Assembly (NCBI RefSeq): GCF_000170755.1
Contig: NZ_ABCK01000012.1
Coordinates: 62,001-126,000 of the forward strand
DNA from: Lentisphaera araneosa HTCC2155
GTDB lineage: Bacteria; Verrucomicrobiota; Lentisphaeria; Lentisphaerales; Lentisphaeraceae
Direction of reading: 5' to 3'
DNA: 64,000 nucleotides
Below are positions 1 through 64,000 of the stretch, in pieces. Numbering within the stretch: the first letter of the stretch is position 1; each line of letters opens with the position of its first letter. A program made the translations under genes and the position numbers. The notes beneath the pieces were generated by a model. The model had not been told where the DNA came from. It did no database searches and saw only the letters and a program-made list of their open reading frames with translations.

Positions 1-275
1 TTGATCAGTTAAAAAGAACTAAAGAGGCCAATGGCTCCAGTTTATTTGATAATACCACGGTCGTTTTTGGCGGTGGTACAAGAAGTATTCACTACATCGA
101 TAATGTTCCAACGATTATCACCGGCCGTGGATCCAATCTAAAACTAGGTCAAAACCTGGTTCTTCCTGAGCATACACCACTTTGCAATGTCTGGCTCACT
201 TTACTTCAGGGAATGGGCATTAAAGCCGCCAGTCACGGAGATAGTACGGGTGTTATTAAGGAGCTTCAGGCGTGA
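1..275 (+). CDS. DUF1552 family protein, C-terminal part
   Basis: The reading frame is open from base 3 to the TGA at 273-275, giving about 90 residues. It contains SSLFDNTTVVFGGG, then RGSNLKLGQ and LCNVWLTLLQGMGI, which match the end of DUF1552 proteins; the complete examples at 23355 and 58877 carry the equivalent segments (FDSTTSVMGSG and LSNLWLNMAQHMGV in the latter). DUF1552 proteins are secreted, often with a Tat-type leader, and have no established biochemical role. They occur next to DUF1592 cytochrome-like proteins in planctomycetes and relatives, and that is the case here: the stop overlaps the GTG start of the next gene in a GTGA tetranucleotide, which points to translational coupling. 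The N-terminus lies outside the window. Confidence 0.85.
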   Translation, partial: DQLKRTKEANGSSLFDNTTVVFGGGTRSIHYIDNVPTIITGRGSNLKLGQNLVLPEHTPLCNVWLTLLQGMGIKAASHGDSTGVIKELQA

Positions 276-2917
276 AGAAATTTCTCTCTTATTTAAGCCT
301 AATGGGTGCCTTGAGCCTTCAGGCTGACAAAGCTGTTCTTCCTGAAAAAAACTTTGACTTTCTGGCTAACTACTGTCTCAATTGCCATGGCGAGGAAAAG
401 CAGGAGGGTAATGTAAATCTCGAGGATCTGGAGTTTTATATTCAAAACCTCAAAGATGCCGAAACCTGGCAAAAAGTACTTCACAGTATCAATGCAGGTG
501 AAATGCCGCCAGAAGATAAAAAGCAGCCGAAAAATCAAGAGAAAGCGGACTTTTTGGATGACCTGTCCAAAACCATGGTTGTTGCGCGTAAAGTCTTGTC
601 CGATTCAGGCGGAAAGATCACCATGAGTAGACTTAATCGCCGTGAGTACCAGAATACAATTAAAGCTTTAACGGGTACGACTGTTGATGTGGAGCTACTT
701 CCCACAGACGAAAGTGCCGGGCGCTTTGATACGGTTGGTTCTTCACTGTTTATTTCCAGTGATCAGTTTAAAGAGTATTTAAAATTAGGTAGTTTGGCTA
801 TTGATGAAATGTTTGCTCGTCAGTCAAATTCAGCAAGTAAAATTTCTCGAGTGGAGCCAGAGAAAGTTTATAATCCACAAGCAGACAAAGTGATTAAAAA
901 CGCTACATATCGCCAGGAGCAATTTAGAAAATGGCAAGTTGGTGTGGATAAGGCCGCCAAAGACCCTCAGAATAAAGAGATAGTTGAGAAAATTCTAAAG
1001 GGTAAGAAAAAAGTCACTGCAAGGACAATTTACTCAAGTGCCAACTTGTTAAAGGGGGCGCCCAATGCAAAGGACTATGGTTTTAAGGATGCTCAGCAGG
1101 CGTCCAGTGCTAACCCTGCAATTGATCGTGCCAACTTAGCTCTTTATAAGCATTTTGCCTCTTTGCCTCAACGAGATAGCGGCTTGTATTTAATGAAGGC
1201 GCATGGGATTGGACGCATCGATATCGGGTCAAGGAAATTGCAGCCAGGGAAATATACTTTGAGAATTCGTGCAGCAGCCCTTGATGATGCTCCTGCAGAA
1301 AGGCGCTTTATTGACATAGGTCATCCCCAGGTTGAAACAGGTCAGCAAAAAGGCATTCTTTCTGGAGCCCCCATTGCAACACGCCATGTAAACGGCACGA
1401 TGGATTCGCCTGAGATTATTGAAGTCCCTATTGAAATAGGCATGAATACTACCAAACAATTTGCCGTGCAGGAAAAGCAACACAACGACAATCTTAAGGC
1501 TGCCTGGGGAATACATATTATCGAAAGAAAGAAAAATGGCTACGGTATTCCACCTGCTATTTGGGTTGATTGGCTTGAGTTAGAGGGCCCTCATAAAGAA
1601 GAGAGTCCCATGGACTGGTGGGTTGAGGAACAATCAAGTCTCACTGAAACGGAGCGTGCTAAAAAGATTTTGATGCGCTTTATTTATAAGGCCTTCCGTG
1701 GTCAGAAACCAAGTAAAGAATATTTTTATGCCTTGGTTAAACTCTTCGAAAAGAATCGTGCCGCAGGCGATGCTTTTGATGTAGCCATACGCGAACCCTT
1801 GAGCGTTGTCTTAGCTTCTCCCGGTTTTATCTACCTAAATGAGCCAAGTGTAGAAGAGGGACGCCGTAAACTAAATGATCGCGAATTGGCGATTCGTTTA
1901 GCTTATTTCCTCTGGAGCTCGCCCCCGGATAATGAACTCATGAGTCTAGCTGCAAAAAAGCAGCTCAGTGATCCCAAAGTCCTTAATCAACAAGTCGCCC
2001 GTATGATCGCTGATCCACGTGCAGATAAGTTTGTCTCCGGCTTTCTCCATCAGTGGCTGGACATGGAACGCCTCGATTTTTTTCAGTTCGACACCACCGT
2101 TTACAATGAATTCGACGAAGCCACTCGCGAGGCTTCCCGTAAAGAAGTTTACGAGAGTTTTGCCTACCTCATGCGCCATGAAACTGAAGGACAAATTGCT
2201 AATCTTCTCAATAGTGACTATGTCATTATCAACCCATTGATGGCTTCATATTATGGTGTTGAGGGTGTGACGGGCAATGAATATCGCAAAGTTAATTTAC
2301 CCCAAGGTTCACCTCGAGGTGGCTTGCTCGGTATGGCAGCGATCAATGCCATGGGCAGTGACGGCATAGAAAGTAGTCCCGTGGAACGTGGTGCCTGGGT
2401 TCTGCGCCATTTACTCAATGAGCCTCCACCTCCGGCACCGGCTAATGTACCGCAACTTTCTGATGTGAAAGGGACAAACCTCACTACGCGACAAAAACTC
2501 ATAGCTCACCAGGCAGAGCCGCAATGTGCCAGCTGCCACAGAAAGATTGACCCCATCGGTTTTGGTCTGGAGAATTTCGACCCCATTGGTAAGTGGCGTG
2601 AAAAGGAGTTTGCTATCAAACACGGTAAGTATAAAAGAAAATCCAAAGATGGTCATAAAATTGATACCTCTGGGGAGCTTCACAAGGGGCCGCAATTTGC
2701 CAATTACTTTGAACTGCGCGAGATCATCGCTAAGCGCGAAGCTGATTTTGCTAAAGGTTTCACTGAGCATCTTATCGAATACGCCCTGGGTCGTCCCTTC
2801 GGCTTTACTGATGAGGATCTAGTTAATGAAGTGCTGGCAAGCGCCAAAGAAAATGATTATCAGGTCAGCAGCTTTATAGAAGCTTTGGTAAACAGTGCGC
2901 CCTTTAAACAGAAATAA
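272..2917 (+). CDS. DUF1592/DUF1588-type cytochrome-like protein (planctomycete type)
   Basis: 881 residues with a short signal peptide (residues 1-18, ending LSLQA). A c-type haem motif CLNCH stands at 35-39, in the planctomycete cytochrome-c (PSD1-like) domain, and a second, CASCH, at about 752-756, followed by [16 protein letters not shown], the hallmark of DUF1588. Between them are DUF1587 (around [12 protein letters not shown]), an inserted beta-rich segment (about 320-440) and DUF1592 ([20 protein letters not shown], about 530-560). The C-terminus matches DUF1585. The start is GTG, overlapping the stop of the upstream DUF1552 gene, so the two are probably translated together. The family is periplasmic, covalently haem-binding and of unknown reaction. 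Haem-linked oxidation of polysaccharide-derived substrates is an inference from genomic context. Confidence 0.88.
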
Positions 2918-3171
2918 TTTTGATAGTTGTGTGAAATAAGAAATAAATTTACTTGACTGGAGATGCTGGTAATTATTGCCATCATCGGAATCTTAATAAC
3001 TATTTATGGTCAATATGTTACAGCAATTAAATGAAGGTAAATAACTAAAGTAGTTTGTGATGACCCCCATTTTTCAAATGGCGTCATTACTTAGTTCTGT
3101 TATAGGTTCATTTTTAATGATAGTATTACACTCGATCATTTCCTAAATTTTATCAAAAAAATGCATATTCA
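2918..3171. other. intergenic stretch with pseudopilin remnant and hairpin
   Basis: The stretch between the DUF1592 gene and the first operator holds a decayed pseudopilin N-terminus (2948-3034, listed separately). It also holds an imperfect inverted repeat at 3057-3090: GTGATGAC pairs with GTCATTAC, and inside it CATTT pairs with AAATG around TTC. No strong T-run follows, so a terminator role is only possible. Confidence 0.5.
2948..3034 (+). pseudogene. pseudopilin (type II secretion/type IV pilin-like) N-terminal remnant
   Basis: Frame 2948 reads F-T-stop-L-E-M-L-V-I-I-A-I-I-G-I-L and ends at TGA 3032-3034. It is the prepilin cleavage/methylation signature (FTLxELLVVIAIIGIL) with a TGA inside the motif. 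Nothing of the pilin body follows. Either a larger pseudopilin gene was deleted, or the fragment arrived on its own. A second such fragment lies at 17680-17739. Confidence 0.55.
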
Positions 3172-3235
3172 CTACAGATGTAGCTTGCGCTCTAAAACTA
3201 CAAATGTAGTATAAGCAATGAACTACATATGTAGT
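3172..3235. promoter_or_regulatory. three BlaI/CopY-type operators upstream of the secreted-protein gene
   Basis: Three near-perfect dyads with core TACA-NN-TGTA lie at 3173-3182 (TACAGATGTA), 3199-3208 (TACAAATGTA) and 3224-3233 (TACATATGTA). Two are extended to ACTACA-NN-TGTAGT. Centre-to-centre spacing is about 26 and 25 bp, roughly two and a half helical turns. TACA-NN-TGTA is the established core recognised by BlaI/MecI/CopY winged-helix repressors, and such a repressor is encoded at 4030. The sites lie 70-130 bp upstream of the 3302 start codon, where they would overlap a promoter. Confidence 0.85.
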
Positions 3236-3301
3236 ACCTATTAATTTTACTTAAATACATTTTTTTAAACACGGTTAAACAATAAAAAAAAGGACAGGAA
3301 A

Positions 3302-3949
3302 ATGAAAAAGTTAACTATGAGAAAAAGCTTATGCCTTGTGACCTTAAGTCTATTTGTTGGAATGAGTTCAATTTACAGTAAAGAGACGGAATCTGTGAGT
3401 AAAGTCGATGACAGTTTCAAAGAAATTGATGGAGTTAAAATCAAAAATATATTTGAAAAGTACGCTAAGGAAATTGAGCCACTCAAGAATGGTCATGATC
3501 AAAAAATAGAGCTGAATCAAAACTTAGTTGCAGGGAAATTGTCGAGAGAGGAATATAATAATTCTCAAAAGCACCGTTTTGATTTAGGGGAATCTCGCGA
3601 AGGGCTGGGGGTTGCCTTTTTTCGGACCAATGAAGACACCTATGGTAAACTGTACTATACTTGGGGAGTAGGCCATAAATTGCATATTCAAGAAGTTATT
3701 GTTTACGATAAAAACTCTCAAGAGAAACAACTCAAGTCTTTAAATAATCTAGTGTTATCTCCAGCTGGCCATGTCGATTTAGACTCTGGATTTGGTTCAG
3801 GAATTCCAGGTTTAGGTAAAGCTGCTAAAAATGGTACCTATAATCCTGATATTCACTGTAGTTCCGGGGATGGAGTAGATGATGCAAGAGCTTACCTCAG
3901 AAGTACAGGTGGTGGAGTTCTAATGTTCCCTGTAAGTTTAGGTAATTAA
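3302..3949 (+). CDS. secreted protein of unknown function, paralogous to the sensor domain of the adjacent M56 protein
   Basis: 215 residues, with a purine-rich ribosome site (AGGACAGG) just before the ATG. A signal peptide (residues 1-27, LVTLSLFVGMSSIYS) precedes a soluble domain of about 165 residues. The domain has conserved-looking stretches YGKLYYTWG, GHKLHIQEVIVYD, NPDIHCSS and DGVDDARAYLR. I do not recognise a named family. The whole domain from about residue 50 recurs, at roughly 80% identity by eye, as the C-terminal 170 residues of the M56 protein at 4460. The position downstream of three BlaI-type operators and next to blaI/blaR1-like genes suggests this is the induced output of that system, as BlaZ is for BlaR1. 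It could be a ligand-binding protein or an enzyme; catalytic residues are not evident. Confidence 0.75.
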   Translation: MKKLTMRKSLCLVTLSLFVGMSSIYSKETESVSKVDDSFKEIDGVKIKNIFEKYAKEIEPLKNGHDQKIELNQNLVAGKLSREEYNNSQKHRFDLGESREGLGVAFFRTNEDTYGKLYYTWGVGHKLHIQEVIVYDKNSQEKQLKSLNNLVLSPAGHVDLDSGFGSGIPGLGKAAKNGTYNPDIHCSSGDGVDDARAYLRSTGGGVLMFPVSLGN

Positions 3950-3960
3950 TATCCTCTCTC

Positions 3961-3999
3961 ACTACATGTGTAGTTGAATTTTATTGCTACATGTGTAGT
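3961..3999. promoter_or_regulatory. two BlaI/CopY-type operators upstream of the repressor gene
   Basis: Two copies of TACATGTGTA lie at 3963-3972 and 3988-3997 (extended ACTACATGTGTAGT and CTACATGTGTAGT), 25 bp apart. This is the same spacing as the upstream triplet. They lie in the short gap after the secreted-protein gene and directly before the repressor start at 4030, which fits autoregulation of the repressor/sensor pair. An ATG at 3991 lies inside the second operator and is therefore an unlikely start codon. Confidence 0.83.
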
Positions 4000-4029
4000 G
4001 TGATTCGTATCAGGAAATTCCTATCAAAA

Positions 4030-4440
4030 ATGGACGCTTATATGGATAAAAAAAATCTCTCTGAATCAGAATGGACAGTTATGGAAGTCTTGTGGGAGCA
4101 GTCACCGCAAACAGCTAAGGATGTTAAGATCGCCTTGGAAGAGCCCAAGCAGTGGGCGATAAATACAGTGAGGACATTATTGACAAGGCTGGTCAATAAG
4201 GGCGCTCTTGAAACAGCAGACAATCAATCCGGTGTGACGACTTTTAAACCCTTGATCTCTCATGAAAATTGTATTCGCGCAGAAAGCCAGTCGTTTTTAA
4301 AACGCATATTCGGAGGGTCTTCCATGCCGCTATTGGTACACTTTTCCCAAAATGCCGATCTTTCAGAGGATGACGTTGAAGAATTAAAGAAAATTCTCGA
4401 TGAATCGGTAAAAAATAAACAGGTTAATAAGGATAAATGA
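4030..4440 (+). CDS. blaI: BlaI/MecI/CopY family transcriptional repressor
   Basis: 136 residues from ATG 4030 (132 from ATG 4042); the family is usually 120-140. The winged-helix domain begins LSESEWTVMEVLWEQSPQTAKDV and continues through NTVRTLLTRLVNKG, both diagnostic for Penicillinase_R. The C-terminal dimerisation part is SQSFLKRIFGGSSMPLLVHF and EDDVEELKKIL. In this family the dimer binds TACA-NN-TGTA dyads and is cleaved or released when the cognate BlaR1 protease is activated. Five such dyads occur nearby. The longer frame from 3991 is rejected because its start lies inside an operator. The M56 gene follows 19 bp after the stop. The symbol is by family resemblance only; a link to beta-lactams is not implied. 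Confidence 0.88.
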   Translation: MDAYMDKKNLSESEWTVMEVLWEQSPQTAKDVKIALEEPKQWAINTVRTLLTRLVNKGALETADNQSGVTTFKPLISHENCIRAESQSFLKRIFGGSSMPLLVHFSQNADLSEDDVEELKKILDESVKNKQVNKDK

Positions 4441-4459
4441 TCAGAATGGTGAGTATAGC

Positions 4460-6073
4460 ATGACAGTAATCAACGATCTGTTTGAATGGGTTGTGACATC
4501 CAGTCTGCATGGTTCCATTCTTATACTAACAATACTGTTAATACAAGGGATCTTTAAAAAGTGGCTGACGTCGAGCTGGCGCTATGCACTTTGGCTACCG
4601 CTCATCCTTACATTCTTTCTGCCAAAGTGGGATCTGCTTCCTAGTCATTATGGCGTTTCTATTGACTCAAAACCTGTGATAGTTCAAAATTCCATACAGC
4701 AATCTTTTTTAAGTCAAACAGATCAGCCGGACTCAGGTTTGGATACCAGGGCAGGGACTATTTCGAAACCAGTTAATGGCAAGGAGTCATCTCCGGGAGA
4801 GTCATACCTGCCACTAGTTTGGTTTAGTGTATCACTGCTTTTATCCATACTTGTACTGGGGTCCTTTTTCTCTATGAGACGTCAAATTCAGCTGAGTTCA
4901 CGACCCGTAAGTCGCAAGCTGCTTCTCCGCATAGAGACATTATCAAAAAATATAGGTTTGCGTAACCCGCCCAAAGTCATTATTTCCCCGAGTGTCAATG
5001 GTCCAGCAGTCTGCGGCTTGTGGCGTCCGGCTCTGATGCTCAGTGAGTGGTTTGAAGATGAACTTACGGAAGAGGAACAAAATATGATCCTGGGGCATGA
5101 ATTGATGCACATTCGCCGCTGGGACCTGCCGATAAACGCGCTCTTTTATTTTATTGTTATACTAAATTGGTTTAACCCTTTGCTATGGATTGCCTTTTAT
5201 AAAATTGGCATTGATAGAGAAGCGGCATGTGATGAGCAGCTTATAGGCAGCTCACAATGGAGTAGCGTTGAGTATGGCAAAGTTCTCTTAAATATGAACT
5301 CAAAACAAAGCTTTAGTGGACTGGCTCTTGGTTTCGTGGGGATTCTTAATAATTCACACTCCTTGCGTTATAGAATTCGTCAGATTGCTTCGCAGCAGCA
5401 ATTAAACTCTTCGTTTAAGCCATTTTTCCTTATTGTCATAGTCTTTTTTGTAGTATGGGGATTGGTCAAACCTAAACTCATTGCTGCAGAGCAAACTTTC
5501 AATTCAGAAAGTGTCATTGAGAGAATTTCACAGATGGGCAAGTCAAGTAGGAAGGATCAGGCTTTTATAAAAGGCCTTTTTCATAAGTACGCTAAGGAAA
5601 TTGAGCCTCTTAAGAATAGTGATCAAAAAATACAACTTAATCAAAACCTGATCGCGGGGAAATTGTCGAGAGAGGAATATAATAATTTTCAAAAGCACCG
5701 TTTTGGTTTAGGGGAATCTCGCAAGGGGCAGGGCCTTGCTTTTTTTCGTACAAATGAAAACACTTATGGCAAACTGTACTATACTTGGGGCATAGGTCAT
5801 AAAATACATATTCAAGAAGTCATCGTTTACGATAAAAACTCTCAAGAGAAGCAACTCAAGTCTTTAAGTAAGCTAGTGTTGTCTTCAGCAGGCCATGCCG
5901 ATTTAGACTTAGCTTTGGGCTCTGGAATTCCAGGTTTTCGAAAAGCCGTTAACAATGGCACCTATAATCCCGATATTCACTGTAGTTCTTGGGATGGAGT
6001 AGATGACGCAAGAGCTTACCTCAGAAGTGAGAGTGGAGGAGTTCTTTTATTTCCTATTTGGACTCCAAATTAA
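4460..6073 (+). CDS. BlaR1-like M56 membrane metalloprotease/sensor with a novel sensor domain
   Basis: 537 residues. Hydrophobic segments lie near residues 10-30, 38-55, 113-138, 222-245 and 317-337. The zinc motif HELMH is at 213-217, with the expected downstream REAACDEQ glutamate, placing it in family M56 (BlaR1/MecR1). After the last membrane helix the extracytoplasmic part (about 355-537) is a near copy of the secreted protein encoded at 3302. In BlaR1/MecR1 this position is held by a class D beta-lactamase-like domain. By analogy, ligand binding outside would activate the cytoplasmic protease and inactivate the BlaI-type repressor. The gene directly follows the repressor gene. The ligand is unknown. 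Confidence 0.87.
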   Translation: MTVINDLFEWVVTSSLHGSILILTILLIQGIFKKWLTSSWRYALWLPLILTFFLPKWDLLPSHYGVSIDSKPVIVQNSIQQSFLSQTDQPDSGLDTRAGTISKPVNGKESSPGESYLPLVWFSVSLLLSILVLGSFFSMRRQIQLSSRPVSRKLLLRIETLSKNIGLRNPPKVIISPSVNGPAVCGLWRPALMLSEWFEDELTEEEQNMILGHELMHIRRWDLPINALFYFIVILNWFNPLLWIAFYKIGIDREAACDEQLIGSSQWSSVEYGKVLLNMNSKQSFSGLALGFVGILNNSHSLRYRIRQIASQQQLNSSFKPFFLIVIVFFVVWGLVKPKLIAAEQTFNSESVIERISQMGKSSRKDQAFIKGLFHKYAKEIEPLKNSDQKIQLNQNLIAGKLSREEYNNFQKHRFGLGESRKGQGLAFFRTNENTYGKLYYTWGIGHKIHIQEVIVYDKNSQEKQLKSLSKLVLSSAGHADLDLALGSGIPGFRKAVNNGTYNPDIHCSSWDGVDDARAYLRSESGGVLLFPIWTPN

Positions 6074-6167
6074 TTCGCTTAAGCTTCCTGTCTCAGCTAA
6101 AATGCCAGACATCAAGTTCCCCTTGTAAAGTTTAGGAAATGTCTATCTCAGGTGTCTAATCGGCATT

Positions 6168-6185
6168 ATTGCAGAGTCCGCAAAA
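6168..6185. repeat. palindromic mini-repeat, copy 1
   Basis: ATTGCAGAGTCCGCAAAA, a short dyad (TTGC..GA / TC.GCAA). Related copies occur at 23186, 33027, 46014 and 56644. Each stands between an older gene end or remnant and a new transcription unit. The function is unknown; it could be a terminator stem or the end of a small repeat. Confidence 0.5.
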
Positions 6186-6228
6186 CCGTGATTATAAATC
6201 CCCTTAAATGAATCTTTTTTCTTACTTT

Positions 6229-6257
6229 CTGTCATTTCATGAATTTTCATGATGATT
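6229..6257 (+). promoter_or_regulatory. putative shared promoter element P1
   Basis: CTGTCATTT, then 14 nt, then ATGATT. It lies 40 nt before ATG 6297. From position 6185 the flanking 60 bp are nearly identical to those preceding P4 at 23248. Read as a sigma-70-like promoter it would be TGTCA, about 17 bp, and a weak -10. Confidence 0.55.
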
Positions 6258-6296
6258 ACATTTATAAGATCCTCTACGTATATAAAATTTAGGTAA

Positions 6297-7724
6297 ATGA
6301 TGAAGCAAAAAATATTACTTCAAATACTTGTTTTTTTGGCCTTTCTATCGGCTATAAATACCACCATAGCTCAAGATAAAACAAAGCCCAATTTCATTAT
6401 CATCTTTACCGATGATCAGGGCTATGCTGACCTCAGTTGTTTCGGCGGAACACATGTCAGCACACCTCGAATTGATCAGATGGCTGCGGAAGGCGCAAAA
6501 TTGACCAGTTTTTATGTGGCGGCATCAGTGTGTACCCCCTCGCGAGCTGCCTTGATGACTGGGACATATCCCAAACGAATTGATATGGCTAGAGGTTCCA
6601 ATTTTGTCGTTCTGCTGGCAGGAGACAAAAAAGGTTTGAATCCTAAAGAAATTACCATTGCAGAAGTTCTTAAAAATGAGGGCTATATAACGGGCTTATT
6701 TGGTAAGTAGCACCTGGGAGATCAGCCTGAGTTTTTGCCAACACGACAGGGCTTTGACGAGTTTTTTGGACTTCCTTACAGTCACGATATTCATCCCTAT
6801 CACCCGCAACAAAAGCATTTCAAGTTTCCGCCTTTACCCTTACTTGTTGGGGAAGAGGTAATAGAAATGGATCCCGATGCTGATTATTTAACCAAGCGTT
6901 TTACCGAACGTGCGGTGCAGTTTATCGAAAAGAATAAGGATGAGCCCTTTTTTATCTACATGCCACACCCGATTCCCCATGTGCCGCTGCATGTTTCGCC
7001 CGCTTATATGAAGGATTTACCGGAGGGACTCAAAACAAGTTTAAGTAAAGAAGATAATTATATTGATTATACAGCTCGAAAGCAACTGCTATCTCGAGCC
7101 ATTGCCGAGGTCGACTGGTCTGTGGGACAAATTCTTGATACTCTCAAAAAACATGGGATCGACGATAATACACTAGTGATTTTTAGCTCGGATAATGGTC
7201 CGGCACTAGGTAAAGCTACTCCCTTGAAGGGAAAAAAGGGGCAAACCTTTGAGGGCGGTATGCGCGTTCCCACTGTGATTCATTGGCCGGGGAAGATTCC
7301 CGACGGAATAGCAAACGATGAAATCATGAGCACTATGGATCTTTTGCCGACTTTTGCGAAATTAGCCGGTGCAGAAGTACCCTCCGATCGAGTGATTGAT
7401 GGAAAGGATATTTGGCCCGTCATTAGAGGTGAAGAAAAATCTCCGCATGAGGCATTCTTCTATTATAAATCTAACAAGCTTGAAGCAGTGCGATCCGGCA
7501 AATGGAAGATGCACTTAAAAAAGCAGGGTAAAAAGAATAAAATAACAACGATTCTTTATGACCTGGAACAAGATATAGGTGAAACGAAGGATGTATCAAA
7601 AGCTCATCCTGAAGTGCTTAAGCTTTTACTCGCCTACGGCAAGGCTTTTGAGAAAGATTTGGAGCTGAATAAAAGACCGGCAGCTTTTGTCGAAAACCCT
7701 CAGCCACTGAAGAAAATTAAATAA
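6297..7724 (+). pseudogene. sulfatase (S1 family) interrupted by one in-frame TAG
   Basis: The two reading frames 6297-6710 and 6735-7724 are the same frame, separated only by TAG at 6708-6710. The intact paralogue at 39770 has Trp there, in GKWH (TGG to TAG). Otherwise the protein is complete, about 475 residues: signal peptide 1-25 (ending TTIAQ), calcium-binding FTDDQ (DD 39-40), formylglycine site CTPSR with Cys79, and SSDNGP and GGMRVPT near the end of the alpha/beta domain. A single transition with no other damage suggests a recent nonsense mutation, a sequencing error or, least likely, readthrough. The IDS-like sulfatase starts 12 bp downstream. Confidence 0.85.
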
Positions 7725-7736
7725 TAAAGACCTGAA

Positions 7737-9140
7737 ATGAAAAATATACTATTCCTAATCATACTGACTTTAGCTACCTTAAACGCTGCTGATAAACCTA
7801 ACGTTTTGATCATAGCAGTGGATGACCTCAATGATTGGATAGGTGTCATGGGTGGTCACCCCCAGGCAAAAACACCAAACATTGATCGTCTAGCAAACCG
7901 GGGAATGCTTTTTACAAATGCTCATTGTCAGTCACCTGTTTGTGGCCCTTCAAGAGGGAGCATGATGTCATCTCTGTACCCAAGTACCACAGGTATTTAT
8001 TTTTTAGGCCCGGGTTTGAAAGATTCGCCAAAGACGAAAAATCATCTAGTCATGCCCAGTCGCTTTGAAGACGAAGGCTATCAGCTAAGTGCTGCAGGTA
8101 AGCTGTGTGGAGGCCGTGGGGAAAATAAAAAATATTTTAAGGAATACGGCGGTGATTTTGGTGGCTTTGGTCCTCTTCCTAAAAAGAAAATCTCTTCATT
8201 TCCAGGGATGAGATTGTGGGATTGGGGTGTTTACCCAGAACGTGAGGAGCAAACGCCGGACGCAAAAATTGCCGCATGGGGCGTGAATAAACTCACGCAA
8301 AACTACGAGAAGCCCTTCTTTATGGGTGTTGGGTTTTACCGTCCACATGTACCTCAATTCGCGCCACAGAAATGGTTTGATATGTATCCTTTGGAGACTA
8401 TACAAATGCCAAAGATGAGGGAGGCTGATATAGCAGATATACCTCAATACGGCATCGATCTAACGCGAGAAAAACACGTAGCTCCCACTTATGAATGGGC
8501 TCTAAAAAATAATGAAGAGAAGAAGCTCGTACAATCTTACCTCGCTTGCGTTTCTTTTGTCGATGCGCAGATAGGAAAAGTTTTAGATGCCCTGGATGCC
8601 GGCCCCCACAAGGAGAATACTTTCGTCGTGCTCTATAGTGATCATGGCTTTCACTTGGGAGAAAAAGAACGCTATGCCAAGCGCAGCATTTGGGAAGATG
8701 GAACTCGTGTTCCTATGATTATCTCCGGCCCGGGACTTAAGCCTGGCGTAAGTCATAAGCCAACACAGCTTCTCGATATATACCCAACACTACTGGAACT
8801 CACGGGGCTTAAAGCCGACTCCAAACTTGAAGGACACTCCCTCGTAGCGCTTTTGCGAAACCCGCAAAGTGAATGGCCCCATTATGCACGTTCGAGTTTT
8901 GGACCGGGTAATTATGCCATTATCTCTGAACGCTATCGCTTTATTCAATACAATGATGGGTCTGAAGAGTTTTATGATCATAGCAAAGATACTCATGAAT
9001 GGAGTAATCAGATCAATAATCCGGAGTACGCTTCTATTATTGCTAAGCACCGTTTACAGGTGCCCCGGGAGCGAGCTCCTATTCTCGGTGAAAATTGGAC
9101 AGGTCATAAAGCATACGACGCAGCGGAGCAGAATAAGTAA
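7737..9140 (+). CDS. secreted sulfatase, iduronate-2-sulfatase-like
   Basis: 467 residues. The signal peptide is 1-18 (LATLNAADK), metal-binding Asp29-Asp30 lies in AVDDLNDWIG, and the formylglycine site is CGPSR with Cys69. Later signatures include GFYRPHVP, LYSDHGFHLGE and EDGTRVPM. The AVDDLNDWIG opening and the YRPHxP segment are typical of iduronate-2-sulfatase-like enzymes, so a sulfated uronic-acid substrate is plausible, but specificity cannot be read from sequence. It follows the broken sulfatase by 12 bp and probably shares its promoter. Three fragments of close relatives of this gene are scattered in the window (23046, 31690, 45708), so this paralogue type has been repeatedly copied and broken here. 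Confidence 0.88.
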   Translation: MKNILFLIILTLATLNAADKPNVLIIAVDDLNDWIGVMGGHPQAKTPNIDRLANRGMLFTNAHCQSPVCGPSRGSMMSSLYPSTTGIYFLGPGLKDSPKTKNHLVMPSRFEDEGYQLSAAGKLCGGRGENKKYFKEYGGDFGGFGPLPKKKISSFPGMRLWDWGVYPEREEQTPDAKIAAWGVNKLTQNYEKPFFMGVGFYRPHVPQFAPQKWFDMYPLETIQMPKMREADIADIPQYGIDLTREKHVAPTYEWALKNNEEKKLVQSYLACVSFVDAQIGKVLDALDAGPHKENTFVVLYSDHGFHLGEKERYAKRSIWEDGTRVPMIISGPGLKPGVSHKPTQLLDIYPTLLELTGLKADSKLEGHSLVALLRNPQSEWPHYARSSFGPGNYAIISERYRFIQYNDGSEEFYDHSKDTHEWSNQINNPEYASIIAKHRLQVPRERAPILGENWTGHKAYDAAEQNK

Positions 9141-9266
9141 TTTGTACTTATGGGAGAGTCAAATAATTCGCTGTATGCCTTAGCCTTCACTCAGCTTATA
9201 TTTTTATAGATAAGTAAAATTAAAAACTGATGCTTGATGGGCTTAAAATGAATCTTTCATTTAATT

Positions 9267-9295
9267 CTGTCATTTAGTAAAACCACAGGACAATA
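9267..9295 (+). promoter_or_regulatory. putative shared promoter element P2
   Basis: CTGTCATTT, 14 nt, ACAATA at 9290-9295, with GGACAATA identical to P5. It stands about 135 nt before the GH106-like gene. The leader between holds the 14-codon upstream ORF. Confidence 0.58.
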
Positions 9296-9389
9296 AAAGT
9301 TTGATAGTAAGTGATAATTCTCGTATTCCCGGGATGCAATCGAAGAGAACGTGAAGACCGGAGGCATATAAACGATGTTTAAGCGAAGA

Positions 9390-9434
9390 ATGAATCAAAT
9401 TAAAATGATAAATCGAACAAAGAAATCGGAATGA
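9390..9434 (+). CDS. conserved 14-codon leader ORF overlapping the GH106-like start
   Basis: The frame reads MNQIKMINRTKKSE, and its TGA stop (9432-9434) overlaps the ATG of the next gene (9431) as ATGA. A homologous leader, MNRIKMTNRTRKTK, precedes the sulfatase at 21008 with the same ATGA overlap. Conservation of length, frame and basic character suggests translational coupling or a leader peptide. No strong ribosome site precedes it, so it may also be only a conserved untranslated leader inherited by duplication. Confidence 0.4.
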   Translation: MNQIKMINRTKKSE

Positions 9435-11557
9435 AAAAGCTCTGTTACATCATGGCCTTTGCTGGCTTTTTTCTATCCATAAATAGTACTGTTGCGACAA
9501 GTTTGCCCCGCGGAGTGACTTCAAAAACATTTGCCGATCCACCAAATGAATTTCGCTTGATTCAGTACAAGCTTAACTCCCAAAAGCGCATGGATTATTC
9601 GCAATGGGGAATCGGAGGCTATATGGCCTTCTTTTATAGGGACCTTTACAAGCAGGGGGCTCAAGGACTGGAACGGATTGGCCCTTTGGTGGATGCCGCC
9701 CATGCGAGTGGGCAGCCTGTGTGGTTGGCTGACGATTGGGGCTACCCAAGCGGTATGGCTGGCGGACGTGTGGTTGCCGAGAATCCTGACTTTGAGGTGA
9801 GAAGCCTAGTGATGCTGACTCAAAAGGGATCGGGCCAGAAGCCAATTAGCTGGTCGCTGCCCAAGAACCTGCACGACATCGTTTCTGCCACACTCTATCC
9901 GCTCAAAAAAGGGGCTATTGATCTGGGTGCCGGAACACAACTGACGCCTAAGCGGAAAACAGTTTCCGGTAAAGGCATCACAGGCCCATGGGAACTCAGA
10001 GTCTTTGCCCGTTATACCCGAAGCAAGAATGTACAGGCCCAGTCGACCATGCCGCAATTTGGCCACACGGGCCGTTATCCTGATTTAATGAATCGTAAGG
10101 CCATGGGACGATTTATCGCCAATATGCATGAACCTATTCTCAAACAGATCAAAGATCCAGGTAGTAAGGTGCAGGGTTTCTACTGCAACGAGCCGAACCT
10201 CATGCAGACCGCCTGGCAAACCAATGAACAGTATGCCTGTACTCCATGGAATGATGATTTACCGACTCTTTTTAAAAAGATGCATGGCTATGACCTTATG
10301 GATATCCTATCCTATCTTTTTGAGGGTAATGGGATTGAAGCTCGTCGTGCACGAATTCACTATCGTCAGACTGTAGCCGAACTTTTAACCGATAGCTTCT
10401 CACGTCAGATCAAAACCTGGTGTAACAAACGGGGAATCAAATCAAGTGGCCATTTCCTGCTCAATGATTATCTACCTCAGCACGTTCAGGGCTATGGCGA
10501 TATGATGAAATTTGTTTCCGAGTTCGATGTGCCGGCGCTGGATATCCCCATTCCCAATCCTGATCAGTTTATGAGCTTCCGCTACCAGCAGAGTCGCTTC
10601 TTTAGTTCAGTGACTGCCTGGGAAAAGGGTAAGGAAACCCTAATGCTACTGGATCCAATCATCGGTGGTTACGGTAGGGTTAGGTTGACTCCCGACCTGC
10701 CGCTGCTGATCAATTCAGTAAATATGGCAAGCTTCCACGGCGTCAATAGCTTTTCTTCCTACCTTAAGCTTAGCAGCTCTCCCAATGTCCAAGGATACAG
10801 CAAAGATGAGTATCGCTGGCTCAATGAATACACAGGCCGTATCACCCAAGTCTTGCGCGGGGCACATCGGGATGCCGGTGTGGCCCTCTATTATCCCATA
10901 GCTATGTTTCAGGCGGATCTCCTGGCTTCCAGGGATCGCTGGCGTGTGATTAACATGCAGCATACAAAGCGTCAAAATGCATGGGATAATACAGAAAAAG
11001 TTCTTCTCAATGGCGATATCGAATACATGATTGTTCACCCCGAAGGTCTTGCCGAAGCCAATATAGAGCAGGGGAGAATGATTATAGGTCATGGTCACTA
11101 CCATACATTGATTATGCCGCAAATTGATATCATACCTTTGATGGTAGTAAAAAAACTGAGAGAGTTTCAACAGGCTGGTGGGAAGGTGATATGGGTCGAA
11201 ATGGTTCCTCGCCTGTCCGAGAATAAGCACCATGAGAACACTGTAAAGAAGGCTATGGCCGGAGTCAAATTGACAAAGCTAAAACAACTGAGCGCTGCTA
11301 TCCCAAAGTCCTACTCATCTGACTTTAATCTATCATTTTCCCCGGGCTCTAAAAGCCTGGCAATTGCTCGCTTTCGCCAAGATGGCAAGCCGATATACCT
11401 GCTAGTGAATCGTGAGCAGAAGCCTATTACGGCTTCTGTCGCTGGAAAAGGACGGGTCTCATTGCTGGATCCATCTAGTGGAAAAATCAGCTCGGTGAGG
11501 CTTCCTGCAAAACTTCCCATGGCTGGAATCCGATCTTTATTACTGATCCCGAATTAA
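9431..11557 (+). CDS. secreted glycoside hydrolase, GH106 (alpha-L-rhamnosidase)-like
   Basis: 708 residues with signal peptide 1-23. WLADDWGYPSGMAGGRV resembles the conserved WxxDEDxWPSGxAGG of GH106-type alpha-L-rhamnosidases. Further features are GFYCNEPNLM (Glu254, a candidate catalytic residue), the segment MHGYDLMDILSYLF, then SRQIKTWCNKRGIKSSGHFLL. The last part (about 470-690) resembles a class I glutamine-amidotransferase-like fold followed by a beta domain. It is shorter than most GH106 proteins (about 900-1100). Rhamnose next to sulfate is typical of ulvan-like polysaccharides, which suits the sulfatases that follow within 34 bp, but the substrate is inferred. Its signal peptide and leader resemble those of the 21008 sulfatase. 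Confidence 0.65.
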   Translation: MKKLCYIMAFAGFFLSINSTVATSLPRGVTSKTFADPPNEFRLIQYKLNSQKRMDYSQWGIGGYMAFFYRDLYKQGAQGLERIGPLVDAAHASGQPVWLADDWGYPSGMAGGRVVAENPDFEVRSLVMLTQKGSGQKPISWSLPKNLHDIVSATLYPLKKGAIDLGAGTQLTPKRKTVSGKGITGPWELRVFARYTRSKNVQAQSTMPQFGHTGRYPDLMNRKAMGRFIANMHEPILKQIKDPGSKVQGFYCNEPNLMQTAWQTNEQYACTPWNDDLPTLFKKMHGYDLMDILSYLFEGNGIEARRARIHYRQTVAELLTDSFSRQIKTWCNKRGIKSSGHFLLNDYLPQHVQGYGDMMKFVSEFDVPALDIPIPNPDQFMSFRYQQSRFFSSVTAWEKGKETLMLLDPIIGGYGRVRLTPDLPLLINSVNMASFHGVNSFSSYLKLSSSPNVQGYSKDEYRWLNEYTGRITQVLRGAHRDAGVALYYPIAMFQADLLASRDRWRVINMQHTKRQNAWDNTEKVLLNGDIEYMIVHPEGLAEANIEQGRMIIGHGHYHTLIMPQIDIIPLMVVKKLREFQQAGGKVIWVEMVPRLSENKHHENTVKKAMAGVKLTKLKQLSAAIPKSYSSDFNLSFSPGSKSLAIARFRQDGKPIYLLVNREQKPITASVAGKGRVSLLDPSSGKISSVRLPAKLPMAGIRSLLLIPN

Positions 11558-11591
11558 GTGAATTTATAGTAAAAAAATAGAGAAATAAGCA

Positions 11592-12971
11592 ATGAAAACT
11601 AAACTAAAATATATACTTACTGGCTTATCCGCAGCCTTATTACTATCTTTCAATTTGAATGCTGCGGCTAAGGATCAACGGCCGAACATTATATTTATAT
11701 TATCGGATGATGTGTCGCCGAAAGACTATGCCCTTTATGGAGGTAAAACTCCATTGCCGGTACTGGATAAGATGGGTAAATCGGGACTCTATTTTAAAAC
11801 GGCTTGGGCGACACCACGGTGTATACCAACGCGTGCCATGCTGCTAAGCGGCAAATACCCCTTCCGAACGAGGGTGTATGAAAATCAGGTTTATCCTAGA
11901 AATAAAAATAATAACAGAATCAAGTCGATTGGCGAGCGTTATCCGAATACCCTTGGATCTTTGATGACTGCCAATGATTATCGTACAGCAATGATCGGTA
12001 AGATACAGACAGGGAATATTGAGAGCTTCGGTTTCCAAAATTGGTGCTTGGTGAATCATGGACATATTTTTGACATGAGGTCTTCGGACAATAATGTCGA
12101 TGGTAAAAAAGTTGTTCAAAAGGATGTGCACAGTACTGATTCTCTTTTCCACTATCTTCACGATTTCACCGCCAAAAAGAGCGAAAAACCATGGTTCGTT
12201 TACATGTCTCTTAATCTACCCCACTGGGTGCGTAATCCGGATAACCCCAAGAAATGGGGACCACCTTGGGTACCAGAGCTGGATGATAATTGGCAGAAAA
12301 CCGGTAAACTGGTTCAGAACGATTTTGTCGCCTGCCTGCGTTATTTAGACTATAAAATCGGTGGTTTTATTAAACACTTGGATAAAACCGGTCAATTGGA
12401 TAAAACCATTATTATGTATGCCGGAGACAATGGCAGTAGTAGCTATGGCAAATCGAATCCGGATTCAGAAAAAGGGCCGCGTGTGCCATTTGTCGTTTAT
12501 GCCCCGGGTTACCTGAAGCCCACAGGTGCTAATGAAGAATTGGTAGACTTTACCGATGTCATACCTACTTGTGTTGAGTTGGCTGGTGGTTCATTGCCGG
12601 AGGGTGATGTTTTTGACGGTCACAGCTTCGGGCCCTTAATCATGGGCAAAGCATTTGAAGGTCGTGAATGGATTTCATCACAATGGTATGGTTGCCGCTG
12701 GTTGAGAACAAAAAAATGGCTGATTGACGGACGCGGTAAGTTTTATTCCTGCGGAGATAATCGCAATGAATGGGAAGAGGGGGCTTACAAAGATTTAAGC
12801 GACTCACAAGATGAACGTGCCATTTATATGCGTAAACAGCTTGAAGGTATTTTGAATAAAAATATTCCTCTTCCGGATTACAATGATCCTGAATTGTCCA
12901 AGCAATGGAAACGGCAATGGTTCAACAATAAAAAATTTGTAGAGCCCTTTGTGCCATCATACATCAAATAA
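11592..12971 (+). CDS. secreted sulfatase (S1 family)
   Basis: 459 residues. Signal peptide 1-26 (LSFNLNAAAK), metal-binding Asp39-Asp40 in LSDDVSPKDYALYGG, and formylglycine site CIPTR with Cys77, followed by AMLLSGKYP. Central SLNLPHW and YAGDNGSSS are consistent with S1 metal and substrate residues. It is shorter than average at the C-terminus. It lies 34 bp after the GH106-like gene and 43 bp before the next sulfatase, so it belongs to the 9431-17547 transcription unit. Substrate unknown. Cys-type maturation requires an FGE or anSME that is not encoded in this window. Confidence 0.9.
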   Translation: MKTKLKYILTGLSAALLLSFNLNAAAKDQRPNIIFILSDDVSPKDYALYGGKTPLPVLDKMGKSGLYFKTAWATPRCIPTRAMLLSGKYPFRTRVYENQVYPRNKNNNRIKSIGERYPNTLGSLMTANDYRTAMIGKIQTGNIESFGFQNWCLVNHGHIFDMRSSDNNVDGKKVVQKDVHSTDSLFHYLHDFTAKKSEKPWFVYMSLNLPHWVRNPDNPKKWGPPWVPELDDNWQKTGKLVQNDFVACLRYLDYKIGGFIKHLDKTGQLDKTIIMYAGDNGSSSYGKSNPDSEKGPRVPFVVYAPGYLKPTGANEELVDFTDVIPTCVELAGGSLPEGDVFDGHSFGPLIMGKAFEGREWISSQWYGCRWLRTKKWLIDGRGKFYSCGDNRNEWEEGAYKDLSDSQDERAIYMRKQLEGILNKNIPLPDYNDPELSKQWKRQWFNNKKFVEPFVPSYIK

Positions 12972-13014
12972 ACTCACATAAAAAATAGTTAGTATCAGCA
13001 TAATCAGGAAAAAA

Positions 13015-14820
13015 ATGAATAAGTTTAAAAAAATATTTTGTCTATTCGTCACAGGCATAATTATGCCGTCGGCACTTATCGCGGCAAAGAAGCCCAATGT
13101 CATCGTTATTTTAATTGATGATATGGGCTTGATGGATAGTTCAACTTACGGCTCTAAGTTTTATCAGACAGCAAATATGTCACGCCTTGCTAAAGAAGGA
13201 ATGTTGTTTACAGATGCTTATGCTGCAAGTCCGCTCTGTTCTCCAACTCGGGCAAGTATTATGTCCGGACAATATCCCTCCCGCTTACACATGACTGTGG
13301 CCGTCACCCCTAAAAGTAAGGAAAAGCCAAAAGCACTAGCTCCTGCGCCAAATCAATATTGCGGAAAAGTAGAAAGCAAGAATCACATGCCCCTGGCAGT
13401 GTATACTCTTGCAGAGGCATTACAGGATTCAGGCTATACTACAGCCCATATAGGAAAATGGCATCTAACTGAAAACCCGAAACACAATGCGGAAAATCAG
13501 GGCTTTGATTTTGTTATTGGTGGGGCGGGTTTGCCGGGACCTCCTGATTATTATTCTCCCTATAAGCGCAAAGGCAAAAAAGCAAAGGGGATTAACAATC
13601 TTAGTCCTGGGCCTAAAGGAGAATACCTCAATGAGCGATTGGCAAAAGAATCTATAAAATGGATCAAATCGGTACAGGATTCAAATAAACCGTTTTATCT
13701 TAATCTTTGGCACTATGCTGTACACGGGCCCGTGATTGAAAAAAAAGACCTCATGCCTAAATATCTCGAGCGTAGAGATCCGAATAACCCACAGCGATGT
13801 CCGGAAATGGGAACAATGATTGATAGCATGGACAATAGCGTCGGCATGCTTCTGGACTGGCTGGACAAGCCTGAAAATAAAGCCGTCAAAGACAACACAC
13901 TCATTATTTTGACCTCGGATAACGGCGGTGTAATTCACAAAGAGACGAATGGCAATACCTGGACATCGAACCGGCCTCTTCGTGGTGGCAAAGCGAATAC
14001 CTATGAAGGTGGAACGCGTGTTCCATGGATTGTTCGCTGGCCTGATACAATAAAAGCAGGATCAGTTTGTACGACGCCTGTACAATCAATTGATATTTAT
14101 CCGACAGTATTGGAGGCTGTGAATATCAAAGCAAAAAAAGGCCTTACATTTGATGGGCAGAGCATTCTTCCCTTGCTTGAGCAGCGCAAAATGGAGCATC
14201 AGCCAATCTTTACAGACTTTCAGCATCTTTTCGGTGTCATGTGTGCACCATCCAGTTCCGTTCGAGTAGGTGATATGAAGCTGATCCGCTTTTATCACGC
14301 CGGTCCAAAGGCTCAATCACATGCTTATGAATTATTTGACTTGAAACGCGATCTCTACGAATCAATCAATCTTGCCGCTTATATGCCGGAGAAAGTAAAA
14401 GAACTTGATCGGCTTATAGAAGCCCACATCAAGGAAACTGCTGCCCTTGTGCCCATTGCGAACAAATCATTTCAGAAGACAGCAAGTAAAATAGCTCGTT
14501 CGAATCCCAAGAAGGCAGCGCTTAGACCAAAAACATTAGCTCTTGCTGAAACAATCATTAAGACTGACAGCGCCGGCTCGCAAGTTATTCAATTGATAGA
14601 TCAAAATGGTAAAAGCCGCCAGACCCATGCCCTAGTACTTGGTGGGTCAAAATTTGTCAAGGTAAAAAATAATGAGGATGGTAGTGTGACTGTTACTTGG
14701 AACAAAGCACCGGCAGGTCATTCTGCCAAGCTTCTGTTTGGCTGGAAAGGTGGAGCAGACTGTTTTGAGATCAATGATTGGACCATTCCCCCCTGTGAAT
14801 TGCTTATCAAGGCTCATTAA
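13015..14820 (+). CDS. secreted sulfatase (S1 family) with C-terminal extension
   Basis: 601 residues. Signal peptide 1-24 (MPSALIAAKKP), metal-binding Asp35-Asp36 (IDDMGLMD), formylglycine site CSPTR with Cys75, then GKWHLTE and LTSDNGGV. The sulfatase fold ends near residue 490. About 110 residues follow (a Lys/Ala-rich linker, then a beta-rich tail rich in Val/Thr ending CFEINDWTIPPCELLIKAH) and are not part of the catalytic domain. The tail could be a binding or anchoring domain; I do not recognise it. The next sulfatase starts 13 bp after the stop. Confidence 0.9.
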   Translation: MNKFKKIFCLFVTGIIMPSALIAAKKPNVIVILIDDMGLMDSSTYGSKFYQTANMSRLAKEGMLFTDAYAASPLCSPTRASIMSGQYPSRLHMTVAVTPKSKEKPKALAPAPNQYCGKVESKNHMPLAVYTLAEALQDSGYTTAHIGKWHLTENPKHNAENQGFDFVIGGAGLPGPPDYYSPYKRKGKKAKGINNLSPGPKGEYLNERLAKESIKWIKSVQDSNKPFYLNLWHYAVHGPVIEKKDLMPKYLERRDPNNPQRCPEMGTMIDSMDNSVGMLLDWLDKPENKAVKDNTLIILTSDNGGVIHKETNGNTWTSNRPLRGGKANTYEGGTRVPWIVRWPDTIKAGSVCTTPVQSIDIYPTVLEAVNIKAKKGLTFDGQSILPLLEQRKMEHQPIFTDFQHLFGVMCAPSSSVRVGDMKLIRFYHAGPKAQSHAYELFDLKRDLYESINLAAYMPEKVKELDRLIEAHIKETAALVPIANKSFQKTASKIARSNPKKAALRPKTLALAETIIKTDSAGSQVIQLIDQNGKSRQTHALVLGGSKFVKVKNNEDGSVTVTWNKAPAGHSAKLLFGWKGGADCFEINDWTIPPCELLIKAH

Positions 14821-14833
14821 GGGCTTGAGTTAT

Positions 14834-16273
14834 ATGCGCTGTATTTCAAAAAATATTTTTTTAGTCTGTACGATTGCCTTGGCAAGTCTTAATCTCCTTA
14901 ATGCCGCTCAAAGGCCCAATATTCTCTTTATTGTTGCCGACGATATGGGCATAATGGACCTTGGGGTTTATGGCAGTGATTATTACCTAACGCCTAACCT
15001 GAACAAGCTGGCGAGTCAGAGTATGCGCTTCGACCGTGCCTATGCAGCCAGCCATGTGTGTTCACCCACACGAGGGGCCATTTTAACAGGGCGTTATCCA
15101 CAGCGTATACATTTGACTGATGCATTACCCTGGGATCGCTTGTACAAAAACCCCAAAATGATACCTCCCAATCATGTCAAGGAACTTTCCTTAAAGCTAC
15201 CGACCTTCGCCCGCGTACTCCAAAAAAATGATTACCGGACGGCTATGTTTGGCAAGTGGCATCTGGGAAATGAAGAACGCTTTTTCACTGGAAAAGAACA
15301 TAAAGCTTATGGCTTTGACGAGGCTTTTGGTGTTTCGGGAAAAGCCAAAGCTTATGACAAGGGGGTAAATGAACTAACAGAGCGCACACTGCGTTTCCTA
15401 AAAGAAAATAAGAAAAAACCTTTTATGTTGTGCCTTATGCACCATGTTCCGCATGTGCCTGTAGCGTGCCCTCCCTATGCAAAAGCATTGTATGATTCTG
15501 TCCCTAAAGGGAAGCATCAGAAAAACTCTAAATATGCCGGGATGATCTCCCACTTTGATAATTCTATCAAAAAAGTTTTAGATGCACTAAGGGCATTAGG
15601 TTTGGACGATAACACGGTGGTCATTGTGACCTCAGATAATGGCGGATTAAGTAACCTTTCGAGTAACAAGCCGTATAATGGTGGGAAAGGCTCTCTCTAC
15701 GAAGGTGGGACTCGCGTACCCTTGCTGATTCGCTGGCCGGGAAAGATCACTCCTGGATCGGTGAATAAGTCAGTTGTGATAAGTAACGACTTTTTTCCGA
15801 CTTTCCTGGAGCTTGCCGGTTTGCCCTTGATGCCTGAAGCTCACCTTGACGGAAAAAGTATGATGCCGCTTCTAAAAGGAAAAACACTAGGCAAGAGAAC
15901 TCTTTATTGGCATTTCCCGCATCGTGGCACGCCTGGTTCTTCTATAATAGATGGCGATTTAAAGCTTATTCATAAAATTGAAAGCGACACATATGAAATG
16001 TTTGATTTAAACAGTGATCCATACGAAGCGAATAATTTGTTTGAAAAACAGCCGGAGCAAGCCAGCCGTCTTCAGAAAATGTTGGCAAGGCATCTAAAGG
16101 AAGTTGCTGCACAAGAGATGAGTCCGAACCCTCAATGGGATCCCAAGCGCCCTAAAGGTAAGCCCACAAATTTCGGTATTCATTATCCAGCCGGGCGAAA
16201 AAAGGGTTTTCGTTTAACTGTGGAAGCCTATCCTGAGTGGTTTAAGCTAGGCAGGCTAAGAAAAGATCGGTGA
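14834..16273 (+). CDS. secreted sulfatase (S1 family)
   Basis: The open frame extends upstream to 14738, overlapping the preceding gene by 83 bp. ATG 14834 is the better start: it lies 13 bp after that gene's stop, follows a GG..GAG stretch, and gives a proper signal peptide (1-25, ALASLNLLNAA). The protein is then 479 residues. Metal-binding Asp36-Asp37 (ADDMGIMDLG), formylglycine site CSPTR with Cys76, then FGKWHLGNE, HHVPHVP, SDNGGLSN and YEGGTRVP. It resembles the neighbouring 13015 enzyme in these motifs. Substrate is not deducible. An FG-GAP protein follows after 77 bp. Confidence 0.9.
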   Translation: MRCISKNIFLVCTIALASLNLLNAAQRPNILFIVADDMGIMDLGVYGSDYYLTPNLNKLASQSMRFDRAYAASHVCSPTRGAILTGRYPQRIHLTDALPWDRLYKNPKMIPPNHVKELSLKLPTFARVLQKNDYRTAMFGKWHLGNEERFFTGKEHKAYGFDEAFGVSGKAKAYDKGVNELTERTLRFLKENKKKPFMLCLMHHVPHVPVACPPYAKALYDSVPKGKHQKNSKYAGMISHFDNSIKKVLDALRALGLDDNTVVIVTSDNGGLSNLSSNKPYNGGKGSLYEGGTRVPLLIRWPGKITPGSVNKSVVISNDFFPTFLELAGLPLMPEAHLDGKSMMPLLKGKTLGKRTLYWHFPHRGTPGSSIIDGDLKLIHKIESDTYEMFDLNSDPYEANNLFEKQPEQASRLQKMLARHLKEVAAQEMSPNPQWDPKRPKGKPTNFGIHYPAGRKKGFRLTVEAYPEWFKLGRLRKDR

Positions 16274-16350
16274 ATGCGGTTCTCAATCATGCTTATCTGC
16301 TCGATGAACTAGAATCCTCTTTTCTAAAGTTAAAATAAGTAAAGATAACA

Positions 16351-17547
16351 ATGCAAAAATTATTACTACTAACATTATCTTTGTGTCTCTCTGCGGGTGC
16401 CCAGTATAAGAAAATAACTCTTACTGAAAAATTCTACTCCGGAGGCTCGGCTTTTGGTGATCTCAATGGCGATGGCATAAATGACATTGTTGCCGGTAGC
16501 TTCTGGTGGGAGGGACCCGACTACAAGGTCAAACACCAGATCCGCAAACTGGTCGCCAATAACAAACATACCTTTGTTAAAGACAATGCTTATATGCCGG
16601 AAAAATACTCCAATTCATTTGCCAACTGGGTACGAGACATTAATCAAGATGGTAAAAACGATATTCTCATCATCGGTTTACCGGGAACGTCTTTTTACGC
16701 TTACCTCAACCCGGGAACTCCGGAAGGCAAATGGCAAGAAGTAGTGCTTCGAGATCTTGTCGATAACGAATCTCCGGAATTAGTCGATATCGATGGTGAT
16801 GGCACTGAAGAGCTTATCTGCAACTATGACGGTTACTTTGGTTATGCCAAAATGAACCCCGCTAAGCCTCTTGAAAAATGGACCTTTCATAAAGTCTCCG
16901 CTAAAGGCAAATGGTATAAATATACTCACGGCATCGGTATGGGCGATGTCAATAATGATGGCCGCATGGATATGCTCGCCGGGCATGGCTGGCTTGAACA
17001 ACCGGCGAATGCCAAACCGGATCAGGAGTGGATTTACCATAAGCAACAATTTTCCAATGGCGAAAGACACTGCGGGGCTCAGATGTTTGCCTATGATGTC
17101 GATGGCGACGGTAAGAATGACCTTATTACTTCCGGAAACGCTCACGGCTACGGTCTCTACTGGTTCAAGAACATCGATAACAAAAAATTCGAAAAGCAAA
17201 CCATTATGGGAGCCACCCCGCAAGATAATAAATTCGGTGTCAAGTTTAGCCAGCTACACGCCCTGAAACTAATTGATATGGATAAGGATGGCCTCTTGGA
17301 TATCGTCACGGGTAAAAAGTATTGGGCACATGGCCCCAAAGGTGATGCCGAACCGATGGCACCGGCCGTCCTCTACATTTTCAAACTTGTTCGTGAGAAT
17401 AGCAAGGCTTATTACAAGCCAATCAAAGTCGATGATAATTCCGGAATTGGCTCACAGGTCAATGCCGGGGATGTCAACCAAGACGGCTTAAATGACATCG
17501 TGGTCAGTAACAAGAAAGGTGTTTTTGTCTTTCTGCAAAAGCAGTAA
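16351..17547 (+). CDS. secreted FG-GAP/VCBS repeat protein
   Basis: 398 residues with signal peptide 1-16. It has at least five DxNxDGxxD calcium-binding loops: DLNGDGINDI, DINQDGKNDI, DIDGDGTEEL, DVNNDGRMDM, DVDGDGKNDL, and again DMDKDGLLDI and DVNQDGLNDI. These are FG-GAP/VCBS repeats that build a seven-bladed beta-propeller. Tryptophan-rich stretches SFWWEGP and GHGWLEQP are typical of PVC proteins found near sulfatases. It is probably an extracellular binding or scaffold protein for polysaccharide; an enzymatic role (some lyases have such propellers) cannot be excluded. It is the last gene of the sulfatase operon. Confidence 0.82.
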   Translation: MQKLLLLTLSLCLSAGAQYKKITLTEKFYSGGSAFGDLNGDGINDIVAGSFWWEGPDYKVKHQIRKLVANNKHTFVKDNAYMPEKYSNSFANWVRDINQDGKNDILIIGLPGTSFYAYLNPGTPEGKWQEVVLRDLVDNESPELVDIDGDGTEELICNYDGYFGYAKMNPAKPLEKWTFHKVSAKGKWYKYTHGIGMGDVNNDGRMDMLAGHGWLEQPANAKPDQEWIYHKQQFSNGERHCGAQMFAYDVDGDGKNDLITSGNAHGYGLYWFKNIDNKKFEKQTIMGATPQDNKFGVKFSQLHALKLIDMDKDGLLDIVTGKKYWAHGPKGDAEPMAPAVLYIFKLVRENSKAYYKPIKVDDNSGIGSQVNAGDVNQDGLNDIVVSNKKGVFVFLQKQ

Positions 17548-17633
17548 TAAACCTGAAGCCGTGAGCAGTGGCTGAAAAGCACCTTTAAAACAAGAAAAAC
17601 CTGTTGGTTTAGAGTCAAAGGAAATGAAACACT

Positions 17634-17663
17634 TTGTCATTTCAGGTGAGTTTCGCAACAATT
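17634..17663 (+). promoter_or_regulatory. putative shared promoter element P3
   Basis: TTGTCATTT, 15 nt, ACAATT (17658-17663). It stands about 80 nt before the dehydrogenase gene at 17745 and just before the pseudopilin fragment at 17680. The TTGTCA hexamer is close to a sigma-70 -35 box. Confidence 0.5.
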
Positions 17664-17679
17664 ATACTGAGTAATAAAA

Positions 17680-17739
17680 ATGACTTTGATCGAAGCTTTA
17701 GTCGTGGTGGCTTTACTCGGCATTAACCTAAAGGTTTAA
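17680..17739 (+). pseudogene. pseudopilin N-terminal fragment
   Basis: A 19-codon frame reads MTLIEALVVVALLGINLKV and stops. TLIEALVVVALLGI is the prepilin-type cleavage/methylation signature without its leader and without a pilin body. It sits in the leader of the 17745 gene. It is the second such fragment after 2948-3034, so these fragments recur in intergenic DNA. Confidence 0.55.
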
Positions 17740-17744
17740 AAAAT

Positions 17745-20700
17745 ATGTTTAATTTAAAAATTCTAACTCTCGTATTTCTTGGGTGCAATATGCTCAGCGG
17801 CACCGAAAAAAGCGATAAGACGGCCTTTCCTCAACCGTTTAATACCGAGCTGACCCCGAACAAGGTGATGCCTGCTGAGGAGGCTGCTACGGGAATTCGC
17901 ATGCCGCCCGGTTTTCATGCCACTAGCTTTGCTTCGGAGCCGGCCGTACAACAACCGATTTCCATGACAAGCGATTCGCGGGGGCGACTTTGGGTGGTTG
18001 AAAACTATACCTACGGGCAAGGTCGCTTTCTGGATGTTGGTTTAGATAAACTCCGTGATCGCATTCTGATTTTAGAGGATACAGACAATGATGGCCGTCA
18101 TGACAAGCGAACTGTTTTCTGGGACGGGGGGCAAAAGTTAACTAGCATTGTTCTTGGCCGGGGTGGCGTTTGGGTTTTGGCTTTGCCGGAATTGCTTTTT
18201 ATCCCCGATGCCAACGGTGACGACATTCCCGATGGCGAACCCGAGGTAATCCTCGATGGCTTTAATTTTAAGAAAGGTGCTCATACTGTGGCAAATGGGC
18301 TGCGCTGGGGCCCCGATAACTGGCTTTACGGACGGCAAGGGATTATGCCGTACTCAAAGGTGGGGAAACCGGGTTCTCCCGACCAAGAGCGCACGCCTTT
18401 GAATGTCGGTATTTGGCGTTATCATCCGGAAAGGGAAGTCTTTGAAATCGTGGCACGGGGAACAACTAATCCCTGGGGTATGGATTGGGACGAGCATGGA
18501 GAACTATTTTTCATCAACACCGTAATTGGTCATCTCTGGCATGTCATTCCTGGCGCCCGCTACCGGCGCATGATGGGTCTGGATTCCGATCCACGTATCT
18601 ATGGGGTCATCGAGCAGACCGCTGACCACGTTCATTGGGCCGTCGAGGAGGACTGGACCGATGTACGTGCGGGCGTGACGGGTGCGACTATGGAAGCTGG
18701 AGGAGGCCATGCCCACACTGGCTTACTTTTTTATCAGGGTTCCCAGTGGCCAAAGGAATGGAATGGTCGATTGTTGACGATGAACTTCCATGGCCGGCGT
18801 TTCAACGTAGAACATGTGGAGCGCAAAGGGACCGGTTATGTGGCTCATCATGGCGAGGATAATTTCTTTTTTTCGGACCCTTGGTTTCGGGGTATTGACC
18901 TGATTCCCGCCCCGGATGGCGGAATCTTCGTCAGTGATTGGAGCGACACAGGCGAATGTCACGATCACGATGGCGTTCATCGCCTGAGCGGTCGCATTTA
19001 CAAGATTAGCTACGGAGCCTCTGAGCCCTTGAAATTTTCAGACCTCAAAAGTCTCGCTAATAAGGAACTCGCTCAACTGGCGCTCTCAAACAACGTTTGG
19101 CAGGAACGCATGAGCCGGCAGATTCTCGCCGACCGGGCTGCGGATGGCCAAGAAATGAGCTTGGCTATGGCCCACTTGCAAAAGTCTCTGGGCGCAGATG
19201 GTGCTGAAACGACGCAGCGCTTACGGGCGCTTTGGGCGCTCCATGCGATAAACGCTACGACCTGGGATCAATTGCTAGCCTTGCTCGATGCCGAGCCTGA
19301 ATCCATTCGCGCCTGGGCACTCCGTTTGCTGGAAGACGGCAGTCATAATTCCGAAGTATGGCGAAAAAATTTCCTGAGCCTTGCAAAGAATCGCCTGGGC
19401 CGCATGGCGGCAGCTGAAGCGAGTGGGCTTGTCCGCGTTACCTTGGCCTCGCTCTTACAAAAGCTTCCTTTGAAGCTGCGGCCGGCGCTGGCAGAGCCCT
19501 TGCTTGCGCGACAAGAGGATGCCGACGACCACAATCAACCCGTTATGCTTTGGTGCGGAATTTATGAAACCGCCGATCTCAATGATGGCCGTTTCGAGAG
19601 CTTAATCCTCGATGCCTCATTTCCACTGATTCAGCGCTGGGGCGCTCGTCTACTCACGGAGGAAATCGATCGCCACCCAGAGCGTATTGCCCGGCTACTG
19701 ACAAAAGTTTCCGAGCGGAAAGACGCCGTAAGTCAAAAGGCAATTCTCGATGGTCTCGCCGATGGACTTAGCGGCCGAAAAAAAGTTGAGAAACCATCTT
19801 CTTGGGATTTGCTTGTCTCCCGTATTAGCGAGAGTGCTGATGAGGAGGTTCAATACCGCTTGCATACCTTGGGGGCCGTTTTTGGTGATGGACTGGCGAT
19901 TAGTGGGTTGCGTGAGATTGCCTTAAATCCAAAGAACTCGCTTATGCAGCGGCAGCCGGCCCTGAAGGCCTTGGTTGATGCTCAGATACCTGGCCTTCGG
20001 GAAGTCTGCGAACAAGTCCTTAAAGTTGAAGGCCTTACTCTTACAGCGGTCCGGGGACTCGCTTTGTTTAAGGATCCCGCTATAGCCAAGCTGCTCGTCG
20101 ATAGTTGGCCTAGTTTTACGGGAAAAATCCGCAGACCAATAACGCGGACTTTGATAACGCGCTCGACATGGGTGCCTTATCTGCTCGATGGACTGGAGAA
20201 AGGAACCATCAAGACAACTCAGTTTCGTGCCTATGAGATTCGCCAAATTCGCAGTTTAGGGGATCCTCGAATCACCCAGCGCTTCAACGAATTGATGAAC
20301 TTGGAACCACCAAAGGCAGGGTCTAAAGAAGGATCTGAAGATTTCGCCAAGTGGCGAAAGACCCTTACGCCGGATACCTTGGCTAAAGCGGATATCGTCA
20401 AGGGTAAAGCCCTATTTAATGTACTTTGCACGGCTTGTCACAAAATGAATGGCGCCGGAGGAGAGATCGGTCCGGATCTTACGGGTGCCGCCCGCGATAA
20501 CTTGGAGTATTTACTGGGAAATATATTAACACCCAGCGCCGTGGTCGCGAAAGATTATCAGCAAGTTACTGTGAAACTCAAGGATGGGCGCGTTCTCGGT
20601 GGAACCGAGCAAACGAGTTCCAAAAATGTGTTCCGCTTGAAAACCGTGAGCGCTGTAATGAATATCGATCGCGCTGAGATTTTAGATGTGAAAAGATCTC

Positions 20701-20786
20701 AAACTTCCATGATGCCTCCGGGGCTTCTTAATTCTCTCAGTGAAGAACAGGTCCGAGATTTAATAGCCTTTCTGATGCGGAAGTAA
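17745..20786 (+). CDS. PVC-type membrane-bound dehydrogenase domain fused to HEAT repeats and c-type haem domain
   Basis: 1013 residues with an N-terminal signal (1-18; LGCNMLSG may be a lipobox with Cys12). Residues about 45-430 form a glucose/sorbosone-dehydrogenase-like propeller (FATEPAV-like opening FASEPAVQQP, then GRLWVVENYTYGQG, RWGPDNWLYGRQG, DWSDTGECHDHDG). Residues about 440-870 are HEAT-like helices. The C-terminal domain has haem motif CTACH (895-899) followed by GAGGEIGPDLTGAARD and VTVKLKDGRVLGG, matching the Pirellula/Verrucomicrobium haem-binding type. The protein probably oxidises sugars or alcohols in the periplasm and passes electrons to its own haem. It stands alone between two sulfatase units behind element P3. 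Confidence 0.88.
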   Translation: MFNLKILTLVFLGCNMLSGTEKSDKTAFPQPFNTELTPNKVMPAEEAATGIRMPPGFHATSFASEPAVQQPISMTSDSRGRLWVVENYTYGQGRFLDVGLDKLRDRILILEDTDNDGRHDKRTVFWDGGQKLTSIVLGRGGVWVLALPELLFIPDANGDDIPDGEPEVILDGFNFKKGAHTVANGLRWGPDNWLYGRQGIMPYSKVGKPGSPDQERTPLNVGIWRYHPEREVFEIVARGTTNPWGMDWDEHGELFFINTVIGHLWHVIPGARYRRMMGLDSDPRIYGVIEQTADHVHWAVEEDWTDVRAGVTGATMEAGGGHAHTGLLFYQGSQWPKEWNGRLLTMNFHGRRFNVEHVERKGTGYVAHHGEDNFFFSDPWFRGIDLIPAPDGGIFVSDWSDTGECHDHDGVHRLSGRIYKISYGASEPLKFSDLKSLANKELAQLALSNNVWQERMSRQILADRAADGQEMSLAMAHLQKSLGADGAETTQRLRALWALHAINATTWDQLLALLDAEPESIRAWALRLLEDGSHNSEVWRKNFLSLAKNRLGRMAAAEASGLVRVTLASLLQKLPLKLRPALAEPLLARQEDADDHNQPVMLWCGIYETADLNDGRFESLILDASFPLIQRWGARLLTEEIDRHPERIARLLTKVSERKDAVSQKAILDGLADGLSGRKKVEKPSSWDLLVSRISESADEEVQYRLHTLGAVFGDGLAISGLREIALNPKNSLMQRQPALKALVDAQIPGLREVCEQVLKVEGLTLTAVRGLALFKDPAIAKLLVDSWPSFTGKIRRPITRTLITRSTWVPYLLDGLEKGTIKTTQFRAYEIRQIRSLGDPRITQRFNELMNLEPPKAGSKEGSEDFAKWRKTLTPDTLAKADIVKGKALFNVLCTACHKMNGAGGEIGPDLTGAARDNLEYLLGNILTPSAVVAKDYQQVTVKLKDGRVLGGTEQTSSKNVFRLKTVSAVMNIDRAEILDVKRSQTSMMPPGLLNSLSEEQVRDLIAFLMRK

Positions 20787-20823
20787 GTCTAAGGCATGAA
20801 CCTTAAAACAAGGATACAATAAG

Positions 20824-20928
20824 ATGAAACTGTTCAAGCATACTCTGGCATCTACTTTCCTGACGGCCCTGATCATTGTTAGCGTATCGTACGACAGCGA
20901 AGAGAATGCGAAGGCCAGAGGCAGATAA
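20824..20928 (+). CDS. short secreted or membrane ORF, possibly a truncated gene
   Basis: 34 codons starting MKLFKHTLASTFLTALIIV, with a good signal-peptide or transmembrane profile, then a short charged tail and TAA. AAGG lies 7-13 nt upstream of the ATG. No family is recognised. It may be the leader of a lost protein, because the downstream sulfatase begins shortly after behind its own leader ORF. Confidence 0.3.
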   Translation: MKLFKHTLASTFLTALIIVSVSYDSEENAKARGR

Positions 20929-20966
20929 GCGCCCATTTGCCTCCGAAGACAAAAAACACAAGAACA

Positions 20967-21011
20967 ATGAATCGAATTAAAATGACAAACCGAACAAGGA
21001 AAACCAAATGA
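20967..21011 (+). CDS. conserved 14-codon leader ORF overlapping the 21008 sulfatase start
   Basis: MNRIKMTNRTRKTK, with stop TGA overlapping ATG 21008 (ATGA). It is homologous to the leader at 9390. Its codons include the AAGGA ribosome site of the sulfatase, so the ORF and the Shine-Dalgarno sequence are superimposed. Confidence 0.4.
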   Translation: MNRIKMTNRTRKTK

Positions 21012-22585
21012 AAAATATCTGTTGCACCATGGCTCTTGCCGGCTTTTCACTACTCCTAAACAGTACTGCCGCTGCGCCCAAGGACGCTGGAGCGTCACGC
21101 TCACCTAACATCATCTTTATTATAACGGATGACCATGGTTTTAATGATCTCGAAGCGACGGATCTGCGCGATGAGGTTGATATGCCGAATATCCACAAGC
21201 TGACGAGTAACGGTGCGCTGATGACGCAGGCCTATTGCACCGCGCCGCAGTGCGTACCATCACGGGCCGGCATTGTGACGGGGCGCTACCAGCAGAAGTT
21301 CGGCTTGGAGCGCAATGGCGAAGGACCCTTGCCGAAGAACCAACAGTCGATCGCTATGCGCCTAAAAAAGCGGGGCTATAAAACCGGCCATGTGGGCAAA
21401 TGGCATCTGGAGCCCAATCGCAAGACAACAAAATGGTTCGAAGAGACCGGCTGCACCAGTATGGCCGACGCGCCTAAAGAAGCGGTCAATGCGCATCGTC
21501 CGCAGGGATTCGGCTACGATGAATATGCTCAGGGATCCGGTAATACATACTGGTCGAACTTTGACGTAAACGGAAAGTCGCTCAAACCGCAGCAAATCAA
21601 TTACAAGATCTATGAGAAAAGAGCCCACACGAATAAATTTCGCCTCCAGATTCAAACCGAGCTGGCGCTGAATTTCATTGAACGACATGCGCCAAAGCCC
21701 GACCCGTTTTTCCTGTATCTCGCCTATTACGGCCCGCACTCGCCTCTGAACGCGCCGAAGTCGCTGACCGATCAAGTGCTGTCAGCTGAGGCCTTGGCTA
21801 CCAAAGGATACGACAACACCAAGAAACCGTATACAAACCGAAGTAATTTTGCCCGGCCTTACACGGAGGCCGAAGTGCGACAGCAGGGGTTGGCCTTGCT
21901 CAAGGGCATCGATAACGGCGTTGGCAAAATTATCCAGCAGCTGGAAAAATCGGGCGAGCTGGATAATACCATCCTCTTTTTTATGGGCGACAATGGCGCG
22001 CCCTTGTCGACGAAGTCGTGGGATGGATCGGTTAATGATCCGTGGATCGGTTCCAAGGGCATTATTTTAGAGGGAGGCGCACGCATACCTTACTTTGTGT
22101 ATTGGAAGGGAGTCATAGAAGCTCAGGTGTTTAAAAAAGCGGTGAATACTCTTGATGCCGGGGCTACAGCGGTGGCATTGGCAGGAGGTGACCCTTCAAA
22201 AGATTCGATGCTCGATGGCGTCGACCTGATGCCATTCCTAACTGGTAAGAATCAGCGTGAACTGAATCGCTACATCTATCAGCGCTACATGAATACGGCG
22301 GCCATAATCGACGGGAAATATAAATTCATGACCCATGAAAATGGTGAGGAACTGTTGTTTGACGTGTCCCTCGACGCACCGGGGAAACACAATGCGGCTA
22401 AAGAGCTTCATGAGACGGTCAATCTTATTAACAAGATGCCGGAAAAAGCCGCTGAGCTGCGCAAGGCCTTGGCGGATTGGAAAAACGACTTGCCAGTTCC
22501 GAAGTATGAAGGTGGCTACCACGATAGCCTGCTGGACTTCATCGAAAAGCAGCGGGGAGCTCCAGGGACTGCAAGGCGCAGATAA
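21008..22585 (+). CDS. secreted sulfatase (S1 family)
   Basis: 525 residues. Signal peptide 1-23 resembles that of the GH106-like protein (AGFSLLLNSTAAA against AGFFLSINSTVAT). Metal-binding Asp41-Asp42 (TDDHGFNDLEA), formylglycine site CVPSR with Cys82 and RAGIVTGRYQQKFG. Then GKWHLEPN, YYGPHSPLNAPK and FMGDNGAPLS. The architecture resembles the 46138 enzyme (QCTPSR, DNGAPLK, GGxRxPYxVYWKG), so both probably act on related substrates. The base composition is visibly GC-richer than the small genes nearby. It ends before the repeat-rich gap at 22600. Confidence 0.9.
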   Translation: MKNICCTMALAGFSLLLNSTAAAPKDAGASRSPNIIFIITDDHGFNDLEATDLRDEVDMPNIHKLTSNGALMTQAYCTAPQCVPSRAGIVTGRYQQKFGLERNGEGPLPKNQQSIAMRLKKRGYKTGHVGKWHLEPNRKTTKWFEETGCTSMADAPKEAVNAHRPQGFGYDEYAQGSGNTYWSNFDVNGKSLKPQQINYKIYEKRAHTNKFRLQIQTELALNFIERHAPKPDPFFLYLAYYGPHSPLNAPKSLTDQVLSAEALATKGYDNTKKPYTNRSNFARPYTEAEVRQQGLALLKGIDNGVGKIIQQLEKSGELDNTILFFMGDNGAPLSTKSWDGSVNDPWIGSKGIILEGGARIPYFVYWKGVIEAQVFKKAVNTLDAGATAVALAGGDPSKDSMLDGVDLMPFLTGKNQRELNRYIYQRYMNTAAIIDGKYKFMTHENGEELLFDVSLDAPGKHNAAKELHETVNLINKMPEKAAELRKALADWKNDLPVPKYEGGYHDSLLDFIEKQRGAPGTARRR

Positions 22586-22599
22586 TAACTGAAAGATCA

Positions 22600-23041
22600 T
22601 CGATTCAAATAATTATTTCAGTAAGTTGTAAGTGCAGTCTTTCTATGCCATGCCTTCGGCATTCAATTATATTATTATCCAATCATACCCAAGGCTGACG
22701 AGGCTGCGTAAAAAACACTTTTTCAGGTGCAGAGCACCGATAGACAGTAGCGTGTGGTGCAGCCACAGGTGCGGAGAAATCGTTCTTATCCGCCCGTATG
22801 GCAATACCTCGCGGATGTGAGTCCGGCATAGTGTGTCGGACCCAAGTTTGGGCCCTGGCTTAATTCCGCTCTCATTTCCATGCCCCTCACGGGGCAGGCT
22901 ACATTCTAGTGGACTCACAGGTGAGCCCTGACAATATAGATATTTCTTTATTTTTCACACAGCCTGGCACGAAAGTGCCAGGTATGCAGGTAAAGCAAAA
23001 ACCTGAGTTCCAAGAGGACAGCATATTGTTAAAAATCTTAG
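22600..23041. repeat. repeat R1, copy a (split)
   Basis: The left part (22600-22699) and right part (22957-23041) match repeat R1 at 42685 and 44115. The hallmarks are the ATGCC-TTC-GGCAT hairpin, then CAATTATATTATTATCC, and on the right the perfect hairpin CCTGGCAC-GAAA-GTGCCAGG followed by GAGTTCCAAGAGGACA. Between the two parts a different, GC-richer 257-bp segment (22700-22956) replaces the usual middle. At its right end the repeat runs directly into a sulfatase fragment. Confidence 0.7.
22700..22956. other. hairpin-dense GC-richer segment, possible structured RNA
   Basis: Inverted repeats follow one another closely: GGTGC-AGA-GCACC, GTCCG..CGGAC, CCCAA-G-TTTGGG, TGCCCC-TCAC-GGGGCA and GGACTCAC-AG-GTGAGCCC. 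No convincing coding frame is present on either strand. It is distinctly GC-richer than its surroundings and lies inside repeat R1. It could be a structured RNA, the end of a mobile element, or an inserted repeat. Confidence 0.4.
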
Positions 23042-23045
23042 AGGC

Positions 23046-23150
23046 TCAAGATAAACCTAAGGTTTTGCTTATAGCAGTGGATGACCTCAATGATTGGATA
23101 GGTGCATGGAGGTCATCCCGAGGCAAAAACACCAAATATAGATTTCCTAG
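23046..23150 (+). pseudogene. fragment of iduronate-sulfatase-like gene
   Basis: The translation DKPKVLLIAVDDLNDWIGA matches the 7737 sulfatase (DKPNVLIIAVDDLNDWIGV), then goes out of frame while the DNA still resembles it to about 23150 (the GGCAAAAACACCAAA stretch). It is joined directly to the R1 repeat at its left side, giving a chimeric open frame 22909-23208. It is one of three such fragments in the window and is non-functional. Confidence 0.75.
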
Positions 23151-23185
23151 AACATTACCGGGAAAATTATTTTTAAACGACATAA

Positions 23186-23200
23186 TTGCGCAGTTCGCAA
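23186..23200. repeat. palindromic mini-repeat, copy 2
   Basis: TTGCGCAGTTCGCAA. The following 50 bp are nearly identical to those after copy 1 (6185-6237), so the mini-repeat and promoter P4 travel together. Confidence 0.5.
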
Positions 23201-23245
23201 AACCGTGATTATAAATCCCCTTAAATGAATCTTTTTTCTTACTTT

Positions 23246-23274
23246 CTGTCATTTTATGAATTCTCACTACAACT
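23246..23274 (+). promoter_or_regulatory. putative shared promoter element P4
   Basis: CTGTCATTT, 14 nt, ACAACT (23269-23274), about 80 nt before the DUF1552 gene. The upstream 40 bp match P1 almost base for base. Confidence 0.52.
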
Positions 23275-23354
23275 TTAGTCCTAAACAATTGTGCTGAGTC
23301 GCAGAATAAAATTTCACTTAGCAGGGAATAATCTAAGTTAATAAGAGGATGGCT

Positions 23355-24671
23355 ATGATAAATCGTCGAGATATTTTGAAGGGCATGGCCGTTTCCGGCA
23401 GCTATTTGGGACTGGGAATGTTTCCCCAATTTGCCCAAGCTGCCACAAGTGCTAGTACTAAACCAAAACGAATTATTTTCTTTTTGCAGAATCAAGGTTT
23501 TGAGTCAGGTACCTGCTTGCCAAAGAATGTAGACAAAACGCATTCTCTCAAAGGTGTCAGTCTCCCCAAACCCATTGCAGCACTGGAACCTTACCGAGAT
23601 AAACTGAATATTATTTACGGCCTGCACGGCAAACATACCAGCCCTACACATAGTGCCTATTTTGGGGCCTTGGGTGGCTACCGCGGCGGCGATGGCATTG
23701 GTCCGGCAGCAGAAACAATTGATCATCTCATTTCTCGTAAGTTGTCACAAACTATTATGCCTCATCTCTGTATTGGTTTTGACTCCCTCGAGGCTATGCG
23801 AGCGCGTCCAACGATCTCTACACTCTCGGCTTCAGGGCCAGGTCAGGGTATTCACATGTATTCTGATCCAAACCTGCTTTACAAAACGATCTTTGGCAGC
23901 ATCGCCAGTGATGAAATTTCTACTCAGTATAAGGTTGACTCCCAGATCTTGACCCGCGTTCAAAAGATGGCAACTCAAAAAGGCCTAGGCTTGCCTTCAG
24001 GGGAACGTCAGCGTTACGACAACTACTTACAGGGCTTTGCCGGTATGAATGATCTACGTGAGCGTTTGCAGGGCGCTTCACCACATCTCAAAAAGTTCAT
24101 GCCAGAGTATGACTCTCGTTATACGAACCCCGAATTCGAAACCGATTGGCACGATAGACTACTTGATTTAGGTATTGCTGCTTTGCAATCCGGGATCACG
24201 AATGTACTGACAGTGGGCTCGGGCCGTGGTCAAATTTTTGGTTCCTGGAAAGGTATTGGCGTTGAAGAGCAGGGGCACATGCTCGGGCACATGCCACAAG
24301 AGGGCAATCCCATCTGGGACAAGATTAGACATTACAACTGCCGTATGCTGATTAAACTCATGAAATCCCTCGAGGCGATCCCCGAAGGTGATGGTACTAT
24401 GATGGATAATACTTTGATCGTCTACACTAGTAATAATGCCGACAAACAGCATACTGATGGTTCTGTGTGGCCCTTTATGACCCTGGGAAATTGCAGTGGA
24501 CGCATGAAAATGGGACAATTTGTAAAAGTTGAAGGCAATCGTTCGATTAACTCCTTCTACATGACCCTGCTGGAAGCCATTGGTGCACCCGTCGAAAGCT
24601 TTAATATGAGTCCTCAGTTGGCCGAAAAATTTGACGATAAACTCGGTTCAATCGATGATCTTCTGGTATAG
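23355..24671 (+). CDS. DUF1552 family secreted protein
   Basis: An ATG at 23349 directly abuts AAGAGG. ATG 23355 has that site at 6-nt spacing and begins MINRRDILKGMAVSGSYLGLG, a Tat-type leader with twin Arg, so it is preferred (438 residues). The body shows the DUF1552 course: RIIFFLQNQGFESG, LSGLHGKHT-like IIYGLHGKHTSPTHSAY, DHLISRKL, and the C-terminal MMDNTLIVYTSNNADKQH and SINSFYMTLLEAIGAP. The family is exported and of unknown reaction. It is followed after 10 bp by a DUF1592 gene, the usual partner, here in the order DUF1552 then DUF1592. Confidence 0.88.
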   Translation: MINRRDILKGMAVSGSYLGLGMFPQFAQAATSASTKPKRIIFFLQNQGFESGTCLPKNVDKTHSLKGVSLPKPIAALEPYRDKLNIIYGLHGKHTSPTHSAYFGALGGYRGGDGIGPAAETIDHLISRKLSQTIMPHLCIGFDSLEAMRARPTISTLSASGPGQGIHMYSDPNLLYKTIFGSIASDEISTQYKVDSQILTRVQKMATQKGLGLPSGERQRYDNYLQGFAGMNDLRERLQGASPHLKKFMPEYDSRYTNPEFETDWHDRLLDLGIAALQSGITNVLTVGSGRGQIFGSWKGIGVEEQGHMLGHMPQEGNPIWDKIRHYNCRMLIKLMKSLEAIPEGDGTMMDNTLIVYTSNNADKQHTDGSVWPFMTLGNCSGRMKMGQFVKVEGNRSINSFYMTLLEAIGAPVESFNMSPQLAEKFDDKLGSIDDLLV

Positions 24672-24681
24672 AGAGAAAACC

Positions 24682-27129
24682 ATGTACTTTAAGATTATTA
24701 GATCCAGTATCCTGATAGTTAGTCTTAGCTTGGGACACACTATTTTTGCCACCGACAAGACTGATTTCGACTCCTTTGTTACTCCTTTTCTGGAAAAATA
24801 CTGTATCGACTGCCATGACGACGTCGATCAAGAAGGAGGGGTGGCCCTTCATGACCTTAAAGCCGTCACTCCTGAGAATGCCGCATTATGGATGCGTACA
24901 TGGGAACAAGTTGCTTTAAAGCAGATGCCTCCTAAAAAAAGAAAGGCCAGTAAACAGCCTTCGCTGGAAGAGCGTTTCCAACTATCTAATTGGATCACGG
25001 GCGAAATGGAATTGGCGATGAAAGATCACGGCGGCTTCAGTGCCCACCAGAGTGCTGCCAAGGGTAATCACCTTGATCATGATTTGCTCTTTGGCAAACT
25101 CGAAGCCAAACCAGAGCCGGGTTCCTCTCCGGCTAGAATTTGGCGTTTGTCTCCACAGGAGCACATGAACCGCCTCAATGATTTAATTAATGCTATTCCC
25201 GAGTACGACCCCCAGTACCCGGGAAGGAGAAGTCATGGAGACCCCATTCCTCCTGACAAATACGGCGATGCTAAAGTTTATTACAGCTTAGACAGGATAG
25301 TGGGTCACATAGGTGGTTTCGTGGCTTATGAAACCGCGGTTAGATCATTTCCTTCTGTGATGACCTTAAAATCCGCTCATGGATTAAAGAATTATTCAAA
25401 TCAATACTCAGTGAATGGCTCTGAGGTGGCACAGATCTCGACTGTAGCAAAAGATATCATTCATTACATGGCCTTTGGGCCCGATGCTCTGCCACATCAA
25501 TACGTCGATTCGAAGAAAGAGGTAGCTAAAGAGCACCTCAATCCCGATTTTAGGGGCTTGCCAAAAAGTCTTTTTTACAAAAAGGAAATGACTCGGCCAT
25601 TAAGCCCTGTTTACAGCTTATTAAATAAAGATGATGAATGGAATGACGATAAACTAAGAGAGGCTATTTACTTTTTGTACCGTGCTCTTACTTTCAAGGA
25701 TCCCAAGGAGAGTGAATCAAATGAATACCTGGATATTCTCAAAAATACGATAGCGAGTCTTGGGAAAAAGGATGGCCTAATACTGGGGCTCACGCCAATA
25801 TTTTTAGATAGGGATGCTTTGTATAGAACTGAATTGGCTGATTACGGTACGCCGGATGAATATGGCCGGGTCATGTTGCAGGGTGAGGAATTATTACTGG
25901 CGATCAACGCAGCCTTGGCTTATGTTGAACCCGATGCCGGCCTAAGGGAAGCTTTGAAAGCCGGGAAACTCAAAACTGTGGACGATGTTCGCCGGGAAGT
26001 CAAACGTTTACTGGATGACGAGAGTTTTAGAAAACCAAAAATTACGCAATTTTTTAGAGAGTACTTTGATTACGACTATGCCATAAAAATTGACAAGGAT
26101 AAAAATGCTGTTAATAAAGCTGGTGGAACATTGGCCAAACGCAATTACCAATCATCAGTTATCGGGCAGGTGGTCGCTACAGACCGACTCATTCAACTTA
26201 TTGTAGAGGAAGATACCGAAGTCCTGAAAAATTTATTGACCACCAACAGAGTGATCCTCGATCCAGAGAAGGATTGGCGTCAATTTAGTGTTTTGGAAGT
26301 TGAAAAAGAAGAGCGGGAACAATTCAAATTAGAGCTGAAGAAGGCAAAAGAAGAGCGAGAAAAAGCTAAGAAAGTCCTTGTGGATCCAAAGACAGGAGCT
26401 GGTTTCTTCAGCCAAGGCCAGAAAAAACCCATAAGGATGGTCTTTCCTACACCTAAGGGCTTTCTAAATAGTTTGGAATTACCAGGTCGAAAGATTGAAA
26501 CAATCGTTTCGAATAAAAGAAATAATATACTCACAACTTTACCCAAAGAGCAGCGCATGGGAATTTTAACTCAACCCAGTTGGTTGATATCCCATTCGGA
26601 TGCTATGGATAATCATGCTATTCTACGAGGTTTATGGGTACGCCAGCGTTTGTTGGGAGGTGCTGTTCCAGAAGTGCCCATCACTGTCGACGCCCAGCTT
26701 CCCGATCGACCCGACCATACACTTCGTCAACGCATGCATGTAACTCGTGAAAAAGAATGTTGGACTTGTCATCAAAAGATGGACCCATTGGGGCTGCCTT
26801 TCGAAACTTTTAATCACATCGGGCGTTTTGTTGAATTTGATCACGGCAAAAAGGTCGATGCCACAGGAGAGATTATTTATAGTGGGGATCCTGAACTGGA
26901 TGGGCCGGTGGAAAATGCTTTTGAAATGATTGAAAGGCTGGCCAAGAGTGAACGAGTAGAACAGGTCTTTGTACGTTACGCCTTCCGCTTTTGGATGGGC
27001 CGCAATGAAACTTTGGCTGACGCACAAACTTTACAAGAAGCTCACCGAGCTTATCGCGAGAGTGGTGGCAGCATGAAAGCTCTGATCCTCTATCTATTAA
27101 GTTCAGATGCTTTTCTGTATCGCAAATAG
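24682..27129 (+). CDS. DUF1592/DUF1588-type cytochrome-like protein
   Basis: The open frame begins at 24631 inside the upstream gene. ATG 24682, with GAGAG before it and a clean signal peptide (MYFKIIRSSILIVSLSLG), is preferred, giving 815 residues. The N-terminal haem motif CIDCH lies about 40 residues in, with DVDQEGGVALHDLK after it. The C-terminal motif CWTCHQKMDPLGLPFETFNHIGR corresponds to DUF1588, followed by the DUF1585 part ending LILYLLSSDAFLYRK. A charged helical stretch (EEREQFKLELKKAKEEREKAKK) is an unusual insertion. It is probably periplasmic and haem-bearing, co-expressed with the DUF1552 gene. Function beyond haem binding is unknown. Confidence 0.87.
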   Translation: MYFKIIRSSILIVSLSLGHTIFATDKTDFDSFVTPFLEKYCIDCHDDVDQEGGVALHDLKAVTPENAALWMRTWEQVALKQMPPKKRKASKQPSLEERFQLSNWITGEMELAMKDHGGFSAHQSAAKGNHLDHDLLFGKLEAKPEPGSSPARIWRLSPQEHMNRLNDLINAIPEYDPQYPGRRSHGDPIPPDKYGDAKVYYSLDRIVGHIGGFVAYETAVRSFPSVMTLKSAHGLKNYSNQYSVNGSEVAQISTVAKDIIHYMAFGPDALPHQYVDSKKEVAKEHLNPDFRGLPKSLFYKKEMTRPLSPVYSLLNKDDEWNDDKLREAIYFLYRALTFKDPKESESNEYLDILKNTIASLGKKDGLILGLTPIFLDRDALYRTELADYGTPDEYGRVMLQGEELLLAINAALAYVEPDAGLREALKAGKLKTVDDVRREVKRLLDDESFRKPKITQFFREYFDYDYAIKIDKDKNAVNKAGGTLAKRNYQSSVIGQVVATDRLIQLIVEEDTEVLKNLLTTNRVILDPEKDWRQFSVLEVEKEEREQFKLELKKAKEEREKAKKVLVDPKTGAGFFSQGQKKPIRMVFPTPKGFLNSLELPGRKIETIVSNKRNNILTTLPKEQRMGILTQPSWLISHSDAMDNHAILRGLWVRQRLLGGAVPEVPITVDAQLPDRPDHTLRQRMHVTREKECWTCHQKMDPLGLPFETFNHIGRFVEFDHGKKVDATGEIIYSGDPELDGPVENAFEMIERLAKSERVEQVFVRYAFRFWMGRNETLADAQTLQEAHRAYRESGGSMKALILYLLSSDAFLYRK

Positions 27130-27464
27130 CAAAAGTGGACAGGGCAGTAGCGATTGATCATAGTGATTTAATCTGCACAGCTTGGACTTTTACTTCAATA
27201 GAGCATGTAGGGAAAGATGCTCCTTTTTACATACGGACTCAGAAAGCATAGTTTGGGCTATGCCCTTGGTAAAGAAATTGTATTGAAATGAGGAGAAATT
27301 GCGAAATTTTTTCAATTAAAAATCTTTCTTTGTCATTTTGAGAAAGTTTAGGACAATAATCTAGCAAGAATATCACAGTGTCTCACACTTCATCAAATTC
27401 TGACCAAGAATCATCAGTTTTTAAATTATAAATGAGCTCAATAGAGCCAAATGGAATAAAAAAA
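27130..27464 (+). other. gap with promoter-like element P5 and no gene seen
   Basis: No coding frame can be supported. It holds element P5 (27330-27358). Confidence 0.4.
27330..27358 (+). promoter_or_regulatory. putative shared promoter element P5
   Basis: TTGTCATTT, 14 nt, ACAATA (27353-27358). GGACAATA is identical to P2. It lies about 105 nt before the lipoprotein start at 27465. Confidence 0.58.
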
Positions 27465-27761
27465 ATGAAATATATTATCAGTCTACTATTACTTATCTTT
27501 GTCTCATGTACTTCCACAAATCATTCATGGGAAGAAAATGCGAAAGTTATAAAAGTAAAAGACGGGCTCATTAAATGTGATGGTGAAAGAAAAGGCCAAC
27601 TTTCAAGTGACGGCCAATGGTCAGGTGAAATAGAAGCTAAAAATGCTATTTTCGAAAGTGAGGATGGTCGTTCTATGCAATTTACGGGAGATGTTAAGAT
27701 AGCTGTTGATGAGAATGGTTTAGCTCAAATCACTGCGAAAAATTTGAAATTCTTAAAGTGA
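27465..27761 (+). CDS. small lipoprotein of unknown function
   Basis: 98 residues from ATG 27465; the longer frame from 27432 lacks a leader. The leader MKYIISLLLLIFVSC ends in a lipobox (FVSC, Cys15), so it is probably a lipoprotein. The rest is beta-rich, with EAKNAIFESEDGRSMQFTGDVKI resembling the repetitive strands of LptA/OstA-like or similar proteins, but the match is too weak to name. It is followed by a ~110-bp sequence that recurs after the next small gene. Confidence 0.6.
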   Translation: MKYIISLLLLIFVSCTSTNHSWEENAKVIKVKDGLIKCDGERKGQLSSDGQWSGEIEAKNAIFESEDGRSMQFTGDVKIAVDENGLAQITAKNLKFLK

Positions 27762-27762
27762 A

Positions 27763-27870
27763 ATGACCTTTAGTCACACATATGAATAAAGTTATAATTG
27801 CTTATCACTGCTTTTCTGGGGCTGTAAGTTTGAGGAACCTGTAAAAATAACGATTAATTAGAAATAAAGG
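27763..27870 (+). repeat. gene-trailing direct repeat, copy 1
   Basis: Begins ATGACCTTTAGTCAC at the stop of the lipoprotein gene and ends near TAACGATTAATTAG. The related copy (28117-28236) follows the next small gene in the same position. TGAC-CTTTA-GTCA forms a small stem. The two units, gene plus trailing repeat, are arranged in tandem like cassettes. Confidence 0.55.
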
Positions 27871-27877
27871 GAATTAT

Positions 27878-28120
27878 ATGGATCATATTTTTATATTTCT
27901 TTGTATTGCGTTCTCTCTATTGGGAGTTCGGCGCATGTATAAAAAGCATCAAATACAAAATGATCGCATTGAAGAGAAATTGGATATGATTTTACAATAC
28001 CATAATATCAAGTGGCATAGCGCAGAGGAAAAAAAGAACATCAAATCACTGGCGACTCAAGTTATGATAGATGGTGATGTTGAAGCTGCGAAAAAATTGG
28101 AGGTTTTTAAAACGCAATGA
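27878..28120 (+). CDS. small membrane-anchored protein
   Basis: 80 residues: one N-terminal transmembrane helix (about 2-19, IFIFLCIAFSLLGV), a basic stretch RRMYKKHQ and a charged helical tail (IEEKLDMIL..., then DGDVEAAKKLEVFK). The end loosely recalls the L7/L12 C-terminal-like fold of other small membrane proteins such as that at 47740, though the evidence is thin. Good GGGAATT context upstream. The stop overlaps the second trailing repeat. Function unknown. Confidence 0.6.
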   Translation: MDHIFIFLCIAFSLLGVRRMYKKHQIQNDRIEEKLDMILQYHNIKWHSAEEKKNIKSLATQVMIDGDVEAAKKLEVFKTQ

Positions 28121-28236
28121 CCTTTAGTCACGCATATGAGTAAAATCGTAATCACTTTATTAACTGTCTAGGCCTTTTGTTTCTGCGGGTATTTGTCCCA
28201 ATAAGCTGTAAAATAACGATTGATGAGAAAAAAAAG
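28117..28236 (+). repeat. gene-trailing direct repeat, copy 2
   Basis: ATGACCTTTAGTCACGCATATGA at the start and TAACGATTGATGAG near the end, diverged in the middle relative to copy 1. It starts within the stop codon of the 27878 gene. Confidence 0.55.
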
Positions 28237-28349
28237 TTGACTTAAATGATCAAGGGTTTATCAAAGGTTCAGGGGGATTTGAAACAGAATCGCGGAAGAT
28301 AAAAAACTTCAATAAGATACAGCTCGACTTAAGTGCATGACTGAGGATA

Positions 28350-28400
28350 TCTAAATGGTGAACTTGTCGGTGAAAAGGGAATGATTGAAAGGCTGGCCAA
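28350..28400. other. micro-mosaic of two gene fragments
   Basis: 28350-28386 is identical over 37 bp to 47085-47121, inside the 46138 sulfatase. 28380-28400 is identical over 21 bp to 26925-26945, inside the DUF1592 gene. The two overlap by 7 bp (AATGATT). The right end continues into repeat R1 copy b. Neither fragment is in a functional context. Confidence 0.7.
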
Positions 28401-28664
28401 CAGTGCTAGGTATGCAGGTAAAACAAAAAGTTTGAGTTCCAAGAGGACAACATATTGTTAAAAATAAACAATCAATGTTAACAACATGATAAGGATATTT
28501 TAATATCCGTCTTGCTGATAAAGCTTCTGATTCCACAAAGAGATAAAGATGCTTTAGAAAAAATATCGTTAAAAATCTTAGAGGCAGTCATAACTAAATC
28601 ATTGACGACAATTATGGATTAAGTTTTTAAAGTTCTAACTAAAGAAAATATTTAAAGGGAAAAA
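28400..28664 (+). repeat. repeat R1, copy b (right part)
   Basis: Nearly identical to 44299-44562. It contains GTGCTAGGTATGCAGG, the dyad GGATATT-TT-AATATCC and a run to the ATG of a small membrane-protein gene, which here is interrupted by the insertion sequence. The left, hairpin-rich part of R1 is missing and replaced by the micro-mosaic. Confidence 0.75.
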
Positions 28665-28692
28665 ATGGATATCTTAGCGATTCTTGTAATTA

Positions 28693-30576
28693 GTGCGTGA
28701 CCGAAAACCCAGTGTTTATGAGTTTGTTGATGATTTTAAGTTAATATAAAAATTCAAAATATGGTTATACGTGTCGTGCAGTCATAGTATTATCATTTTT
28801 TTAAGGCCTAGGCGTCAGAACAAAGGCTTTTTTTCTATTTATTCACTAAGTCAAGGCAGGAGAAAGTACGCCGTGAATGGCGTTTTTATTATTATGAAGA
28901 GCTTTAAGCGCTTTTTCTTTTTCTACGTAGGACTTTGATTTATCTGGCCATGATGATAGCACCAAGATGATGGATATTACTGGCACTTATCGCCATAGCG
29001 GCATAACGTTCGAAATTAGGAGTACCCTTATCAGGGCATCGGTCAAAACCATGACTTTCAAGAGCGTTAATAGCTGATTCAACTGCGGGGTGTTGTTTGC
29101 GAGCGACGACAAAGGCCTCCTTACTTTCACGCTCTTGAGCAGCTTTATTTCGGCGACCTTTTACAGGGAGGTGAGCTCTTACCTCTAATGCTTCAATGCG
29201 GGAGTGATTATTTTGACCATCCTTATCTACCTTTGAATAAAAACCCTTATCAAAACTCATCGATGTCAGCCCAGGGTACAGCTCCTTACTTTTACGAACC
29301 ATTTCAACCGCCACGTCTTTATCCTGCTCGCCCTTCATGATCCTATGGTCGAGAATAAAGCCAAACTGATCTTCAACTACACATACCTTCACGCCAAGTT
29401 CCTGACGAATCCCAGCTTTTCCTTTGCATATCCATTCTGTGTGAGGTTCAAAAATCGAATACACCTTTTCATCGGGTGAAATAGTCTCTCCATTAAGAAC
29501 TCTACGACTTATTTGCTTAATGAATAAGTCCGTGTAATCCATGTTTAACTGAAGCTTGGGACACTCTTCATCTAAAGAATTCTGGAGAGTTCTTGCTTTG
29601 AGTAAATGAGCTCGAGCCACACTAAGGTAATCCTTAATTATCTCCTCTATTTCTAAGCGACGTTTTTCCTTTCGCTCTTCTTTCTTCGAGTTAGAGTGAC
29701 GCATCTTGCTCAGTTTATTATAAAGGCTATGGAATTTCTTTTGCTGGCTTTTTACTTCACGCCAGCCAGTGATTTTCAAAGATGAAGCCAATTTGCCTCC
29801 GATGCTCAATACTTTGCGTACAGAATCTTTTAATAGATTCAAATCAGTGGGGAAATGAACATTCGTTTCAAAAACAAAAGAATCGCAACGACTATGTAAT
29901 TCTCGTTCTTCTGGGAAAAGTAATTCATGGCTGAAAGCAACTACGAGTTTACTAATTTTATTGGCAATTTCTTTTGTAAAAAGGCTAACGTTATCGTGTA
30001 TTGTTTGGCGTCCTGTAACTATGTCGACATCACAAAAAAGATCAACTCCACAGATCTCCCGAATTTTGTGATGATAATCATAGCAACTTTTGAGCTTGTC
30101 ATAATCCCAATTACAGCTCAAACGCAAAGTGCCTAAAACAAAAATAACCCAGAGATCCATTCCTTTACGTCCATCATTCCAGGATGTTCCTTTAGGAACT
30201 AATTCAGACAAAACATCTTGGATTTCTTTGAGTAAAACTTTGTTTCGATAAATTTCTTGTAAACCACGAAGAGTTTTGGTTATTTCATCACGGCAGTATG
30301 TGTCGAGTCTCACTTGTTCAATTGGCGTGACTCCGAGAAGTGGGTTTTCTCCTAATTCTGCTTGTGTACTTGTAAAATTACGCATGCTATATGACACCTT
30401 GGATTCTTTTATTTTATCTGTATCCTATTGGATAAATAGTAGTTTATGATGAAGTACTATACATTTAAACAAAAGTTTTATAGGGTACTTTAATACTGTT
30501 TTCTAGAAAAACTCACAACTTATTTTCCTTATAAATTATTATACTTAAAAGACTTAGGTTCATTTCGGTCAGGCAC
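28693..30576 (-). mobile_element. insertion sequence, 1884 bp, with 14-bp terminal inverted repeats
   Basis: The boundaries come from comparison with the uninterrupted copy at 44563. The left end is GTGCGTGACCGAAA and the right end, read inward, GTGCCTGACCGAAA (13 of 14 identical). Target-site duplication TAATTA flanks it at 28687-28692 and 30577-30582. The single transposase gene is on the minus strand. Hairpins followed by T-runs lie between the transposase stop and the left end (for example GAGC-TTTAA-GCGC then TTTTTC). The element is complete and probably recent. Confidence 0.93.
28940..30397 (-). CDS. transposase (DDE type, ISNCY/IS5-like, unassigned)
   Basis: 485 residues, the only gene in the insertion sequence. 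SRCDSFVFETNVHFPTDLNLL, with a conserved Asp and His-x-Pro-Thr-Asp, matches the first catalytic block of IS5/IS1182/ISNCY-type transposases. Later blocks are DEKVYSIFEPHTEWICKGKAG and SFDKGFYSKVDKDG; the last resembles the DxGY/F block. The family assignment is uncertain; a 6-bp target duplication and GTGC termini argue against several common groups. The length is full and no frameshift is seen, so it is likely active or recently active. Confidence 0.87.
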   Translation of the reverse strand: MSYSMRNFTSTQAELGENPLLGVTPIEQVRLDTYCRDEITKTLRGLQEIYRNKVLLKEIQDVLSELVPKGTSWNDGRKGMDLWVIFVLGTLRLSCNWDYDKLKSCYDYHHKIREICGVDLFCDVDIVTGRQTIHDNVSLFTKEIANKISKLVVAFSHELLFPEERELHSRCDSFVFETNVHFPTDLNLLKDSVRKVLSIGGKLASSLKITGWREVKSQQKKFHSLYNKLSKMRHSNSKKEERKEKRRLEIEEIIKDYLSVARAHLLKARTLQNSLDEECPKLQLNMDYTDLFIKQISRRVLNGETISPDEKVYSIFEPHTEWICKGKAGIRQELGVKVCVVEDQFGFILDHRIMKGEQDKDVAVEMVRKSKELYPGLTSMSFDKGFYSKVDKDGQNNHSRIEALEVRAHLPVKGRRNKAAQERESKEAFVVARKQHPAVESAINALESHGFDRCPDKGTPNFERYAAMAISASNIHHLGAIIMAR

Positions 30577-30844
30577 TAATTATATTATTAGGCACTTCAG
30601 GTTTTTTATTTAAACGAAGAGTTATTATTAATGGTACAGAAGTTATCATTAAAAATAATCCTTTTGGAATTGAGACAATCCTAATAGATGGAACTGAAGA
30701 AGTCTCAAAATTTTCAGTAACAGGTGGAGTATACAATTTTACTATAGGTGAGTCTAAAGTAGAAGTTGATTATTTCTACCGCTTAGGAGGCCTAGCTATT
30801 GGGGTCACTATACGAAAAGATGGCGAAGTTTATTACTCAGACAA

Positions 30845-30908
30845 GTAGAACCATTAGATGCACCTGTTACTCGAGTACCTCGAGTACAGGTGATCTAGGA
30901 CGTTAGGT
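30845..30908 (+). repeat. attC-like hairpin, copy of 44853-44916
   Basis: Identical to the site after the intact small gene: stem with two bulged bases (G, T), loop TAC, right end GTTAGGT. It directly follows the interrupted gene. Confidence 0.5.
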
Positions 30909-30940
30909 CACACTAATTATAAATAAAAAAGAGAACGATT

Positions 30941-31441
30941 ATGAAAGCAAAATTATTAATAGGTTTAACGACCTTATCAATTGTGACAGGATGTACATCA
31001 TCTTTAGAAAAGAGAATGTCTAAACTTGAACAAGCTACTATAAAAGAGCATGATGACCCAAAAATAGAAAAATTATTATCTCAATTAACTGCAGCTTCTT
31101 ATTACTCTAGTTATAAACCCACTAAAAACGATATTTTAATAGCCTTAGCTTATTAAAAGAAAAAAGTTCAGTCCCACAAATTATTGCTTTAGCAAAGTAT
31201 CCGATAATCGACACTTTAGATCCCAGCATATAAGTTTAGGTGGATCAGATGACGCTCTATTGATTATTTAAAACATTCAATGAAAAACGATTCATATATA
31301 CATGCTAGACGTAGTGCTGCTTATGCATTAGAGCAGATTACAGGTGAAAAATATTTAACAGAGGAAAATGGCTTTGAAGACGAATCGACAATATTAAAAA
31401 AGTATCTAGAAATGAGAAAAAAAGATCAATCGGAAAAATAA
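30941..31441 (+). pseudogene. HEAT-like lipoprotein gene with nine one-base deletions
   Basis: A copy of the intact gene 44949-45458. The first 70 residues are intact (MKAKLLIGLTTLSIVTGC lipobox), then a missing G at about 31147 shifts the frame to a stop at 31156. Eight more single-base losses follow within about 100 bp, all from homopolymer runs of two or more, and their sum (nine) restores the frame afterwards. Elsewhere the copies differ by only a few substitutions. This could be a local low-quality sequence or a pseudogene. Confidence 0.85.
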
Positions 31442-31455
31442 TAATACCGCAAAAC

Positions 31456-31531
31456 ATCTAACAAAAAGATCAACCTAATGTGAGACTTCCGCTGCGCTCC
31501 AGCACCATATAGCTTATCTAAGACGTTATGA
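31456..31531 (+). repeat. attC-like site, copy of 45473-45548
   Basis: R''-like ATCTAAC at 31456-31462 and R'-like GTTATGA at 31525-31531, with an imperfect stem between them. It follows the degraded HEAT gene, as in the intact copy. Confidence 0.5.
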
Positions 31532-31689
31532 GCTAAAAAAAGTAAATTTATAAAGATGATTCCAAACGATTTGGGAGCTTCAAAACAAGGGAGTCTTTCA
31601 TAAATTTGGAGTGTGAAATATAGAGTTAGTCAGTTGGGATTTTTCAGAAACCAAACCTAATATAAAACTTGAAGGTCTATGAAGAAAAC

Positions 31690-31918
31690 TAAATTTTCCT
31701 CATAGCAGTTGATGACCTCAATGATTGGATAGGAGTCCTTGGTGGTTACCCCCATGAAAAAACACCAAACATTGATCGTCTAGCAAACCGGGGAATGCTT
31801 TTTACAAATGCGCATTGTCAGTCACCTGTTTGTGGCCCTTCAAGAGAGAGCATGATGTCATCTCTGGACCCAAGTAAAACAGGTATTTATTTTTTAGGCC
31901 CGGGTTTGAAAGATTCGC
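31690..31918 (+). pseudogene. iduronate-sulfatase-like gene fragment
   Basis: DNA matches the N-terminal third of the 7737 sulfatase, including DDLNDWIG and the catalytic region CGPSRESMMSSL, but has no start or leader. The same fragment is at 45708. Here it ends at about 31918 where it fuses in frame to a DUF1592 fragment. Confidence 0.85.
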
Positions 31919-32079
31919 CTAGTTTCCTATATCTCGATGAACCCAATGATAAGCAAGGGCCACGCCAACTCACAGATCGCGAATTAGCCATACGCTTAGC
32001 TTATTTCTTGTGGAGTGCGCCACCAGATCAGAGGCTCTTAGAATTAGCTCAATCTAAACAACTGATGAGTTTTGTTTAA
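31919..32079 (+). pseudogene. DUF1592 gene fragment fused to the sulfatase fragment
   Basis: Continuing the frame of the sulfatase remnant, the product reads SFLYLDEPNDK..., then [20 protein letters not shown], which is the central DUF1592 signature (compare FIYLNEP and [20 protein letters not shown] at 272-2917). The DNA differs from the copies in this window, so the source is probably another paralogue. The frame ends after about 53 residues. The composite ORF 31795-32079 is not expected to be functional. Confidence 0.8.
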
Positions 32080-32136
32080 GTATAATAGAGCAGTAAATTA
32101 AGAAACCGTATTACGGAAAAATAGAGGCCTTCCCTG

Positions 32137-32964
32137 ATGAAACATAAGAATATAGAACCCTTTTTTGTGAGACGCTTATACCGGCAAGAGTCTACGGGAG
32201 AGAATTCCCTGCCGAAACTTCGTTGCGGAATTCGCATTAGAGAAATAGGTCAGGAAGTAGCTGAAACAAGTGAATATATTATCATGTACATGATCGATGG
32301 TTCCGGTGTCTACCAGACTTCTTGCGGGCAAGAGATCCCTTTTGAATCAGGAGATATTGTTCAGCGTTTTCCAACTCAAAGACATAAAATCAGCTGGAAG
32401 GAGCAAGGGCGTATGGCGGTCATGGTCGTCCCTCATCAGCTCTTTGATTTGCTTAAAACCTTGAGTCAAAGCACTGTTCTAAGTGATCCTGTTTTAAAAA
32501 ATTACGGGGATGGCGAGCGCTTTATTGCGACTTGTCTAAAAATCAAAAAAATGATGATGGAATATTCCGATGACGAACTTTTGGAGATTTCCAATGAGAT
32601 GCAAGCCTTTATTAGTCGAATCATTATGAATGCTGAACAAAGTGATCCATTGATCAGTAAAGTTGATGCCTACCTTGATGAATGTCACACAGGAAAAATA
32701 AAGCTGGAGGATTTAGCTAATCATTGTGCTATGAGTGTGTCTAGTTTTCGTTTTAAATTCACTGAAATCACCCGCACTTCTCCCGGGCGCTATATAATAT
32801 ATAAACGTCTTGAACGAGCGCGTGAATTACTGTTGAATTCAAAGCTGTCTGTATTAGAAATTTCTACTGAATTATCTTATCCTGACGTTTCGGATTTTTG
32901 CCGACAATTCAAAAAGTTTATAGGGGTTACGCCTCTTCAATATCGAGCTTTTCCTGACTGTTAA
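32137..32964 (+). CDS. AraC family transcriptional regulator
   Basis: 275 residues. The N-terminal part (about 35-100) looks like a cupin-type ligand-binding domain (YIIMYMIDGSGVYQTSCGQEIPFESGDIVQRFPTQRHKI is the typical jelly-roll course). The C-terminal part (about 170-272) is the double helix-turn-helix domain: KIKLEDLANHCAMSVSSFRFKFTEITRTSPGRYI, then LSVLEISTELSYPDVSDFCRQFKKFIGVTPLQYR. AraC regulators with this layout commonly activate sugar or glycan utilisation genes. It precedes the sulfatase block 33270-42684 by 305 bp and is the likely local regulator. The ligand is not deducible. Confidence 0.92.
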   Translation: MKHKNIEPFFVRRLYRQESTGENSLPKLRCGIRIREIGQEVAETSEYIIMYMIDGSGVYQTSCGQEIPFESGDIVQRFPTQRHKISWKEQGRMAVMVVPHQLFDLLKTLSQSTVLSDPVLKNYGDGERFIATCLKIKKMMMEYSDDELLEISNEMQAFISRIIMNAEQSDPLISKVDAYLDECHTGKIKLEDLANHCAMSVSSFRFKFTEITRTSPGRYIIYKRLERARELLLNSKLSVLEISTELSYPDVSDFCRQFKKFIGVTPLQYRAFPDC

Positions 32965-33269
32965 TCAATTTAATACGGGGTTTAGTCCGGAGTTGGAGAA
33001 GAAAAACCGGTCGTCGAAGACGGCTAATTGCGGCCTCCGCAAAATCCTGTAAAAAATGAAAATCGTACCTGTTCACTGTCATATATAATAAACTCAAGAC
33101 AATTCTAGTTAAATAAATATTGTAATAGCGAAGATCTTACAGGCCGGGTTGGCAAGGGGAATTACTAACACATAAGAGAAATGTGTCATTCCCTGCTAAA
33201 TTCAGTTTACAGCAGATCTTTAGCTTACTTACAGGTCAATGAATAATACACTTTAATAAGGTTGAATAA
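32965..33269 (+). other. gap with hairpins and mini-repeat before the sulfatase block
   Basis: It contains CCGGTCGTC-GAA-GACGGC, a strong stem at about 33008-33024, then the palindromic mini-repeat (33027-33045). A weak P-like element GTCATTC (33185-33191) lies with a T/A-rich hexamer 14 nt later, about 80 nt before ATG 33270. No coding frame is seen. Confidence 0.4.
33027..33045. repeat. palindromic mini-repeat, copy 3
   Basis: ATTGCGGCCTCCGCAAAAT, dyad TTGCGG-CC-TCCGCAA, between the AraC gene and the sulfatase block. Confidence 0.5.
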
Positions 33270-34724
33270 ATGAATAAATTATTATCACTTCTGATTCTCA
33301 GCTGTCTTGCTGTCCAGGCTGCCGACAAGCCGAACATTGTCCTCATTATGGTGGATGATCTTGGGGGCAGAGATTTGGCTGTGTACGGAAATAAATTTAA
33401 TGAAAGCCCTAATATAGACAAGTTAGCCACTCAGGGAATGGTCTTTGATCAAGCTTATGCGGCACCGGTTTGTTCTGCTACCCGTGCGAGTATTCAGTCG
33501 GGACAAACGCCGGCACGAGTGGGGATTTTTGATTTTATTCCCGGTCATTGGCGTCCTTATGAAAAAGTCACTGTGCCCCACCACAAAATACAGCATTTAC
33601 CTGAAAATATTTTTACTCTTGGCGATGCCATGAAATCGGCGGGTTATAAAACCGGCTATTTTGGTAAATGGCACCTCAATGATAGGACTGCAAAGGGCAA
33701 AGAAGCACGTCATACACCGGATGAACGTGGCTATGATAAGTCTTACATGTATAACGGAGGGGGATTTTATCGTCCTGTTTTTCAACCGGCTTATAAGCTC
33801 GATAAACCCAAACGTTTAAGTCAGGTACTCACTGATATGGGTGTTGATTTTATTAAAGAAAATAAAGATCAGCCCTTTTTCCTATTTGTCTCACACTATG
33901 ATGTGCACGTGCAATTAGATGCAGATAAAGATCTTATCGACAAGTATTTGAATAAAAAAAGAGATCCCAATTACCCCGGCAATGCCGTTTATGCTGCAAT
34001 GATTGAGCACACCGACGATAGCGTAGGGCAGTTAATGAAGGCAATTGATGATCAAGGTTTAGCAGATAATACTCTATTTATTTTTTACTCCGATAATGGC
34101 GGCGTTGATAACCGCTATGACGATATTCCTTTGTTAGGTGGACGCAGTGTCAATGTCTATCCAGAGGGGCACCCATTGAGATATGTGGCGACTTCTAATG
34201 CACCGCTTAGATCAGGGAAAGGCACTGTGTACGAAGGCGGCATACGCGTGCCGCTCATCGTGAGGTGGCCTGGGAAAGTCAGTCCGGGAACTCGTTCTGA
34301 AGCCGTTTTTAGCAGTTCCGACTTTTATCCAAGCTTTTTAGAGGTCACCAAAACACAGGCGCCCAAAAACCAGGTGCTCGACGGCGTCTCTATGGTGCCG
34401 GCACTGACGAAAAATAGTTTCGATCCGGAGCGAGAGGTCTTCACTCACTACCCCGTTTATCACCATGATGAGCCCATGTCGGCATTGAGAAAAGGTGACT
34501 GGAAAATCATTGAGAATTTAGTGAGTAAAGAGTTTTACCTCTACAACATAAAATACGATGTCAATGAAATGGTGGACCACAAAGTCAGCTTGCCGGCTAA
34601 ATTTGCTGAAATGAAAGCGGCTTTAGTGAAATGGCAAAAAGAGACAAAGGCGCAAATGCCTGTTCCCAATCCAAAATTTGATCCCTCTAAACGTTATCAA
34701 TGGGGGAAAAATCCCTATAAATAA
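33270..34724 (+). CDS. secreted sulfatase (S1 family), CSATR active site
   Basis: 484 residues. Signal peptide 1-18 (LSCLAVQAADK), metal-binding Asp29-Asp30 (VDDLGGRDLAVYG), formylglycine motif CSATR with Cys68 (Ala instead of the usual Pro, which the C-x-P/A-x-R rule allows). Later GKWHLNDR, FYSDNGGVDN and YEGGIRVPL. The second half has VSHYDVHVQLDAD, a metal- or substrate-binding course seen in many marine sulfatases. It is the first gene behind the AraC regulator. The next sulfatase follows after 194 bp, with a GC-rich hairpin (GCGGC-GA-GCCGC) between them. Confidence 0.9.
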   Translation: MNKLLSLLILSCLAVQAADKPNIVLIMVDDLGGRDLAVYGNKFNESPNIDKLATQGMVFDQAYAAPVCSATRASIQSGQTPARVGIFDFIPGHWRPYEKVTVPHHKIQHLPENIFTLGDAMKSAGYKTGYFGKWHLNDRTAKGKEARHTPDERGYDKSYMYNGGGFYRPVFQPAYKLDKPKRLSQVLTDMGVDFIKENKDQPFFLFVSHYDVHVQLDADKDLIDKYLNKKRDPNYPGNAVYAAMIEHTDDSVGQLMKAIDDQGLADNTLFIFYSDNGGVDNRYDDIPLLGGRSVNVYPEGHPLRYVATSNAPLRSGKGTVYEGGIRVPLIVRWPGKVSPGTRSEAVFSSSDFYPSFLEVTKTQAPKNQVLDGVSMVPALTKNSFDPEREVFTHYPVYHHDEPMSALRKGDWKIIENLVSKEFYLYNIKYDVNEMVDHKVSLPAKFAEMKAALVKWQKETKAQMPVPNPKFDPSKRYQWGKNPYK

Positions 34725-34918
34725 TGAGTGTAATGCGGACTCTTCAATGAGGCGTCAATATTCAACTACTCTTAGCGGCGAGCCGCCGGTGCTCCCAGGG
34801 TGTAAATGATTTGCTTCGTTCAAGGACATTGATTCATTTTAGAAATATTAGCCAAGGCTCTTCTTACACACTTTTCTTCTGTTAACTTTCACAACTTCAA
34901 TTAAATAAAAGGTTTATT

Positions 34919-36685
34919 ATGGAATGTACCAAAATCAGGGCAACTCTTATGCTTAAGAAGTATTGCTTTTTACTTAGCTTTTTCACAGTGGGACTTATTG
35001 CAGCTGCCGATAAACCTATGAATGTAGTTTTTATTCTAGCCGACGACCTCGGCTGGAGTGATACGGAACTTTACGGCCAGACGAAGTTATATAAAACACC
35101 AAATATCATGCGCTTGGCTAAGATGGGCTGTACTTTTGATCGTGCTTATTCCAATTCCCCTTTGTGTTCCCCGACGCGTGCGAGTTTTCTGACAGGACAG
35201 ACACCTGCGCGTCACGGTAGTACGCAGCCAAGGCATCATACGAAAACGGTTGCGCTGAAGGCAGAGTTGGCGAAAAAGGCGCGTCCAACCGAGAAGGCTC
35301 TTCCTGTGTCCACTGCTACGCGTTTGGATACGAATTTTCCCACCATCGGCAAAATGATGAAGCAGGCTGGTTATGAAACAGGACATTTCGGCAAGTGGCA
35401 CCTAGGACCGGAGCCTTACAGCCCACTGCAACATGGTTTTGACGTGGATATACCGCATCATACCGGCGCGGGACCCGGCAAATCTTACGTGGCTCCCTGG
35501 AGTCAGGAACACATCAAGCCGAATTATGAGAAGGAGTATATTGAGGACCGCATGGTTGAGGAGTGCCTGAAATGGGTCGACGGCCTTTCCGGAGATAAGC
35601 CCTTCTTTATGAATTACTGGATGTTCTCGGTTCATGCTCCTTTCGATGCCAAGCAGGAGCTCATTGATAAATACAAAAAAGTCATCGACCCTAATAGTAA
35701 ACAGAGGTCTGCTCTTTACGCGGCCATGGTGCAGTCATTGGATGACGCGGTAGGGGCATTGTTGGAAGGTCTAGAAAGTAGAGGACTTATGGATAATACG
35801 GTAATCATTTTCACTTCGGATAATGGCGGCAACATCTACAGTCAACTGGACGAAGGTATCGTGCCGACATCCAACTTCCCTCTTAGTGGCGGCAAGGCAT
35901 CTATGTGTGAAGGCGGGGTTCGCGTTCCGTGTACGGTCGTTTGGCCGGGTGTGACAAAAGCAGGGAGTCGCAGTGATGAAATTGTTCAAACCTCTGACTT
36001 TTATACGACGATCATCAAGGGATCGGGCATTGCACTACCTGAGGGCCACGTTGTGGACGGCATAGATATCCGCCCTGCACTTAAGGGAGAGAAGCTCGAC
36101 CGTAAAGCCATATTCACCTATTTCCCCTGTATCGTTCCTGTCCCCGAATGGCTGCCGCCTTCAATGTCGGTACATTCAGGAAAATGGAAGTTGGTACGCG
36201 TCTTTTTCGGAGGAGAAAATGGCGAACATGACTACAAACTCTATGACTTATCAAATGATATTGCAGAAGAGAATAACCTCGCGGACTCTAATCCTGAATT
36301 GCTGAAAAGACTTGATAATTTAATTGAAGCTTATTTGACTGAGACTAATGCCGTGACTCCAGTGCCGAATCCGGATTTTGATCCCAAGCAGTTTGATCCG
36401 ACTGCGATTGGAAAGCGTCCTGCATCTAAGAAAAAAGGCCAGAAGGCGAAAAGCAAGAAGCCGACTCCTAAGAAAAATACACCCGCTAAACAGGTGTCCG
36501 CAGCGGCTAAAAAGCCCGCACTCGAGCAGCAGTTTACACGTCGTGATAAGAATAAGGATGGCAAGTTGGATTACAATGAGTTTATCGTTAAACCTGAACG
36601 TGATAATGAGAAATTAAAATCAAACTTCAATAAGAGAGATAGCAATAAAGATCGTTACCTATCACAGCAGGAATACGTGAAATAG
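34919..36685 (+). CDS. secreted sulfatase (S1 family) with basic linker and two EF-hands
   Basis: 588 residues if ATG 34919 (AAAGG 7-8 nt upstream); ATG 34949 gives a cleaner leader (MLKKYCFLLSFFTVGLIAAA) and also has AGGG before it. Metal-binding DD at 42-43 (ADDLGWSD), formylglycine site CSPTR with Cys83, then GKWHLGPE and TSDNGGN. The catalytic part ends near 495. A Lys/Pro/Ala-rich linker (about 500-540) follows, then two EF-hand loops: DKNKDGKLDYNEF and DSNKDRYLSQQEY. Calcium-binding EF-hands on a sulfatase suggest a surface or partner-binding tail. The next gene starts 25 bp downstream. Confidence 0.9.
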   Translation: MECTKIRATLMLKKYCFLLSFFTVGLIAAADKPMNVVFILADDLGWSDTELYGQTKLYKTPNIMRLAKMGCTFDRAYSNSPLCSPTRASFLTGQTPARHGSTQPRHHTKTVALKAELAKKARPTEKALPVSTATRLDTNFPTIGKMMKQAGYETGHFGKWHLGPEPYSPLQHGFDVDIPHHTGAGPGKSYVAPWSQEHIKPNYEKEYIEDRMVEECLKWVDGLSGDKPFFMNYWMFSVHAPFDAKQELIDKYKKVIDPNSKQRSALYAAMVQSLDDAVGALLEGLESRGLMDNTVIIFTSDNGGNIYSQLDEGIVPTSNFPLSGGKASMCEGGVRVPCTVVWPGVTKAGSRSDEIVQTSDFYTTIIKGSGIALPEGHVVDGIDIRPALKGEKLDRKAIFTYFPCIVPVPEWLPPSMSVHSGKWKLVRVFFGGENGEHDYKLYDLSNDIAEENNLADSNPELLKRLDNLIEAYLTETNAVTPVPNPDFDPKQFDPTAIGKRPASKKKGQKAKSKKPTPKKNTPAKQVSAAAKKPALEQQFTRRDKNKDGKLDYNEFIVKPERDNEKLKSNFNKRDSNKDRYLSQQEYVK

Positions 36686-36710
36686 AGGCTTGAAATAAGG
36701 GTGAATACCA

Positions 36711-38309
36711 ATGGACTTTAATCAGAGAACTAGTGTGGCAAAACTATTAATTCTACAGGCGTTCACCTGTTTATCTGTGTGCATAGCTCAGACTCAGTCG
36801 AAATCAGCAGAAGCACCTGTTTCGGTTTTAAACGAAATGCGGCCCAAAACAACTCAGTCCGAATACCCAAATATAGTGTTGATTTATGCTGACGATTTGG
36901 GTTATGGTGATTTGAGCTCTTATGGAGCCACAAAAATTAAAACGCCGAATATCGATCGACTCGCAAAAAATGGGATCTTATTCACTGATGGTCATTCGAC
37001 TTCGGCAACCTGCACGCCCTCACGCTATGCACTGCTCACGGGTGAATATCCGCTTCGTATTAACAACTACAGTCCCGTATTTTGTGCAGATCGTCTTATC
37101 ATCGACACGAAAAAAACAACGATTGCGAGTCTTCTTAAACGCAAGGGCTACACCACTGCTTGTGTCGGCAAATGGCACCTCGGTTTTGGTGATAAGCCCA
37201 AACCGGATTGGAATAAGGAGCTTAAGCCGGGGCCTCTTGAACTCGGTTTTGATTACTTTTTCGGTTTGCCTGTGGTCAACTCTCATCCGCCCTTTGTTTA
37301 CATGGAGAATCGCCGGATTCTTGGTTTGGATCCAAATGATCCCTTGACCTATAAGCGTGGAGGGAAAACTTATGGCAAAGCTTACGTGGGTAAACATACG
37401 AGTCCGCATCGTGGTATGCCGAGTGTTATTGGCGGCAAGGTGGCTCATGACCTCTATGTTGATGAACTTATTGGAGAGAAGTTGACTCAGAAGGCGCTGA
37501 CCTGGATGAATCAGCAGGACAAGCCCTTTTTTCTTTATTATGCGAGTCACAATGTTCATCTTCCGATTACTCCGCACCCATATTTTCACGGGAAAAGCGA
37601 ATGCGGGCTTCGTGGAGATTTTGTCGAAGAATTGGATTGGTCGGTTGGTCAGATCATTTCAGCTGTTGAGCGTTTTGGTGCTTTAGAGAATACCATTTTT
37701 ATTTTCACCAGCGATAACGGCGCAATTATTAAGGGGAAAGACCAAGGCGATATCTTAGATCAGTTGGGGCATAAGCCCAACGGAAAACTTAAGGGCAGGA
37801 AATTCGGGGCCTGGGAGGCTGGTCATCGCGTCCCCTTTATTGTATCCTGGCCCAATAAGATTCCAGCGGGAAAAACTTCCGATGCGCTTATTGCCAATCT
37901 GGACCTCTTGCCGACTTTTGCGGCTATCACAGGACAGAAATTAGCTCCGCACGAAGCCAGAGATGGTTTTAATCAGCTGCCATTACTTTTGGGGAAAGAC
38001 ACCACTTCAGCTCGTAGTGAGTTGATAATTCAGCCCCATAAACGTTCACATAAATCATTGCGACAAGGTGATTGGGTTTACATTCCTGGAGCAGGGGATG
38101 GAGGCTGGGTCCCGGCGAAAAAAGGGGAACTTCCAAAACAGCTCTATAACCTAAAAGATGACCCCTATCAGCAGCAGAACCGAATTAATGATTTCCCCGA
38201 GAGAGCCGATGCCATGGCCTCGCACCTGAATAAATTAATGAAGCAATACGGTATGTCTGTCAACAAAATTATGAGTAAGAATAAAGCTAAGAAAAAGCAG
38301 AAGCAATGA
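36711..38309 (+). CDS. secreted sulfatase (S1 family)
   Basis: 532 residues. Leader 1-26 (LILQAFTCLSVCIAQ), then a variable stretch before the metal-binding DD at 61-62 (YADDLGYGDLSSYG). Formylglycine site CTPSR with Cys101, then GKWHLGFGDKP and TSDNGAI. The central FGLPVVNSHPPFVYMEN resembles arylsulfatases of the A type. The C-terminus is basic (KNKAKKKQKQ). The stop overlaps the next start (ATGA at 38306-38309), so it is translationally coupled to the following sulfatase. Confidence 0.9.
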   Translation: MDFNQRTSVAKLLILQAFTCLSVCIAQTQSKSAEAPVSVLNEMRPKTTQSEYPNIVLIYADDLGYGDLSSYGATKIKTPNIDRLAKNGILFTDGHSTSATCTPSRYALLTGEYPLRINNYSPVFCADRLIIDTKKTTIASLLKRKGYTTACVGKWHLGFGDKPKPDWNKELKPGPLELGFDYFFGLPVVNSHPPFVYMENRRILGLDPNDPLTYKRGGKTYGKAYVGKHTSPHRGMPSVIGGKVAHDLYVDELIGEKLTQKALTWMNQQDKPFFLYYASHNVHLPITPHPYFHGKSECGLRGDFVEELDWSVGQIISAVERFGALENTIFIFTSDNGAIIKGKDQGDILDQLGHKPNGKLKGRKFGAWEAGHRVPFIVSWPNKIPAGKTSDALIANLDLLPTFAAITGQKLAPHEARDGFNQLPLLLGKDTTSARSELIIQPHKRSHKSLRQGDWVYIPGAGDGGWVPAKKGELPKQLYNLKDDPYQQQNRINDFPERADAMASHLNKLMKQYGMSVNKIMSKNKAKKKQKQ

Positions 38310-39709
38310 ATCAATTTTTGAGAAAGTTAGTCTTATTGAGTACTTTCGTGGCGGCTTCCCTTACTGCGGCGGAAAAACCCAATATCCTGATTATTTTTAC
38401 AGATGATCAGGGCTATGCCGACTTGGGCTGTTTTGGCAGTGAAGAAAACCAGACTCCGGTACTCGATAAACTCGCAAAAGAGGGGACAAAGTTCACTTCT
38501 TTTTATGCTCAGCCCGTTTGTGGACCTTCGCGTTCAGCGCTGTTGACAGGACGCTACCCCGCACGTAGCAAAGGCTGGGGCATGCCTGCTTCAGAAATCA
38601 CCTTTGCCGAAATGCTGAAAGAGACCGGTTATCAGACTGCCTGCGTCGGTAAGTGGGATGTGTCGAATCGCCAGCCAATCATCCCCCGCATGCCCAATGC
38701 GCAAGGTTTTGATTATTATTATGGTACGCTCGGAGGGAACGGCAGTGGAAAAATAGATTTATATGAGAACAACAAGAAGGAGCGAACCACGGAGGATATG
38801 GCGTCTCTTACGCGCCTCTATACCAATAAAGCCATTGATTTCCTTGAGAAGCAGCGCGATCCTGAAAAGCCGTTCATCCTCTACCTCGCTCACACGATGA
38901 CACACACGGTGGTCGATGCCTCACCGAAATTTAAAGAAAAAACGGGCGACAACTTATATCGCGCGGCTGTCGAAGAGTTGGACTACGAAACAGGTCGCTT
39001 GCTCAACAAGCTTAATCAGCTTAATTTAAGCAAAAACACGCTAGTGATCTACACTAGCGATAACGGACCCTGGAATCAGCCAAAATATATTAATGGTGGT
39101 GCAAAAAACGACCATCCTGAGAATTCGATTTTCTGGGGCGATGCGGGTGAGTTTCGCGATGGCAAAGCATCAATTTGGGAAGGTGGCGCGCATGTGCCTT
39201 GCGTTATGCGCTGGCCCGGAAAAATAGCCGCGGGCAAAACCAATGACGGGCTGATGGCCACCATCGATTTTTTGCCGACTTTGGCTGCAGTGACGGGTGC
39301 AAAGATTCCTGATGAGCGCGTGATCGACGGCGTCAATCAGCTTGGTTTTATCTGCGGCAAATCTGAAACTGCGCGCGAAACCTACATCTATAATCCGGGC
39401 TCTGCATCGGTTCAGACCAAGCTTGTGCAAGGCAATGCGATTCGCGAGGGTAATTGGAAACTGATTTCTCCATTGACCGTTGGCTGGTTTCTTGAGGATG
39501 CGGGAACGGGCTCCTGGGAACTCTATAATCTAAAAGAGGATATTGGCGAAACGAAGAACTTGGCTAAGCAATATCCTGAAAAAGTTGAACATCTCAAAAA
39601 GTTACTGCAGTCCAGCGAGGCAAAATTTCCAAAAGTAAAGCCAAGACCCAAAGGAAAAGCCAAGACAAAGGCTAAACAGAAAAAAAAGAAAGGCAAGACT
39701 ACTCCCTGA
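38306..39709 (+). CDS. secreted sulfatase (S1 family), paralogue of 41302
   Basis: 467 residues. Signal peptide 1-21 (VAASLTAAEKP), metal-binding Asp33-Asp34 (FTDDQGYADLGCFG), formylglycine site CGPSR with Cys72. The central GKWDVSNRQPI has Asp where most paralogues have His (GKWH), a feature shared with 41302. TSDNGPWNQPKY and WEGGAHVPCVMRWPG follow. The tail is strongly basic (KPRPKGKAKTKAKQKKKKGKTTP). It is closely similar to 41302-42684 over the whole length, so the pair 38306/39770 and 41302 arose by segmental duplication. Confidence 0.91.
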   Translation: MNQFLRKLVLLSTFVAASLTAAEKPNILIIFTDDQGYADLGCFGSEENQTPVLDKLAKEGTKFTSFYAQPVCGPSRSALLTGRYPARSKGWGMPASEITFAEMLKETGYQTACVGKWDVSNRQPIIPRMPNAQGFDYYYGTLGGNGSGKIDLYENNKKERTTEDMASLTRLYTNKAIDFLEKQRDPEKPFILYLAHTMTHTVVDASPKFKEKTGDNLYRAAVEELDYETGRLLNKLNQLNLSKNTLVIYTSDNGPWNQPKYINGGAKNDHPENSIFWGDAGEFRDGKASIWEGGAHVPCVMRWPGKIAAGKTNDGLMATIDFLPTLAAVTGAKIPDERVIDGVNQLGFICGKSETARETYIYNPGSASVQTKLVQGNAIREGNWKLISPLTVGWFLEDAGTGSWELYNLKEDIGETKNLAKQYPEKVEHLKKLLQSSEAKFPKVKPRPKGKAKTKAKQKKKKGKTTP

Positions 39710-39769
39710 AATGACTGTCGACTAAGGGCAACATATAGACAAATGAATTATTTTAACTAGGTACACCAC

Positions 39770-41200
39770 ATGAAGAGTTTTACATCTTTTATGCTATTGG
39801 GCATTGTAGCTTTAGCTCAATGGCCACTTTCAAGTTTAGCCGCGGAGCAGGGCGAGGCTCAACCAAATATTATTATCATCTTTACCGATGATCAAGGCTA
39901 TGCTGACCTTAGTTGCTTCGGCGGCACACATGTCAGCACGCCCCGAATTGACCAGATGGCAGCCGAAGGCGCAAAATTGACCAGCTTTTATGTGGCAGCA
40001 CCGGTTTGCACTCCCTCGCGTGCGGCCTTGATGACAGGGACTTACCCCAAGCGCATTGATATGGCTAGGGGTTCCAATTTTGTCGTTCTGTTGGCGGGAG
40101 ACAAAAAAGGTTTGAACCCTAAAGAAATCACCATTGCAGAAGTCCTCAAGGCGGTAGGATACAAAACCGGCATGTTCGGCAAGTGGCACCTTGGCGACCA
40201 GCCGGAGTTTTTACCCACGAGGCAGGGCTTTGACGAATTTTTTGGACTTCCCTATAGTCACGACATTCATCCGTACCACCCGCAACAAAGCCACTTCAAG
40301 TTTCCTTCTTTACCCTTACTCGATGGAGAAGAAGTAATAGAGATGGACCCCGATGCAGATTATTTAACCAAGCGTTTCACTGAACGTGCCGTGCAGTTTA
40401 TCGAAAAGAATAAGGATCAACCATTTTTTCTCTACATGCCACACCCAATTCCGCATACACCACTGCATGCTTCCCCCGCTTACATGAAGGACTTGCCGGA
40501 GGAAATTAAAGCAAAATTGAGTAAGGAAAATAATTACATTGATTATAAGACTCGTACTCAGCTTCTATCTCGAGCCATCGGCGAAGTAGACTGGTCTGTG
40601 GGGCAGATTCTTGATGCTCTTAAAAAGAATGGCATTGACGATAATACGATAGTTATTTTTAGCTCGGATAATGGTCCGGCAATAGGTAAGGCTACTCCTT
40701 TGAGGGGAAGAAAAAATCAAACTTTAGAAGGAGGAATGCGCGTTCCCACCGTCATTCATTGGCCGGGTAAGATTCCTGCCGGTATTGCTAACGATGAAAT
40801 CATGACCACGATGGATCTTTTGCCAACTTTTGCGAAATTAGCAGGTGCAGAAATCCCCTCCGACCGCGTTATTGACGGCAAGGATATTTGGGCGGTGATA
40901 AGAGGTGAAGAGAAATCACCGCATCAGGCATTCTTCTATCATAAAGGGAATACCCTTGAAGCGGTGCGCTCCGGTAAGTGGAAGATGCACCTTAAAAAGC
41001 AGGGTAAAGCGAAGAAAACAAAAACACTTCTTTATGATCTGGAACAAGATATTGGTGAAAGCAAAGATGTATCGAAAGCTCACCCTGAAGTCGTCGAGCG
41101 CTTAGCTGGCTATATAACAGATTTTGAGAAGGAGTTAAATCTGAATAAAAGACCGGCTGCTTTTGTCGATAAGCCCAAGCCACTGCAAAAAAGTAATTGA
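39770..41200 (+). CDS. secreted sulfatase (S1 family), intact paralogue of the 6297 pseudogene
   Basis: 476 residues. Leader 1-25 (ALAQWPLSSLAAE), metal-binding Asp40-Asp41 (FTDDQGYADLSCFG), formylglycine site CTPSR with Cys80, GKWHLGDQPE (the Trp that is TAG in the 6297 copy), MPHPIPHTPLH, SSDNGPAIG and GGMRVPTVIHWPG. Apart from the first 30 residues it is nearly identical to the conceptual product of 6297-7724. The tail is moderately basic (KRPAAFVDKPKPLQKSN). It lies between the two paralogues 38306 and 41302. Confidence 0.91.
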   Translation: MKSFTSFMLLGIVALAQWPLSSLAAEQGEAQPNIIIIFTDDQGYADLSCFGGTHVSTPRIDQMAAEGAKLTSFYVAAPVCTPSRAALMTGTYPKRIDMARGSNFVVLLAGDKKGLNPKEITIAEVLKAVGYKTGMFGKWHLGDQPEFLPTRQGFDEFFGLPYSHDIHPYHPQQSHFKFPSLPLLDGEEVIEMDPDADYLTKRFTERAVQFIEKNKDQPFFLYMPHPIPHTPLHASPAYMKDLPEEIKAKLSKENNYIDYKTRTQLLSRAIGEVDWSVGQILDALKKNGIDDNTIVIFSSDNGPAIGKATPLRGRKNQTLEGGMRVPTVIHWPGKIPAGIANDEIMTTMDLLPTFAKLAGAEIPSDRVIDGKDIWAVIRGEEKSPHQAFFYHKGNTLEAVRSGKWKMHLKKQGKAKKTKTLLYDLEQDIGESKDVSKAHPEVVERLAGYITDFEKELNLNKRPAAFVDKPKPLQKSN

Positions 41201-41301
41201 TTAAAGTGTTGTAAAATCATAAAAAAAAGGCTCGAGGAACGCAGCATGACTGACGTCAAAATGAGTTTTAAAAAGAAAAAATTTAAATAAGGGAATAAAT
41301 A

Positions 41302-42684
41302 ATGAATAGATTTTTAAGAAGGTTTTTATTACTGAGTGTTCTCGTCTCGGCACCCCTTACTGCGGCGGAAAAACCCAATATCCTCATCATATTTACCGAC
41401 GACCAAGGCTATGCCGACCTGGGCTGTTTTGGCAGTGAAGAAAATCAGACACCGGTACTCGATAAACTCGCAAAAGAGGGGACAAAGTTCACTTCTTTTT
41501 ATGCTCAGCCCGTTTGTGGACCTTCGCGTTCAGCGCTATTGACGGGACGTTACCCGGCACGCAGTAAAGGCTGGGGCATGCCTGCTTCTGAAATCACTTT
41601 TGCTGAAATGCTGAAAGGGGCCGGTTATCAAACGGCTTGCGTCGGTAAGTGGGACGTTTCTAATCGCAGAGCTATTATCGAACGAATGCCCAATGCTCAG
41701 GGTTTTGATTACTATTTTGGTGGTCTCGGTGCCAATGATAGTGGAAAAATGAAACTACATGAAAATAACGAACTCATTGGTGAAACAGAAGACATGGCGG
41801 GGATCACGCGGCTCTATACTGACAAAGCCATTGATTTTCTCAAGAATAAGCGCGATTCAGAAAAGCCTTTTTTGCTCTACCTCTCTCATACCATGATGCA
41901 CACGATTATCGATGCCTCACCGCAATTTAAGGATAAAGTGGGGGATAATCTCTACCGTGCGGTTGTGGAAGAATTTGATTACGAGACTGGGCGTCTACTC
42001 TCTACACTTGATCAGCTTGGTGTGAAAGACAACACTCTCATTATTTATACGACTGATAATGGTCCATGGAATCAGCCAAAGTATTATGAAAATAAAAAGG
42101 GGCATCCGGAGAATTCCATTTTTTGGGGTGACGCCGGCCCCTTTCGCGATGGCAAAGCATCTATTTACGAAGGTGGCATTCGCGTTCCCTGCATCATGCG
42201 TTGGCCGGGAAAAATTGCGGCTGGAAAAACGGATGATGGGCTCATGGCCACCATCGATTTACTGCCGACTTTTGCGGCCTTGACGGGGGCAAAGGTTCCT
42301 GACGATCGCCTGATTGATGGTGTTAATCAACTGGATTTTATCTGCGGCAAAAGCGACACCGCGCGTGAATTCTATATCTACAACCCGGGTTCGGCATCTG
42401 TTCAAAAAGATATCCTTTTGGGCAATGCGATTCGCGAAGGGGATTGGAAAGTGATTTCACCTTTGAAAGTAGGGCGATTTCTAGAGGATGGCGGCACGGG
42501 TGAATGGGAACTCTATAACCTTAAAGAGGATAGGGGAGAAACCAAGAATTTAGCTAAGCAATATCCCGAAAAACTCGATCGTCTTAAACGGAAACTTGAG
42601 TCTGAGGATGCGATTTATTCAATAGTACAACCAAGAAAAAAGTCTAAGAAAAAGAAACCAAAGAAAGCCAAGCCTACTCCCTAA
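41302..42684 (+). CDS. secreted sulfatase (S1 family), paralogue of 38306
   Basis: 460 residues. Leader 1-21 (LVSAPLTAAEKP), metal-binding Asp33-Asp34, formylglycine site CGPSR with Cys72, GKWDVSNRRAI, TTDNGPWNQPKY and YEGGIRVPCIMRWPG. The tail is basic (PRKKSKKKKPKKAKPTP). Directly after the stop comes repeat R1 copy c. The 3' end of this gene, together with R1, is duplicated at 43967-44560, where it has lost about 400 bp. Confidence 0.91.
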   Translation: MNRFLRRFLLLSVLVSAPLTAAEKPNILIIFTDDQGYADLGCFGSEENQTPVLDKLAKEGTKFTSFYAQPVCGPSRSALLTGRYPARSKGWGMPASEITFAEMLKGAGYQTACVGKWDVSNRRAIIERMPNAQGFDYYFGGLGANDSGKMKLHENNELIGETEDMAGITRLYTDKAIDFLKNKRDSEKPFLLYLSHTMMHTIIDASPQFKDKVGDNLYRAVVEEFDYETGRLLSTLDQLGVKDNTLIIYTTDNGPWNQPKYYENKKGHPENSIFWGDAGPFRDGKASIYEGGIRVPCIMRWPGKIAAGKTDDGLMATIDLLPTFAALTGAKVPDDRLIDGVNQLDFICGKSDTAREFYIYNPGSASVQKDILLGNAIREGDWKVISPLKVGRFLEDGGTGEWELYNLKEDRGETKNLAKQYPEKLDRLKRKLESEDAIYSIVQPRKKSKKKKPKKAKPTP

Positions 42685-43122
42685 AAGGCGATCGACTCAA
42701 ATGATTATTTCAGTAAGTTGAAAGTGTAGGCTTTCTATGCCATGCCTTCGGCATTCAATTATATTATTATCCAATCATAGCCAAGGCTGACGCCATTGGG
42801 CTGAAATATGCCATGCCTTCGGCATTCAATTAGAGTCCCAAAGGGACGATATAGTACAGCCTGGCACGAAAGTGCTAGGTACGTAGATAAAACAAAAACC
42901 TGAGTTCCAAGAGGACAACATATTGTTAAAAATAAACAATCAATGTTAACAACATGATAAGGATATTTTAATATCCGTCTTGCTGATAAAGCTTCTGATT
43001 CCACAAAGAGATAATGATGACTTCCAAAAAAATATCGTTAAAAAGCTTAGAGGTAGTCATAACTAAATCATTGAGGACAATTATGGATGAAGTTTTTAAA
43101 GTTCATCCTGAAGTGCAAGCTA
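42685..43122 (+). repeat. repeat R1, copy c (complete)
   Basis: The most complete copy together with copy d. It has ATGCC-TTC-GGCAT twice, GTCCC-AAA-GGGAC, the GGCAC-GAAA-GTGC stem (here with one mismatch further out), the dyad GGATATT-TT-AATATCC and the CAATCAATGTTAACAACATG stretch. It runs from the 3' end of a sulfatase to about 60 bp before a small lipoprotein gene. Its near end contains a short piece like the sulfatase segment TTCATCCTGAAGTGC. Reverse-strand open frames inside it are probably spurious. Confidence 0.75.
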
Positions 43123-43185
43123 AGAATTTGGCTTTAAAAATAATCTTAATATTTCAGTGTAAAAAAATAAAAAGGAAAAAAAACT

Positions 43186-43743
43186 ATGATTAAATTAATC
43201 ATATCATCAATACTTTGTTCAACATTATTCCTTTCATCTTGTACATCTAGTGATAACCACTCTACGCAAGATGAAAAAATCATACCCGCTTTAGCAAATA
43301 CCAATACAATGACATCACTTGTAACCAATAATTCTGCTAAATTTATTATTCCTATCGAACATACTGATTTAATTACATGGAATAAAAAAACAACTGAAGA
43401 TAACCACCTCGAATATGACTGTCAAATAAGAATTAATAATTACGATTTTGGGTTCTCGAAGTTCAAGTACCCAGGAGATGAAGAACGAATCTCATCAATT
43501 ATTAAACTCTTAAAGAACGGGCAAGCATCTGTATGGAAAAGAGATCAAAACGGTGCAGAAGTAATTCGTAGTAATAATGTTCAGGTTACATATCAAAAGC
43601 CAAATATTATTATTGATATCACAGACCCAAAAACATATAAAAACATTTTTATGAATAAACCCAAAAAATATGAATTATCAATTTCAGGATTTAAATCTAA
43701 AATCAAATCTAAATCAGCAATAATAACATATAAACAGCAGTAA
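43186..43743 (+). CDS. small lipoprotein of unknown function
   Basis: 185 residues with a lipobox leader (MIKLIISSILCSTLFLSSC, Cys19). The rest is polar, AT-rich in codon use and unlike its sulfatase neighbours. ICYDFGFSKFKYPGDEER-like strands suggest a beta-rich domain, but no family is recognised. AGGAAAAAAA lies before the ATG. An attC-like hairpin directly follows the stop, so this may be a cassette-type gene. The promoter could lie in repeat R1 copy c. Confidence 0.65.
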   Translation: MIKLIISSILCSTLFLSSCTSSDNHSTQDEKIIPALANTNTMTSLVTNNSAKFIIPIEHTDLITWNKKTTEDNHLEYDCQIRINNYDFGFSKFKYPGDEERISSIIKLLKNGQASVWKRDQNGAEVIRSNNVQVTYQKPNIIIDITDPKTYKNIFMNKPKKYELSISGFKSKIKSKSAIITYKQQ

Positions 43744-43758
43744 ATACCGATACAAGAG

Positions 43759-43838
43759 GTCGAACTGTTACCATTAGTTAATGGAAAATGTGATCCATTT
43801 TCCATCACAACAGTTACAGCTCACTCCTAGAGTTATGT
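43759..43838 (+). repeat. attC-like hairpin after the 43186 gene
   Basis: GTCGAAC at 43759-43765 and GTTATGT at 43832-43838 bracket a stem: AACTGTT pairs with AACAGTT, and inside it ATGGAAAATG pairs with CATTTTCCAT. The right box resembles the attC R' consensus GTTRRRY. It is less convincing than the site at 45473. Confidence 0.4.
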
Positions 43839-43966
43839 CCAAATGAAAACTGCGAAGCTGTACTTTCATCCTTACCTTGGAAAATCATCATAGAGCCCAA
43901 ATTATATAGGTTCATCGACTTCTTTATTCCAGTATTAGCGGCTACCCGCAGGTATATCGTTGCTTA

Positions 43967-44114
43967 GGTCCTTTTCGGGATGGCAAAGCAGTATCCTGAA
44001 AAGTTAGATCGTCTTAAACGTAAACTTGAGTCTGAGGATGAGATTTATTCATTAGTAAAACCAAGAAAAAAGTCTAAGAAAAAGAAACCAAAGAAAGCCA
44101 AGCCTACTCCCTAA
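43967..44114 (+). pseudogene. sulfatase 3'-end remnant with internal deletion
   Basis: TTTTCGGGATGGCAAAGCA corresponds to 42141-42159 of the 41302 gene, then the sequence continues as its 42560-42684, ending with the same CCTACTCCCTAA. About 400 bp are missing. The junction has the shared AAGCA. Divergence of several per cent shows it is not very recent. Confidence 0.8.
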
Positions 44115-44562
44115 AAGGCGATCGACTCAAATGATTATTTCAGTAAGTTGAAAGTGCAGTCTTTCTATGCCATGCCTTCGGCATTCAATTATATTATTAT
44201 CCAATCATACCCAAGGCTGACGCCATTGGTCTGAAATATGCCATGCCTTCGGCATTTAATCAGAGTCCCAAAGGGACGGTATAGTACAGCCTGGCACGAC
44301 AGTGCTAGGTATGCAGGTAAAACAAAAGTTTGAGTTCCAAGAGGACAACATATTGTTAAAAATAAACAATCAATGTTAACAACATGATAAGGATATTTTA
44401 ATATCCGTCTTGCTGATAAAGCTTCTGATTCCACAAAAAGATAAAGATGCTTTAGAAAAAATATCGTTAAAAAGCTTAGAGGCAGTCATAACTAAATCAT
44501 TGACGACAATTATGGATTAAGTTTTTAAAGTTCTAACTAAAGAAAATATTTAAAGGGAAAAA
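44115..44562 (+). repeat. repeat R1, copy d
   Basis: Similar to copy c and, from 44299, almost identical to copy b at 28400. It connects the sulfatase remnant to the small membrane-protein gene at 44563. Confidence 0.75.
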
Positions 44563-44856
44563 ATGGATATCTTAGCGATTCTTGTAATTATATTATTAGG
44601 CACTTCAGGTTTTTTATTTAAACGAAGAGTTATTATTAATGGTACAGAAGTTATCATTAAAAATAATCCTTTTGGAATTGAGACAATCCTAATAGATGGA
44701 ACTGAAGAAGTCTCAAAATTTTCAGTAACAGGTGGAGTATACAATTTTACTATAGGTGAGTCTAAAGTAGAAGTTGATTATTTCTACCGCTTAGGAGGCC
44801 TAGCTATTGGGGTCACTATACGAAAAGATGGCGAAGTTTATTACTCAGACAAGTAG
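44563..44856 (+). CDS. small membrane-anchored protein
   Basis: 97 residues. One N-terminal transmembrane helix (about 3-17, ILAILVIILLGTSGFLF) is followed by a beta-rich domain of about 75 residues. AAAGGG stands 6 nt before the ATG. Codon use is AT-rich. An identical gene at 28665 is interrupted by the insertion sequence. The attC-like hairpin overlaps the stop codon. No family is recognised. Confidence 0.7.
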   Translation: MDILAILVIILLGTSGFLFKRRVIINGTEVIIKNNPFGIETILIDGTEEVSKFSVTGGVYNFTIGESKVEVDYFYRLGGLAIGVTIRKDGEVYYSDK

Positions 44857-44916
44857 AACCATTAGATGCACCTGTTACTCGAGTACCTCGAGTACAGGTG
44901 ATCTAGGACGTTAGGT
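44853..44916 (+). repeat. attC-like hairpin 1
   Basis: TAGAT-CACCTGT-ACTCGAG pairs with CTCGAGT-ACAGGTG-ATCTA around loop TAC, with two bulged bases (G44868, T44876) on the left arm. The right end is GACGTTAGGT, matching the attC R' consensus GTTRRRY. The left box GTAGAAC only partly fits RYYYAAC. Bulged bases and a spacer (CAT/GGAC) between inner stem and outer boxes are features of integron attC folds. Confidence 0.5.
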
Positions 44917-44948
44917 CACACTAATTATAAATAAAAAAGAGAACGATT

Positions 44949-45458
44949 ATGAAAGCAAAATTATTAATAGGTTTAACGACCTTATCAATTGTGACAGGAT
45001 GTACATCATCTTTAGAAAAGAGAATATCTAAACTTGAACAAGCTACTATAAAAGAGCATGATGACCCAAAAATAGAAAAATTATTATCTCAATTAACTGC
45101 AGCTTCTTATTACTCTAGTTATAAACCCACTAAAAACGATATTTTAACAGCCTTAGGCTTATTAAAAGAAAAAAGTTCAGTCCCACAAATTATTGCTTTA
45201 GCAAAAGTATCCGATAATCGACACTTTAGATCCCAAGCATATAAAGTTTTAGGGTGGATTCAGGATGAACGCTCTATTGATTATTTAAAACATTCAATGA
45301 AAAACGATTCATATATACATGCTAGACGTAGTGCTGCTTATGCATTAGAGCAGATTACAGGTGAAAAATATTTAACAGAGGAAAATGGCTTTGAAGACGA
45401 ATCGACAATATTAAAAAAGTATCTAGAAATGAGAAAAAAAGATCAATCGGAAAAATAA
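44949..45458 (+). CDS. HEAT-repeat-like lipoprotein
   Basis: 169 residues with lipobox leader (LTTLSIVTGC, Cys18). The body is helical, with HEAT-like repeats: VPQIIALAKVSDNRHFRSQAYKVLGWI, then RSIDYLKHSMKNDSYIHARRSAAYALEQITG. The scaffold probably mediates protein contacts at the membrane. The ribosome site is GAGAACG. It is AT-rich. A degraded copy lies at 30941. It is flanked by the attC-like sites 44853 and 45473, in the geometry of an integron cassette. Confidence 0.75.
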   Translation: MKAKLLIGLTTLSIVTGCTSSLEKRISKLEQATIKEHDDPKIEKLLSQLTAASYYSSYKPTKNDILTALGLLKEKSSVPQIIALAKVSDNRHFRSQAYKVLGWIQDERSIDYLKHSMKNDSYIHARRSAAYALEQITGEKYLTEENGFEDESTILKKYLEMRKKDQSEK

Positions 45459-45472
45459 TAATACCGCAAAAC

Positions 45473-45548
45473 ATCTAACAAAAAGATCAACCTAATGTGG
45501 GACTTCCGCTGCGATCCAGCACCATATAGCTTATCTAAGACGTTATGA
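45473..45548 (+). repeat. attC-like site 2
   Basis: R''-like ATCTAAC (fits RYYYAAC) at 45473-45479 and R'-like GTTATGA at 45542-45548 (the same GTTATG as in Vibrio VCR ends). Between them is an imperfect stem: AGAT.AA.CTA pairs with TAG.TT.ATCT, then ATGTG with CACCAT, then GGA with TCC. It follows the stop of the HEAT lipoprotein gene by 14 bp. Of the three candidates this resembles attC most. Confidence 0.55.
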
Positions 45549-45707
45549 GCTAAAAAAAGTAAATTTATAAAGATGATTCCAAACGATTTGGGAGCTTCAA
45601 AACAAGGGAGTCTTTCATAAATTTGGAGTGTGAAATATAGAGTTAGTCAGTTGGGATTTTTCAGAAACCAAACCTAATATAAAACTTGAAGGTCTATGAA
45701 GAAAACT

Positions 45708-46008
45708 AAATTTTCCTCATAGCAGTTGATGACCTCAATGATTGGATAGGAGTCCTTGGTGGTTACCCCCATGAAAAAACACCAAACATTGATCGTCTAG
45801 CAAACCGGGGAATGCTTTTTACAAATGCTCATTGTCAGTCACCTGTTTGTGGCCCTTCAAGAGAGAGCATGATGTCATCTCTGGACCCAAGTAACACAGG
45901 TATTTATTTTTTAGGCCCGGGTTTGAAAGAATCGCCAAGGACGAAAAATCATCTAGTCATGCCCAGTCGCTTTGAAGACGAAGGCTATCAGCTAAGTACT
46001 GCAGGTAA
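45708..46008 (+). pseudogene. iduronate-sulfatase-like gene fragment
   Basis: Same left boundary as the copy at 31690 but extends further, through CGPSRESMMSSL and the segment ending YQLSTAGKL, before breaking at about 46008, where the mini-repeat begins. It has no leader or start and is non-functional. The parent type is the 7737 sulfatase. Confidence 0.85.
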
Positions 46009-46013
46009 GCTAT

Positions 46014-46027
46014 ATTGCGGACTTCGC
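46014..46027. repeat. palindromic mini-repeat, copy 4
   Basis: ATTGCGGACTTCGC at the end of the sulfatase fragment, before promoter element P6; the right arm is truncated (GCTAA). Confidence 0.45.
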
Positions 46028-46074
46028 TAATCGAGAGAGGTATTTATTATAAATAGCAGTGTTTTTATAGCTTG

Positions 46075-46103
46075 TTGTCATTTTTTATCGATTCAAACTA
46101 ATT
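46075..46103 (+). promoter_or_regulatory. putative shared promoter element P6
   Basis: TTGTCATTT, 14 nt, CTAATT, 35 nt before ATG 46138. It is the least perfect right half of the set. Confidence 0.45.
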
Positions 46104-46137
46104 ATAGTTAATGAGAATTTTAAGCTAGGAACATTAA

Positions 46138-47589
46138 ATGAAACGTTTCATACTATTGGGTATTGTAGCCCTAGGCCTTTTACCATTAACAAGTTTCGCC
46201 TCGCAGAAAGGCGTAAATCCACCAAATATTATTGTTATTGTAACTGACGACCACGGTTATGCCGACTTCGGTGCCTATGAAGGTTCCTCTCCGGACTTAA
46301 AGACCCCCCATTTAGATGCTCTTGCTAAAAATGGTGCCGTCGTCACAAATGGCTACTCGACTGCACCACAGTGTACGCCTTCACGAGCTGCTATAAGTAC
46401 CTCCAGGTATCAAACTCGATTTGCTTTGGATGATAATGATTTAGCGCCTATGGATATCAATGAAACGACCATTGCAGAAAAGTTAAAAGATGCCGGCTAT
46501 ACAACGGGTTTTGTAGGAAAATGGCATTTAAACCCAAATAGACTCAGTACGCTTTGGATGAAAGATCATTATTCCGAGGGACTGAAACAAAAAAAGGTGC
46601 GTATCCCCGAAAATATAAGTCGTCCGTACTTCCCTATGAGCCGTGGTTATAGTGATTACTATGATGGTGCACTGTCCACTTATTTAAGAAATTATGACTT
46701 GCAGGGCAAGGCCATAAAACATCAACGCGAAGTGGATAAAAAAACTTTTCGCGTCGATAAGCAAACTGATGCAGCCTTAGCTTTCCTAGATAAAAATCAT
46801 AACAAGCCCTTTTTTCTGCACCTCAATTACTACGCACCTCACGTACCCATGGAAGTCGTTAAAAAGCATTTTGATCGTTTCCCCGGTGAAATGACGGAAC
46901 GTCGCCGTTGGGGCTTAGCCTCTTTAGCGGCCATTGACGATGGCATTGGCGCTGTCATGGAATCTTTGAGAAAATATAAAATCGAAGAGAATACGATTGT
47001 TTTTTACTTTGCCGACAATGGCGCACCACTGAAAATCAAAAAGGAAGATCTGCCCTTTAATGCTGCAGGGGGCTGGTCCGGTTCTCTAAATGGTGAACTT
47101 GTCGGTGAAAAGGGAATGATTTCAGAAGGGGGCGTGCGTGTGCCATACCTCGTGTATTGGAAGGGCAAAATTCCTGCACAAGTTTACCACAAACCGGTGA
47201 GTACCATGGATGCAGGTGCTACCGCTTTAGCACTTGCCGGCGTAACAGTTAAAAAAGGCGAGCTCGATGGTGTGGATCTCATGCCGTATTTATCGAAGAA
47301 GAATAAGTCAAATCCCCATGAATACCTCTATTGGAGATTTTGGGGGCAGTCAGCCATTCGTTCAGAGAAGTGGAAGTTTTTTGAGTTGGAAAATGGCGTG
47401 CAGATGCTTTTTGATATGACTGATCCCCTGCCGGAAAGAATAAACCTGATCAAAAGCCACCCCGAATTAGCAGCAAATTTACAAAAGAAATTAGCCACTT
47501 GGAGGAACCAGCAGAAGCGCCCGGGTTTTATTCATAAGTTTCATCGGGAAGCTAAAGCCTTTGATCATTATTTTAATTTCAAAAAATAA
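46138..47589 (+). CDS. secreted sulfatase (S1 family)
   Basis: 483 residues. Leader 1-21 (LLPLTSFASQK), metal-binding Asp37-Asp38 (TDDHGYADFGAYEG), formylglycine site CTPSR with Cys79, then GKWHLNPN, YYAPHVPME and FADNGAPLKI. The C-terminal GGVRVPYLVYWKG and DGVDLMPYL resemble the 21008 enzyme. It stands alone behind P6. A 37-bp piece of this gene (47085-47121) is found in the micro-mosaic at 28350. Confidence 0.9.
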   Translation: MKRFILLGIVALGLLPLTSFASQKGVNPPNIIVIVTDDHGYADFGAYEGSSPDLKTPHLDALAKNGAVVTNGYSTAPQCTPSRAAISTSRYQTRFALDDNDLAPMDINETTIAEKLKDAGYTTGFVGKWHLNPNRLSTLWMKDHYSEGLKQKKVRIPENISRPYFPMSRGYSDYYDGALSTYLRNYDLQGKAIKHQREVDKKTFRVDKQTDAALAFLDKNHNKPFFLHLNYYAPHVPMEVVKKHFDRFPGEMTERRRWGLASLAAIDDGIGAVMESLRKYKIEENTIVFYFADNGAPLKIKKEDLPFNAAGGWSGSLNGELVGEKGMISEGGVRVPYLVYWKGKIPAQVYHKPVSTMDAGATALALAGVTVKKGELDGVDLMPYLSKKNKSNPHEYLYWRFWGQSAIRSEKWKFFELENGVQMLFDMTDPLPERINLIKSHPELAANLQKKLATWRNQQKRPGFIHKFHREAKAFDHYFNFKK

Positions 47590-47739
47590 CTTAATTCCAT
47601 CCGCTTATGAGTATAAGCCTGTAATATATTTCCAGCTCAGTACAATAATATTTACAGAGACATCTTAGTGTATCGAAACCTCAAGAATGTACTTAGGAAT
47701 AATTGTAAATAGTTCAAGCTTTAAAACGGGAGGTGATAG

Positions 47740-48006
47740 ATGGAATTACTAATCTGTATACTACTAATCATTATGATGATGCAGATCGGCTTTATGCATT
47801 CAGATCAAAAGAAGAGTTTTATGCTGATCTTCAAGGCTATGGACCCTGACCCTAAATTATTTTTACCGCGAAATATCATAAATTTAGTGGAAGAGGGGCA
47901 AGATATGAAAGCCCTCAAAGAAATTAAAAAACATACCGGTTTTGATATACTCGAATCGAAAAATATTCTGATGAGACTCAAAGCGGAGCAGATTAAAAAT
48001 TCCTAA
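47740..48006 (+). CDS. small membrane protein with L7/L12 C-terminal-like domain
   Basis: 88 residues. One N-terminal transmembrane helix (2-18, LLICILLIIMMMQIGF) and a soluble tail: INLVEEGQDMKALKEIKKHTGFDILESKNILMRL. The helix-turn pattern (eGxxxxAlKeikkxTGxxlxeaKxxl) matches the C-terminal domain of ribosomal protein bL12, a fold reused in small bacterial membrane proteins of unknown role. GGGAGG lies 10 nt before the ATG. Confidence 0.65.
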   Translation: MELLICILLIIMMMQIGFMHSDQKKSFMLIFKAMDPDPKLFLPRNIINLVEEGQDMKALKEIKKHTGFDILESKNILMRLKAEQIKNS

Positions 48007-48228
48007 TAACAGGAATTTCCGGGTGTTCAATGGCCTGCATAACAGTTGTGCCGCCGAAGGTGGCGAACTATGCGCCTTTCGTTCACTCTCGAGGGTTTAG
48101 GGTTGTAAGTTCGACATATTCAGCCTTATGTCGGTGCGTTGCACCTTATATGTATTTTTCATTCAAACCTACACCACACGCTATTATCTTTCGGTGTGTT
48201 GCACACCTAAAAAGCAACAGTATTCGCC
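48007..48228. other. convergent intergenic region with hairpins
   Basis: GCATA-aca-GTT-gt-GCC-g-CC pairs with GG-t-GGC-g-AAC-TATGC around GAA (about 48039-48075). It is followed by GGTGC-GTT-GCACC and GGTGT-GTTGC-ACACC stems. It separates convergent genes and may hold bidirectional terminators. A relation to attC sites was considered but is weak. Confidence 0.45.
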
Positions 48229-50001
48229 TTAATTGGACGAAATAAGTTCCAGTGTGACACGGCGCACTTCTATGACTTGCTTACCTGTCATGGTATCAGC
48301 CGACAGAATAACTTGCGCACGGCCCGCATCGATATCCATTTCACCGAGTGTGATTTTCTTCCACGGCTTTTCTAATTCACCGGCTCTTTTTGCTCTGTCA
48401 TGCGCTGGGAAAAGTTCCGGATCAAATGCCCTTGTAATTTTGGAACTTATTGATGCTTTACCGGTGCTGATTTTTATGGTGGCACCCACATCTTTTTCCG
48501 GTACGACATAATCTAAAGAGACTTTATAGCGCCCTGAGGTGATCACATTTATATCCCAGGTGATTTTATCTTTTGGATTAGTCCAGTTTACGATCCAGTC
48601 ATGGGCAAATCCTCTGCCATTAAACTTTAGCTTGCCTTGCAGTTTGGCCTCTACCGCTTGCAGGTAAGTGGCTGGAAATTCTTTATATCCAACCGGGATA
48701 GTGGTGTTTGGCTCCCAGCCTGCTGACACGTCTTTCAACCATTCAATATACGCAGCTTTCAATTCATCGAAGATTTTTTTCTTACTCTTCTTGAGATCCT
48801 TTTCCTGCCCAGGATCGTTTATCATATCATATAAACCTTCCTCCCCGCGGCTAAGGACATATCTATACTGATTGCTTCGCGCGGCACCGGCCCCAGAACC
48901 AGGTGTCATATTTGTTCCTGGACCTTGAGTAAATATCAATCTTTCAGGCCAAGCTGGTGCCTTGGGTGTCTTTGAGCTTGATATCAAAGACGTCAAACTG
49001 CGGCCGTCCAGCTTATTAGGTAAGTCAACATTGACGCCCGCAAGCTCCATCAAGGTCGGCAGAACATCAATATGGGCAGCCAAATCGTGGATTGTGCGGC
49101 CTTTTGCTATTTTACCTGGCCAGCGTATAAAAAACGGCACTCTTACTCCACCTTCATCAACTGAGCCTTTAGATCCTTTCATGCCCCCGTTAAATCTGGT
49201 CGGTGAATTGGGGCCGTTATCTGTTAAAAAGATAACTATGGTATTATCAGTAAGATTCAGGTCATCCAGTATTTTAAGAAGACGACCAATATTATCATCG
49301 AGATTTTCAATCATGCCGTATGCAGCAGAATGAGCCGCACTATATCCTTTTGCGGCAAATTCATCATAATATTTGTCTTCTACCTGATAAGGGGCATGCG
49401 GTGCATTATAAGGGATGTAGGCAAAAAAGGGCTTATCCTGCTGCTTTTCAATCCAGTCTATAGCCCTGTCTGTCAACACATCCGTGATAAATCCCTTTGT
49501 TTTTACAAATGTTTTATTATGATCCAGTGTTGCGTCAAAGAAATCACCAATGTGACCGGCACAAAAACCGAAATATTCATCAAAGCCCTGTCCTGGGGGA
49601 TTATTTGGGTAGTGCTCACCGTTATGCCATTTGCCAAACAATCCTGTTTCATAACCCTGGGCTTTAAAGACTTCTGCAATAGTGGCTTCCTCTGATCGCA
49701 TAATCTCTAATCCTCTGGATACCTGTACAACGCCAGTACGAATATGATAGCGACCGGTTAATAAACTGGCTCGGGTCGGGGCGCATACATTTGAGACAAA
49801 AAAGTTCTCAAACCTTGTGCCATCCTCTGCCAACTGATCCAGATGAGGTGTGTCAATCATCCGGTTACCGTGGGAACTGATATCGCCGTATCCCTGATCA
49901 TCCGTTAGGATCAAAACTATATTTGGTTTATCTTCAGCAAGCGCTGCAGGCGATAGTGCAAAGGCACATAAACCAAGCCATTTTATAAAAACTTTTTTCA
50001 T
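48229..50001 (-). CDS. secreted sulfatase (S1 family) with C-terminal beta domain
   Basis: 590 residues. Leader 1-22 (FALSPAALAEDKP), metal-binding Asp34-Asp35 (LTDDQGYGDISSHG), formylglycine site CAPTR with Cys73, GKWHNGEHYP, IPYNAPHAPYQ, LTDNGPNSP and DEGGVRVPFFIRWPG. The catalytic part ends near 430. About 150 residues follow, beginning near WEPNTTIPVGYKEFPATYLQA, with a beta-sandwich-like course (ITSGRYKVSLDYVVPEKDVGATIKIS), possibly carbohydrate-binding. It is the last gene of the minus-strand operon, 3 bp after the preceding stop. Confidence 0.9.
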   Translation of the reverse strand: MKKVFIKWLGLCAFALSPAALAEDKPNIVLILTDDQGYGDISSHGNRMIDTPHLDQLAEDGTRFENFFVSNVCAPTRASLLTGRYHIRTGVVQVSRGLEIMRSEEATIAEVFKAQGYETGLFGKWHNGEHYPNNPPGQGFDEYFGFCAGHIGDFFDATLDHNKTFVKTKGFITDVLTDRAIDWIEKQQDKPFFAYIPYNAPHAPYQVEDKYYDEFAAKGYSAAHSAAYGMIENLDDNIGRLLKILDDLNLTDNTIVIFLTDNGPNSPTRFNGGMKGSKGSVDEGGVRVPFFIRWPGKIAKGRTIHDLAAHIDVLPTLMELAGVNVDLPNKLDGRSLTSLISSSKTPKAPAWPERLIFTQGPGTNMTPGSGAGAARSNQYRYVLSRGEEGLYDMINDPGQEKDLKKSKKKIFDELKAAYIEWLKDVSAGWEPNTTIPVGYKEFPATYLQAVEAKLQGKLKFNGRGFAHDWIVNWTNPKDKITWDINVITSGRYKVSLDYVVPEKDVGATIKISTGKASISSKITRAFDPELFPAHDRAKRAGELEKPWKKITLGEMDIDAGRAQVILSADTMTGKQVIEVRRVTLELISSN

Positions 50002-50004
50002 ATC

Positions 50005-51528
50005 TTATTTCTTTTTCTTCTTATTTTTATTTCGTTGCTGCCTTTGTTTTTCCTGTTCAATGCGTTGTTGCTCAGGCATTAATTCAGCTCTCGAAGGAAA
50101 TTCGCTTTTTAACATGCTGATCATTTTTTTAGGTTGTTCTTTAACCTGATACATAGCTAATACAGGGTCTGAATGTTCGGTCATCCAGCTGACAAGCTTT
50201 GCTCGATATTCATTTATTTTTTCCTTATACTCTGGATTATTGATCAAGTTATTGATGCAATGAGGATCGGCTTTTAGATCATAGAACTCTTCTATTACTC
50301 GTTCGCGATGCATCCTAAGCCTTTCTAATTGCGCTTTGTCGCCGGATTCTTTCATTTTTTTAGTGATCAGACCTTCATTGGCATTTTTGTAATTTGCCCC
50401 TGATCTGCTCCATGGATTAAAGATATAGCCAAACTCGCGGTCCTGAATTGCCCGCATGGGAGTAGCAGGTCCACCGCCATTTAAATAATCAACCTGAGTA
50501 TAAACATGAGAGCGATTTGCCTGTTTTTCTCCCTTTAATAGTGGTAAAATAGAACGGCCATCAACAGATTTTGGTATATCAAGTCCAAGTGCATCGAGCA
50601 CAGTAGGGAAGAAGTCGATAGCACTAATAAAATCGGTTTTATTCACGTAGGAGGTTTTTATCTTGCCCGCCGGCCATTGTACTAACCAAGGGGTTTTTGA
50701 GCTTGCCAGGTAAGTATTGGCTTTCGCAAAAGGAAAAGCGGAGCCATTATCTGATAAAAATAATACCAAGGTATTTTTCGCAAAGCCCGACTCATTTAAG
50801 GCTTGCATGACCTTGGCGAAGGTATCGTCTAAACGACGCACGGAATTATAATAATGGCTCAATTCCATCCTGACCTGCGGTGTATCAGGTAAATACTTAG
50901 GCACAATAACCTCATCCGTGCCAAATAATTTGGATGGTTCTTCGGCTGCTTTTATTGGCTTCTTGGGGTTGTGATATGGACGATGGGGATCATGAGAGTT
51001 AACCATGAAATAAAAGGGTTTATTCTCTGTTTTGCTGCGCTTAAAAAATTCTTTACAATACTGATAATACCTTTGTGGCGAACGTCCCATACCTAACTCG
51101 TTTATAACACGAGTATAATCCCATTGATACGCCAAGTCCGGTGTCGAATGGGGGACTTTACCAAGTATTCCTGTAAGGTAACCCTGATTAGACAAGGTTT
51201 GCGTTACGGTAGCAGAGCGTTTTTTCATGTGAAAGAAGCCCATCATACCACTGTTTATCCCATACTTTCCAGTAGTGAGTATGGCACGGCCCGGTTGACA
51301 TATAGGGGTGTTAATATGGGCATTTTGGAACTGGAACCCCTGCTTGGCAAAGCGATCCAGGTTAGGGGTTAGATCGGGAAGATCAGCATCCAGTGTCAAG
51401 CTGCCAATGGCTTCATAACCGAGGTCATCAGCAGTGATTAACAGGACATTGGTTTTACCATCATTTGCCCAGGATAGTCCACTTGTAAACAGTAATAAAG
51501 TGATGATAAAAAGTTTAGAATAATTCAT
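50005..51528 (-). CDS. secreted sulfatase, heparan N-sulfatase (SGSH)-like
   Basis: 507 residues. Leader 1-21, metal-binding Asp34-Asp35 (TADDLGYEAIGS), formylglycine site CQPGR with Cys77 (Gly at position 4). The opening ADDLGYE, the NTPICQPGRAILTTGKYG segment, GILGKVPHS and MVNSHDPHRPYHNP recall sulfamidase-type enzymes (S1_8-like), which remove N-sulfate from glucosamine. This is a family-resemblance suggestion only. LSDNGSAFPFAK is present. The tail is basic (QRNKNKKKKK). It is in operon with a GlcNAc-6-sulfatase-like gene upstream. Confidence 0.82.
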   Translation of the reverse strand: MNYSKLFIITLLLFTSGLSWANDGKTNVLLITADDLGYEAIGSLTLDADLPDLTPNLDRFAKQGFQFQNAHINTPICQPGRAILTTGKYGINSGMMGFFHMKKRSATVTQTLSNQGYLTGILGKVPHSTPDLAYQWDYTRVINELGMGRSPQRYYQYCKEFFKRSKTENKPFYFMVNSHDPHRPYHNPKKPIKAAEEPSKLFGTDEVIVPKYLPDTPQVRMELSHYYNSVRRLDDTFAKVMQALNESGFAKNTLVLFLSDNGSAFPFAKANTYLASSKTPWLVQWPAGKIKTSYVNKTDFISAIDFFPTVLDALGLDIPKSVDGRSILPLLKGEKQANRSHVYTQVDYLNGGGPATPMRAIQDREFGYIFNPWSRSGANYKNANEGLITKKMKESGDKAQLERLRMHRERVIEEFYDLKADPHCINNLINNPEYKEKINEYRAKLVSWMTEHSDPVLAMYQVKEQPKKMISMLKSEFPSRAELMPEQQRIEQEKQRQQRNKNKKKKK

Positions 51529-51558
51529 AATAAGATCCCTTGATAATTAATTCGCAGC

Positions 51559-53103
51559 TTAGTTACGGGCTTTCATATCAGCTTCCATTCTGGCTTTTCT
51601 TTCGGCATCACGTTTACGCAATACCTTCCAGGGGTTGATATCGTATTGAGGGATATCCTTAACTTCATATTTTTCTCTTAGATTAGCTAATTCTTTTTTA
51701 AGCTTAGCTATAGTAGATGCATACTCGGGATTAGCATATTCACTCTTCATTTCGGAAGGGTCTGTTTTCAAATCATAAAATTCCCATTCTTCACCATTTG
51801 GCACATCTTTACCATAAAAACGCATGAGCTTATAGCGTTTATCAGACACACCTTCATGGCGATGTACAGAGTGCCAGCCGGGGTATTCATAGTAGTGATA
51901 ATAAAGATGAGTGCGCCAATCATCAGGAGTTTTACCTTTCATTAGTGGCACGAGACTTTCGCCTTGCATGTCGGCCGGTATTGGAAGTCCTGCCAGGTCC
52001 AGGAAGGTTTCAGCAAAATCAATATTTTGCACCAAATCTTCATTGCGGGTTTTGGCTTTAATCACACCAGGCCACCTAGCGAGTAGAGGAGTGCGATAGG
52101 ACTCTTCATACATGAATCGTTTATCAAACCAGCCATGCTCACCGAGGTAGAAGCCCTGATCGGATGAATACATAACGATGGTATTTTTATCCAGGCCGGA
52201 TTCAGCCAGTTGGTCGAGGATCTTACCTATATTTTCATCCACGCCGGCAATACAGGCCAGGTAGTCACGCATGTACATTTGGTACTTCCATTTAACAAGT
52301 GCTTTACCTGTTAGAGCGTTCTTCTTTAAAAATTCTTTGCGCGGTGATTGATTACTTTTTAAATCACCGACCATATTCATTGAATGTTCAATATTCATAT
52401 CTTGATATTTCGCAGCTGTGCCACGCCCCTGGTAATCATCAAAGAGGGTGTCGGGTTCCGGAAAAGTCATGGTACTGAACTTCTTTTTCCAACGGGTAGT
52501 TGGCTGCCAGCTGCGATGAGGTGCCTTGAAATGCACCATCAACATAAAGGGTTTACTCTTATCACGCTCGTTATTCATCCAGTTGAGTGCACGACGGGTA
52601 ATTACATCACTTGAGTGCTCACCTGGATAGATTGTTTTCCCTGTTTCAGTAACAAATTCAGGGTCCCAATATTTCCCTTGGCCCGGTAAGACTTCCCAGT
52701 AATCAAAGCCCTGCATTTTACCGGGAAGATGGATTTTACCAATCATTGCAGTTTGATAACCTCCTTTTTGCAAGAGCTTCTGGAACTGTTGCTGATTGTG
52801 ATCAAAGCCCTTAGCGTTATCAACCTTGCCATGGAGGTGACTGTGCTTGCCGGTGAGCAAAGTGGCACGACTGGGGGCACATATTGAGTTGCCGACGTAA
52901 GCTCTTTTAAATATCATGCCTTCTTTAGCAAGTCGATCGATATTTGGGGTTAAATTATAGGACTCGAGAAGGCCACCATAAGCACCAATAGCCTGAGTGG
53001 CATGATCATCAGAAAACATCCAGACAATATTAGGTCGAATTTTTTCTGCAGCCACTTGACTGCAAAGGCTTAATAATAGCAGTGAAATGATTGTTTTATA
53101 CAT
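51559..53103 (-). CDS. secreted sulfatase, N-acetylglucosamine-6-sulfatase-like
   Basis: 514 residues. Leader 1-19 (LCSQVAAEK), metal-binding Asp32-Asp33 (FSDDHATQAIGAYGG), formylglycine site CAPSR with Cys75. The course SDDHATQAIGAYGG, CAPSRATLLTGKHSH, GKIHLPG, and HYYEYPGWHSVHRHEGV then RYKLMRFYG is characteristic of bacterial sulfatases of the S1_11 type acting on GlcNAc-6-sulfate, but other subfamilies share it. First sulfatase of the minus-strand operon; 30 bp separate it from the next gene. Confidence 0.82.
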   Translation of the reverse strand: MYKTIISLLLLSLCSQVAAEKIRPNIVWMFSDDHATQAIGAYGGLLESYNLTPNIDRLAKEGMIFKRAYVGNSICAPSRATLLTGKHSHLHGKVDNAKGFDHNQQQFQKLLQKGGYQTAMIGKIHLPGKMQGFDYWEVLPGQGKYWDPEFVTETGKTIYPGEHSSDVITRRALNWMNNERDKSKPFMLMVHFKAPHRSWQPTTRWKKKFSTMTFPEPDTLFDDYQGRGTAAKYQDMNIEHSMNMVGDLKSNQSPRKEFLKKNALTGKALVKWKYQMYMRDYLACIAGVDENIGKILDQLAESGLDKNTIVMYSSDQGFYLGEHGWFDKRFMYEESYRTPLLARWPGVIKAKTRNEDLVQNIDFAETFLDLAGLPIPADMQGESLVPLMKGKTPDDWRTHLYYHYYEYPGWHSVHRHEGVSDKRYKLMRFYGKDVPNGEEWEFYDLKTDPSEMKSEYANPEYASTIAKLKKELANLREKYEVKDIPQYDINPWKVLRKRDAERKARMEADMKARN

Positions 53104-53226
53104 ATAGAATAGTTCCTTTAAAAATTAGGGTTAATAAGGCTTTTCGTGTGCGTCCTACACTCAAAATATTTTAAATCTTCTCCAGTTAAAATAGGCTACA
53201 GAAAGGGTGGGGGGCTACTGCAGGAG

Positions 53227-54111
53227 CTATTTGACCGTTGCGCCCCGAGCGGTAAAACTGTCGAGAATGAGCTTTTTAGAAGCGAGAACGCCTTCAATTG
53301 GTTTGAGTTTTCTACCTTCCCATTCAATGGCGATATAACCTTTGTAGTCGGAAGCGGAAATTATTTTTGCCAAACGGTCATAATCAAAATCGGGCTGTCG
53401 GCCCTTATCATCGAAACTGTGCATCTTCGCAGATATTGTTTTGGCATAAGGTAGCATGGCTTGGGTACCGTCGTAAACGTTGTTTTTCAACTTACCAAAG
53501 TCCGGCATCAGTGTTAGATAAGGGTGCTTAACTTTCTTATAAACCTCGGCGAGAAATGCCCCTTTCATGCTCAGTGCAGAAGATCCCGGTTCAATGGCAA
53601 TGATAAGCTTGTGTTTTGCCGCTTCATCGCACAGAAGTTTAAGCGTTTCAACGGAATTCTCCAGACTGTCGGCTCTGAGGAAAACACGCAGGTAAGTACA
53701 ACCCAGCACCTGAGCTCTTTTTAATGAAGGGATCAATCTTTTGACAGAGCCTTTCATATTAGATTTTCTCGAGTCGACGCTCCCGGCCATGAGTAAAAAT
53801 AAATGGCTCCCGGCTTGTTCAGAGCGCTTTCTCAAGCTCTCCATATAAGACATGTCATTGAGCTTATCTTTGGGGAGGCCACCTTCCCATAAATCAATGG
53901 CGTTAATGCCAAAATTATCGGCGCTAAATGCCGGGAAATCGAGCGGATCTAGACTTTTGTTTTTAAACATGGCTCTCAGCGAATATTGCGATAAAGCAAA
54001 CTTAAAGCGCTCTTTGTCAGTATTGTTTGTCGAGGCGAGGCTTTCAAAAGATGTCATGGAGGCGATTCCGCCAACAAGCGCAGTCTGGGCAATAAAGTTT
54101 CGTCTGTTCAT
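53227..54111 (-). CDS. sugar phosphate isomerase/epimerase-like TIM-barrel protein
   Basis: 294 residues from ATG 54111, preceded by AAAGGA at suitable distance; the open frame extends to 54240 but without a leader. MNRRNFIAQTALVGGIASMTS is a Tat-type leader (RRNF), so the protein is probably exported. The barrel follows the AP-endonuclease-2/xylose-isomerase course: FALSQYSLR, GINAIDLWEGG, AIEPGSSALS, LMPDFG, and GYIAIEWEG at the end. These hold the expected Glu/Asp/His metal ligands. It heads the minus-strand operon 53227-48229, downstream of element P8. Its role may be sugar epimerisation after desulfation. Confidence 0.85.
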   Translation of the reverse strand: MNRRNFIAQTALVGGIASMTSFESLASTNNTDKERFKFALSQYSLRAMFKNKSLDPLDFPAFSADNFGINAIDLWEGGLPKDKLNDMSYMESLRKRSEQAGSHLFLLMAGSVDSRKSNMKGSVKRLIPSLKRAQVLGCTYLRVFLRADSLENSVETLKLLCDEAAKHKLIIAIEPGSSALSMKGAFLAEVYKKVKHPYLTLMPDFGKLKNNVYDGTQAMLPYAKTISAKMHSFDDKGRQPDFDYDRLAKIISASDYKGYIAIEWEGRKLKPIEGVLASKKLILDSFTARGATVK

Positions 54112-54155
54112 TTCTAATTTTCCTTTAGAGTTTTTCAGAAATTGTTTATAAGTAT

Positions 54156-54184
54156 AATCATCGTGAAAACGCATAAAATTACAA
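54156..54184 (-). promoter_or_regulatory. putative shared promoter element P8 (minus strand)
   Basis: On the minus strand TTGTAATTT (GTAATTT at 54182-54176), 14 nt, ATGATT (54161-54156). The spacer TATGCGTTTTCACG and following TATACTTATAA closely match P1 and P7. It lies about 45 nt before ATG 54111. The C-to-A change at position 3 is the only departure in the left box. Confidence 0.5.
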
Positions 54185-54240
54185 GATATAGAAAAAAGTT
54201 TTATTTTTAAGGGGGGATAAAAACGATGGAACCATCTCAT

Positions 54241-54408
54241 CCCATGGAGAAATGACGATTCTTCGTAGAAGCCTACAAGGAACTAAACACAAAAAAGGAT
54301 GAACCGTTTTTAATGAAATTTTGAAACGAAAAAGGCAAAAAAGGGAAGCTGTCAACCAGCCACCATCATATCAAATATCTTATTTAAACTTACCACGCTT
54401 TCGAGTGG
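54241..54408. other. short gap with a truncated reading frame
   Basis: A plus-strand frame from about 54261 reads FVEAYKELNTKKDEPFLMKF then stop. It looks like the end of a protein but cannot be assigned. No other feature was seen. Confidence 0.25.
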
Positions 54409-55116
54409 CTATCTATAATCTAATTGTTCATCTTTAAAGTAATTATCTATAAACAGAGGAAATGCACTAAGAATTGATACGCAGTTTGATGGAGTAATAT
54501 AATCATCTATTTGCTTTTTATACACATCGAATTGTTCCACTGAATTCTTTATTGGAAGATCATAATCATTATTGACAATCCAATTAGCTTTCCTTAGATG
54601 TTTAACAATAATTTCATTCCAGTTACTTTTTGAGATCTGTTGTAAATCATTATAAGGGTTCGTACCTGAAAAGGTACTTTTATACCGCCTATTATCAGAG
54701 ATAGCACATACTTTATTTTTAAATGGTTCCAGCTCTTTAATGGCCTCAACCATTGGATAGTTTATATACAATAAACCATTATCAGTTTCATTATTAAATG
54801 TTGCTAATAAGTTTAATATTTTACTGTTATCAGCTCTTGTATCATGACCGTCATGATCGAAAAATAAGTAAATTTCACCGATGTCACTACTGTCTAAATC
54901 TTGTAAACCTTGAGATGACGGCATCTGCTCTTTTAACACCTCAAAAACATCTGCATGTTCATCTCTTCTGAGTACATCATACAAAGAATAAATATTACTT
55001 CCAAATACACTGTATATAATACTCGAATCTTCAGAAAAGAAATGGTGCTGTAAACAATCACCTATCTTTGGTTCAGTCTTTTGACCTTCAAAAATAAATA
55101 ATATTTTATAACTCAT
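54409..55116 (-). CDS. TOPRIM/RloB-like protein, candidate defence effector
   Basis: 235 residues. IFEGQKTE places a Glu at 10, and YLFFDHDGHD provides Asp87-x-Asp89 (and Asp92). A Glu followed by DxD is the signature of TOPRIM-type nucleases and of RloB/AbiLii-like partners. The start overlaps the preceding ATPase gene by 11 bp. Such ATPase plus TOPRIM-like pairs (OLD-type, PARIS, AbiL) are known abortive-infection modules; this pair is not clearly assignable to one of them. Codon use is strikingly AT-rich compared with the neighbouring sulfatases, suggesting transfer. An ordinary hydrolase role cannot be excluded. Confidence 0.62.
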   Translation of the reverse strand: MSYKILFIFEGQKTEPKIGDCLQHHFFSEDSSIIYSVFGSNIYSLYDVLRRDEHADVFEVLKEQMPSSQGLQDLDSSDIGEIYLFFDHDGHDTRADNSKILNLLATFNNETDNGLLYINYPMVEAIKELEPFKNKVCAISDNRRYKSTFSGTNPYNDLQQISKSNWNEIIVKHLRKANWIVNNDYDLPIKNSVEQFDVYKKQIDDYITPSNCVSILSAFPLFIDNYFKDEQLDYR

Positions 55117-56242
55117 TAAACATACCAGCCTTAAACATCTTTTGATTGTTATGGGCTTTTCTTAAATCTTTATTAGTTAATTTATGGAAAGGTTTAATAC
55201 TATTTTCTGTCATGTTAAAAAGACAGTCGGGACGCATTAACTCGTTTGTCATTAAATCGGTATTATGAGTGGTTAATACAATCTGTACATTTGAGTTTTC
55301 TTTTAATTTCTTAACCATTTCAGTAGCTAGTAAGTAATGGTAGAACGCATCAAATTCATCTATATAAATAAAAGTTGATCCATGTTCATTAACATGTTTT
55401 TCCAGTATTAATAAAGATACATATAAATGCCCTAAGGCTAAAGTGCCTGTAGAAGCCACATCAAAAAAACTTATTGATTTTGATCCATAGTCAAATGCAA
55501 TATGGGGTTCATCTTCACCGACATCAATAGTAGTTAATTTACATTTGATATTTGAGTTATTTAAAAACTGCTCAAACTCTTGTAAACCGTTCTTTTTGGA
55601 TAAAATATGATGGGAAGCTAGTGAAGCTTTGTAGCTCATCGTCTTATGAGTGTCTACTGTCTTTATAAGCCTCATGAACCTAATGAACTTCATTAATTTC
55701 GTAAATACTTTAACATTTATATCTCGTTCATCTAAAAGTGTATTGTTACTAATGTATTTAATAAATGAAATATTATTATCTGCTAAATCAGTTTTAAGAC
55801 TTTCAGCACCTTTTAAAGTCACTGTGCCTTTTGAACTCTTACGCTTGTCTATTGTAGCTACAACTTGACCGTTTATTGATAGTTTCTCAGCTAAAACATT
55901 GTCTAAATTTTCTTTGGTATATTCATAAATGACAATGTTTTCACCAAAGGCAAATTCGTATTTGAAGTCAGCACATTTTTCTTTAGTAAATGCATTAATA
56001 TAATTATTGTAAGCAGACCTTTTTTCACGTAAATCCCAATCAGTTAAATGAAACTGAATGTCCATTAATGCAGATCCTAAGTTGGATTTACCGCATCCAT
56101 TGATACCATAAATGAGCGCTTTGAAAGCAGTATTATCTTTAATACATTCTTGATTAAACTCAAAATTCTTAGTAGTGGTTAAATCAAAAGTGAACTCATC
56201 TTCAAAGCTTTTAAAATTTTTAACTGAAAACCTACACAACAT
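55106..56242 (-). CDS. AAA family ATPase (RloA/AbiLi/AriA-like)
   Basis: Start chosen at ATG 56242 (378 residues); a GTG at 56251 is possible, but AGG is better spaced for the ATG. It begins MLCRFSVKNFKSFEDEFTFDL, typical of AAA_15/AAA_21 ATPases. Walker A is GINGCGKS (about 46-53), Walker B is STFIYIDEFDAF, and VLTTHNTDL provides the switch His. Between them lies a long helical insertion (about 100-270). Proteins of this group couple to TOPRIM or HNH effectors in phage defence. The effector-like gene overlaps the 3' end. The gene is strongly AT-rich. It lies next to a recombinase remnant. Confidence 0.85.
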   Translation of the reverse strand: MLCRFSVKNFKSFEDEFTFDLTTTKNFEFNQECIKDNTAFKALIYGINGCGKSNLGSALMDIQFHLTDWDLREKRSAYNNYINAFTKEKCADFKYEFAFGENIVIYEYTKENLDNVLAEKLSINGQVVATIDKRKSSKGTVTLKGAESLKTDLADNNISFIKYISNNTLLDERDINVKVFTKLMKFIRFMRLIKTVDTHKTMSYKASLASHHILSKKNGLQEFEQFLNNSNIKCKLTTIDVGEDEPHIAFDYGSKSISFFDVASTGTLALGHLYVSLLILEKHVNEHGSTFIYIDEFDAFYHYLLATEMVKKLKENSNVQIVLTTHNTDLMTNELMRPDCLFNMTENSIKPFHKLTNKDLRKAHNNQKMFKAGMFNEL

Positions 56243-56355
56243 TTTTAACACCTATTATCAATAAAATTAATGTAAAGTATACCTTTTTAGTAACACTTAC
56301 AAAATTTGCCGTAAAAAAACTACGGCAATTGAATCTAGATTTATATATTGTCAAA

Positions 56356-56565
56356 TCATAAACCATTTTTTAACTTTTCCAGAGGATGAAACCGCTCCAA
56401 AGTCTTCCTCAAATGCTCAGGTTTCAGTTCATAATAATGCTGAAGCGTATTCAAACTGCTATGACCCAACAGTGGGTCTTTGTGCATTCCTGCATAAGCT
56501 TCGCATGGGCAAAATGAACGATCTGCAGCGCAGCGATCTTTCGATTTTTTCCGGGAAACCCACAT
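56356..56565 (-). pseudogene. tyrosine recombinase C-terminal remnant
   Basis: In the minus frame, LLGHSSLNTLQHYYELKPEHLRKTLERFHPL is the end of XerC/D-like or phage-type integrases: the LGH motif and the nucleophile region HYYE. The preceding residues (SFCPCEAYAGMHKDP) recall the HSFATHLLEAGM box in degraded form. The catalytic Arg region and N-terminal domain are absent, so it is not functional. It marks the edge of a former mobile island next to the ATPase/TOPRIM-like pair. Confidence 0.7.
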
Positions 56566-56643
56566 TCCAATACTGAATAAAGCTGCGGATAAAACCTATC
56601 GATTCGTATGGCGATCCCCGGGGACAGCTATTTCTCACTTATA

Positions 56644-56661
56644 AATTGCGGACTTCGCAAA
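56644..56661. repeat. palindromic mini-repeat, copy 5
   Basis: ATTGCGGACTTCGCAAAG, between the recombinase remnant and promoter element P7. Confidence 0.5.
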
Positions 56662-56707
56662 GTTGAGAATATAAATCTCATCAATAATGAAGTGTAATAC
56701 TCTTCCC

Positions 56708-56736
56708 CAGTCATTTCTTGCGTTTTCATTACAATT
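56708..56736 (+). promoter_or_regulatory. putative shared promoter element P7
   Basis: CAGTCATTT, 14 nt, ACAATT (56731-56736). The spacer (CTTGCGTTTTCATT) resembles that of P8. It lies about 165 nt before ATG 56903. Confidence 0.55.
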
Positions 56737-56902
56737 AAAGAGCTAAGTATAACTTTGCGCTACGGTAATCAATGAATAAAGAAAATGATTCCAAGTTATT
56801 TTTTATGTGAATCATTTGTGAAATTTTAAAATAAAAAGTTTAAGAATTATGAAGGAAGTTAAATATAATCCATTGCCATACATTAATTTAGGGCGTGTTA
56901 AA

Positions 56903-58867
56903 ATGAAGCTTTTTACAATTTTCACAGTTCTCATTGTGCATGGCTCGTTTGCTCTGCCACAGCAGGACCTTAAGGCGCTTTTTAAGATTTATTGCTATGA
57001 ATGTCACAGTAATAAAAAGGTCAAAGGTAAGCTGAATTTAGAGACTTTTTCTTTTGATAAAGATGACCCGAAACTGGAAGATATTTGGGAATCTGTTAGG
57101 CACGAGGAAATGCCTCCCGAGGACGAAAAACCCCTTCCAGAAAAGGAAAGAACAGATTTGTTGAATTACGTCGAAGGGCTTCTAAGTCAAAAGTCCGGCG
57201 AAGTCACGCCTATGAGGCGCCTGACTAGGTACGAGTATGACAACTCTATAAGAGACATCTTTGCTTTAGAAAAGAATATTTTTGCTATGCCGAGTCGATT
57301 TATAAAAGAGGATGCCGAAAAACCTTATTTTAATCCCAAAAGTAAAAAGATGCCCGATAAGATACTTATCGGAAGTCGACTGACTCAGCTTGGTCTGGAA
57401 AAACCACCTTATGGCGTGGCTCCACTACCCGTAGATTACAAGGAAGAAAACGGCTACGATAATAATGTTGAAATGTTGAGTTTTACTCCCAAGCTTATGT
57501 CTAGGTACATGGATTTAGCAAAAGAGCTATTGAATAACAAGAAGTTTAAAGATGCCAGTCCCGTGTGGAAAGAACACTTTGTTTTCAATGGCCAAAAAGG
57601 AGATGAATTAAAGCAGGCAGAAGCTTTTCTATCCGACTTCCTGGTAAAAGCTTTTCGCAAACCTTTAAGTGATGAGCAACTTAAAAGATACGTGGGCTAT
57701 TTTGCCGAGCGTCACAAGTTTCATCAATTCTCATACACAGCAGCGATGACTGATGTGATCTCAGTTATTTTGGCATCTCCGGATTTTCTTTACAAGAAGC
57801 CAAATGAGAATAAAAATTATTCTATAGCCTCGAAATTATCCTACTTTTTATGGGGCTCTGGACCTGATGATCGCTTATTAAGTCTGGCAGCTGACGGCAA
57901 ACTCGTAGAAGAAGAGGTCATCAAGCAGGAAGTTGAAAGAATGCTTAACGATAGAAAAACAAAGCATTTAACTTATGGCTTTGCGGCTCAATGGCTTCAT
58001 TTAGGTAACCTGCTGGCTTTCTCTCCCGACCCCGAAAACTTCCCGGATTACTTTCTCGATAAGCATAAGCAAAACAACATCGGTCAATATCTGATCTTAG
58101 AACCCTTGCTCTTATTTGAAACTATTCTGGTCGAGGACCGTAGTATTTTTGACTTCATTGACAATGATTACAGTTATTTTAACAACACACTTGCTGACTA
58201 CTACAAAATAGATCAGAAAAACAATAATCCAGCTGGTGAGCCGGATAAGAAAAAAAAGAAAACCTGGCGCAAAGTTAAGATTAATAAAAATGAAAGCAGA
58301 ATGGGGCTCATTACTATGGGAGCCTGCCTTTCTCTAACCTCTCATTCAAAGAGAAGTGCGCCTATTTTACGTGGTGCCTGGTTTGCCAATGTGATTTACA
58401 ATGATCCGCCACCGCCGCCACCTGCTAATGTACCATCTCTGGATGAAGAATCTAAAGATGTAAAGGGCTTAACGATAAGAGAGCAATTGAGAATACATAG
58501 CGAGAACGATAACTGTAAGATATGTCATGCCAAAATTGATCCCATGGGTTTTACGCTTGAAAGTTTTGATGCAGTTGGAATGTGGAGAGAGAAGTATGCC
58601 AATGGCCGAGACGTTGATACTTCCGGGAAAATATTCGGGGATTCATATACGACCCTGCCGGATTTCAAAAAAATCATGATTGGCAACAAAGAGGTTTTTG
58701 CAGAGGCTTTTGTTAAGCACCTATACGCTTATGCATTGGCCAGAAGTGTTGGTTACAATGAACAAGATGACATCAAAAAAATCCTTGCAGCCAGCAAATC
58801 TAATGGGCATAAGATGAGAGATGTCTTATTAGAAATCGCTTTAAGTGAACCATTTTTAAGACAGTAG
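56903..58867 (+). CDS. DUF1592/DUF1588-type cytochrome-like protein
   Basis: The frame starts at 56849, but ATG 56903 (AGGG upstream, leader MKLFTIFTVLIVHGSFA) gives a proper signal peptide and is preferred (654 residues). Haem motif CYECH lies about 35 residues in, then KGKLNLETF. DUF1587 is at MRRLTRYEYDNSIRDIFAL. DUF1592 at SKLSYFLWGSGPDDRL and DUF1588 at ILRGAWFANVIYNDPPPPPPANVP, with CKICHAKIDPMGFTLESFDAVGMWR. The end LARSVGYNEQDD is the DUF1585 part. It is compact compared with the 272 and 24682 homologues (no beta insertion). The DUF1552 gene follows after 9 bp, the reverse order of the other two pairs. Confidence 0.88.
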   Translation: MKLFTIFTVLIVHGSFALPQQDLKALFKIYCYECHSNKKVKGKLNLETFSFDKDDPKLEDIWESVRHEEMPPEDEKPLPEKERTDLLNYVEGLLSQKSGEVTPMRRLTRYEYDNSIRDIFALEKNIFAMPSRFIKEDAEKPYFNPKSKKMPDKILIGSRLTQLGLEKPPYGVAPLPVDYKEENGYDNNVEMLSFTPKLMSRYMDLAKELLNNKKFKDASPVWKEHFVFNGQKGDELKQAEAFLSDFLVKAFRKPLSDEQLKRYVGYFAERHKFHQFSYTAAMTDVISVILASPDFLYKKPNENKNYSIASKLSYFLWGSGPDDRLLSLAADGKLVEEEVIKQEVERMLNDRKTKHLTYGFAAQWLHLGNLLAFSPDPENFPDYFLDKHKQNNIGQYLILEPLLLFETILVEDRSIFDFIDNDYSYFNNTLADYYKIDQKNNNPAGEPDKKKKKTWRKVKINKNESRMGLITMGACLSLTSHSKRSAPILRGAWFANVIYNDPPPPPPANVPSLDEESKDVKGLTIREQLRIHSENDNCKICHAKIDPMGFTLESFDAVGMWREKYANGRDVDTSGKIFGDSYTTLPDFKKIMIGNKEVFAEAFVKHLYAYALARSVGYNEQDDIKKILAASKSNGHKMRDVLLEIALSEPFLRQ

Positions 58868-58876
58868 AGGTAATAC

Positions 58877-60118
58877 ATGAATCGCAGAGTAATATTAAAG
58901 AGTTTATCGGCAAGTATTTTATTGCCTTCACTGGAAGCTTTCTCCAGCCCCAAGTCAGCCAATAATGATATCAAGCGAGCCTTGTGGTTTTATCTTCCAA
59001 ATGGAGTGAATCCCTACAAATGGTTTCCATCTACGGTCGGGGACTATGAGTTTACGCCTAGTTTATCACCTTTAAAAAATCATAAGAAAGACGTCGCAGT
59101 CCTCAGTGGCCTAGATAGAATCCACGCTACAGGTACAGACGTTCATGCCCAATCAGGCTGCTGTTGGTTAACGAGCTCAGCTCACCATGAAAGAACCGAT
59201 GGTGCCTATCCTCTCAATACAACATTGGACCATGTGATCGCATCGAGTTTACCGCGTGCTACGCCATTTCCAACTTTAGCAGTGAACTGTAATGAAGATC
59301 CCAATGTTCGAGAGACCAAACACTTTGATACAGTTTCCTGGTACGGTCCGGGTTATTCAGCCGCCAACTATAAATCACCTTTAGGCTTGTTTAATACTTT
59401 ATTTAGATCTAAGGCAAATATTGATTCCAGTATATTGGACCTCATCATGTCTGATGCAAAATCTTTGAAATCCAAAGTTTCAGGTCACGATGGAGAGAAA
59501 CTTGACGAGTACTTCACATCTGTCAGAGAATTAGAACAAGAGTCTTTATTATTGGCTCAAAAACAACAGGAGCTCTCCAAAGTCACTTTTCCTGATGACG
59601 AAATGGAGCCGGTTAAACGAAGTGAGTACATGAGACTGATGGGTAAACTTACTGTAATGGCTCTTAAACTTGACCTGACGAGAAACGTTACTTTCATGGC
59701 AGGCCCCGAACGCTGGTCTTCACCACTCTTTTTTGATGGTGAATTTGATAAAAAAGTCGTTCACCACAGCCTGACCCATAAAGAAGATCAGCAGGATAAT
59801 GTCGCTAAAATTGACCGATTCTATGTTCAGCAATTCTCCTACATTTTAGATGAATTGAAAAAGTCTAAAGATCATCAGGGCAAATCATTATTTGATTCTA
59901 CCACCAGTGTGATGGGCAGTGGACTCGGTTATGGTTTTGATCACAGATACGACCGTTTGGCTGTCGTTGTGGCTGGTAAAAATGTTAAAGGCAATGGTCA
60001 GCATACCGCTTTCTCCAAAGGTACACCTTTATCCAATCTGTGGCTTAATATGGCACAGCATATGGGAGTGAAGAAAGATAGATACGCGGATAGTACCGGT
60101 TCTTTACAAATCCTTTAA
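58877..60118 (+). CDS. DUF1552 family secreted protein
   Basis: 413 residues. Leader MNRRVILKSLSASILLPSLEAFSS (Tat-like twin Arg). The DUF1552 course: RALWFYLPNGVNPYKWFP, LSGLDRIHATGTDVHAQ, TTLDHVIASSLP, LKSKVSGHDGEKLDEYFTSVRELE, then MGSGLGYGFDHR and LSNLWLNMAQHMGV. AGAGG stands before the ATG. It probably forms an exported partner of the DUF1592 protein upstream. The family has no demonstrated reaction. Confidence 0.9.
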   Translation: MNRRVILKSLSASILLPSLEAFSSPKSANNDIKRALWFYLPNGVNPYKWFPSTVGDYEFTPSLSPLKNHKKDVAVLSGLDRIHATGTDVHAQSGCCWLTSSAHHERTDGAYPLNTTLDHVIASSLPRATPFPTLAVNCNEDPNVRETKHFDTVSWYGPGYSAANYKSPLGLFNTLFRSKANIDSSILDLIMSDAKSLKSKVSGHDGEKLDEYFTSVRELEQESLLLAQKQQELSKVTFPDDEMEPVKRSEYMRLMGKLTVMALKLDLTRNVTFMAGPERWSSPLFFDGEFDKKVVHHSLTHKEDQQDNVAKIDRFYVQQFSYILDELKKSKDHQGKSLFDSTTSVMGSGLGYGFDHRYDRLAVVVAGKNVKGNGQHTAFSKGTPLSNLWLNMAQHMGVKKDRYADSTGSLQIL

Positions 60119-60170
60119 AACCGCCGACCTCACGTTTTTCATTTTTAAAATCTAACCCTAGCAGTAAAAT

Positions 60171-62408
60171 ATGTTCATGAGCCCTAAAAATGTAATCACA
60201 GTTATATTTTGTGTCATCAGTTTTCTGGGCTCAGGTATCGTTTTAGGACAAGATAAGCTTAAGTGGGATAATTCCGCTTTGGACGGAGCAGGTATGCCAG
60301 GTTTAAAGTATCAGGCGGTCTCCTTCTTTAAGGGTAATTATCTCTTTAAGGGTGCACTGGACGTGATTCCCTATCAGAATAATAGCGATGAAGCGGAATT
60401 GTTGATTCTAGGGCACAGGGGTAAGATCTGGTCGGTACCGGCTCATGGCCTAGAGGACCGTGTTGAGCGCCATCTGGTGACGGATATAAAATCGCATTTT
60501 AAAGATATGGGGCAGGGTAAAAGTTCTAAACACTTTCAATTATTGAGTGGAGTACTTGATCGAGACTGGCCCAAAATCCCCCATTTGTACTTGGCAGTTC
60601 ATCAGCAGAACGGTTTAGATGGACGCTGCTTGATCGTGCGCTACAAAGTGACAATGGAGTCTGGATTTAGCCTAGAGGGAAAACCTGAAATCGTTTATAG
60701 TTGGAAGACTATTACTCATAATGGCTGTGATCTGAAGTGGGGTCCCAAAGACGGTTTTCTTTACATCTCTGCCGGGGATGGATCAGTCCAACGCGATCCG
60801 GGTAAAGTGGGGCAGCAGGTTAACGTGGTTAGGGGATCTATTTTACGTCTTGATGTGCACAGCAAGCCTGAGCCGGGACGTAATTATACAGTACCTGGCG
60901 ATAATCCCTTTGTGGGAATGGACGGTGTTTTACCTGAAATATGGGCCTACGGCCTGCGCAACCCCTGGCGCATGTGTTTTCATCCCGTCAGTGAGGAACT
61001 GTGGGCAGCTGATAATGGCGAAGATCTCTGGGAGATGCTGTATTGTGTGAAGCGAGGTTCCAATGCCGGTTGGTCCTCTTACGAAGGTTATCAGCCTTTT
61101 CATCGTGACTTAGCCTTAGGTGGACCCAATACTCAACATACACTTCCCAGGCTGGCACAGCCCCATACGGAATTGCGCTCAATTATTGGTGGTGTTTTCT
61201 ATCGAGGTAAAAAATTTCCTGAACTCGCGGGGCACTACATCTATGGCTGTTCTATAACCCGAGAGATTTGGGCCGTGGCTTATGATGCCCGTAAAGACAC
61301 ACTGGGGAAGCCCTTTCGAATTGCTAAAATTACTTACGGGACATTGACCTCAATATGTGAGGATCACCAACAAGAGTTATTACTGCTTTCCTTATCTGGC
61401 AGCATAGAAACTTTATCCCGACGTGAAGGTGAACAAAGAACTCGTCCCTGGCCAAAGACTTTAGCTGAGACAGGTCTGTTTAATCATGTCGCTTCACAAA
61501 AACCGTCTGAAGGCGTAATGGAATACAAGGTGCAGGCGGAGGCTTGGGCTGATGGCGCCAGTGCCCGTCGTTTTCTAGCTCTTCCCAAGAGTCAAATCAC
61601 GAAGAGAGGGGGTAATCGTTATTACAGTAGTCTATGGATCAACGAAGGAGGAGCACTGGTAAAAACATTTTATTTAGATGGGGCACCTGTGGAGACTCAG
61701 GTTCTTTACAATAGTGGAACCTGGCAGGGATATACTTATAAGTGGGATTCTGAAGGCAAGACGGCAAGCCTGGTTCCGGAACAGGGCGAAACGGTACAAG
61801 TCAAACGCGACTCAGGGAAAACACAAATCTGGCGTTTTCCCTCTCGCTCAGAATGTATGATTTGCCACACTCAACACAGCCTCTTTGGCATTGCTTTCAC
61901 AGCTCCGCAACTCAATAGAACTGACCCACAGGGGCTTCAGCAACTTGACGAATGGCTGAAAACAAAAGTTTTGAAAAATAACAATGACTTAAAAAAGCGG
62001 CGGGAAGTGAGGCTTGCGGATCCTTACGATCCCAAGAGCGGAACTTTGGAAGAGCGGGCACGGGCTTACCTGCACATAAATTGTGCCCATTGTCACCACA
62101 AGACGGGAATGGGGGGACGCGCAGCAATGGAATTGGAATACCATGTGCCATTGGCAGAAACAGGTTTGATTGGTGGAGCACCGAAGATTGGCTTGCTTGG
62201 CAAAGCAGAGGCCAAACTGATTGTTCCGGGTAATGCCGAGCTATCTGAACTTTTGGGACGTATGAATCGGCGCGGTGCAGGGCAGATGCCCCTATTTGGT
62301 TCCCACGAAGTTGATGAAGCCGGTGTGGCCCTTATCCGTGACTGGATCAACTCACTGCCTAAGTGTGAGCCACCTATGAATTTCAACAAAAATAAAGTAC
62401 ATCCATAG
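60171..62408 (+). CDS. PQQ-type sugar dehydrogenase fused to two-haem domain (HNE_0200/TIGR03806-like)
   Basis: 745 residues, leader 1-26 (ATG 60177 is an alternative). Residues about 40-430 form a sorbosone/glucose dehydrogenase-like propeller (GRGLRNPWRMCF-like EIWAYGLRNPWRMCFHP, AADNGEDLWEM, GSNAGWSSYEG, LRSIIGGVFYRG). Residues 440-740 match the HNE_0200 family with haem motifs CMICH (562-566) and CAHCH (638-642), the latter in INCAHCHHKTGMGGRAAMELE. It probably oxidises a sugar periplasmically. It lies between a DUF1552 gene and a Tat-type protein, apparently in one transcription unit. Confidence 0.85.
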   Translation: MFMSPKNVITVIFCVISFLGSGIVLGQDKLKWDNSALDGAGMPGLKYQAVSFFKGNYLFKGALDVIPYQNNSDEAELLILGHRGKIWSVPAHGLEDRVERHLVTDIKSHFKDMGQGKSSKHFQLLSGVLDRDWPKIPHLYLAVHQQNGLDGRCLIVRYKVTMESGFSLEGKPEIVYSWKTITHNGCDLKWGPKDGFLYISAGDGSVQRDPGKVGQQVNVVRGSILRLDVHSKPEPGRNYTVPGDNPFVGMDGVLPEIWAYGLRNPWRMCFHPVSEELWAADNGEDLWEMLYCVKRGSNAGWSSYEGYQPFHRDLALGGPNTQHTLPRLAQPHTELRSIIGGVFYRGKKFPELAGHYIYGCSITREIWAVAYDARKDTLGKPFRIAKITYGTLTSICEDHQQELLLLSLSGSIETLSRREGEQRTRPWPKTLAETGLFNHVASQKPSEGVMEYKVQAEAWADGASARRFLALPKSQITKRGGNRYYSSLWINEGGALVKTFYLDGAPVETQVLYNSGTWQGYTYKWDSEGKTASLVPEQGETVQVKRDSGKTQIWRFPSRSECMICHTQHSLFGIAFTAPQLNRTDPQGLQQLDEWLKTKVLKNNNDLKKRREVRLADPYDPKSGTLEERARAYLHINCAHCHHKTGMGGRAAMELEYHVPLAETGLIGGAPKIGLLGKAEAKLIVPGNAELSELLGRMNRRGAGQMPLFGSHEVDEAGVALIRDWINSLPKCEPPMNFNKNKVHP

Positions 62409-62416
62409 GAGATAGT

Positions 62417-63760
62417 ATGAGTGATTTAACGAGAAGAAATTTTATAAAAGCCCTTGGTATGAGCGGCGTAGCGGCTTCCTACGGATGCAATACTGTGTTG
62501 CCGCAAAGTCAGCCACCGGAAATTTCCGCCAGTGTTTTTCCCTGGGATTTGGCTGATGAAGGTATAGAGAATGTTCTGGATAACTTGCAGGGAAGGGCTG
62601 GAGCCAATTCTATCTACATGTGTAACCTTTCTCAATCCATCCGCCCGTTCCGTGGTGGTGAATATACTCATAATCCCGTAAGGAAGTCTTACACATGTGA
62701 AGATTGCCATATTTACTGGAAACCGGATATGAAACACTATGGCAAGATCAAACCCCTGCGAACTAAGCGGGATTTCCTGGCAAAATCAGATTGGGTAGAG
62801 GATCTCACGACGGCCTTGCGTAAAAGAAAAATGAAGTCCGCAGTTGAGCTCTTTCACGCTTGGATTGATCCAATAAGGTTGCAAGAAGAGTTGCCGGATG
62901 CCATTCAAATAAACGTCTTCGGCAAGCCCGTCATCACCCATAATTACAAAAATCACGTTGTTTGCCATAATAGCCCCGAGTTTCAGGAATACGCTGTGGG
63001 CCTCTATTCCGATCTTGCGGCCAACTATGACCTTGATTACATACAGACTTGTTTGGTTCCCTACGTACTTCCAACAAAATATTTCGTGCAAAACCTCCCC
63101 CCCGACCCCATAGAATGGGCATTGGTCGCCACTGAAAAAGGCGGATGCTTCTGTAATCATTGTGTCTTTGAGGCAAAAAAGAAAGGCTTTGATCTCAAGG
63201 AGGCACAGAAAGAACTTCAGGTTTTGGCAAAGCAGGATAAGAAAGCCATAATGGATTCCGGGATTACTGCCGAAGAGTATCTCAAGCAAAATCCTGTATT
63301 AAAACGTTGGCTGGATTTCCGCTGTGAGTCAATCAATAACTTTTTCCATTTAATCAGCAGCGCTGCGAAATCCTTCAATCCAAATATCGACATTCGCTGG
63401 AATCACTACGTCCGTACCCATAGTTATTACTCTGGTGTTGATCTGCCTTCTTTCATGAATCATATCGATTCCATCCGAGCCAATGCTTTTGTGGAACATC
63501 AGGACAACATGAAGCTTGTCCACGATAAAGTGAAGTACCTGGAGAACTTTGAAAATGTTGCCGGTGATCACGTTCACTGGGTGGCAGCTTTGGATATCCG
63601 CGGTAAGAATCCGGCCGTCCTGGAGAAAAGTGCCGAACTATCCTCATACACCGGCTGTGATGGTTATGCCTTAAGTCATTACGGCGGAGCGCAATTGAAA
63701 AACCTGGATGCGGTTAAGCGCGGCCTTCAGAAATCCAAATGGTCAAAGCACTTCAAATAG
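62417..63760 (+). CDS. Tat-exported protein, possible glycoside-hydrolase-like barrel
   Basis: 447 residues. MSDLTRRNFIKALGMSGVAAS is a Tat leader, followed by YGCN (Cys at 24 may be lipidated). The body has a barrel-like alternation, with SIYMCNLSQ, LFHAWIDPIR, YDLDYIQTCLVPY, IDIRWNHYVRTHSYY and VHWVAALDIRG, and two Cys-pair segments (CEDCH at 94-98 and GGCFCNHC near 240, similar to a metal site). It resembles putative glycosidase-type proteins of PVC bacteria, but no family is certain. GGAG lies before the ATG, 8 bp after the previous stop. CEDCH could bind haem or metal. Confidence 0.6.
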   Translation: MSDLTRRNFIKALGMSGVAASYGCNTVLPQSQPPEISASVFPWDLADEGIENVLDNLQGRAGANSIYMCNLSQSIRPFRGGEYTHNPVRKSYTCEDCHIYWKPDMKHYGKIKPLRTKRDFLAKSDWVEDLTTALRKRKMKSAVELFHAWIDPIRLQEELPDAIQINVFGKPVITHNYKNHVVCHNSPEFQEYAVGLYSDLAANYDLDYIQTCLVPYVLPTKYFVQNLPPDPIEWALVATEKGGCFCNHCVFEAKKKGFDLKEAQKELQVLAKQDKKAIMDSGITAEEYLKQNPVLKRWLDFRCESINNFFHLISSAAKSFNPNIDIRWNHYVRTHSYYSGVDLPSFMNHIDSIRANAFVEHQDNMKLVHDKVKYLENFENVAGDHVHWVAALDIRGKNPAVLEKSAELSSYTGCDGYALSHYGGAQLKNLDAVKRGLQKSKWSKHFK

Positions 63761-63790
63761 AAAAATTTTAAAAAACTACGGTAGAAAATT

Positions 63791-64000
63791 ATGTATAAAA
63801 CCTCCACTAAATTAATCACCTTGCTGTGTTGTGTCGTCAGCTTTTTGACTCATGCTCAGGATAAACCCAATGTCGTTTTTATTTTGAGCGATGATCACGG
63901 CTGGATGGATTACAGCTTCATGGGACACCCACACGTTAAAACTCCTCACATAGACCGCTTAGCGGGTGAAGGCCTTGTCTATGATCGAGGTTATGATACA
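63791..64000 (+). CDS. secreted sulfatase, N-terminal part (cut by window end)
   Basis: 70 codons: leader MYKTSTKLITLLCCVVSFLTHAQ, then DKPNVVFILSDDHGWMDYSFMG (metal-binding DD) and HVKTPHIDRLAGEGLVYDRGYDT. The formylglycine site lies beyond the window. It follows the Tat-type protein by 30 bp, so it is the next member of the same unit. Confidence 0.9.
   Translation, partial: MYKTSTKLITLLCCVVSFLTHAQDKPNVVFILSDDHGWMDYSFMGHPHVKTPHIDRLAGEGLVYDRGYDT

Follow-up and report, generated by a model that had tools for sequence, protein, structure and literature searches.

To our knowledge, BlaR1 has been known almost only as a penicillin sensor of Gram-positive bacteria. The closest described systems to the locus analysed here, BlaR1/BlaI/BlaZ(BlaP) and MecR1/MecI/mecA, combine an M56 gluzincin receptor that carries an extracytoplasmic C-terminal sensor, a BlaI-family repressor with TACA-NN-TGTA operators, and an exported target with a domain from a family related to the sensor's. 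BlaR1, a domain-swapped dimer, spans the membrane with four full helices and also has a re-entrant loop; it is cut by signal peptidase near its last helix, whereupon the sensor is shed (PMC9834060). Three operators are present in the bla divergon of B. licheniformis (PMC3305447). In the transmembrane regulator RsgI6 of Clostridium thermocellum, the outside domain belongs to GH10, shares 57% identity with the secreted xylanase Xyn10D and binds Xyn10D's type of substrate (PMC4711584).

The window, by which is meant the whole 64,000-nucleotide stretch of Lentisphaera araneosa HTCC2155 DNA that was analysed, comes from a genome of 6.02 Mb in 81 contigs and contains a three-gene cassette with the same components as the BlaR1 and MecR1 systems, the operators being candidates (Table 1). 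Its genes are all co-directional, and encode an exported protein, a BlaI-type repressor and an M56 receptor, in that order. However, sensor and target are here 75% identical copies of an unclassified domain in which no beta-lactamase or PBP can be recognised, and the gene for the exported protein lies upstream in the same direction instead of being divergent. As in RsgI6/SigI6 and Xyn10D, the outside domain of a regulator resembles a protein that the same species secretes, but RsgI6 is an anti-sigma factor with a known glycoside hydrolase domain, and its partner gene lies outside the cassette. The cassette is flanked by a gene for a DUF1592-type cytochrome protein (272-2917) on one side and by a run of sulfatases (from 6297) on the other. 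The sulfatase at 6297-7724 is found in two neighbouring ORFs (6297-6710, matching profile positions 1-99, and 6735-7724, matching positions 113-301), which could reflect a frameshift, a sequencing error or a decaying gene.

Table 1. Features of the cassette in the window, and of the corresponding genes at locus L130 of genome G466
Feature	Position	Strand	Basis
Three BlaI-type operator dyads, candidate	3172..3234 (3172-3183, 3198-3209, 3223-3234)	.	Exact matches, 5' of exported-protein gene
Exported 215-aa protein, putative signal peptide and shared domain	3302..3949	+	75% match to receptor C-terminus
Two BlaI-type operator dyads, candidate	3962..3998 (3962-3973, 3987-3998)	.	5' of blaI-receptor unit
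BlaI/MecI-type repressor, start 4030 or 4042	4030..4440	+	Penicillinase_R 1.6e-31
M56 receptor-protease, 537 aa	4460..6073	+	Peptidase_M56 1.1e-51
HELMH zinc motif (H213, E214, H217)	5096..5110	+	Invariant in 63 M56 proteins
BlaR1 autocleavage-equivalent position, predicted Gly294-Ile295	5339..5344	+	Counted from conserved Arg
Last transmembrane helix, residues 318-336, then LIAAE	5411..5467	+	Hydropathy
Periplasmic sensor domain, residues 354-537, copy of exported protein	5519..6070	+	Alignment; homologues in L130
L130 blaI	8747-9157	-	
L130 exported protein	8188-8721	-	
L130 M56 receptor	6626-8149	-	

A first-pass annotation of this DNA had placed an M56 protease at 4460 and a BlaI-type repressor between the two domain-bearing genes, and both assignments are borne out. 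The third ORF matches the full Peptidase_M56 domain (E 1.1e-51), with the multi-pass membrane core and HEXXH...E zinc site of the BlaR1/MecR1 gluzincins. Its catalytic set is complete: H213, E214, H217, E254, D258 and R305 are invariant among the 63 M56 proteins compared, with a spacing that matches H201, H205, E242, D246 and R294 in the cryo-EM structure of BlaR1 (PMC9834060), and a search with the M56 core profile A3 finds the BlaR1 structure 8exp at E 9e-28. The NCBIfam model blaR1_generic covers residues 12-341 only, at 149.5 bits against a cutoff of 400. Hydropathy analysis gives four segments (10-28, 119-137, 228-246 and 318-336). By homology to BlaR1, the re-entrant part probably includes the segment at 228-246, and the second helix, near 38-56, presumably fell below the hydropathy threshold. 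Because the shared domain comes after the last helix, the same homology puts it outside the cytoplasm. The receptor's G294-I295 is the counterpart of BlaR1 Ser283-Phe284, with a hydrophobic P1' residue kept in close relatives, and the LIAAE motif that comes after the last helix looks like a site for signal peptidase.

The middle ORF aligns with Penicillinase_R (PF03965) over 115/115 positions (E 1.6e-31), including the winged-helix and dimerisation domain of BlaI and MecI, and with MecI itself (1okr; E 2.9e-17). As the listed start of this ORF (3991-4440) falls within the operator dyad at 3987-3998, the true start is probably the ATG at 4030 or 4042. Where BlaI is cleaved between N101 and F102, this repressor has H-F (codons 4339-4344), with Phe kept at P1' and His in place of Asn at P1.

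Nearby dyads had likewise been mentioned as sites for the repressor, and comparison with other genomes supports them as BlaI-type candidates. Five exact CTACANNTGTAG dyads occur at the locus, spaced 25-26 bp apart in the exported-gene group and 25 bp apart in the blaI group, and the window's dyad count was reached by 0 of 100 shuffles. The rest of the genome contains seven more CTACANNTGTAG matches, and a reversed-pattern control also gives seven; the excess of dyads is therefore at this locus. A whole-genome scan detected no paired dyads elsewhere, and no further regulon members for this BlaI are evident from the genome-wide dyads. In the 62 M56/BlaI loci gathered across the phylum Verrucomicrobiota, TACANNTGTA lies within -150 to +60 of the blaI ORF start in 24. 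It also occurs 15 times elsewhere in the same 778 kb, and three of these occurrences are the operators of the exported gene in the window. This association with blaI makes the dyads before both transcription units credible as BlaI operators, and the predicted sites have the TACA-NN-TGTA form at both own and target promoters, as in BlaI/MecI systems. The window is unusual in having dyads before a second gene as well as before blaI.

The tails of the 63 M56 proteins include PBP (4), carboxypeptidase-like, Ig-like, secretin, STN, ExbD, ankyrin and SecDF domains, as well as others and some without a name; secretin core, STN, PBP, ExbD, SecDF head, ankyrin and Ig-like domains are all observed in the range L054-L113. 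A PBP-type sensor is absent from most, and this diversity suggests, at the level of sequence, that the Verrucomicrobiota M56 receptors are a broad and mostly undescribed family of BlaR1-type sensors. The first-pass view of the window's sensor as an unrecognised domain stands, but an M56 receptor with such a sensor is not unusual by itself. The rarity is the copy of the sensor next door: among the 62 loci, the window alone has a strong match between the receptor tail and a neighbouring non-M56 gene. The other pairs resemble it in their M56 core, catalytic residues, adjacent BlaI and, often, the same operator, whereas they have no strong exported sensor copy within about 6 kb and their dyads lie by blaI. 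Copying of the sensor from a neighbour as a general M56 habit was rejected, as it was not seen at E < 0.01 in the other loci; the exceptions are tandem M56 duplicates, two weak matches (L074 and L092) and a probable split gene (L063/L064).

Several of these loci have features of their own. The genome of the window has a second BlaI/M56 pair (L056, G000 contig C19, 5753-8749), which is flanked by two small membrane-protein ORFs with similar N-termini and no Pfam match; its dyads are at the blaI ORF start only, and counterparts with related tails are found in both congeners (L054 and L055). In L063 (5977-7759), an M56 gene with a truncated tail is followed by an ORF that matches the secretin-type tail found in the L064 receptor; this is probably a split gene, and possibly a real fission. 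Tandem M56 receptor pairs behind one blaI, with tails 30-35% identical, are present in L058 (6004-9413) and L078 (5818-9758).

In the window, the exported protein, which has a single, N-terminal hydrophobic segment (residues 10-24), and the receptor C-terminus share 75% identity over 186 residues (E 3e-99). The duplication had been described in the first-pass annotation as a C-terminal domain of ~170 residues with about 80% identity; the copy is real, extending over ~184 residues, and the identity has been corrected to 75%. At the codon level, the two copies have ~80% DNA identity, with dN ~0.15, dS ~0.66-0.75 and dN/dS ~0.2, values that indicate an old duplication with both copies under purifying selection. 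A recent duplication or an assembly artefact is ruled out by the dS of ~0.7.

Sequence and profile searches of Pfam (to E 10), NCBIfam, PHROGs and the PDB returned nothing above noise for the shared domain, and no class A/C/D beta-lactamase or transpeptidase match was found in Pfam, NCBIfam or the PDB. At the sequence level, the receptor thus has no recognisable C-terminal beta-lactamase/PBP-like penicillin-binding sensor of the BlaR1/MecR1 kind. AlphaFold models of the two window copies are uninformative (pLDDT 33), and a relationship visible only in the fold may exist. These results, including the HMM check that had been suggested, agree with the earlier proposal that the BlaR1 plan is built here with an unrecognised domain; the known beta-lactamase/PBP fold that would have spoken against it did not appear in the sequence searches. 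A secretin origin is not supported (hhalign of A1 against the secretin-type tails of the nearest M56 relatives, probability 0.2%); as both profiles are thin, a very distant link is conceivable. No relatives of the domain were detected in genome-contig, viral-contig, plasmid and phage collections, and no M56 core in viral contigs. Class-wide and phylum-wide searches with a two-copy profile gave weak matches only; the best of these (L006, E 5e-4) has other long frames opposite it and was judged to be chance. The domain is very rare, with two genomes found, and functional inference consequently rests on two loci.

The second genome, G466, was the only one among 387 genomes of a verrucomicrobial order to give two matches to the two-copy profile, 1.3 kb apart. 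Its receptor is the one further M56 protein with this C-terminal domain that was recovered by the search proposed in the first-pass annotation. Locus L130 is a tight operon of blaI, exported protein and receptor behind the dyads CTACAATTGTAG and CTACAACTGTAG, 25 bp apart; the parts are those of the window, but the gene order is different and the genome is distant. Identity to the window's counterparts is 60% for BlaI, 39% for the M56 core and 43% for the sensor. The exported copy in G466 is missing ~33 central domain residues of its receptor through an in-frame deletion, and this gap cautions against a simple view of same fold and same ligand. The receptor is followed, in the same direction, by genes for two exported proteins that resemble each other and share the N-terminal motif LTVQEAAELVEKAN (L130:3991-6535). 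As further searches of the family (its other 75 genomes) and of the class (384 genomes) gave no more instances, the distribution of the cassette is patchy, with horizontal transfer a likely route.

Very probably, the locus is a BlaR1-type cassette in which receptor and exported protein share a domain and are co-regulated. BlaI bound at the five operators would keep the exported-protein gene and the blaI-receptor operon repressed. On binding of an extracytoplasmic signal to the C-terminal domain of the M56 receptor, the zinc protease would become active in the cytoplasm, leading to cleavage of BlaI and to derepression of both transcription units. The product induced would be a soluble, exported form of the receptor's own sensor domain, which would most likely bind, and perhaps process, the same ligand in the periplasm, clearing or buffering it; removal of the ligand would then be both the answer to the signal and the means by which the receptor is shut off. 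BlaI cleavage, induction, the common ligand and titration are steps that we infer, and a role for the exported copy in ligand sequestration or feedback is put forward tentatively, at slightly below an even chance. The first-pass suggestion of a glycan or an envelope signal as the ligand is a guess. The shared domain, the operators, the catalytic residues and the matched copies in a second genome support this reading. Against it are the ~33 residues missing from the centre of the G466 exported copy, which is odd if sensor-like folding or binding is needed, and the His at P1 of the expected cleavage site in the repressor.

The two domain copies are 75% identical within the window and 70% identical within G466, as compared with 40-42% for each between-genome pair. 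Among informative ungapped columns, 27 support within-genome pairing, one supports pairing of orthologues and none supports the third topology, and both alternatives to within-genome pairing are rejected by the AU test (p 5e-5). A segment of ~15 residues in both window copies is missing from both G466 copies, which also have a three-residue gap in common. This likeness within genomes may be due either to gene conversion (concerted evolution) or to repeated duplication. As same-genome copies are far more alike than their counterparts, it is suggested that sensor and exported protein are kept matched in each genome. The pattern could arise if the exported domain bound the receptor's near-identical domain in mixed dimers, activating or inhibiting it directly with no small ligand; this is considered unlikely, as is the corollary that each lineage keeps its pair matched by the need of the partners to fit. 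The 70-75% identity within genomes against 40-42% between them, the common lineage-specific indels and the AU result are consistent with such binding, and BlaR1 itself offers a precedent as a domain-swapped dimer with a sensor sheddable by signal peptidase (PMC9834060). However, gene conversion between neighbouring copies gives the same pattern without functional matching, and a further objection is that the exported copy of G466 has lost central residues. A self-matching system built from a new domain family on a BlaR1/BlaI chassis, with the exported protein as agonist or antagonist partner of its own receptor and with concerted evolution holding the two alike in each lineage while lineages drift apart, in the manner of self or kin recognition pairs, seems quite improbable.

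A second alternative is that the exported protein acts as an enzyme or confers resistance, destroying or blocking an envelope-active compound as BlaZ/BlaP does with penicillin, and that the receptor sensor is a non-catalytic copy. This is exactly the logic of BlaZ and BlaR1, the operator layout resembles the three-operator B. licheniformis bla divergon (PMC3305447), and the sensor of RsgI6 is an analogue, as its GH10 domain is 57% identical to Xyn10D (PMC4711584). The probability is nonetheless low, given that the shared domain matches no enzyme family, is small (~170 aa) with no recognisable active site, and differs between the window copies at scattered positions, with no obvious catalytic-type residue lost in the sensor only. 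It is very unlikely that the exported protein is a by-product of local duplication (sensor to exported protein or the reverse) that is kept alike through gene conversion and has no dedicated role: adjacent direct copies do permit gene conversion, the domain is nearly absent elsewhere and a large in-frame stretch is deleted from the exported copy in G466, but dN/dS is ~0.2 between the window copies, three perfect operators lie 5' of the exported gene, and the cassette recurs in a distant genome with a rearranged gene order.

In the part of the literature covered, no paper was found that describes M56 receptors with a non-beta-lactam sensor copied from the target. The locus places a BlaR1 chassis in another phylum, with sensors that are interchangeable. 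It shows cleanly, in two distant genomes, a regulated exported protein and a receptor sensor built from one domain, and the idea that a sensor is a copy of its effector becomes directly testable beyond beta-lactams. The locus also provides a handle on an unclassified domain, as well as candidate operators for a reporter screen of the signal.

What the first reader, a model, noticed from the sequence alone, without database searches (positions are those of the whole stretch)
28350..28664. Three-part mosaic joined at microhomology
37 bp from the 46138 sulfatase, 21 bp from the 24682 DUF1592 gene and repeat R1 are joined end to end. The first join shares AATGATT. Exact identity of such short pieces to genes 1.4 and 19 kb away points to template switching or microhomology-mediated repair rather than ordinary recombination.
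Basis: seen in the sequence. Interest (0 to 1): 0.6.

Follow-up and report, generated by a model that had tools for sequence, protein, structure and literature searches.

The report
Patchwork scar from template-switching DNA repair
Between two genes of a marine bacterium sits a scar in which tiny exact copies of two nearby genes and a larger copied block are stitched together, most likely left when a broken replication fork jumped between templates; the process is of a known kind, though the example is a striking one.

Summary
28350-28386 is an exact 37-bp copy of the 46138 sulfatase gene, 28380-28400 an exact 21-bp copy of the PSD/DUF1592 gene; they share AATGATT. "R1" is the front of a ~1.63-kb copy of 44299-45936, ending at 31919 and later split by a 1,884-bp IS with a 6-bp target duplication. 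The left flank is a truncated DUF2807 gene, intact in a same-genus genome; the right flank is an older PSD-gene fragment. Donors remain in place; all pieces keep one orientation. No element holding the join was found in 97 relatives. Best reading: one replicative repair event with serial template switches (MMBIR/FoSTeS-like). Only one join has significant strict microhomology (7 bp, P 0.00065); two others have 1 and 2 strict bases inside near-matches. The main rival, a 20.2-kb tandem amplification eroded by deletions, explains order and orientation but needs two deletion ends within 37 and 21 bp of the join. Nine crowded homopolymer deletions at 31147-31251 look like a poor read, so long-read confirmation is needed. 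Known kind of process; modest interest.

The parts
28229..28336 (+). left flank: truncated remnant of a DUF2807 (GIN-domain) gene; similarity stops at 28336
   Evidence: 73% to an intact 259-aa gene in same-genus genome G001; that gene is PF10988, E 2.2e-32
28337..28349 (.). 13 bp of unassigned sequence at the first join
   Evidence: no exact match of 13 bp or more in the contig; a 16-mer across it is found elsewhere once with 1 mismatch, compatible with chance
28350..28386 (+). piece 1: exact copy of 47085-47121, inside sulfatase gene 46138-47589
   Evidence: Pfam Sulfatase E 7.7e-52
28380..28400 (+). piece 2: exact copy of 26925-26945, near the 3' end of PSD gene 24682-27129; shares AATGATT with piece 1
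   Evidence: Pfam PSCyt1/DUF1592/DUF1588/DUF1585
   Evidence: hairpin
28693..30576 (-). insertion sequence, inserted later into the copy; target duplication TAATTA at 28687-28692 and 30577-30582; ends GTGC[G/C]TGACCGAAA
   Evidence: 12 further places in the genome match its 28687-28900 end; only a sub-threshold Pfam hit to DDE_Tnp_1_2, E 0.048
30577..31919 (+). piece 3, second part: copy of 44585-45936 (HEAT-repeat ORF and the 5' part of a decayed sulfatase gene)
31918..32068 (+). right flank: 151-bp fragment of another PSD gene; relatives at C12:180262-180419 and in G001
   Evidence: 140 of 152 identical to each relative
26925..26945 (+). source of piece 2 (still in place)
44299..45936 (+). 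source of piece 3 (still in place; keeps its own flanks on both sides)
47085..47121 (+). source of piece 1 (still in place)

Best explanation
The stretch 28350-31919 is the product of one replication-based repair event with serial template switching (MMBIR/FoSTeS-like). A broken or stalled end in the degenerating DUF2807 gene annealed to the sulfatase gene 18.7 kb away and copied about 37 nt; it let go at AATGATT and re-annealed at the same 7 bases in the PSD gene, copied about 14 more nt, then re-primed in the loop of a hairpin at 44299 and copied about 1.63 kb, and finally rejoined at a fragment of another PSD gene at 31918. Result: an ectopic duplication with two short templated inserts at its left edge; the donors were unchanged. 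An IS later jumped into the copy. Shown: the pieces, their sources, strand, order, the IS target duplication, and which copy is derived. Inferred: that the four joins belong to one event, that synthesis (not cut-and-paste) made them, and the direction in which synthesis ran.
For: Exact pieces with donors still in place. The 28.4-kb copy is the derived one: the 44.3-kb copy continues on both sides into sequence shared with other copies (left with 42553-43104, right with the 7737 sulfatase) while the 28.4-kb copy stops. AATGATT overlap: 7 bp or more at random joins of this contig has P 0.00065 in simulation. Join 3 starts at 44299, inside the 4-nt loop of a hairpin with an 8-9-bp stem (z -2.08, 9 of 200 shuffles fold as well); PSD and R1 sequences also resemble each other there (A.AG.CTGGC...A.AGTG, read by eye). 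Right join: 2 strict bases inside a 7-of-9 near-match (read). Substitutions between the two copies are 9 in about 1.63 kb, so zero changes in pieces 1 and 2 fits the same age. Ku was not found in the genome (0 matches), so Ku-dependent end joining is disfavoured. Such events are described for E. [quoted passage not shown] Pol I-mediated template switching is proposed in PMC5542668 (passages read).
Against: Only one join has significant strict microhomology; 1 bp (P 0.44) and 2 bp (P 0.17) are chance level. The first join cannot be judged, since the 13 bp before it are unassigned. All pieces have one orientation, which switching does not require. The flanking PSD fragment is older (92% to its relatives), so it was a landing site rather than a copied piece. 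Deletions between short direct repeats seem also to happen at this locus (the 22959 copy apparently lost 111 bp between GTTAAAAA repeats). A single event is assumed, not shown.
Confidence: 0.6

Rival explanations
1. Tandem amplification, then deletions. The AATGATT join is the junction of a 20.2-kb tandem duplication (47121 joined to 26925). After amplification to three copies, three deletions (28336 to 47085, 26945 to 44299, 45936 to 31918) removed nearly everything, leaving the scar.
For: Jumps alternate forward and backward along one strand, as deletions and a tandem junction would. One orientation throughout is expected. A short-repeat deletion is seen nearby at 22959.
Against: Two independent deletion ends must fall within 37 and 21 bp of the duplication join, about 2.4e-6 if ends are uniform. 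No other near-identical remnant of the 20.2-kb unit exists in the window. Needs four or more events instead of one.
Confidence: 0.2
2. Short single-stranded DNA patches. Fragments of the cell's own DNA annealed at microhomologies in the lagging strand and were ligated in (short-patch double illegitimate recombination, recalled from work in Acinetobacter baylyi).
For: Piece lengths of 37 and 21 bp, intragenomic sources and a 7-bp microhomology fit the recalled description.
Against: Two patches side by side plus a 1.63-kb block are more than one patch event is recalled to give. Competence of this organism was not examined. The key paper was not held and a phrase search found nothing.
Confidence: 0.1
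3. Sequencing or assembly artefact in a repeat-rich draft genome of 81 contigs.
For: Nine 1-base deletions, all in homopolymer runs, crowd into 31147-31251 with spacing that shrinks and then stops, as at the end of a poor read; chance of such crowding about 3e-9 by formula, 0 of 200,000 simulated. Two repeats (IS, duplication) lie beside the join.
Against: The poor patch lies 2.7 kb from the joins. Joins 1 to 3 lie within about 65 bp, which one read spans. A chimeric clone joins two fragments, not four, and an assembler does not join on 7 bp or 1 bp. The IS has a clean target duplication.
Confidence: 0.07
4. Reverse-transcriptase capture: sense fragments of transcripts were copied and joined by a group II intron or other RT.
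For: The genome holds 26 RVT_1 matches, most of them near-identical 454-455-aa copies by score and length; gene pieces are in sense orientation.
Against: Piece 3 spans intergenic DNA, an ORF and part of a decayed gene; no RT match lies within the window. Two sense pieces are expected by chance one time in four.
Confidence: 0.03

Closest known systems
Microhomology-mediated break-induced replication / fork stalling and template switching (MMBIR/FoSTeS)
   Same: Copied pieces from several places, short templated inserts, mixed duplication and deletion, a 7-bp microhomology at one join
   Different: Described for human CNV and induced E. coli amplification; here a fixed scar in a marine bacterium, with only one clearly microhomologous join and all pieces in one orientation
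Short-junction tandem duplication remodelled by deletion (recalled from Salmonella and E. coli work)
   Same: 7-bp join of 47121 to 26925 has the layout of a tandem duplication junction
   Different: No tandem copy remains; remnants are 37 and 21 bp
Short-patch double illegitimate recombination (recalled)
   Same: Very short intragenomic patches at microhomology
   Different: Here chained to each other and to a 1.63-kb duplication

Membership tests
MMBIR/FoSTeS-type rearrangement | Join points at microhomology (2-15 bp in the E. coli Lac system) | tested here: inconclusive
   7 bp at one join (P 0.00065); 1 and 2 strict bp at two others, inside near-matches; first join cannot be scored
MMBIR/FoSTeS-type rearrangement | Complex product: several templates chained, duplication with deletion | tested here: met
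   three templated pieces plus loss of the 3' part of the DUF2807 gene
MMBIR/FoSTeS-type rearrangement | Templates copied, donors kept | tested here: met
   all three donors in place
MMBIR/FoSTeS-type rearrangement | One RecA-independent event | not testable with these tools
   needs genetics or a strain series
Ku/LigD non-homologous end joining | Ku present | tested here: not met
   0 Ku matches in the 96.7%-complete genome; the control rang in B. subtilis
Tandem duplication remodelled by deletions | Residual second copy of the unit | tested here: not met
   no other recent duplicate inside 26925-47121 besides the three pieces
Short-patch illegitimate recombination | Single short patch replacing local sequence, in a competent or ssDNA-exposed cell | not tested
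   definition recalled; paper not held
Mobile element carrying all three pieces | The pieces occur joined elsewhere | tested here: not met
   join pattern in 1 of 98 genomes, the own one only, with up to 3 mismatches; 0 exact matches in genome contigs and viral contigs, which may leave out the own genome

The most novel reading that the evidence does not exclude
A fossil of bacterial chromoanasynthesis in which the copied block was made by error-prone break-repair synthesis: the nine crowded 1-base deletions in homopolymer runs at 31147-31251 would then be real and mark a low-fidelity polymerase, not a bad read.
Probability: 0.04. Interest if true: 0.65.

Novelty: new member of a known kind. 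Interest (0 to 1): 0.33.

Why it matters
Chained short templated inserts are well known from human and yeast rearrangements; I recall few natural bacterial cases. If confirmed, this scar shows that the same repair route shapes gene-family clusters (151 sulfatase matches in this genome) in free-living bacteria, and it gives a concrete signature, isolated gene snippets at the edge of a fresh duplication, to search for in complete genomes.

Tried and rejected
Chance match: rejected. R1 as a self-standing mobile repeat: rejected, since it is the front of a longer copy and of an older family of remnants. A two-piece join without the PSD piece (R1 starting at 28390): rejected, since it needs about four changes in about 10 bp where the rest of the copy has 9 substitutions in 1.63 kb. 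IS-mediated joining: rejected, since the IS sits inside the copy with a clean target duplication. Ancestral element with all pieces: none found.

Wider survey of 837 kb (all of C12 and C2, 200 kb of C1, 40 kb of C13, 20 kb each of C33 and C22; 14% of the genome): 7 isolated exact gene-to-intergenic matches of 20 bp or more, two of them the mosaic pieces. Of the 2 that are 25 bp or longer, the other is a 58-bp palindrome-ended repeat shared by C13 and C33. Against my reading: that repeat has a second, 20-bp T-rich match to C13 only 11 bp away on C33, so the mosaic is not the only place where two such matches lie side by side; I take the C33 case for an integron-like cassette array, by eye. Open reading frames stood in for gene calls, so the gene or intergenic class is approximate. 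Isolation filters (flank identity below 50%, no neighbouring match near the same diagonal, low complexity dropped) removed most of the 1,543 raw matches. Pieces whose source lies in the unsampled 86% would be missed.

Papers: no held paper has both 'templated insertions' and 'bacterial chromosome'; the phrase search for short-patch double illegitimate recombination gave none. PMC5312590 was opened for a citation of that process and its passages gave none. These are narrow searches of an open-licence library and do not show absence from print.

Full report
WHERE IT LIES. The window is G000:C12:62001-126000 of a 6,023,180-base genome in 81 contigs. From size and sulfatase richness I take it to be Lentisphaera araneosa (recalled; no call names it). 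The genome has 151 sulfatase matches listed in one search. The locus is a cluster of sulfatase and PSD/DUF1592 genes with many decayed duplicates.

THE OBSERVATION. 28350-28386 equals 47085-47121 exactly (37 bp, sulfatase gene 46138-47589). 28380-28400 equals 26925-26945 exactly (21 bp, PSD gene 24682-27129). They overlap in AATGATT. From 28400 the sequence follows 44299. In the sulfatase the protein reads GEKGMI-SEGGVRV, in the PSD protein FEMIERLAKSERV, in the mosaic frame GEKGMIERLANSAR: each parent is left cleanly. The 14 bases of piece 2 past the overlap occur nowhere else in the genome. Random sequences of like composition had no repeat above 19 bp in a contig of this length (3 runs).

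R1 IS THE EDGE OF A LONGER COPY. 28400-28692 matches 44299-44590 and 30577-31919 matches 44585-45936. Between them lies an IS of 1,884 bp with target duplication TAATTA; its end is found at 12 further places. The two copies differ by 9 substitutions, one 1-base indel in a run of A at 28425, and nine 1-base deletions in the left copy, all in runs of 2-4 equal bases between 31147 and 31251. Of five substitutions that a third copy can polarise, three lie on the left copy and two on the right, so the left copy is not generally error-rich. The nine deletions come closer together toward 31251 and then stop, which looks like the end of a poor read. Five conserved blocks compared with G001 show no such crowd of 1-base gaps; two of the five hold gaps of mixed sizes, mostly at gene ends or between genes.

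WHICH COPY IS NEW. The 44.3-kb copy continues to the left into sequence shared with 42553-43104 and with G001, and to the right into sequence shared with the 7737 sulfatase, whereas the 28.4-kb copy breaks off at both ends. So the 28.4-kb copy was inserted. Its left neighbour, 28229-28336, is 73% identical to an intact 259-aa DUF2807 gene of G001 and stops there. Its right neighbour is a 151-bp fragment of a PSD gene, 140 of 152 identical both to C12:180262-180419 and to G001, hence older than the insertion.

THE JOINS. Join 1 (28336-28350): 13 unassigned bases; cannot be scored. Join 2: 7 bp. Join 3 (28400): 1 strict base; it lies in the loop of the hairpin CCTGGCAC-GACA-GTGCTAGG of the source, and the two parents look alike around it (by eye). 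Join 4 (31918-31919): 2 strict bases, 7 of 9 over a near-match. Random joins in this contig give 7 or more bases with P 0.00065, 2 or more with 0.165, 1 or more with 0.44. So microhomology is established for one join and only suggested for two.

MECHANISM. Serial template switching explains the very short exact inserts, the retained donors and the mixture of gain and loss in one step. Amplification with later deletions explains the same order and the single orientation, but must leave 37 bp on one side and 21 bp on the other of the tandem join, about 2.4e-6 under uniform ends, and has left no other trace in the window. That the locus does undergo short-repeat deletion is suggested by the 22959 copy of R1, where 111 bp between two GTTAAAAA repeats are missing. 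Ku was not found. I give switching 0.6 and amplification with deletion 0.2.

NO ANCESTRAL ELEMENT. The pieces are not found joined elsewhere in the own genome or in 97 relatives at up to 3 mismatches, nor exactly in the genome or viral collections (these may leave out the window's own genome).

HOW UNUSUAL WITHIN THE GENOME. In contig C12, 52 isolated exact matches of 18 bp or more were found; 43 are intergenic to intergenic, 6 gene to gene, 3 gene to intergenic, and the two longest of these 3 are the mosaic pieces. In 837 kb (14% of the genome) 7 gene-to-intergenic matches of 20 bp or more were found. One other neighbouring pair exists, a 58-bp repeat and a 20-bp T-rich match on C33, both to C13; these look to me like integron cassette repeats, not gene snippets, but I did not test that.

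LITERATURE. Passages read in PMC2621351: Lac amplification junctions in E. coli with 2-15 bp microhomology, about 25% complex amplicons, template switching proposed. Passages read in PMC5542668: Pol I proposed to switch templates. Passages read in PMC3411829: in Salmonella the cut-offs deduced from verified spontaneous rearrangements were 8-12 bp of microhomology, and a 7-bp duplication candidate was not verified, which counsels caution with a single 7-bp join.

VERDICT. Real, correctly seen, under-described; most likely a template-switching scar; known kind. Interest 0.33.

Noticed in passing
31147-31251: Nine 1-base deletions relative to the duplicate at 45156-45268, all in homopolymer runs, spacing shrinking toward 31251; probably a poor read end. 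The HEAT-repeat ORF is open in the other copy at 44949-45458.
   Followed up: partly
30845-30916 and 44853-44924: A repeat of about 60 bp, many copies on contigs such as C33, C25, C47, C13, C59; several of these contigs carry integron integrase matches (6 over the TIGR02249 cut-off in the genome). It may be an integron attC-like site; not tested.
   Followed up: partly
22589-23266: An older mosaic: remnants of the R1 region, an apparent internal deletion between GTTAAAAA repeats, the 5' end of a sulfatase and a 93-bp block shared with 6157-6249.
   Followed up: partly
whole window against G001:C1:2128809-2181801: A same-genus genome holds the blocks 1-2937, 27320-28336, 33330-38472, 41270-43850 and 56807-64000 in another order but the same orientation.
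   Followed up: no
28693-30576: Multi-copy IS with 6-bp target duplication; its 485-aa ORF has only a sub-threshold transposase hit in Pfam.
   Followed up: partly
G000 genome, e.g. C12:30049-30681 (outside the window): 26 RVT_1 reverse transcriptase matches, most of them with nearly the same score and a 454-455-aa open frame, so probably a mobile family.
   Followed up: no
contig C12, e.g. window 22644-22669, 42736-42761, 42807-42832: Many short, often palindromic intergenic repeats shared in mosaic fashion: 43 isolated intergenic pairs of 18 bp or more in C12 against 1 in 200 kb of C1.
   Followed up: no
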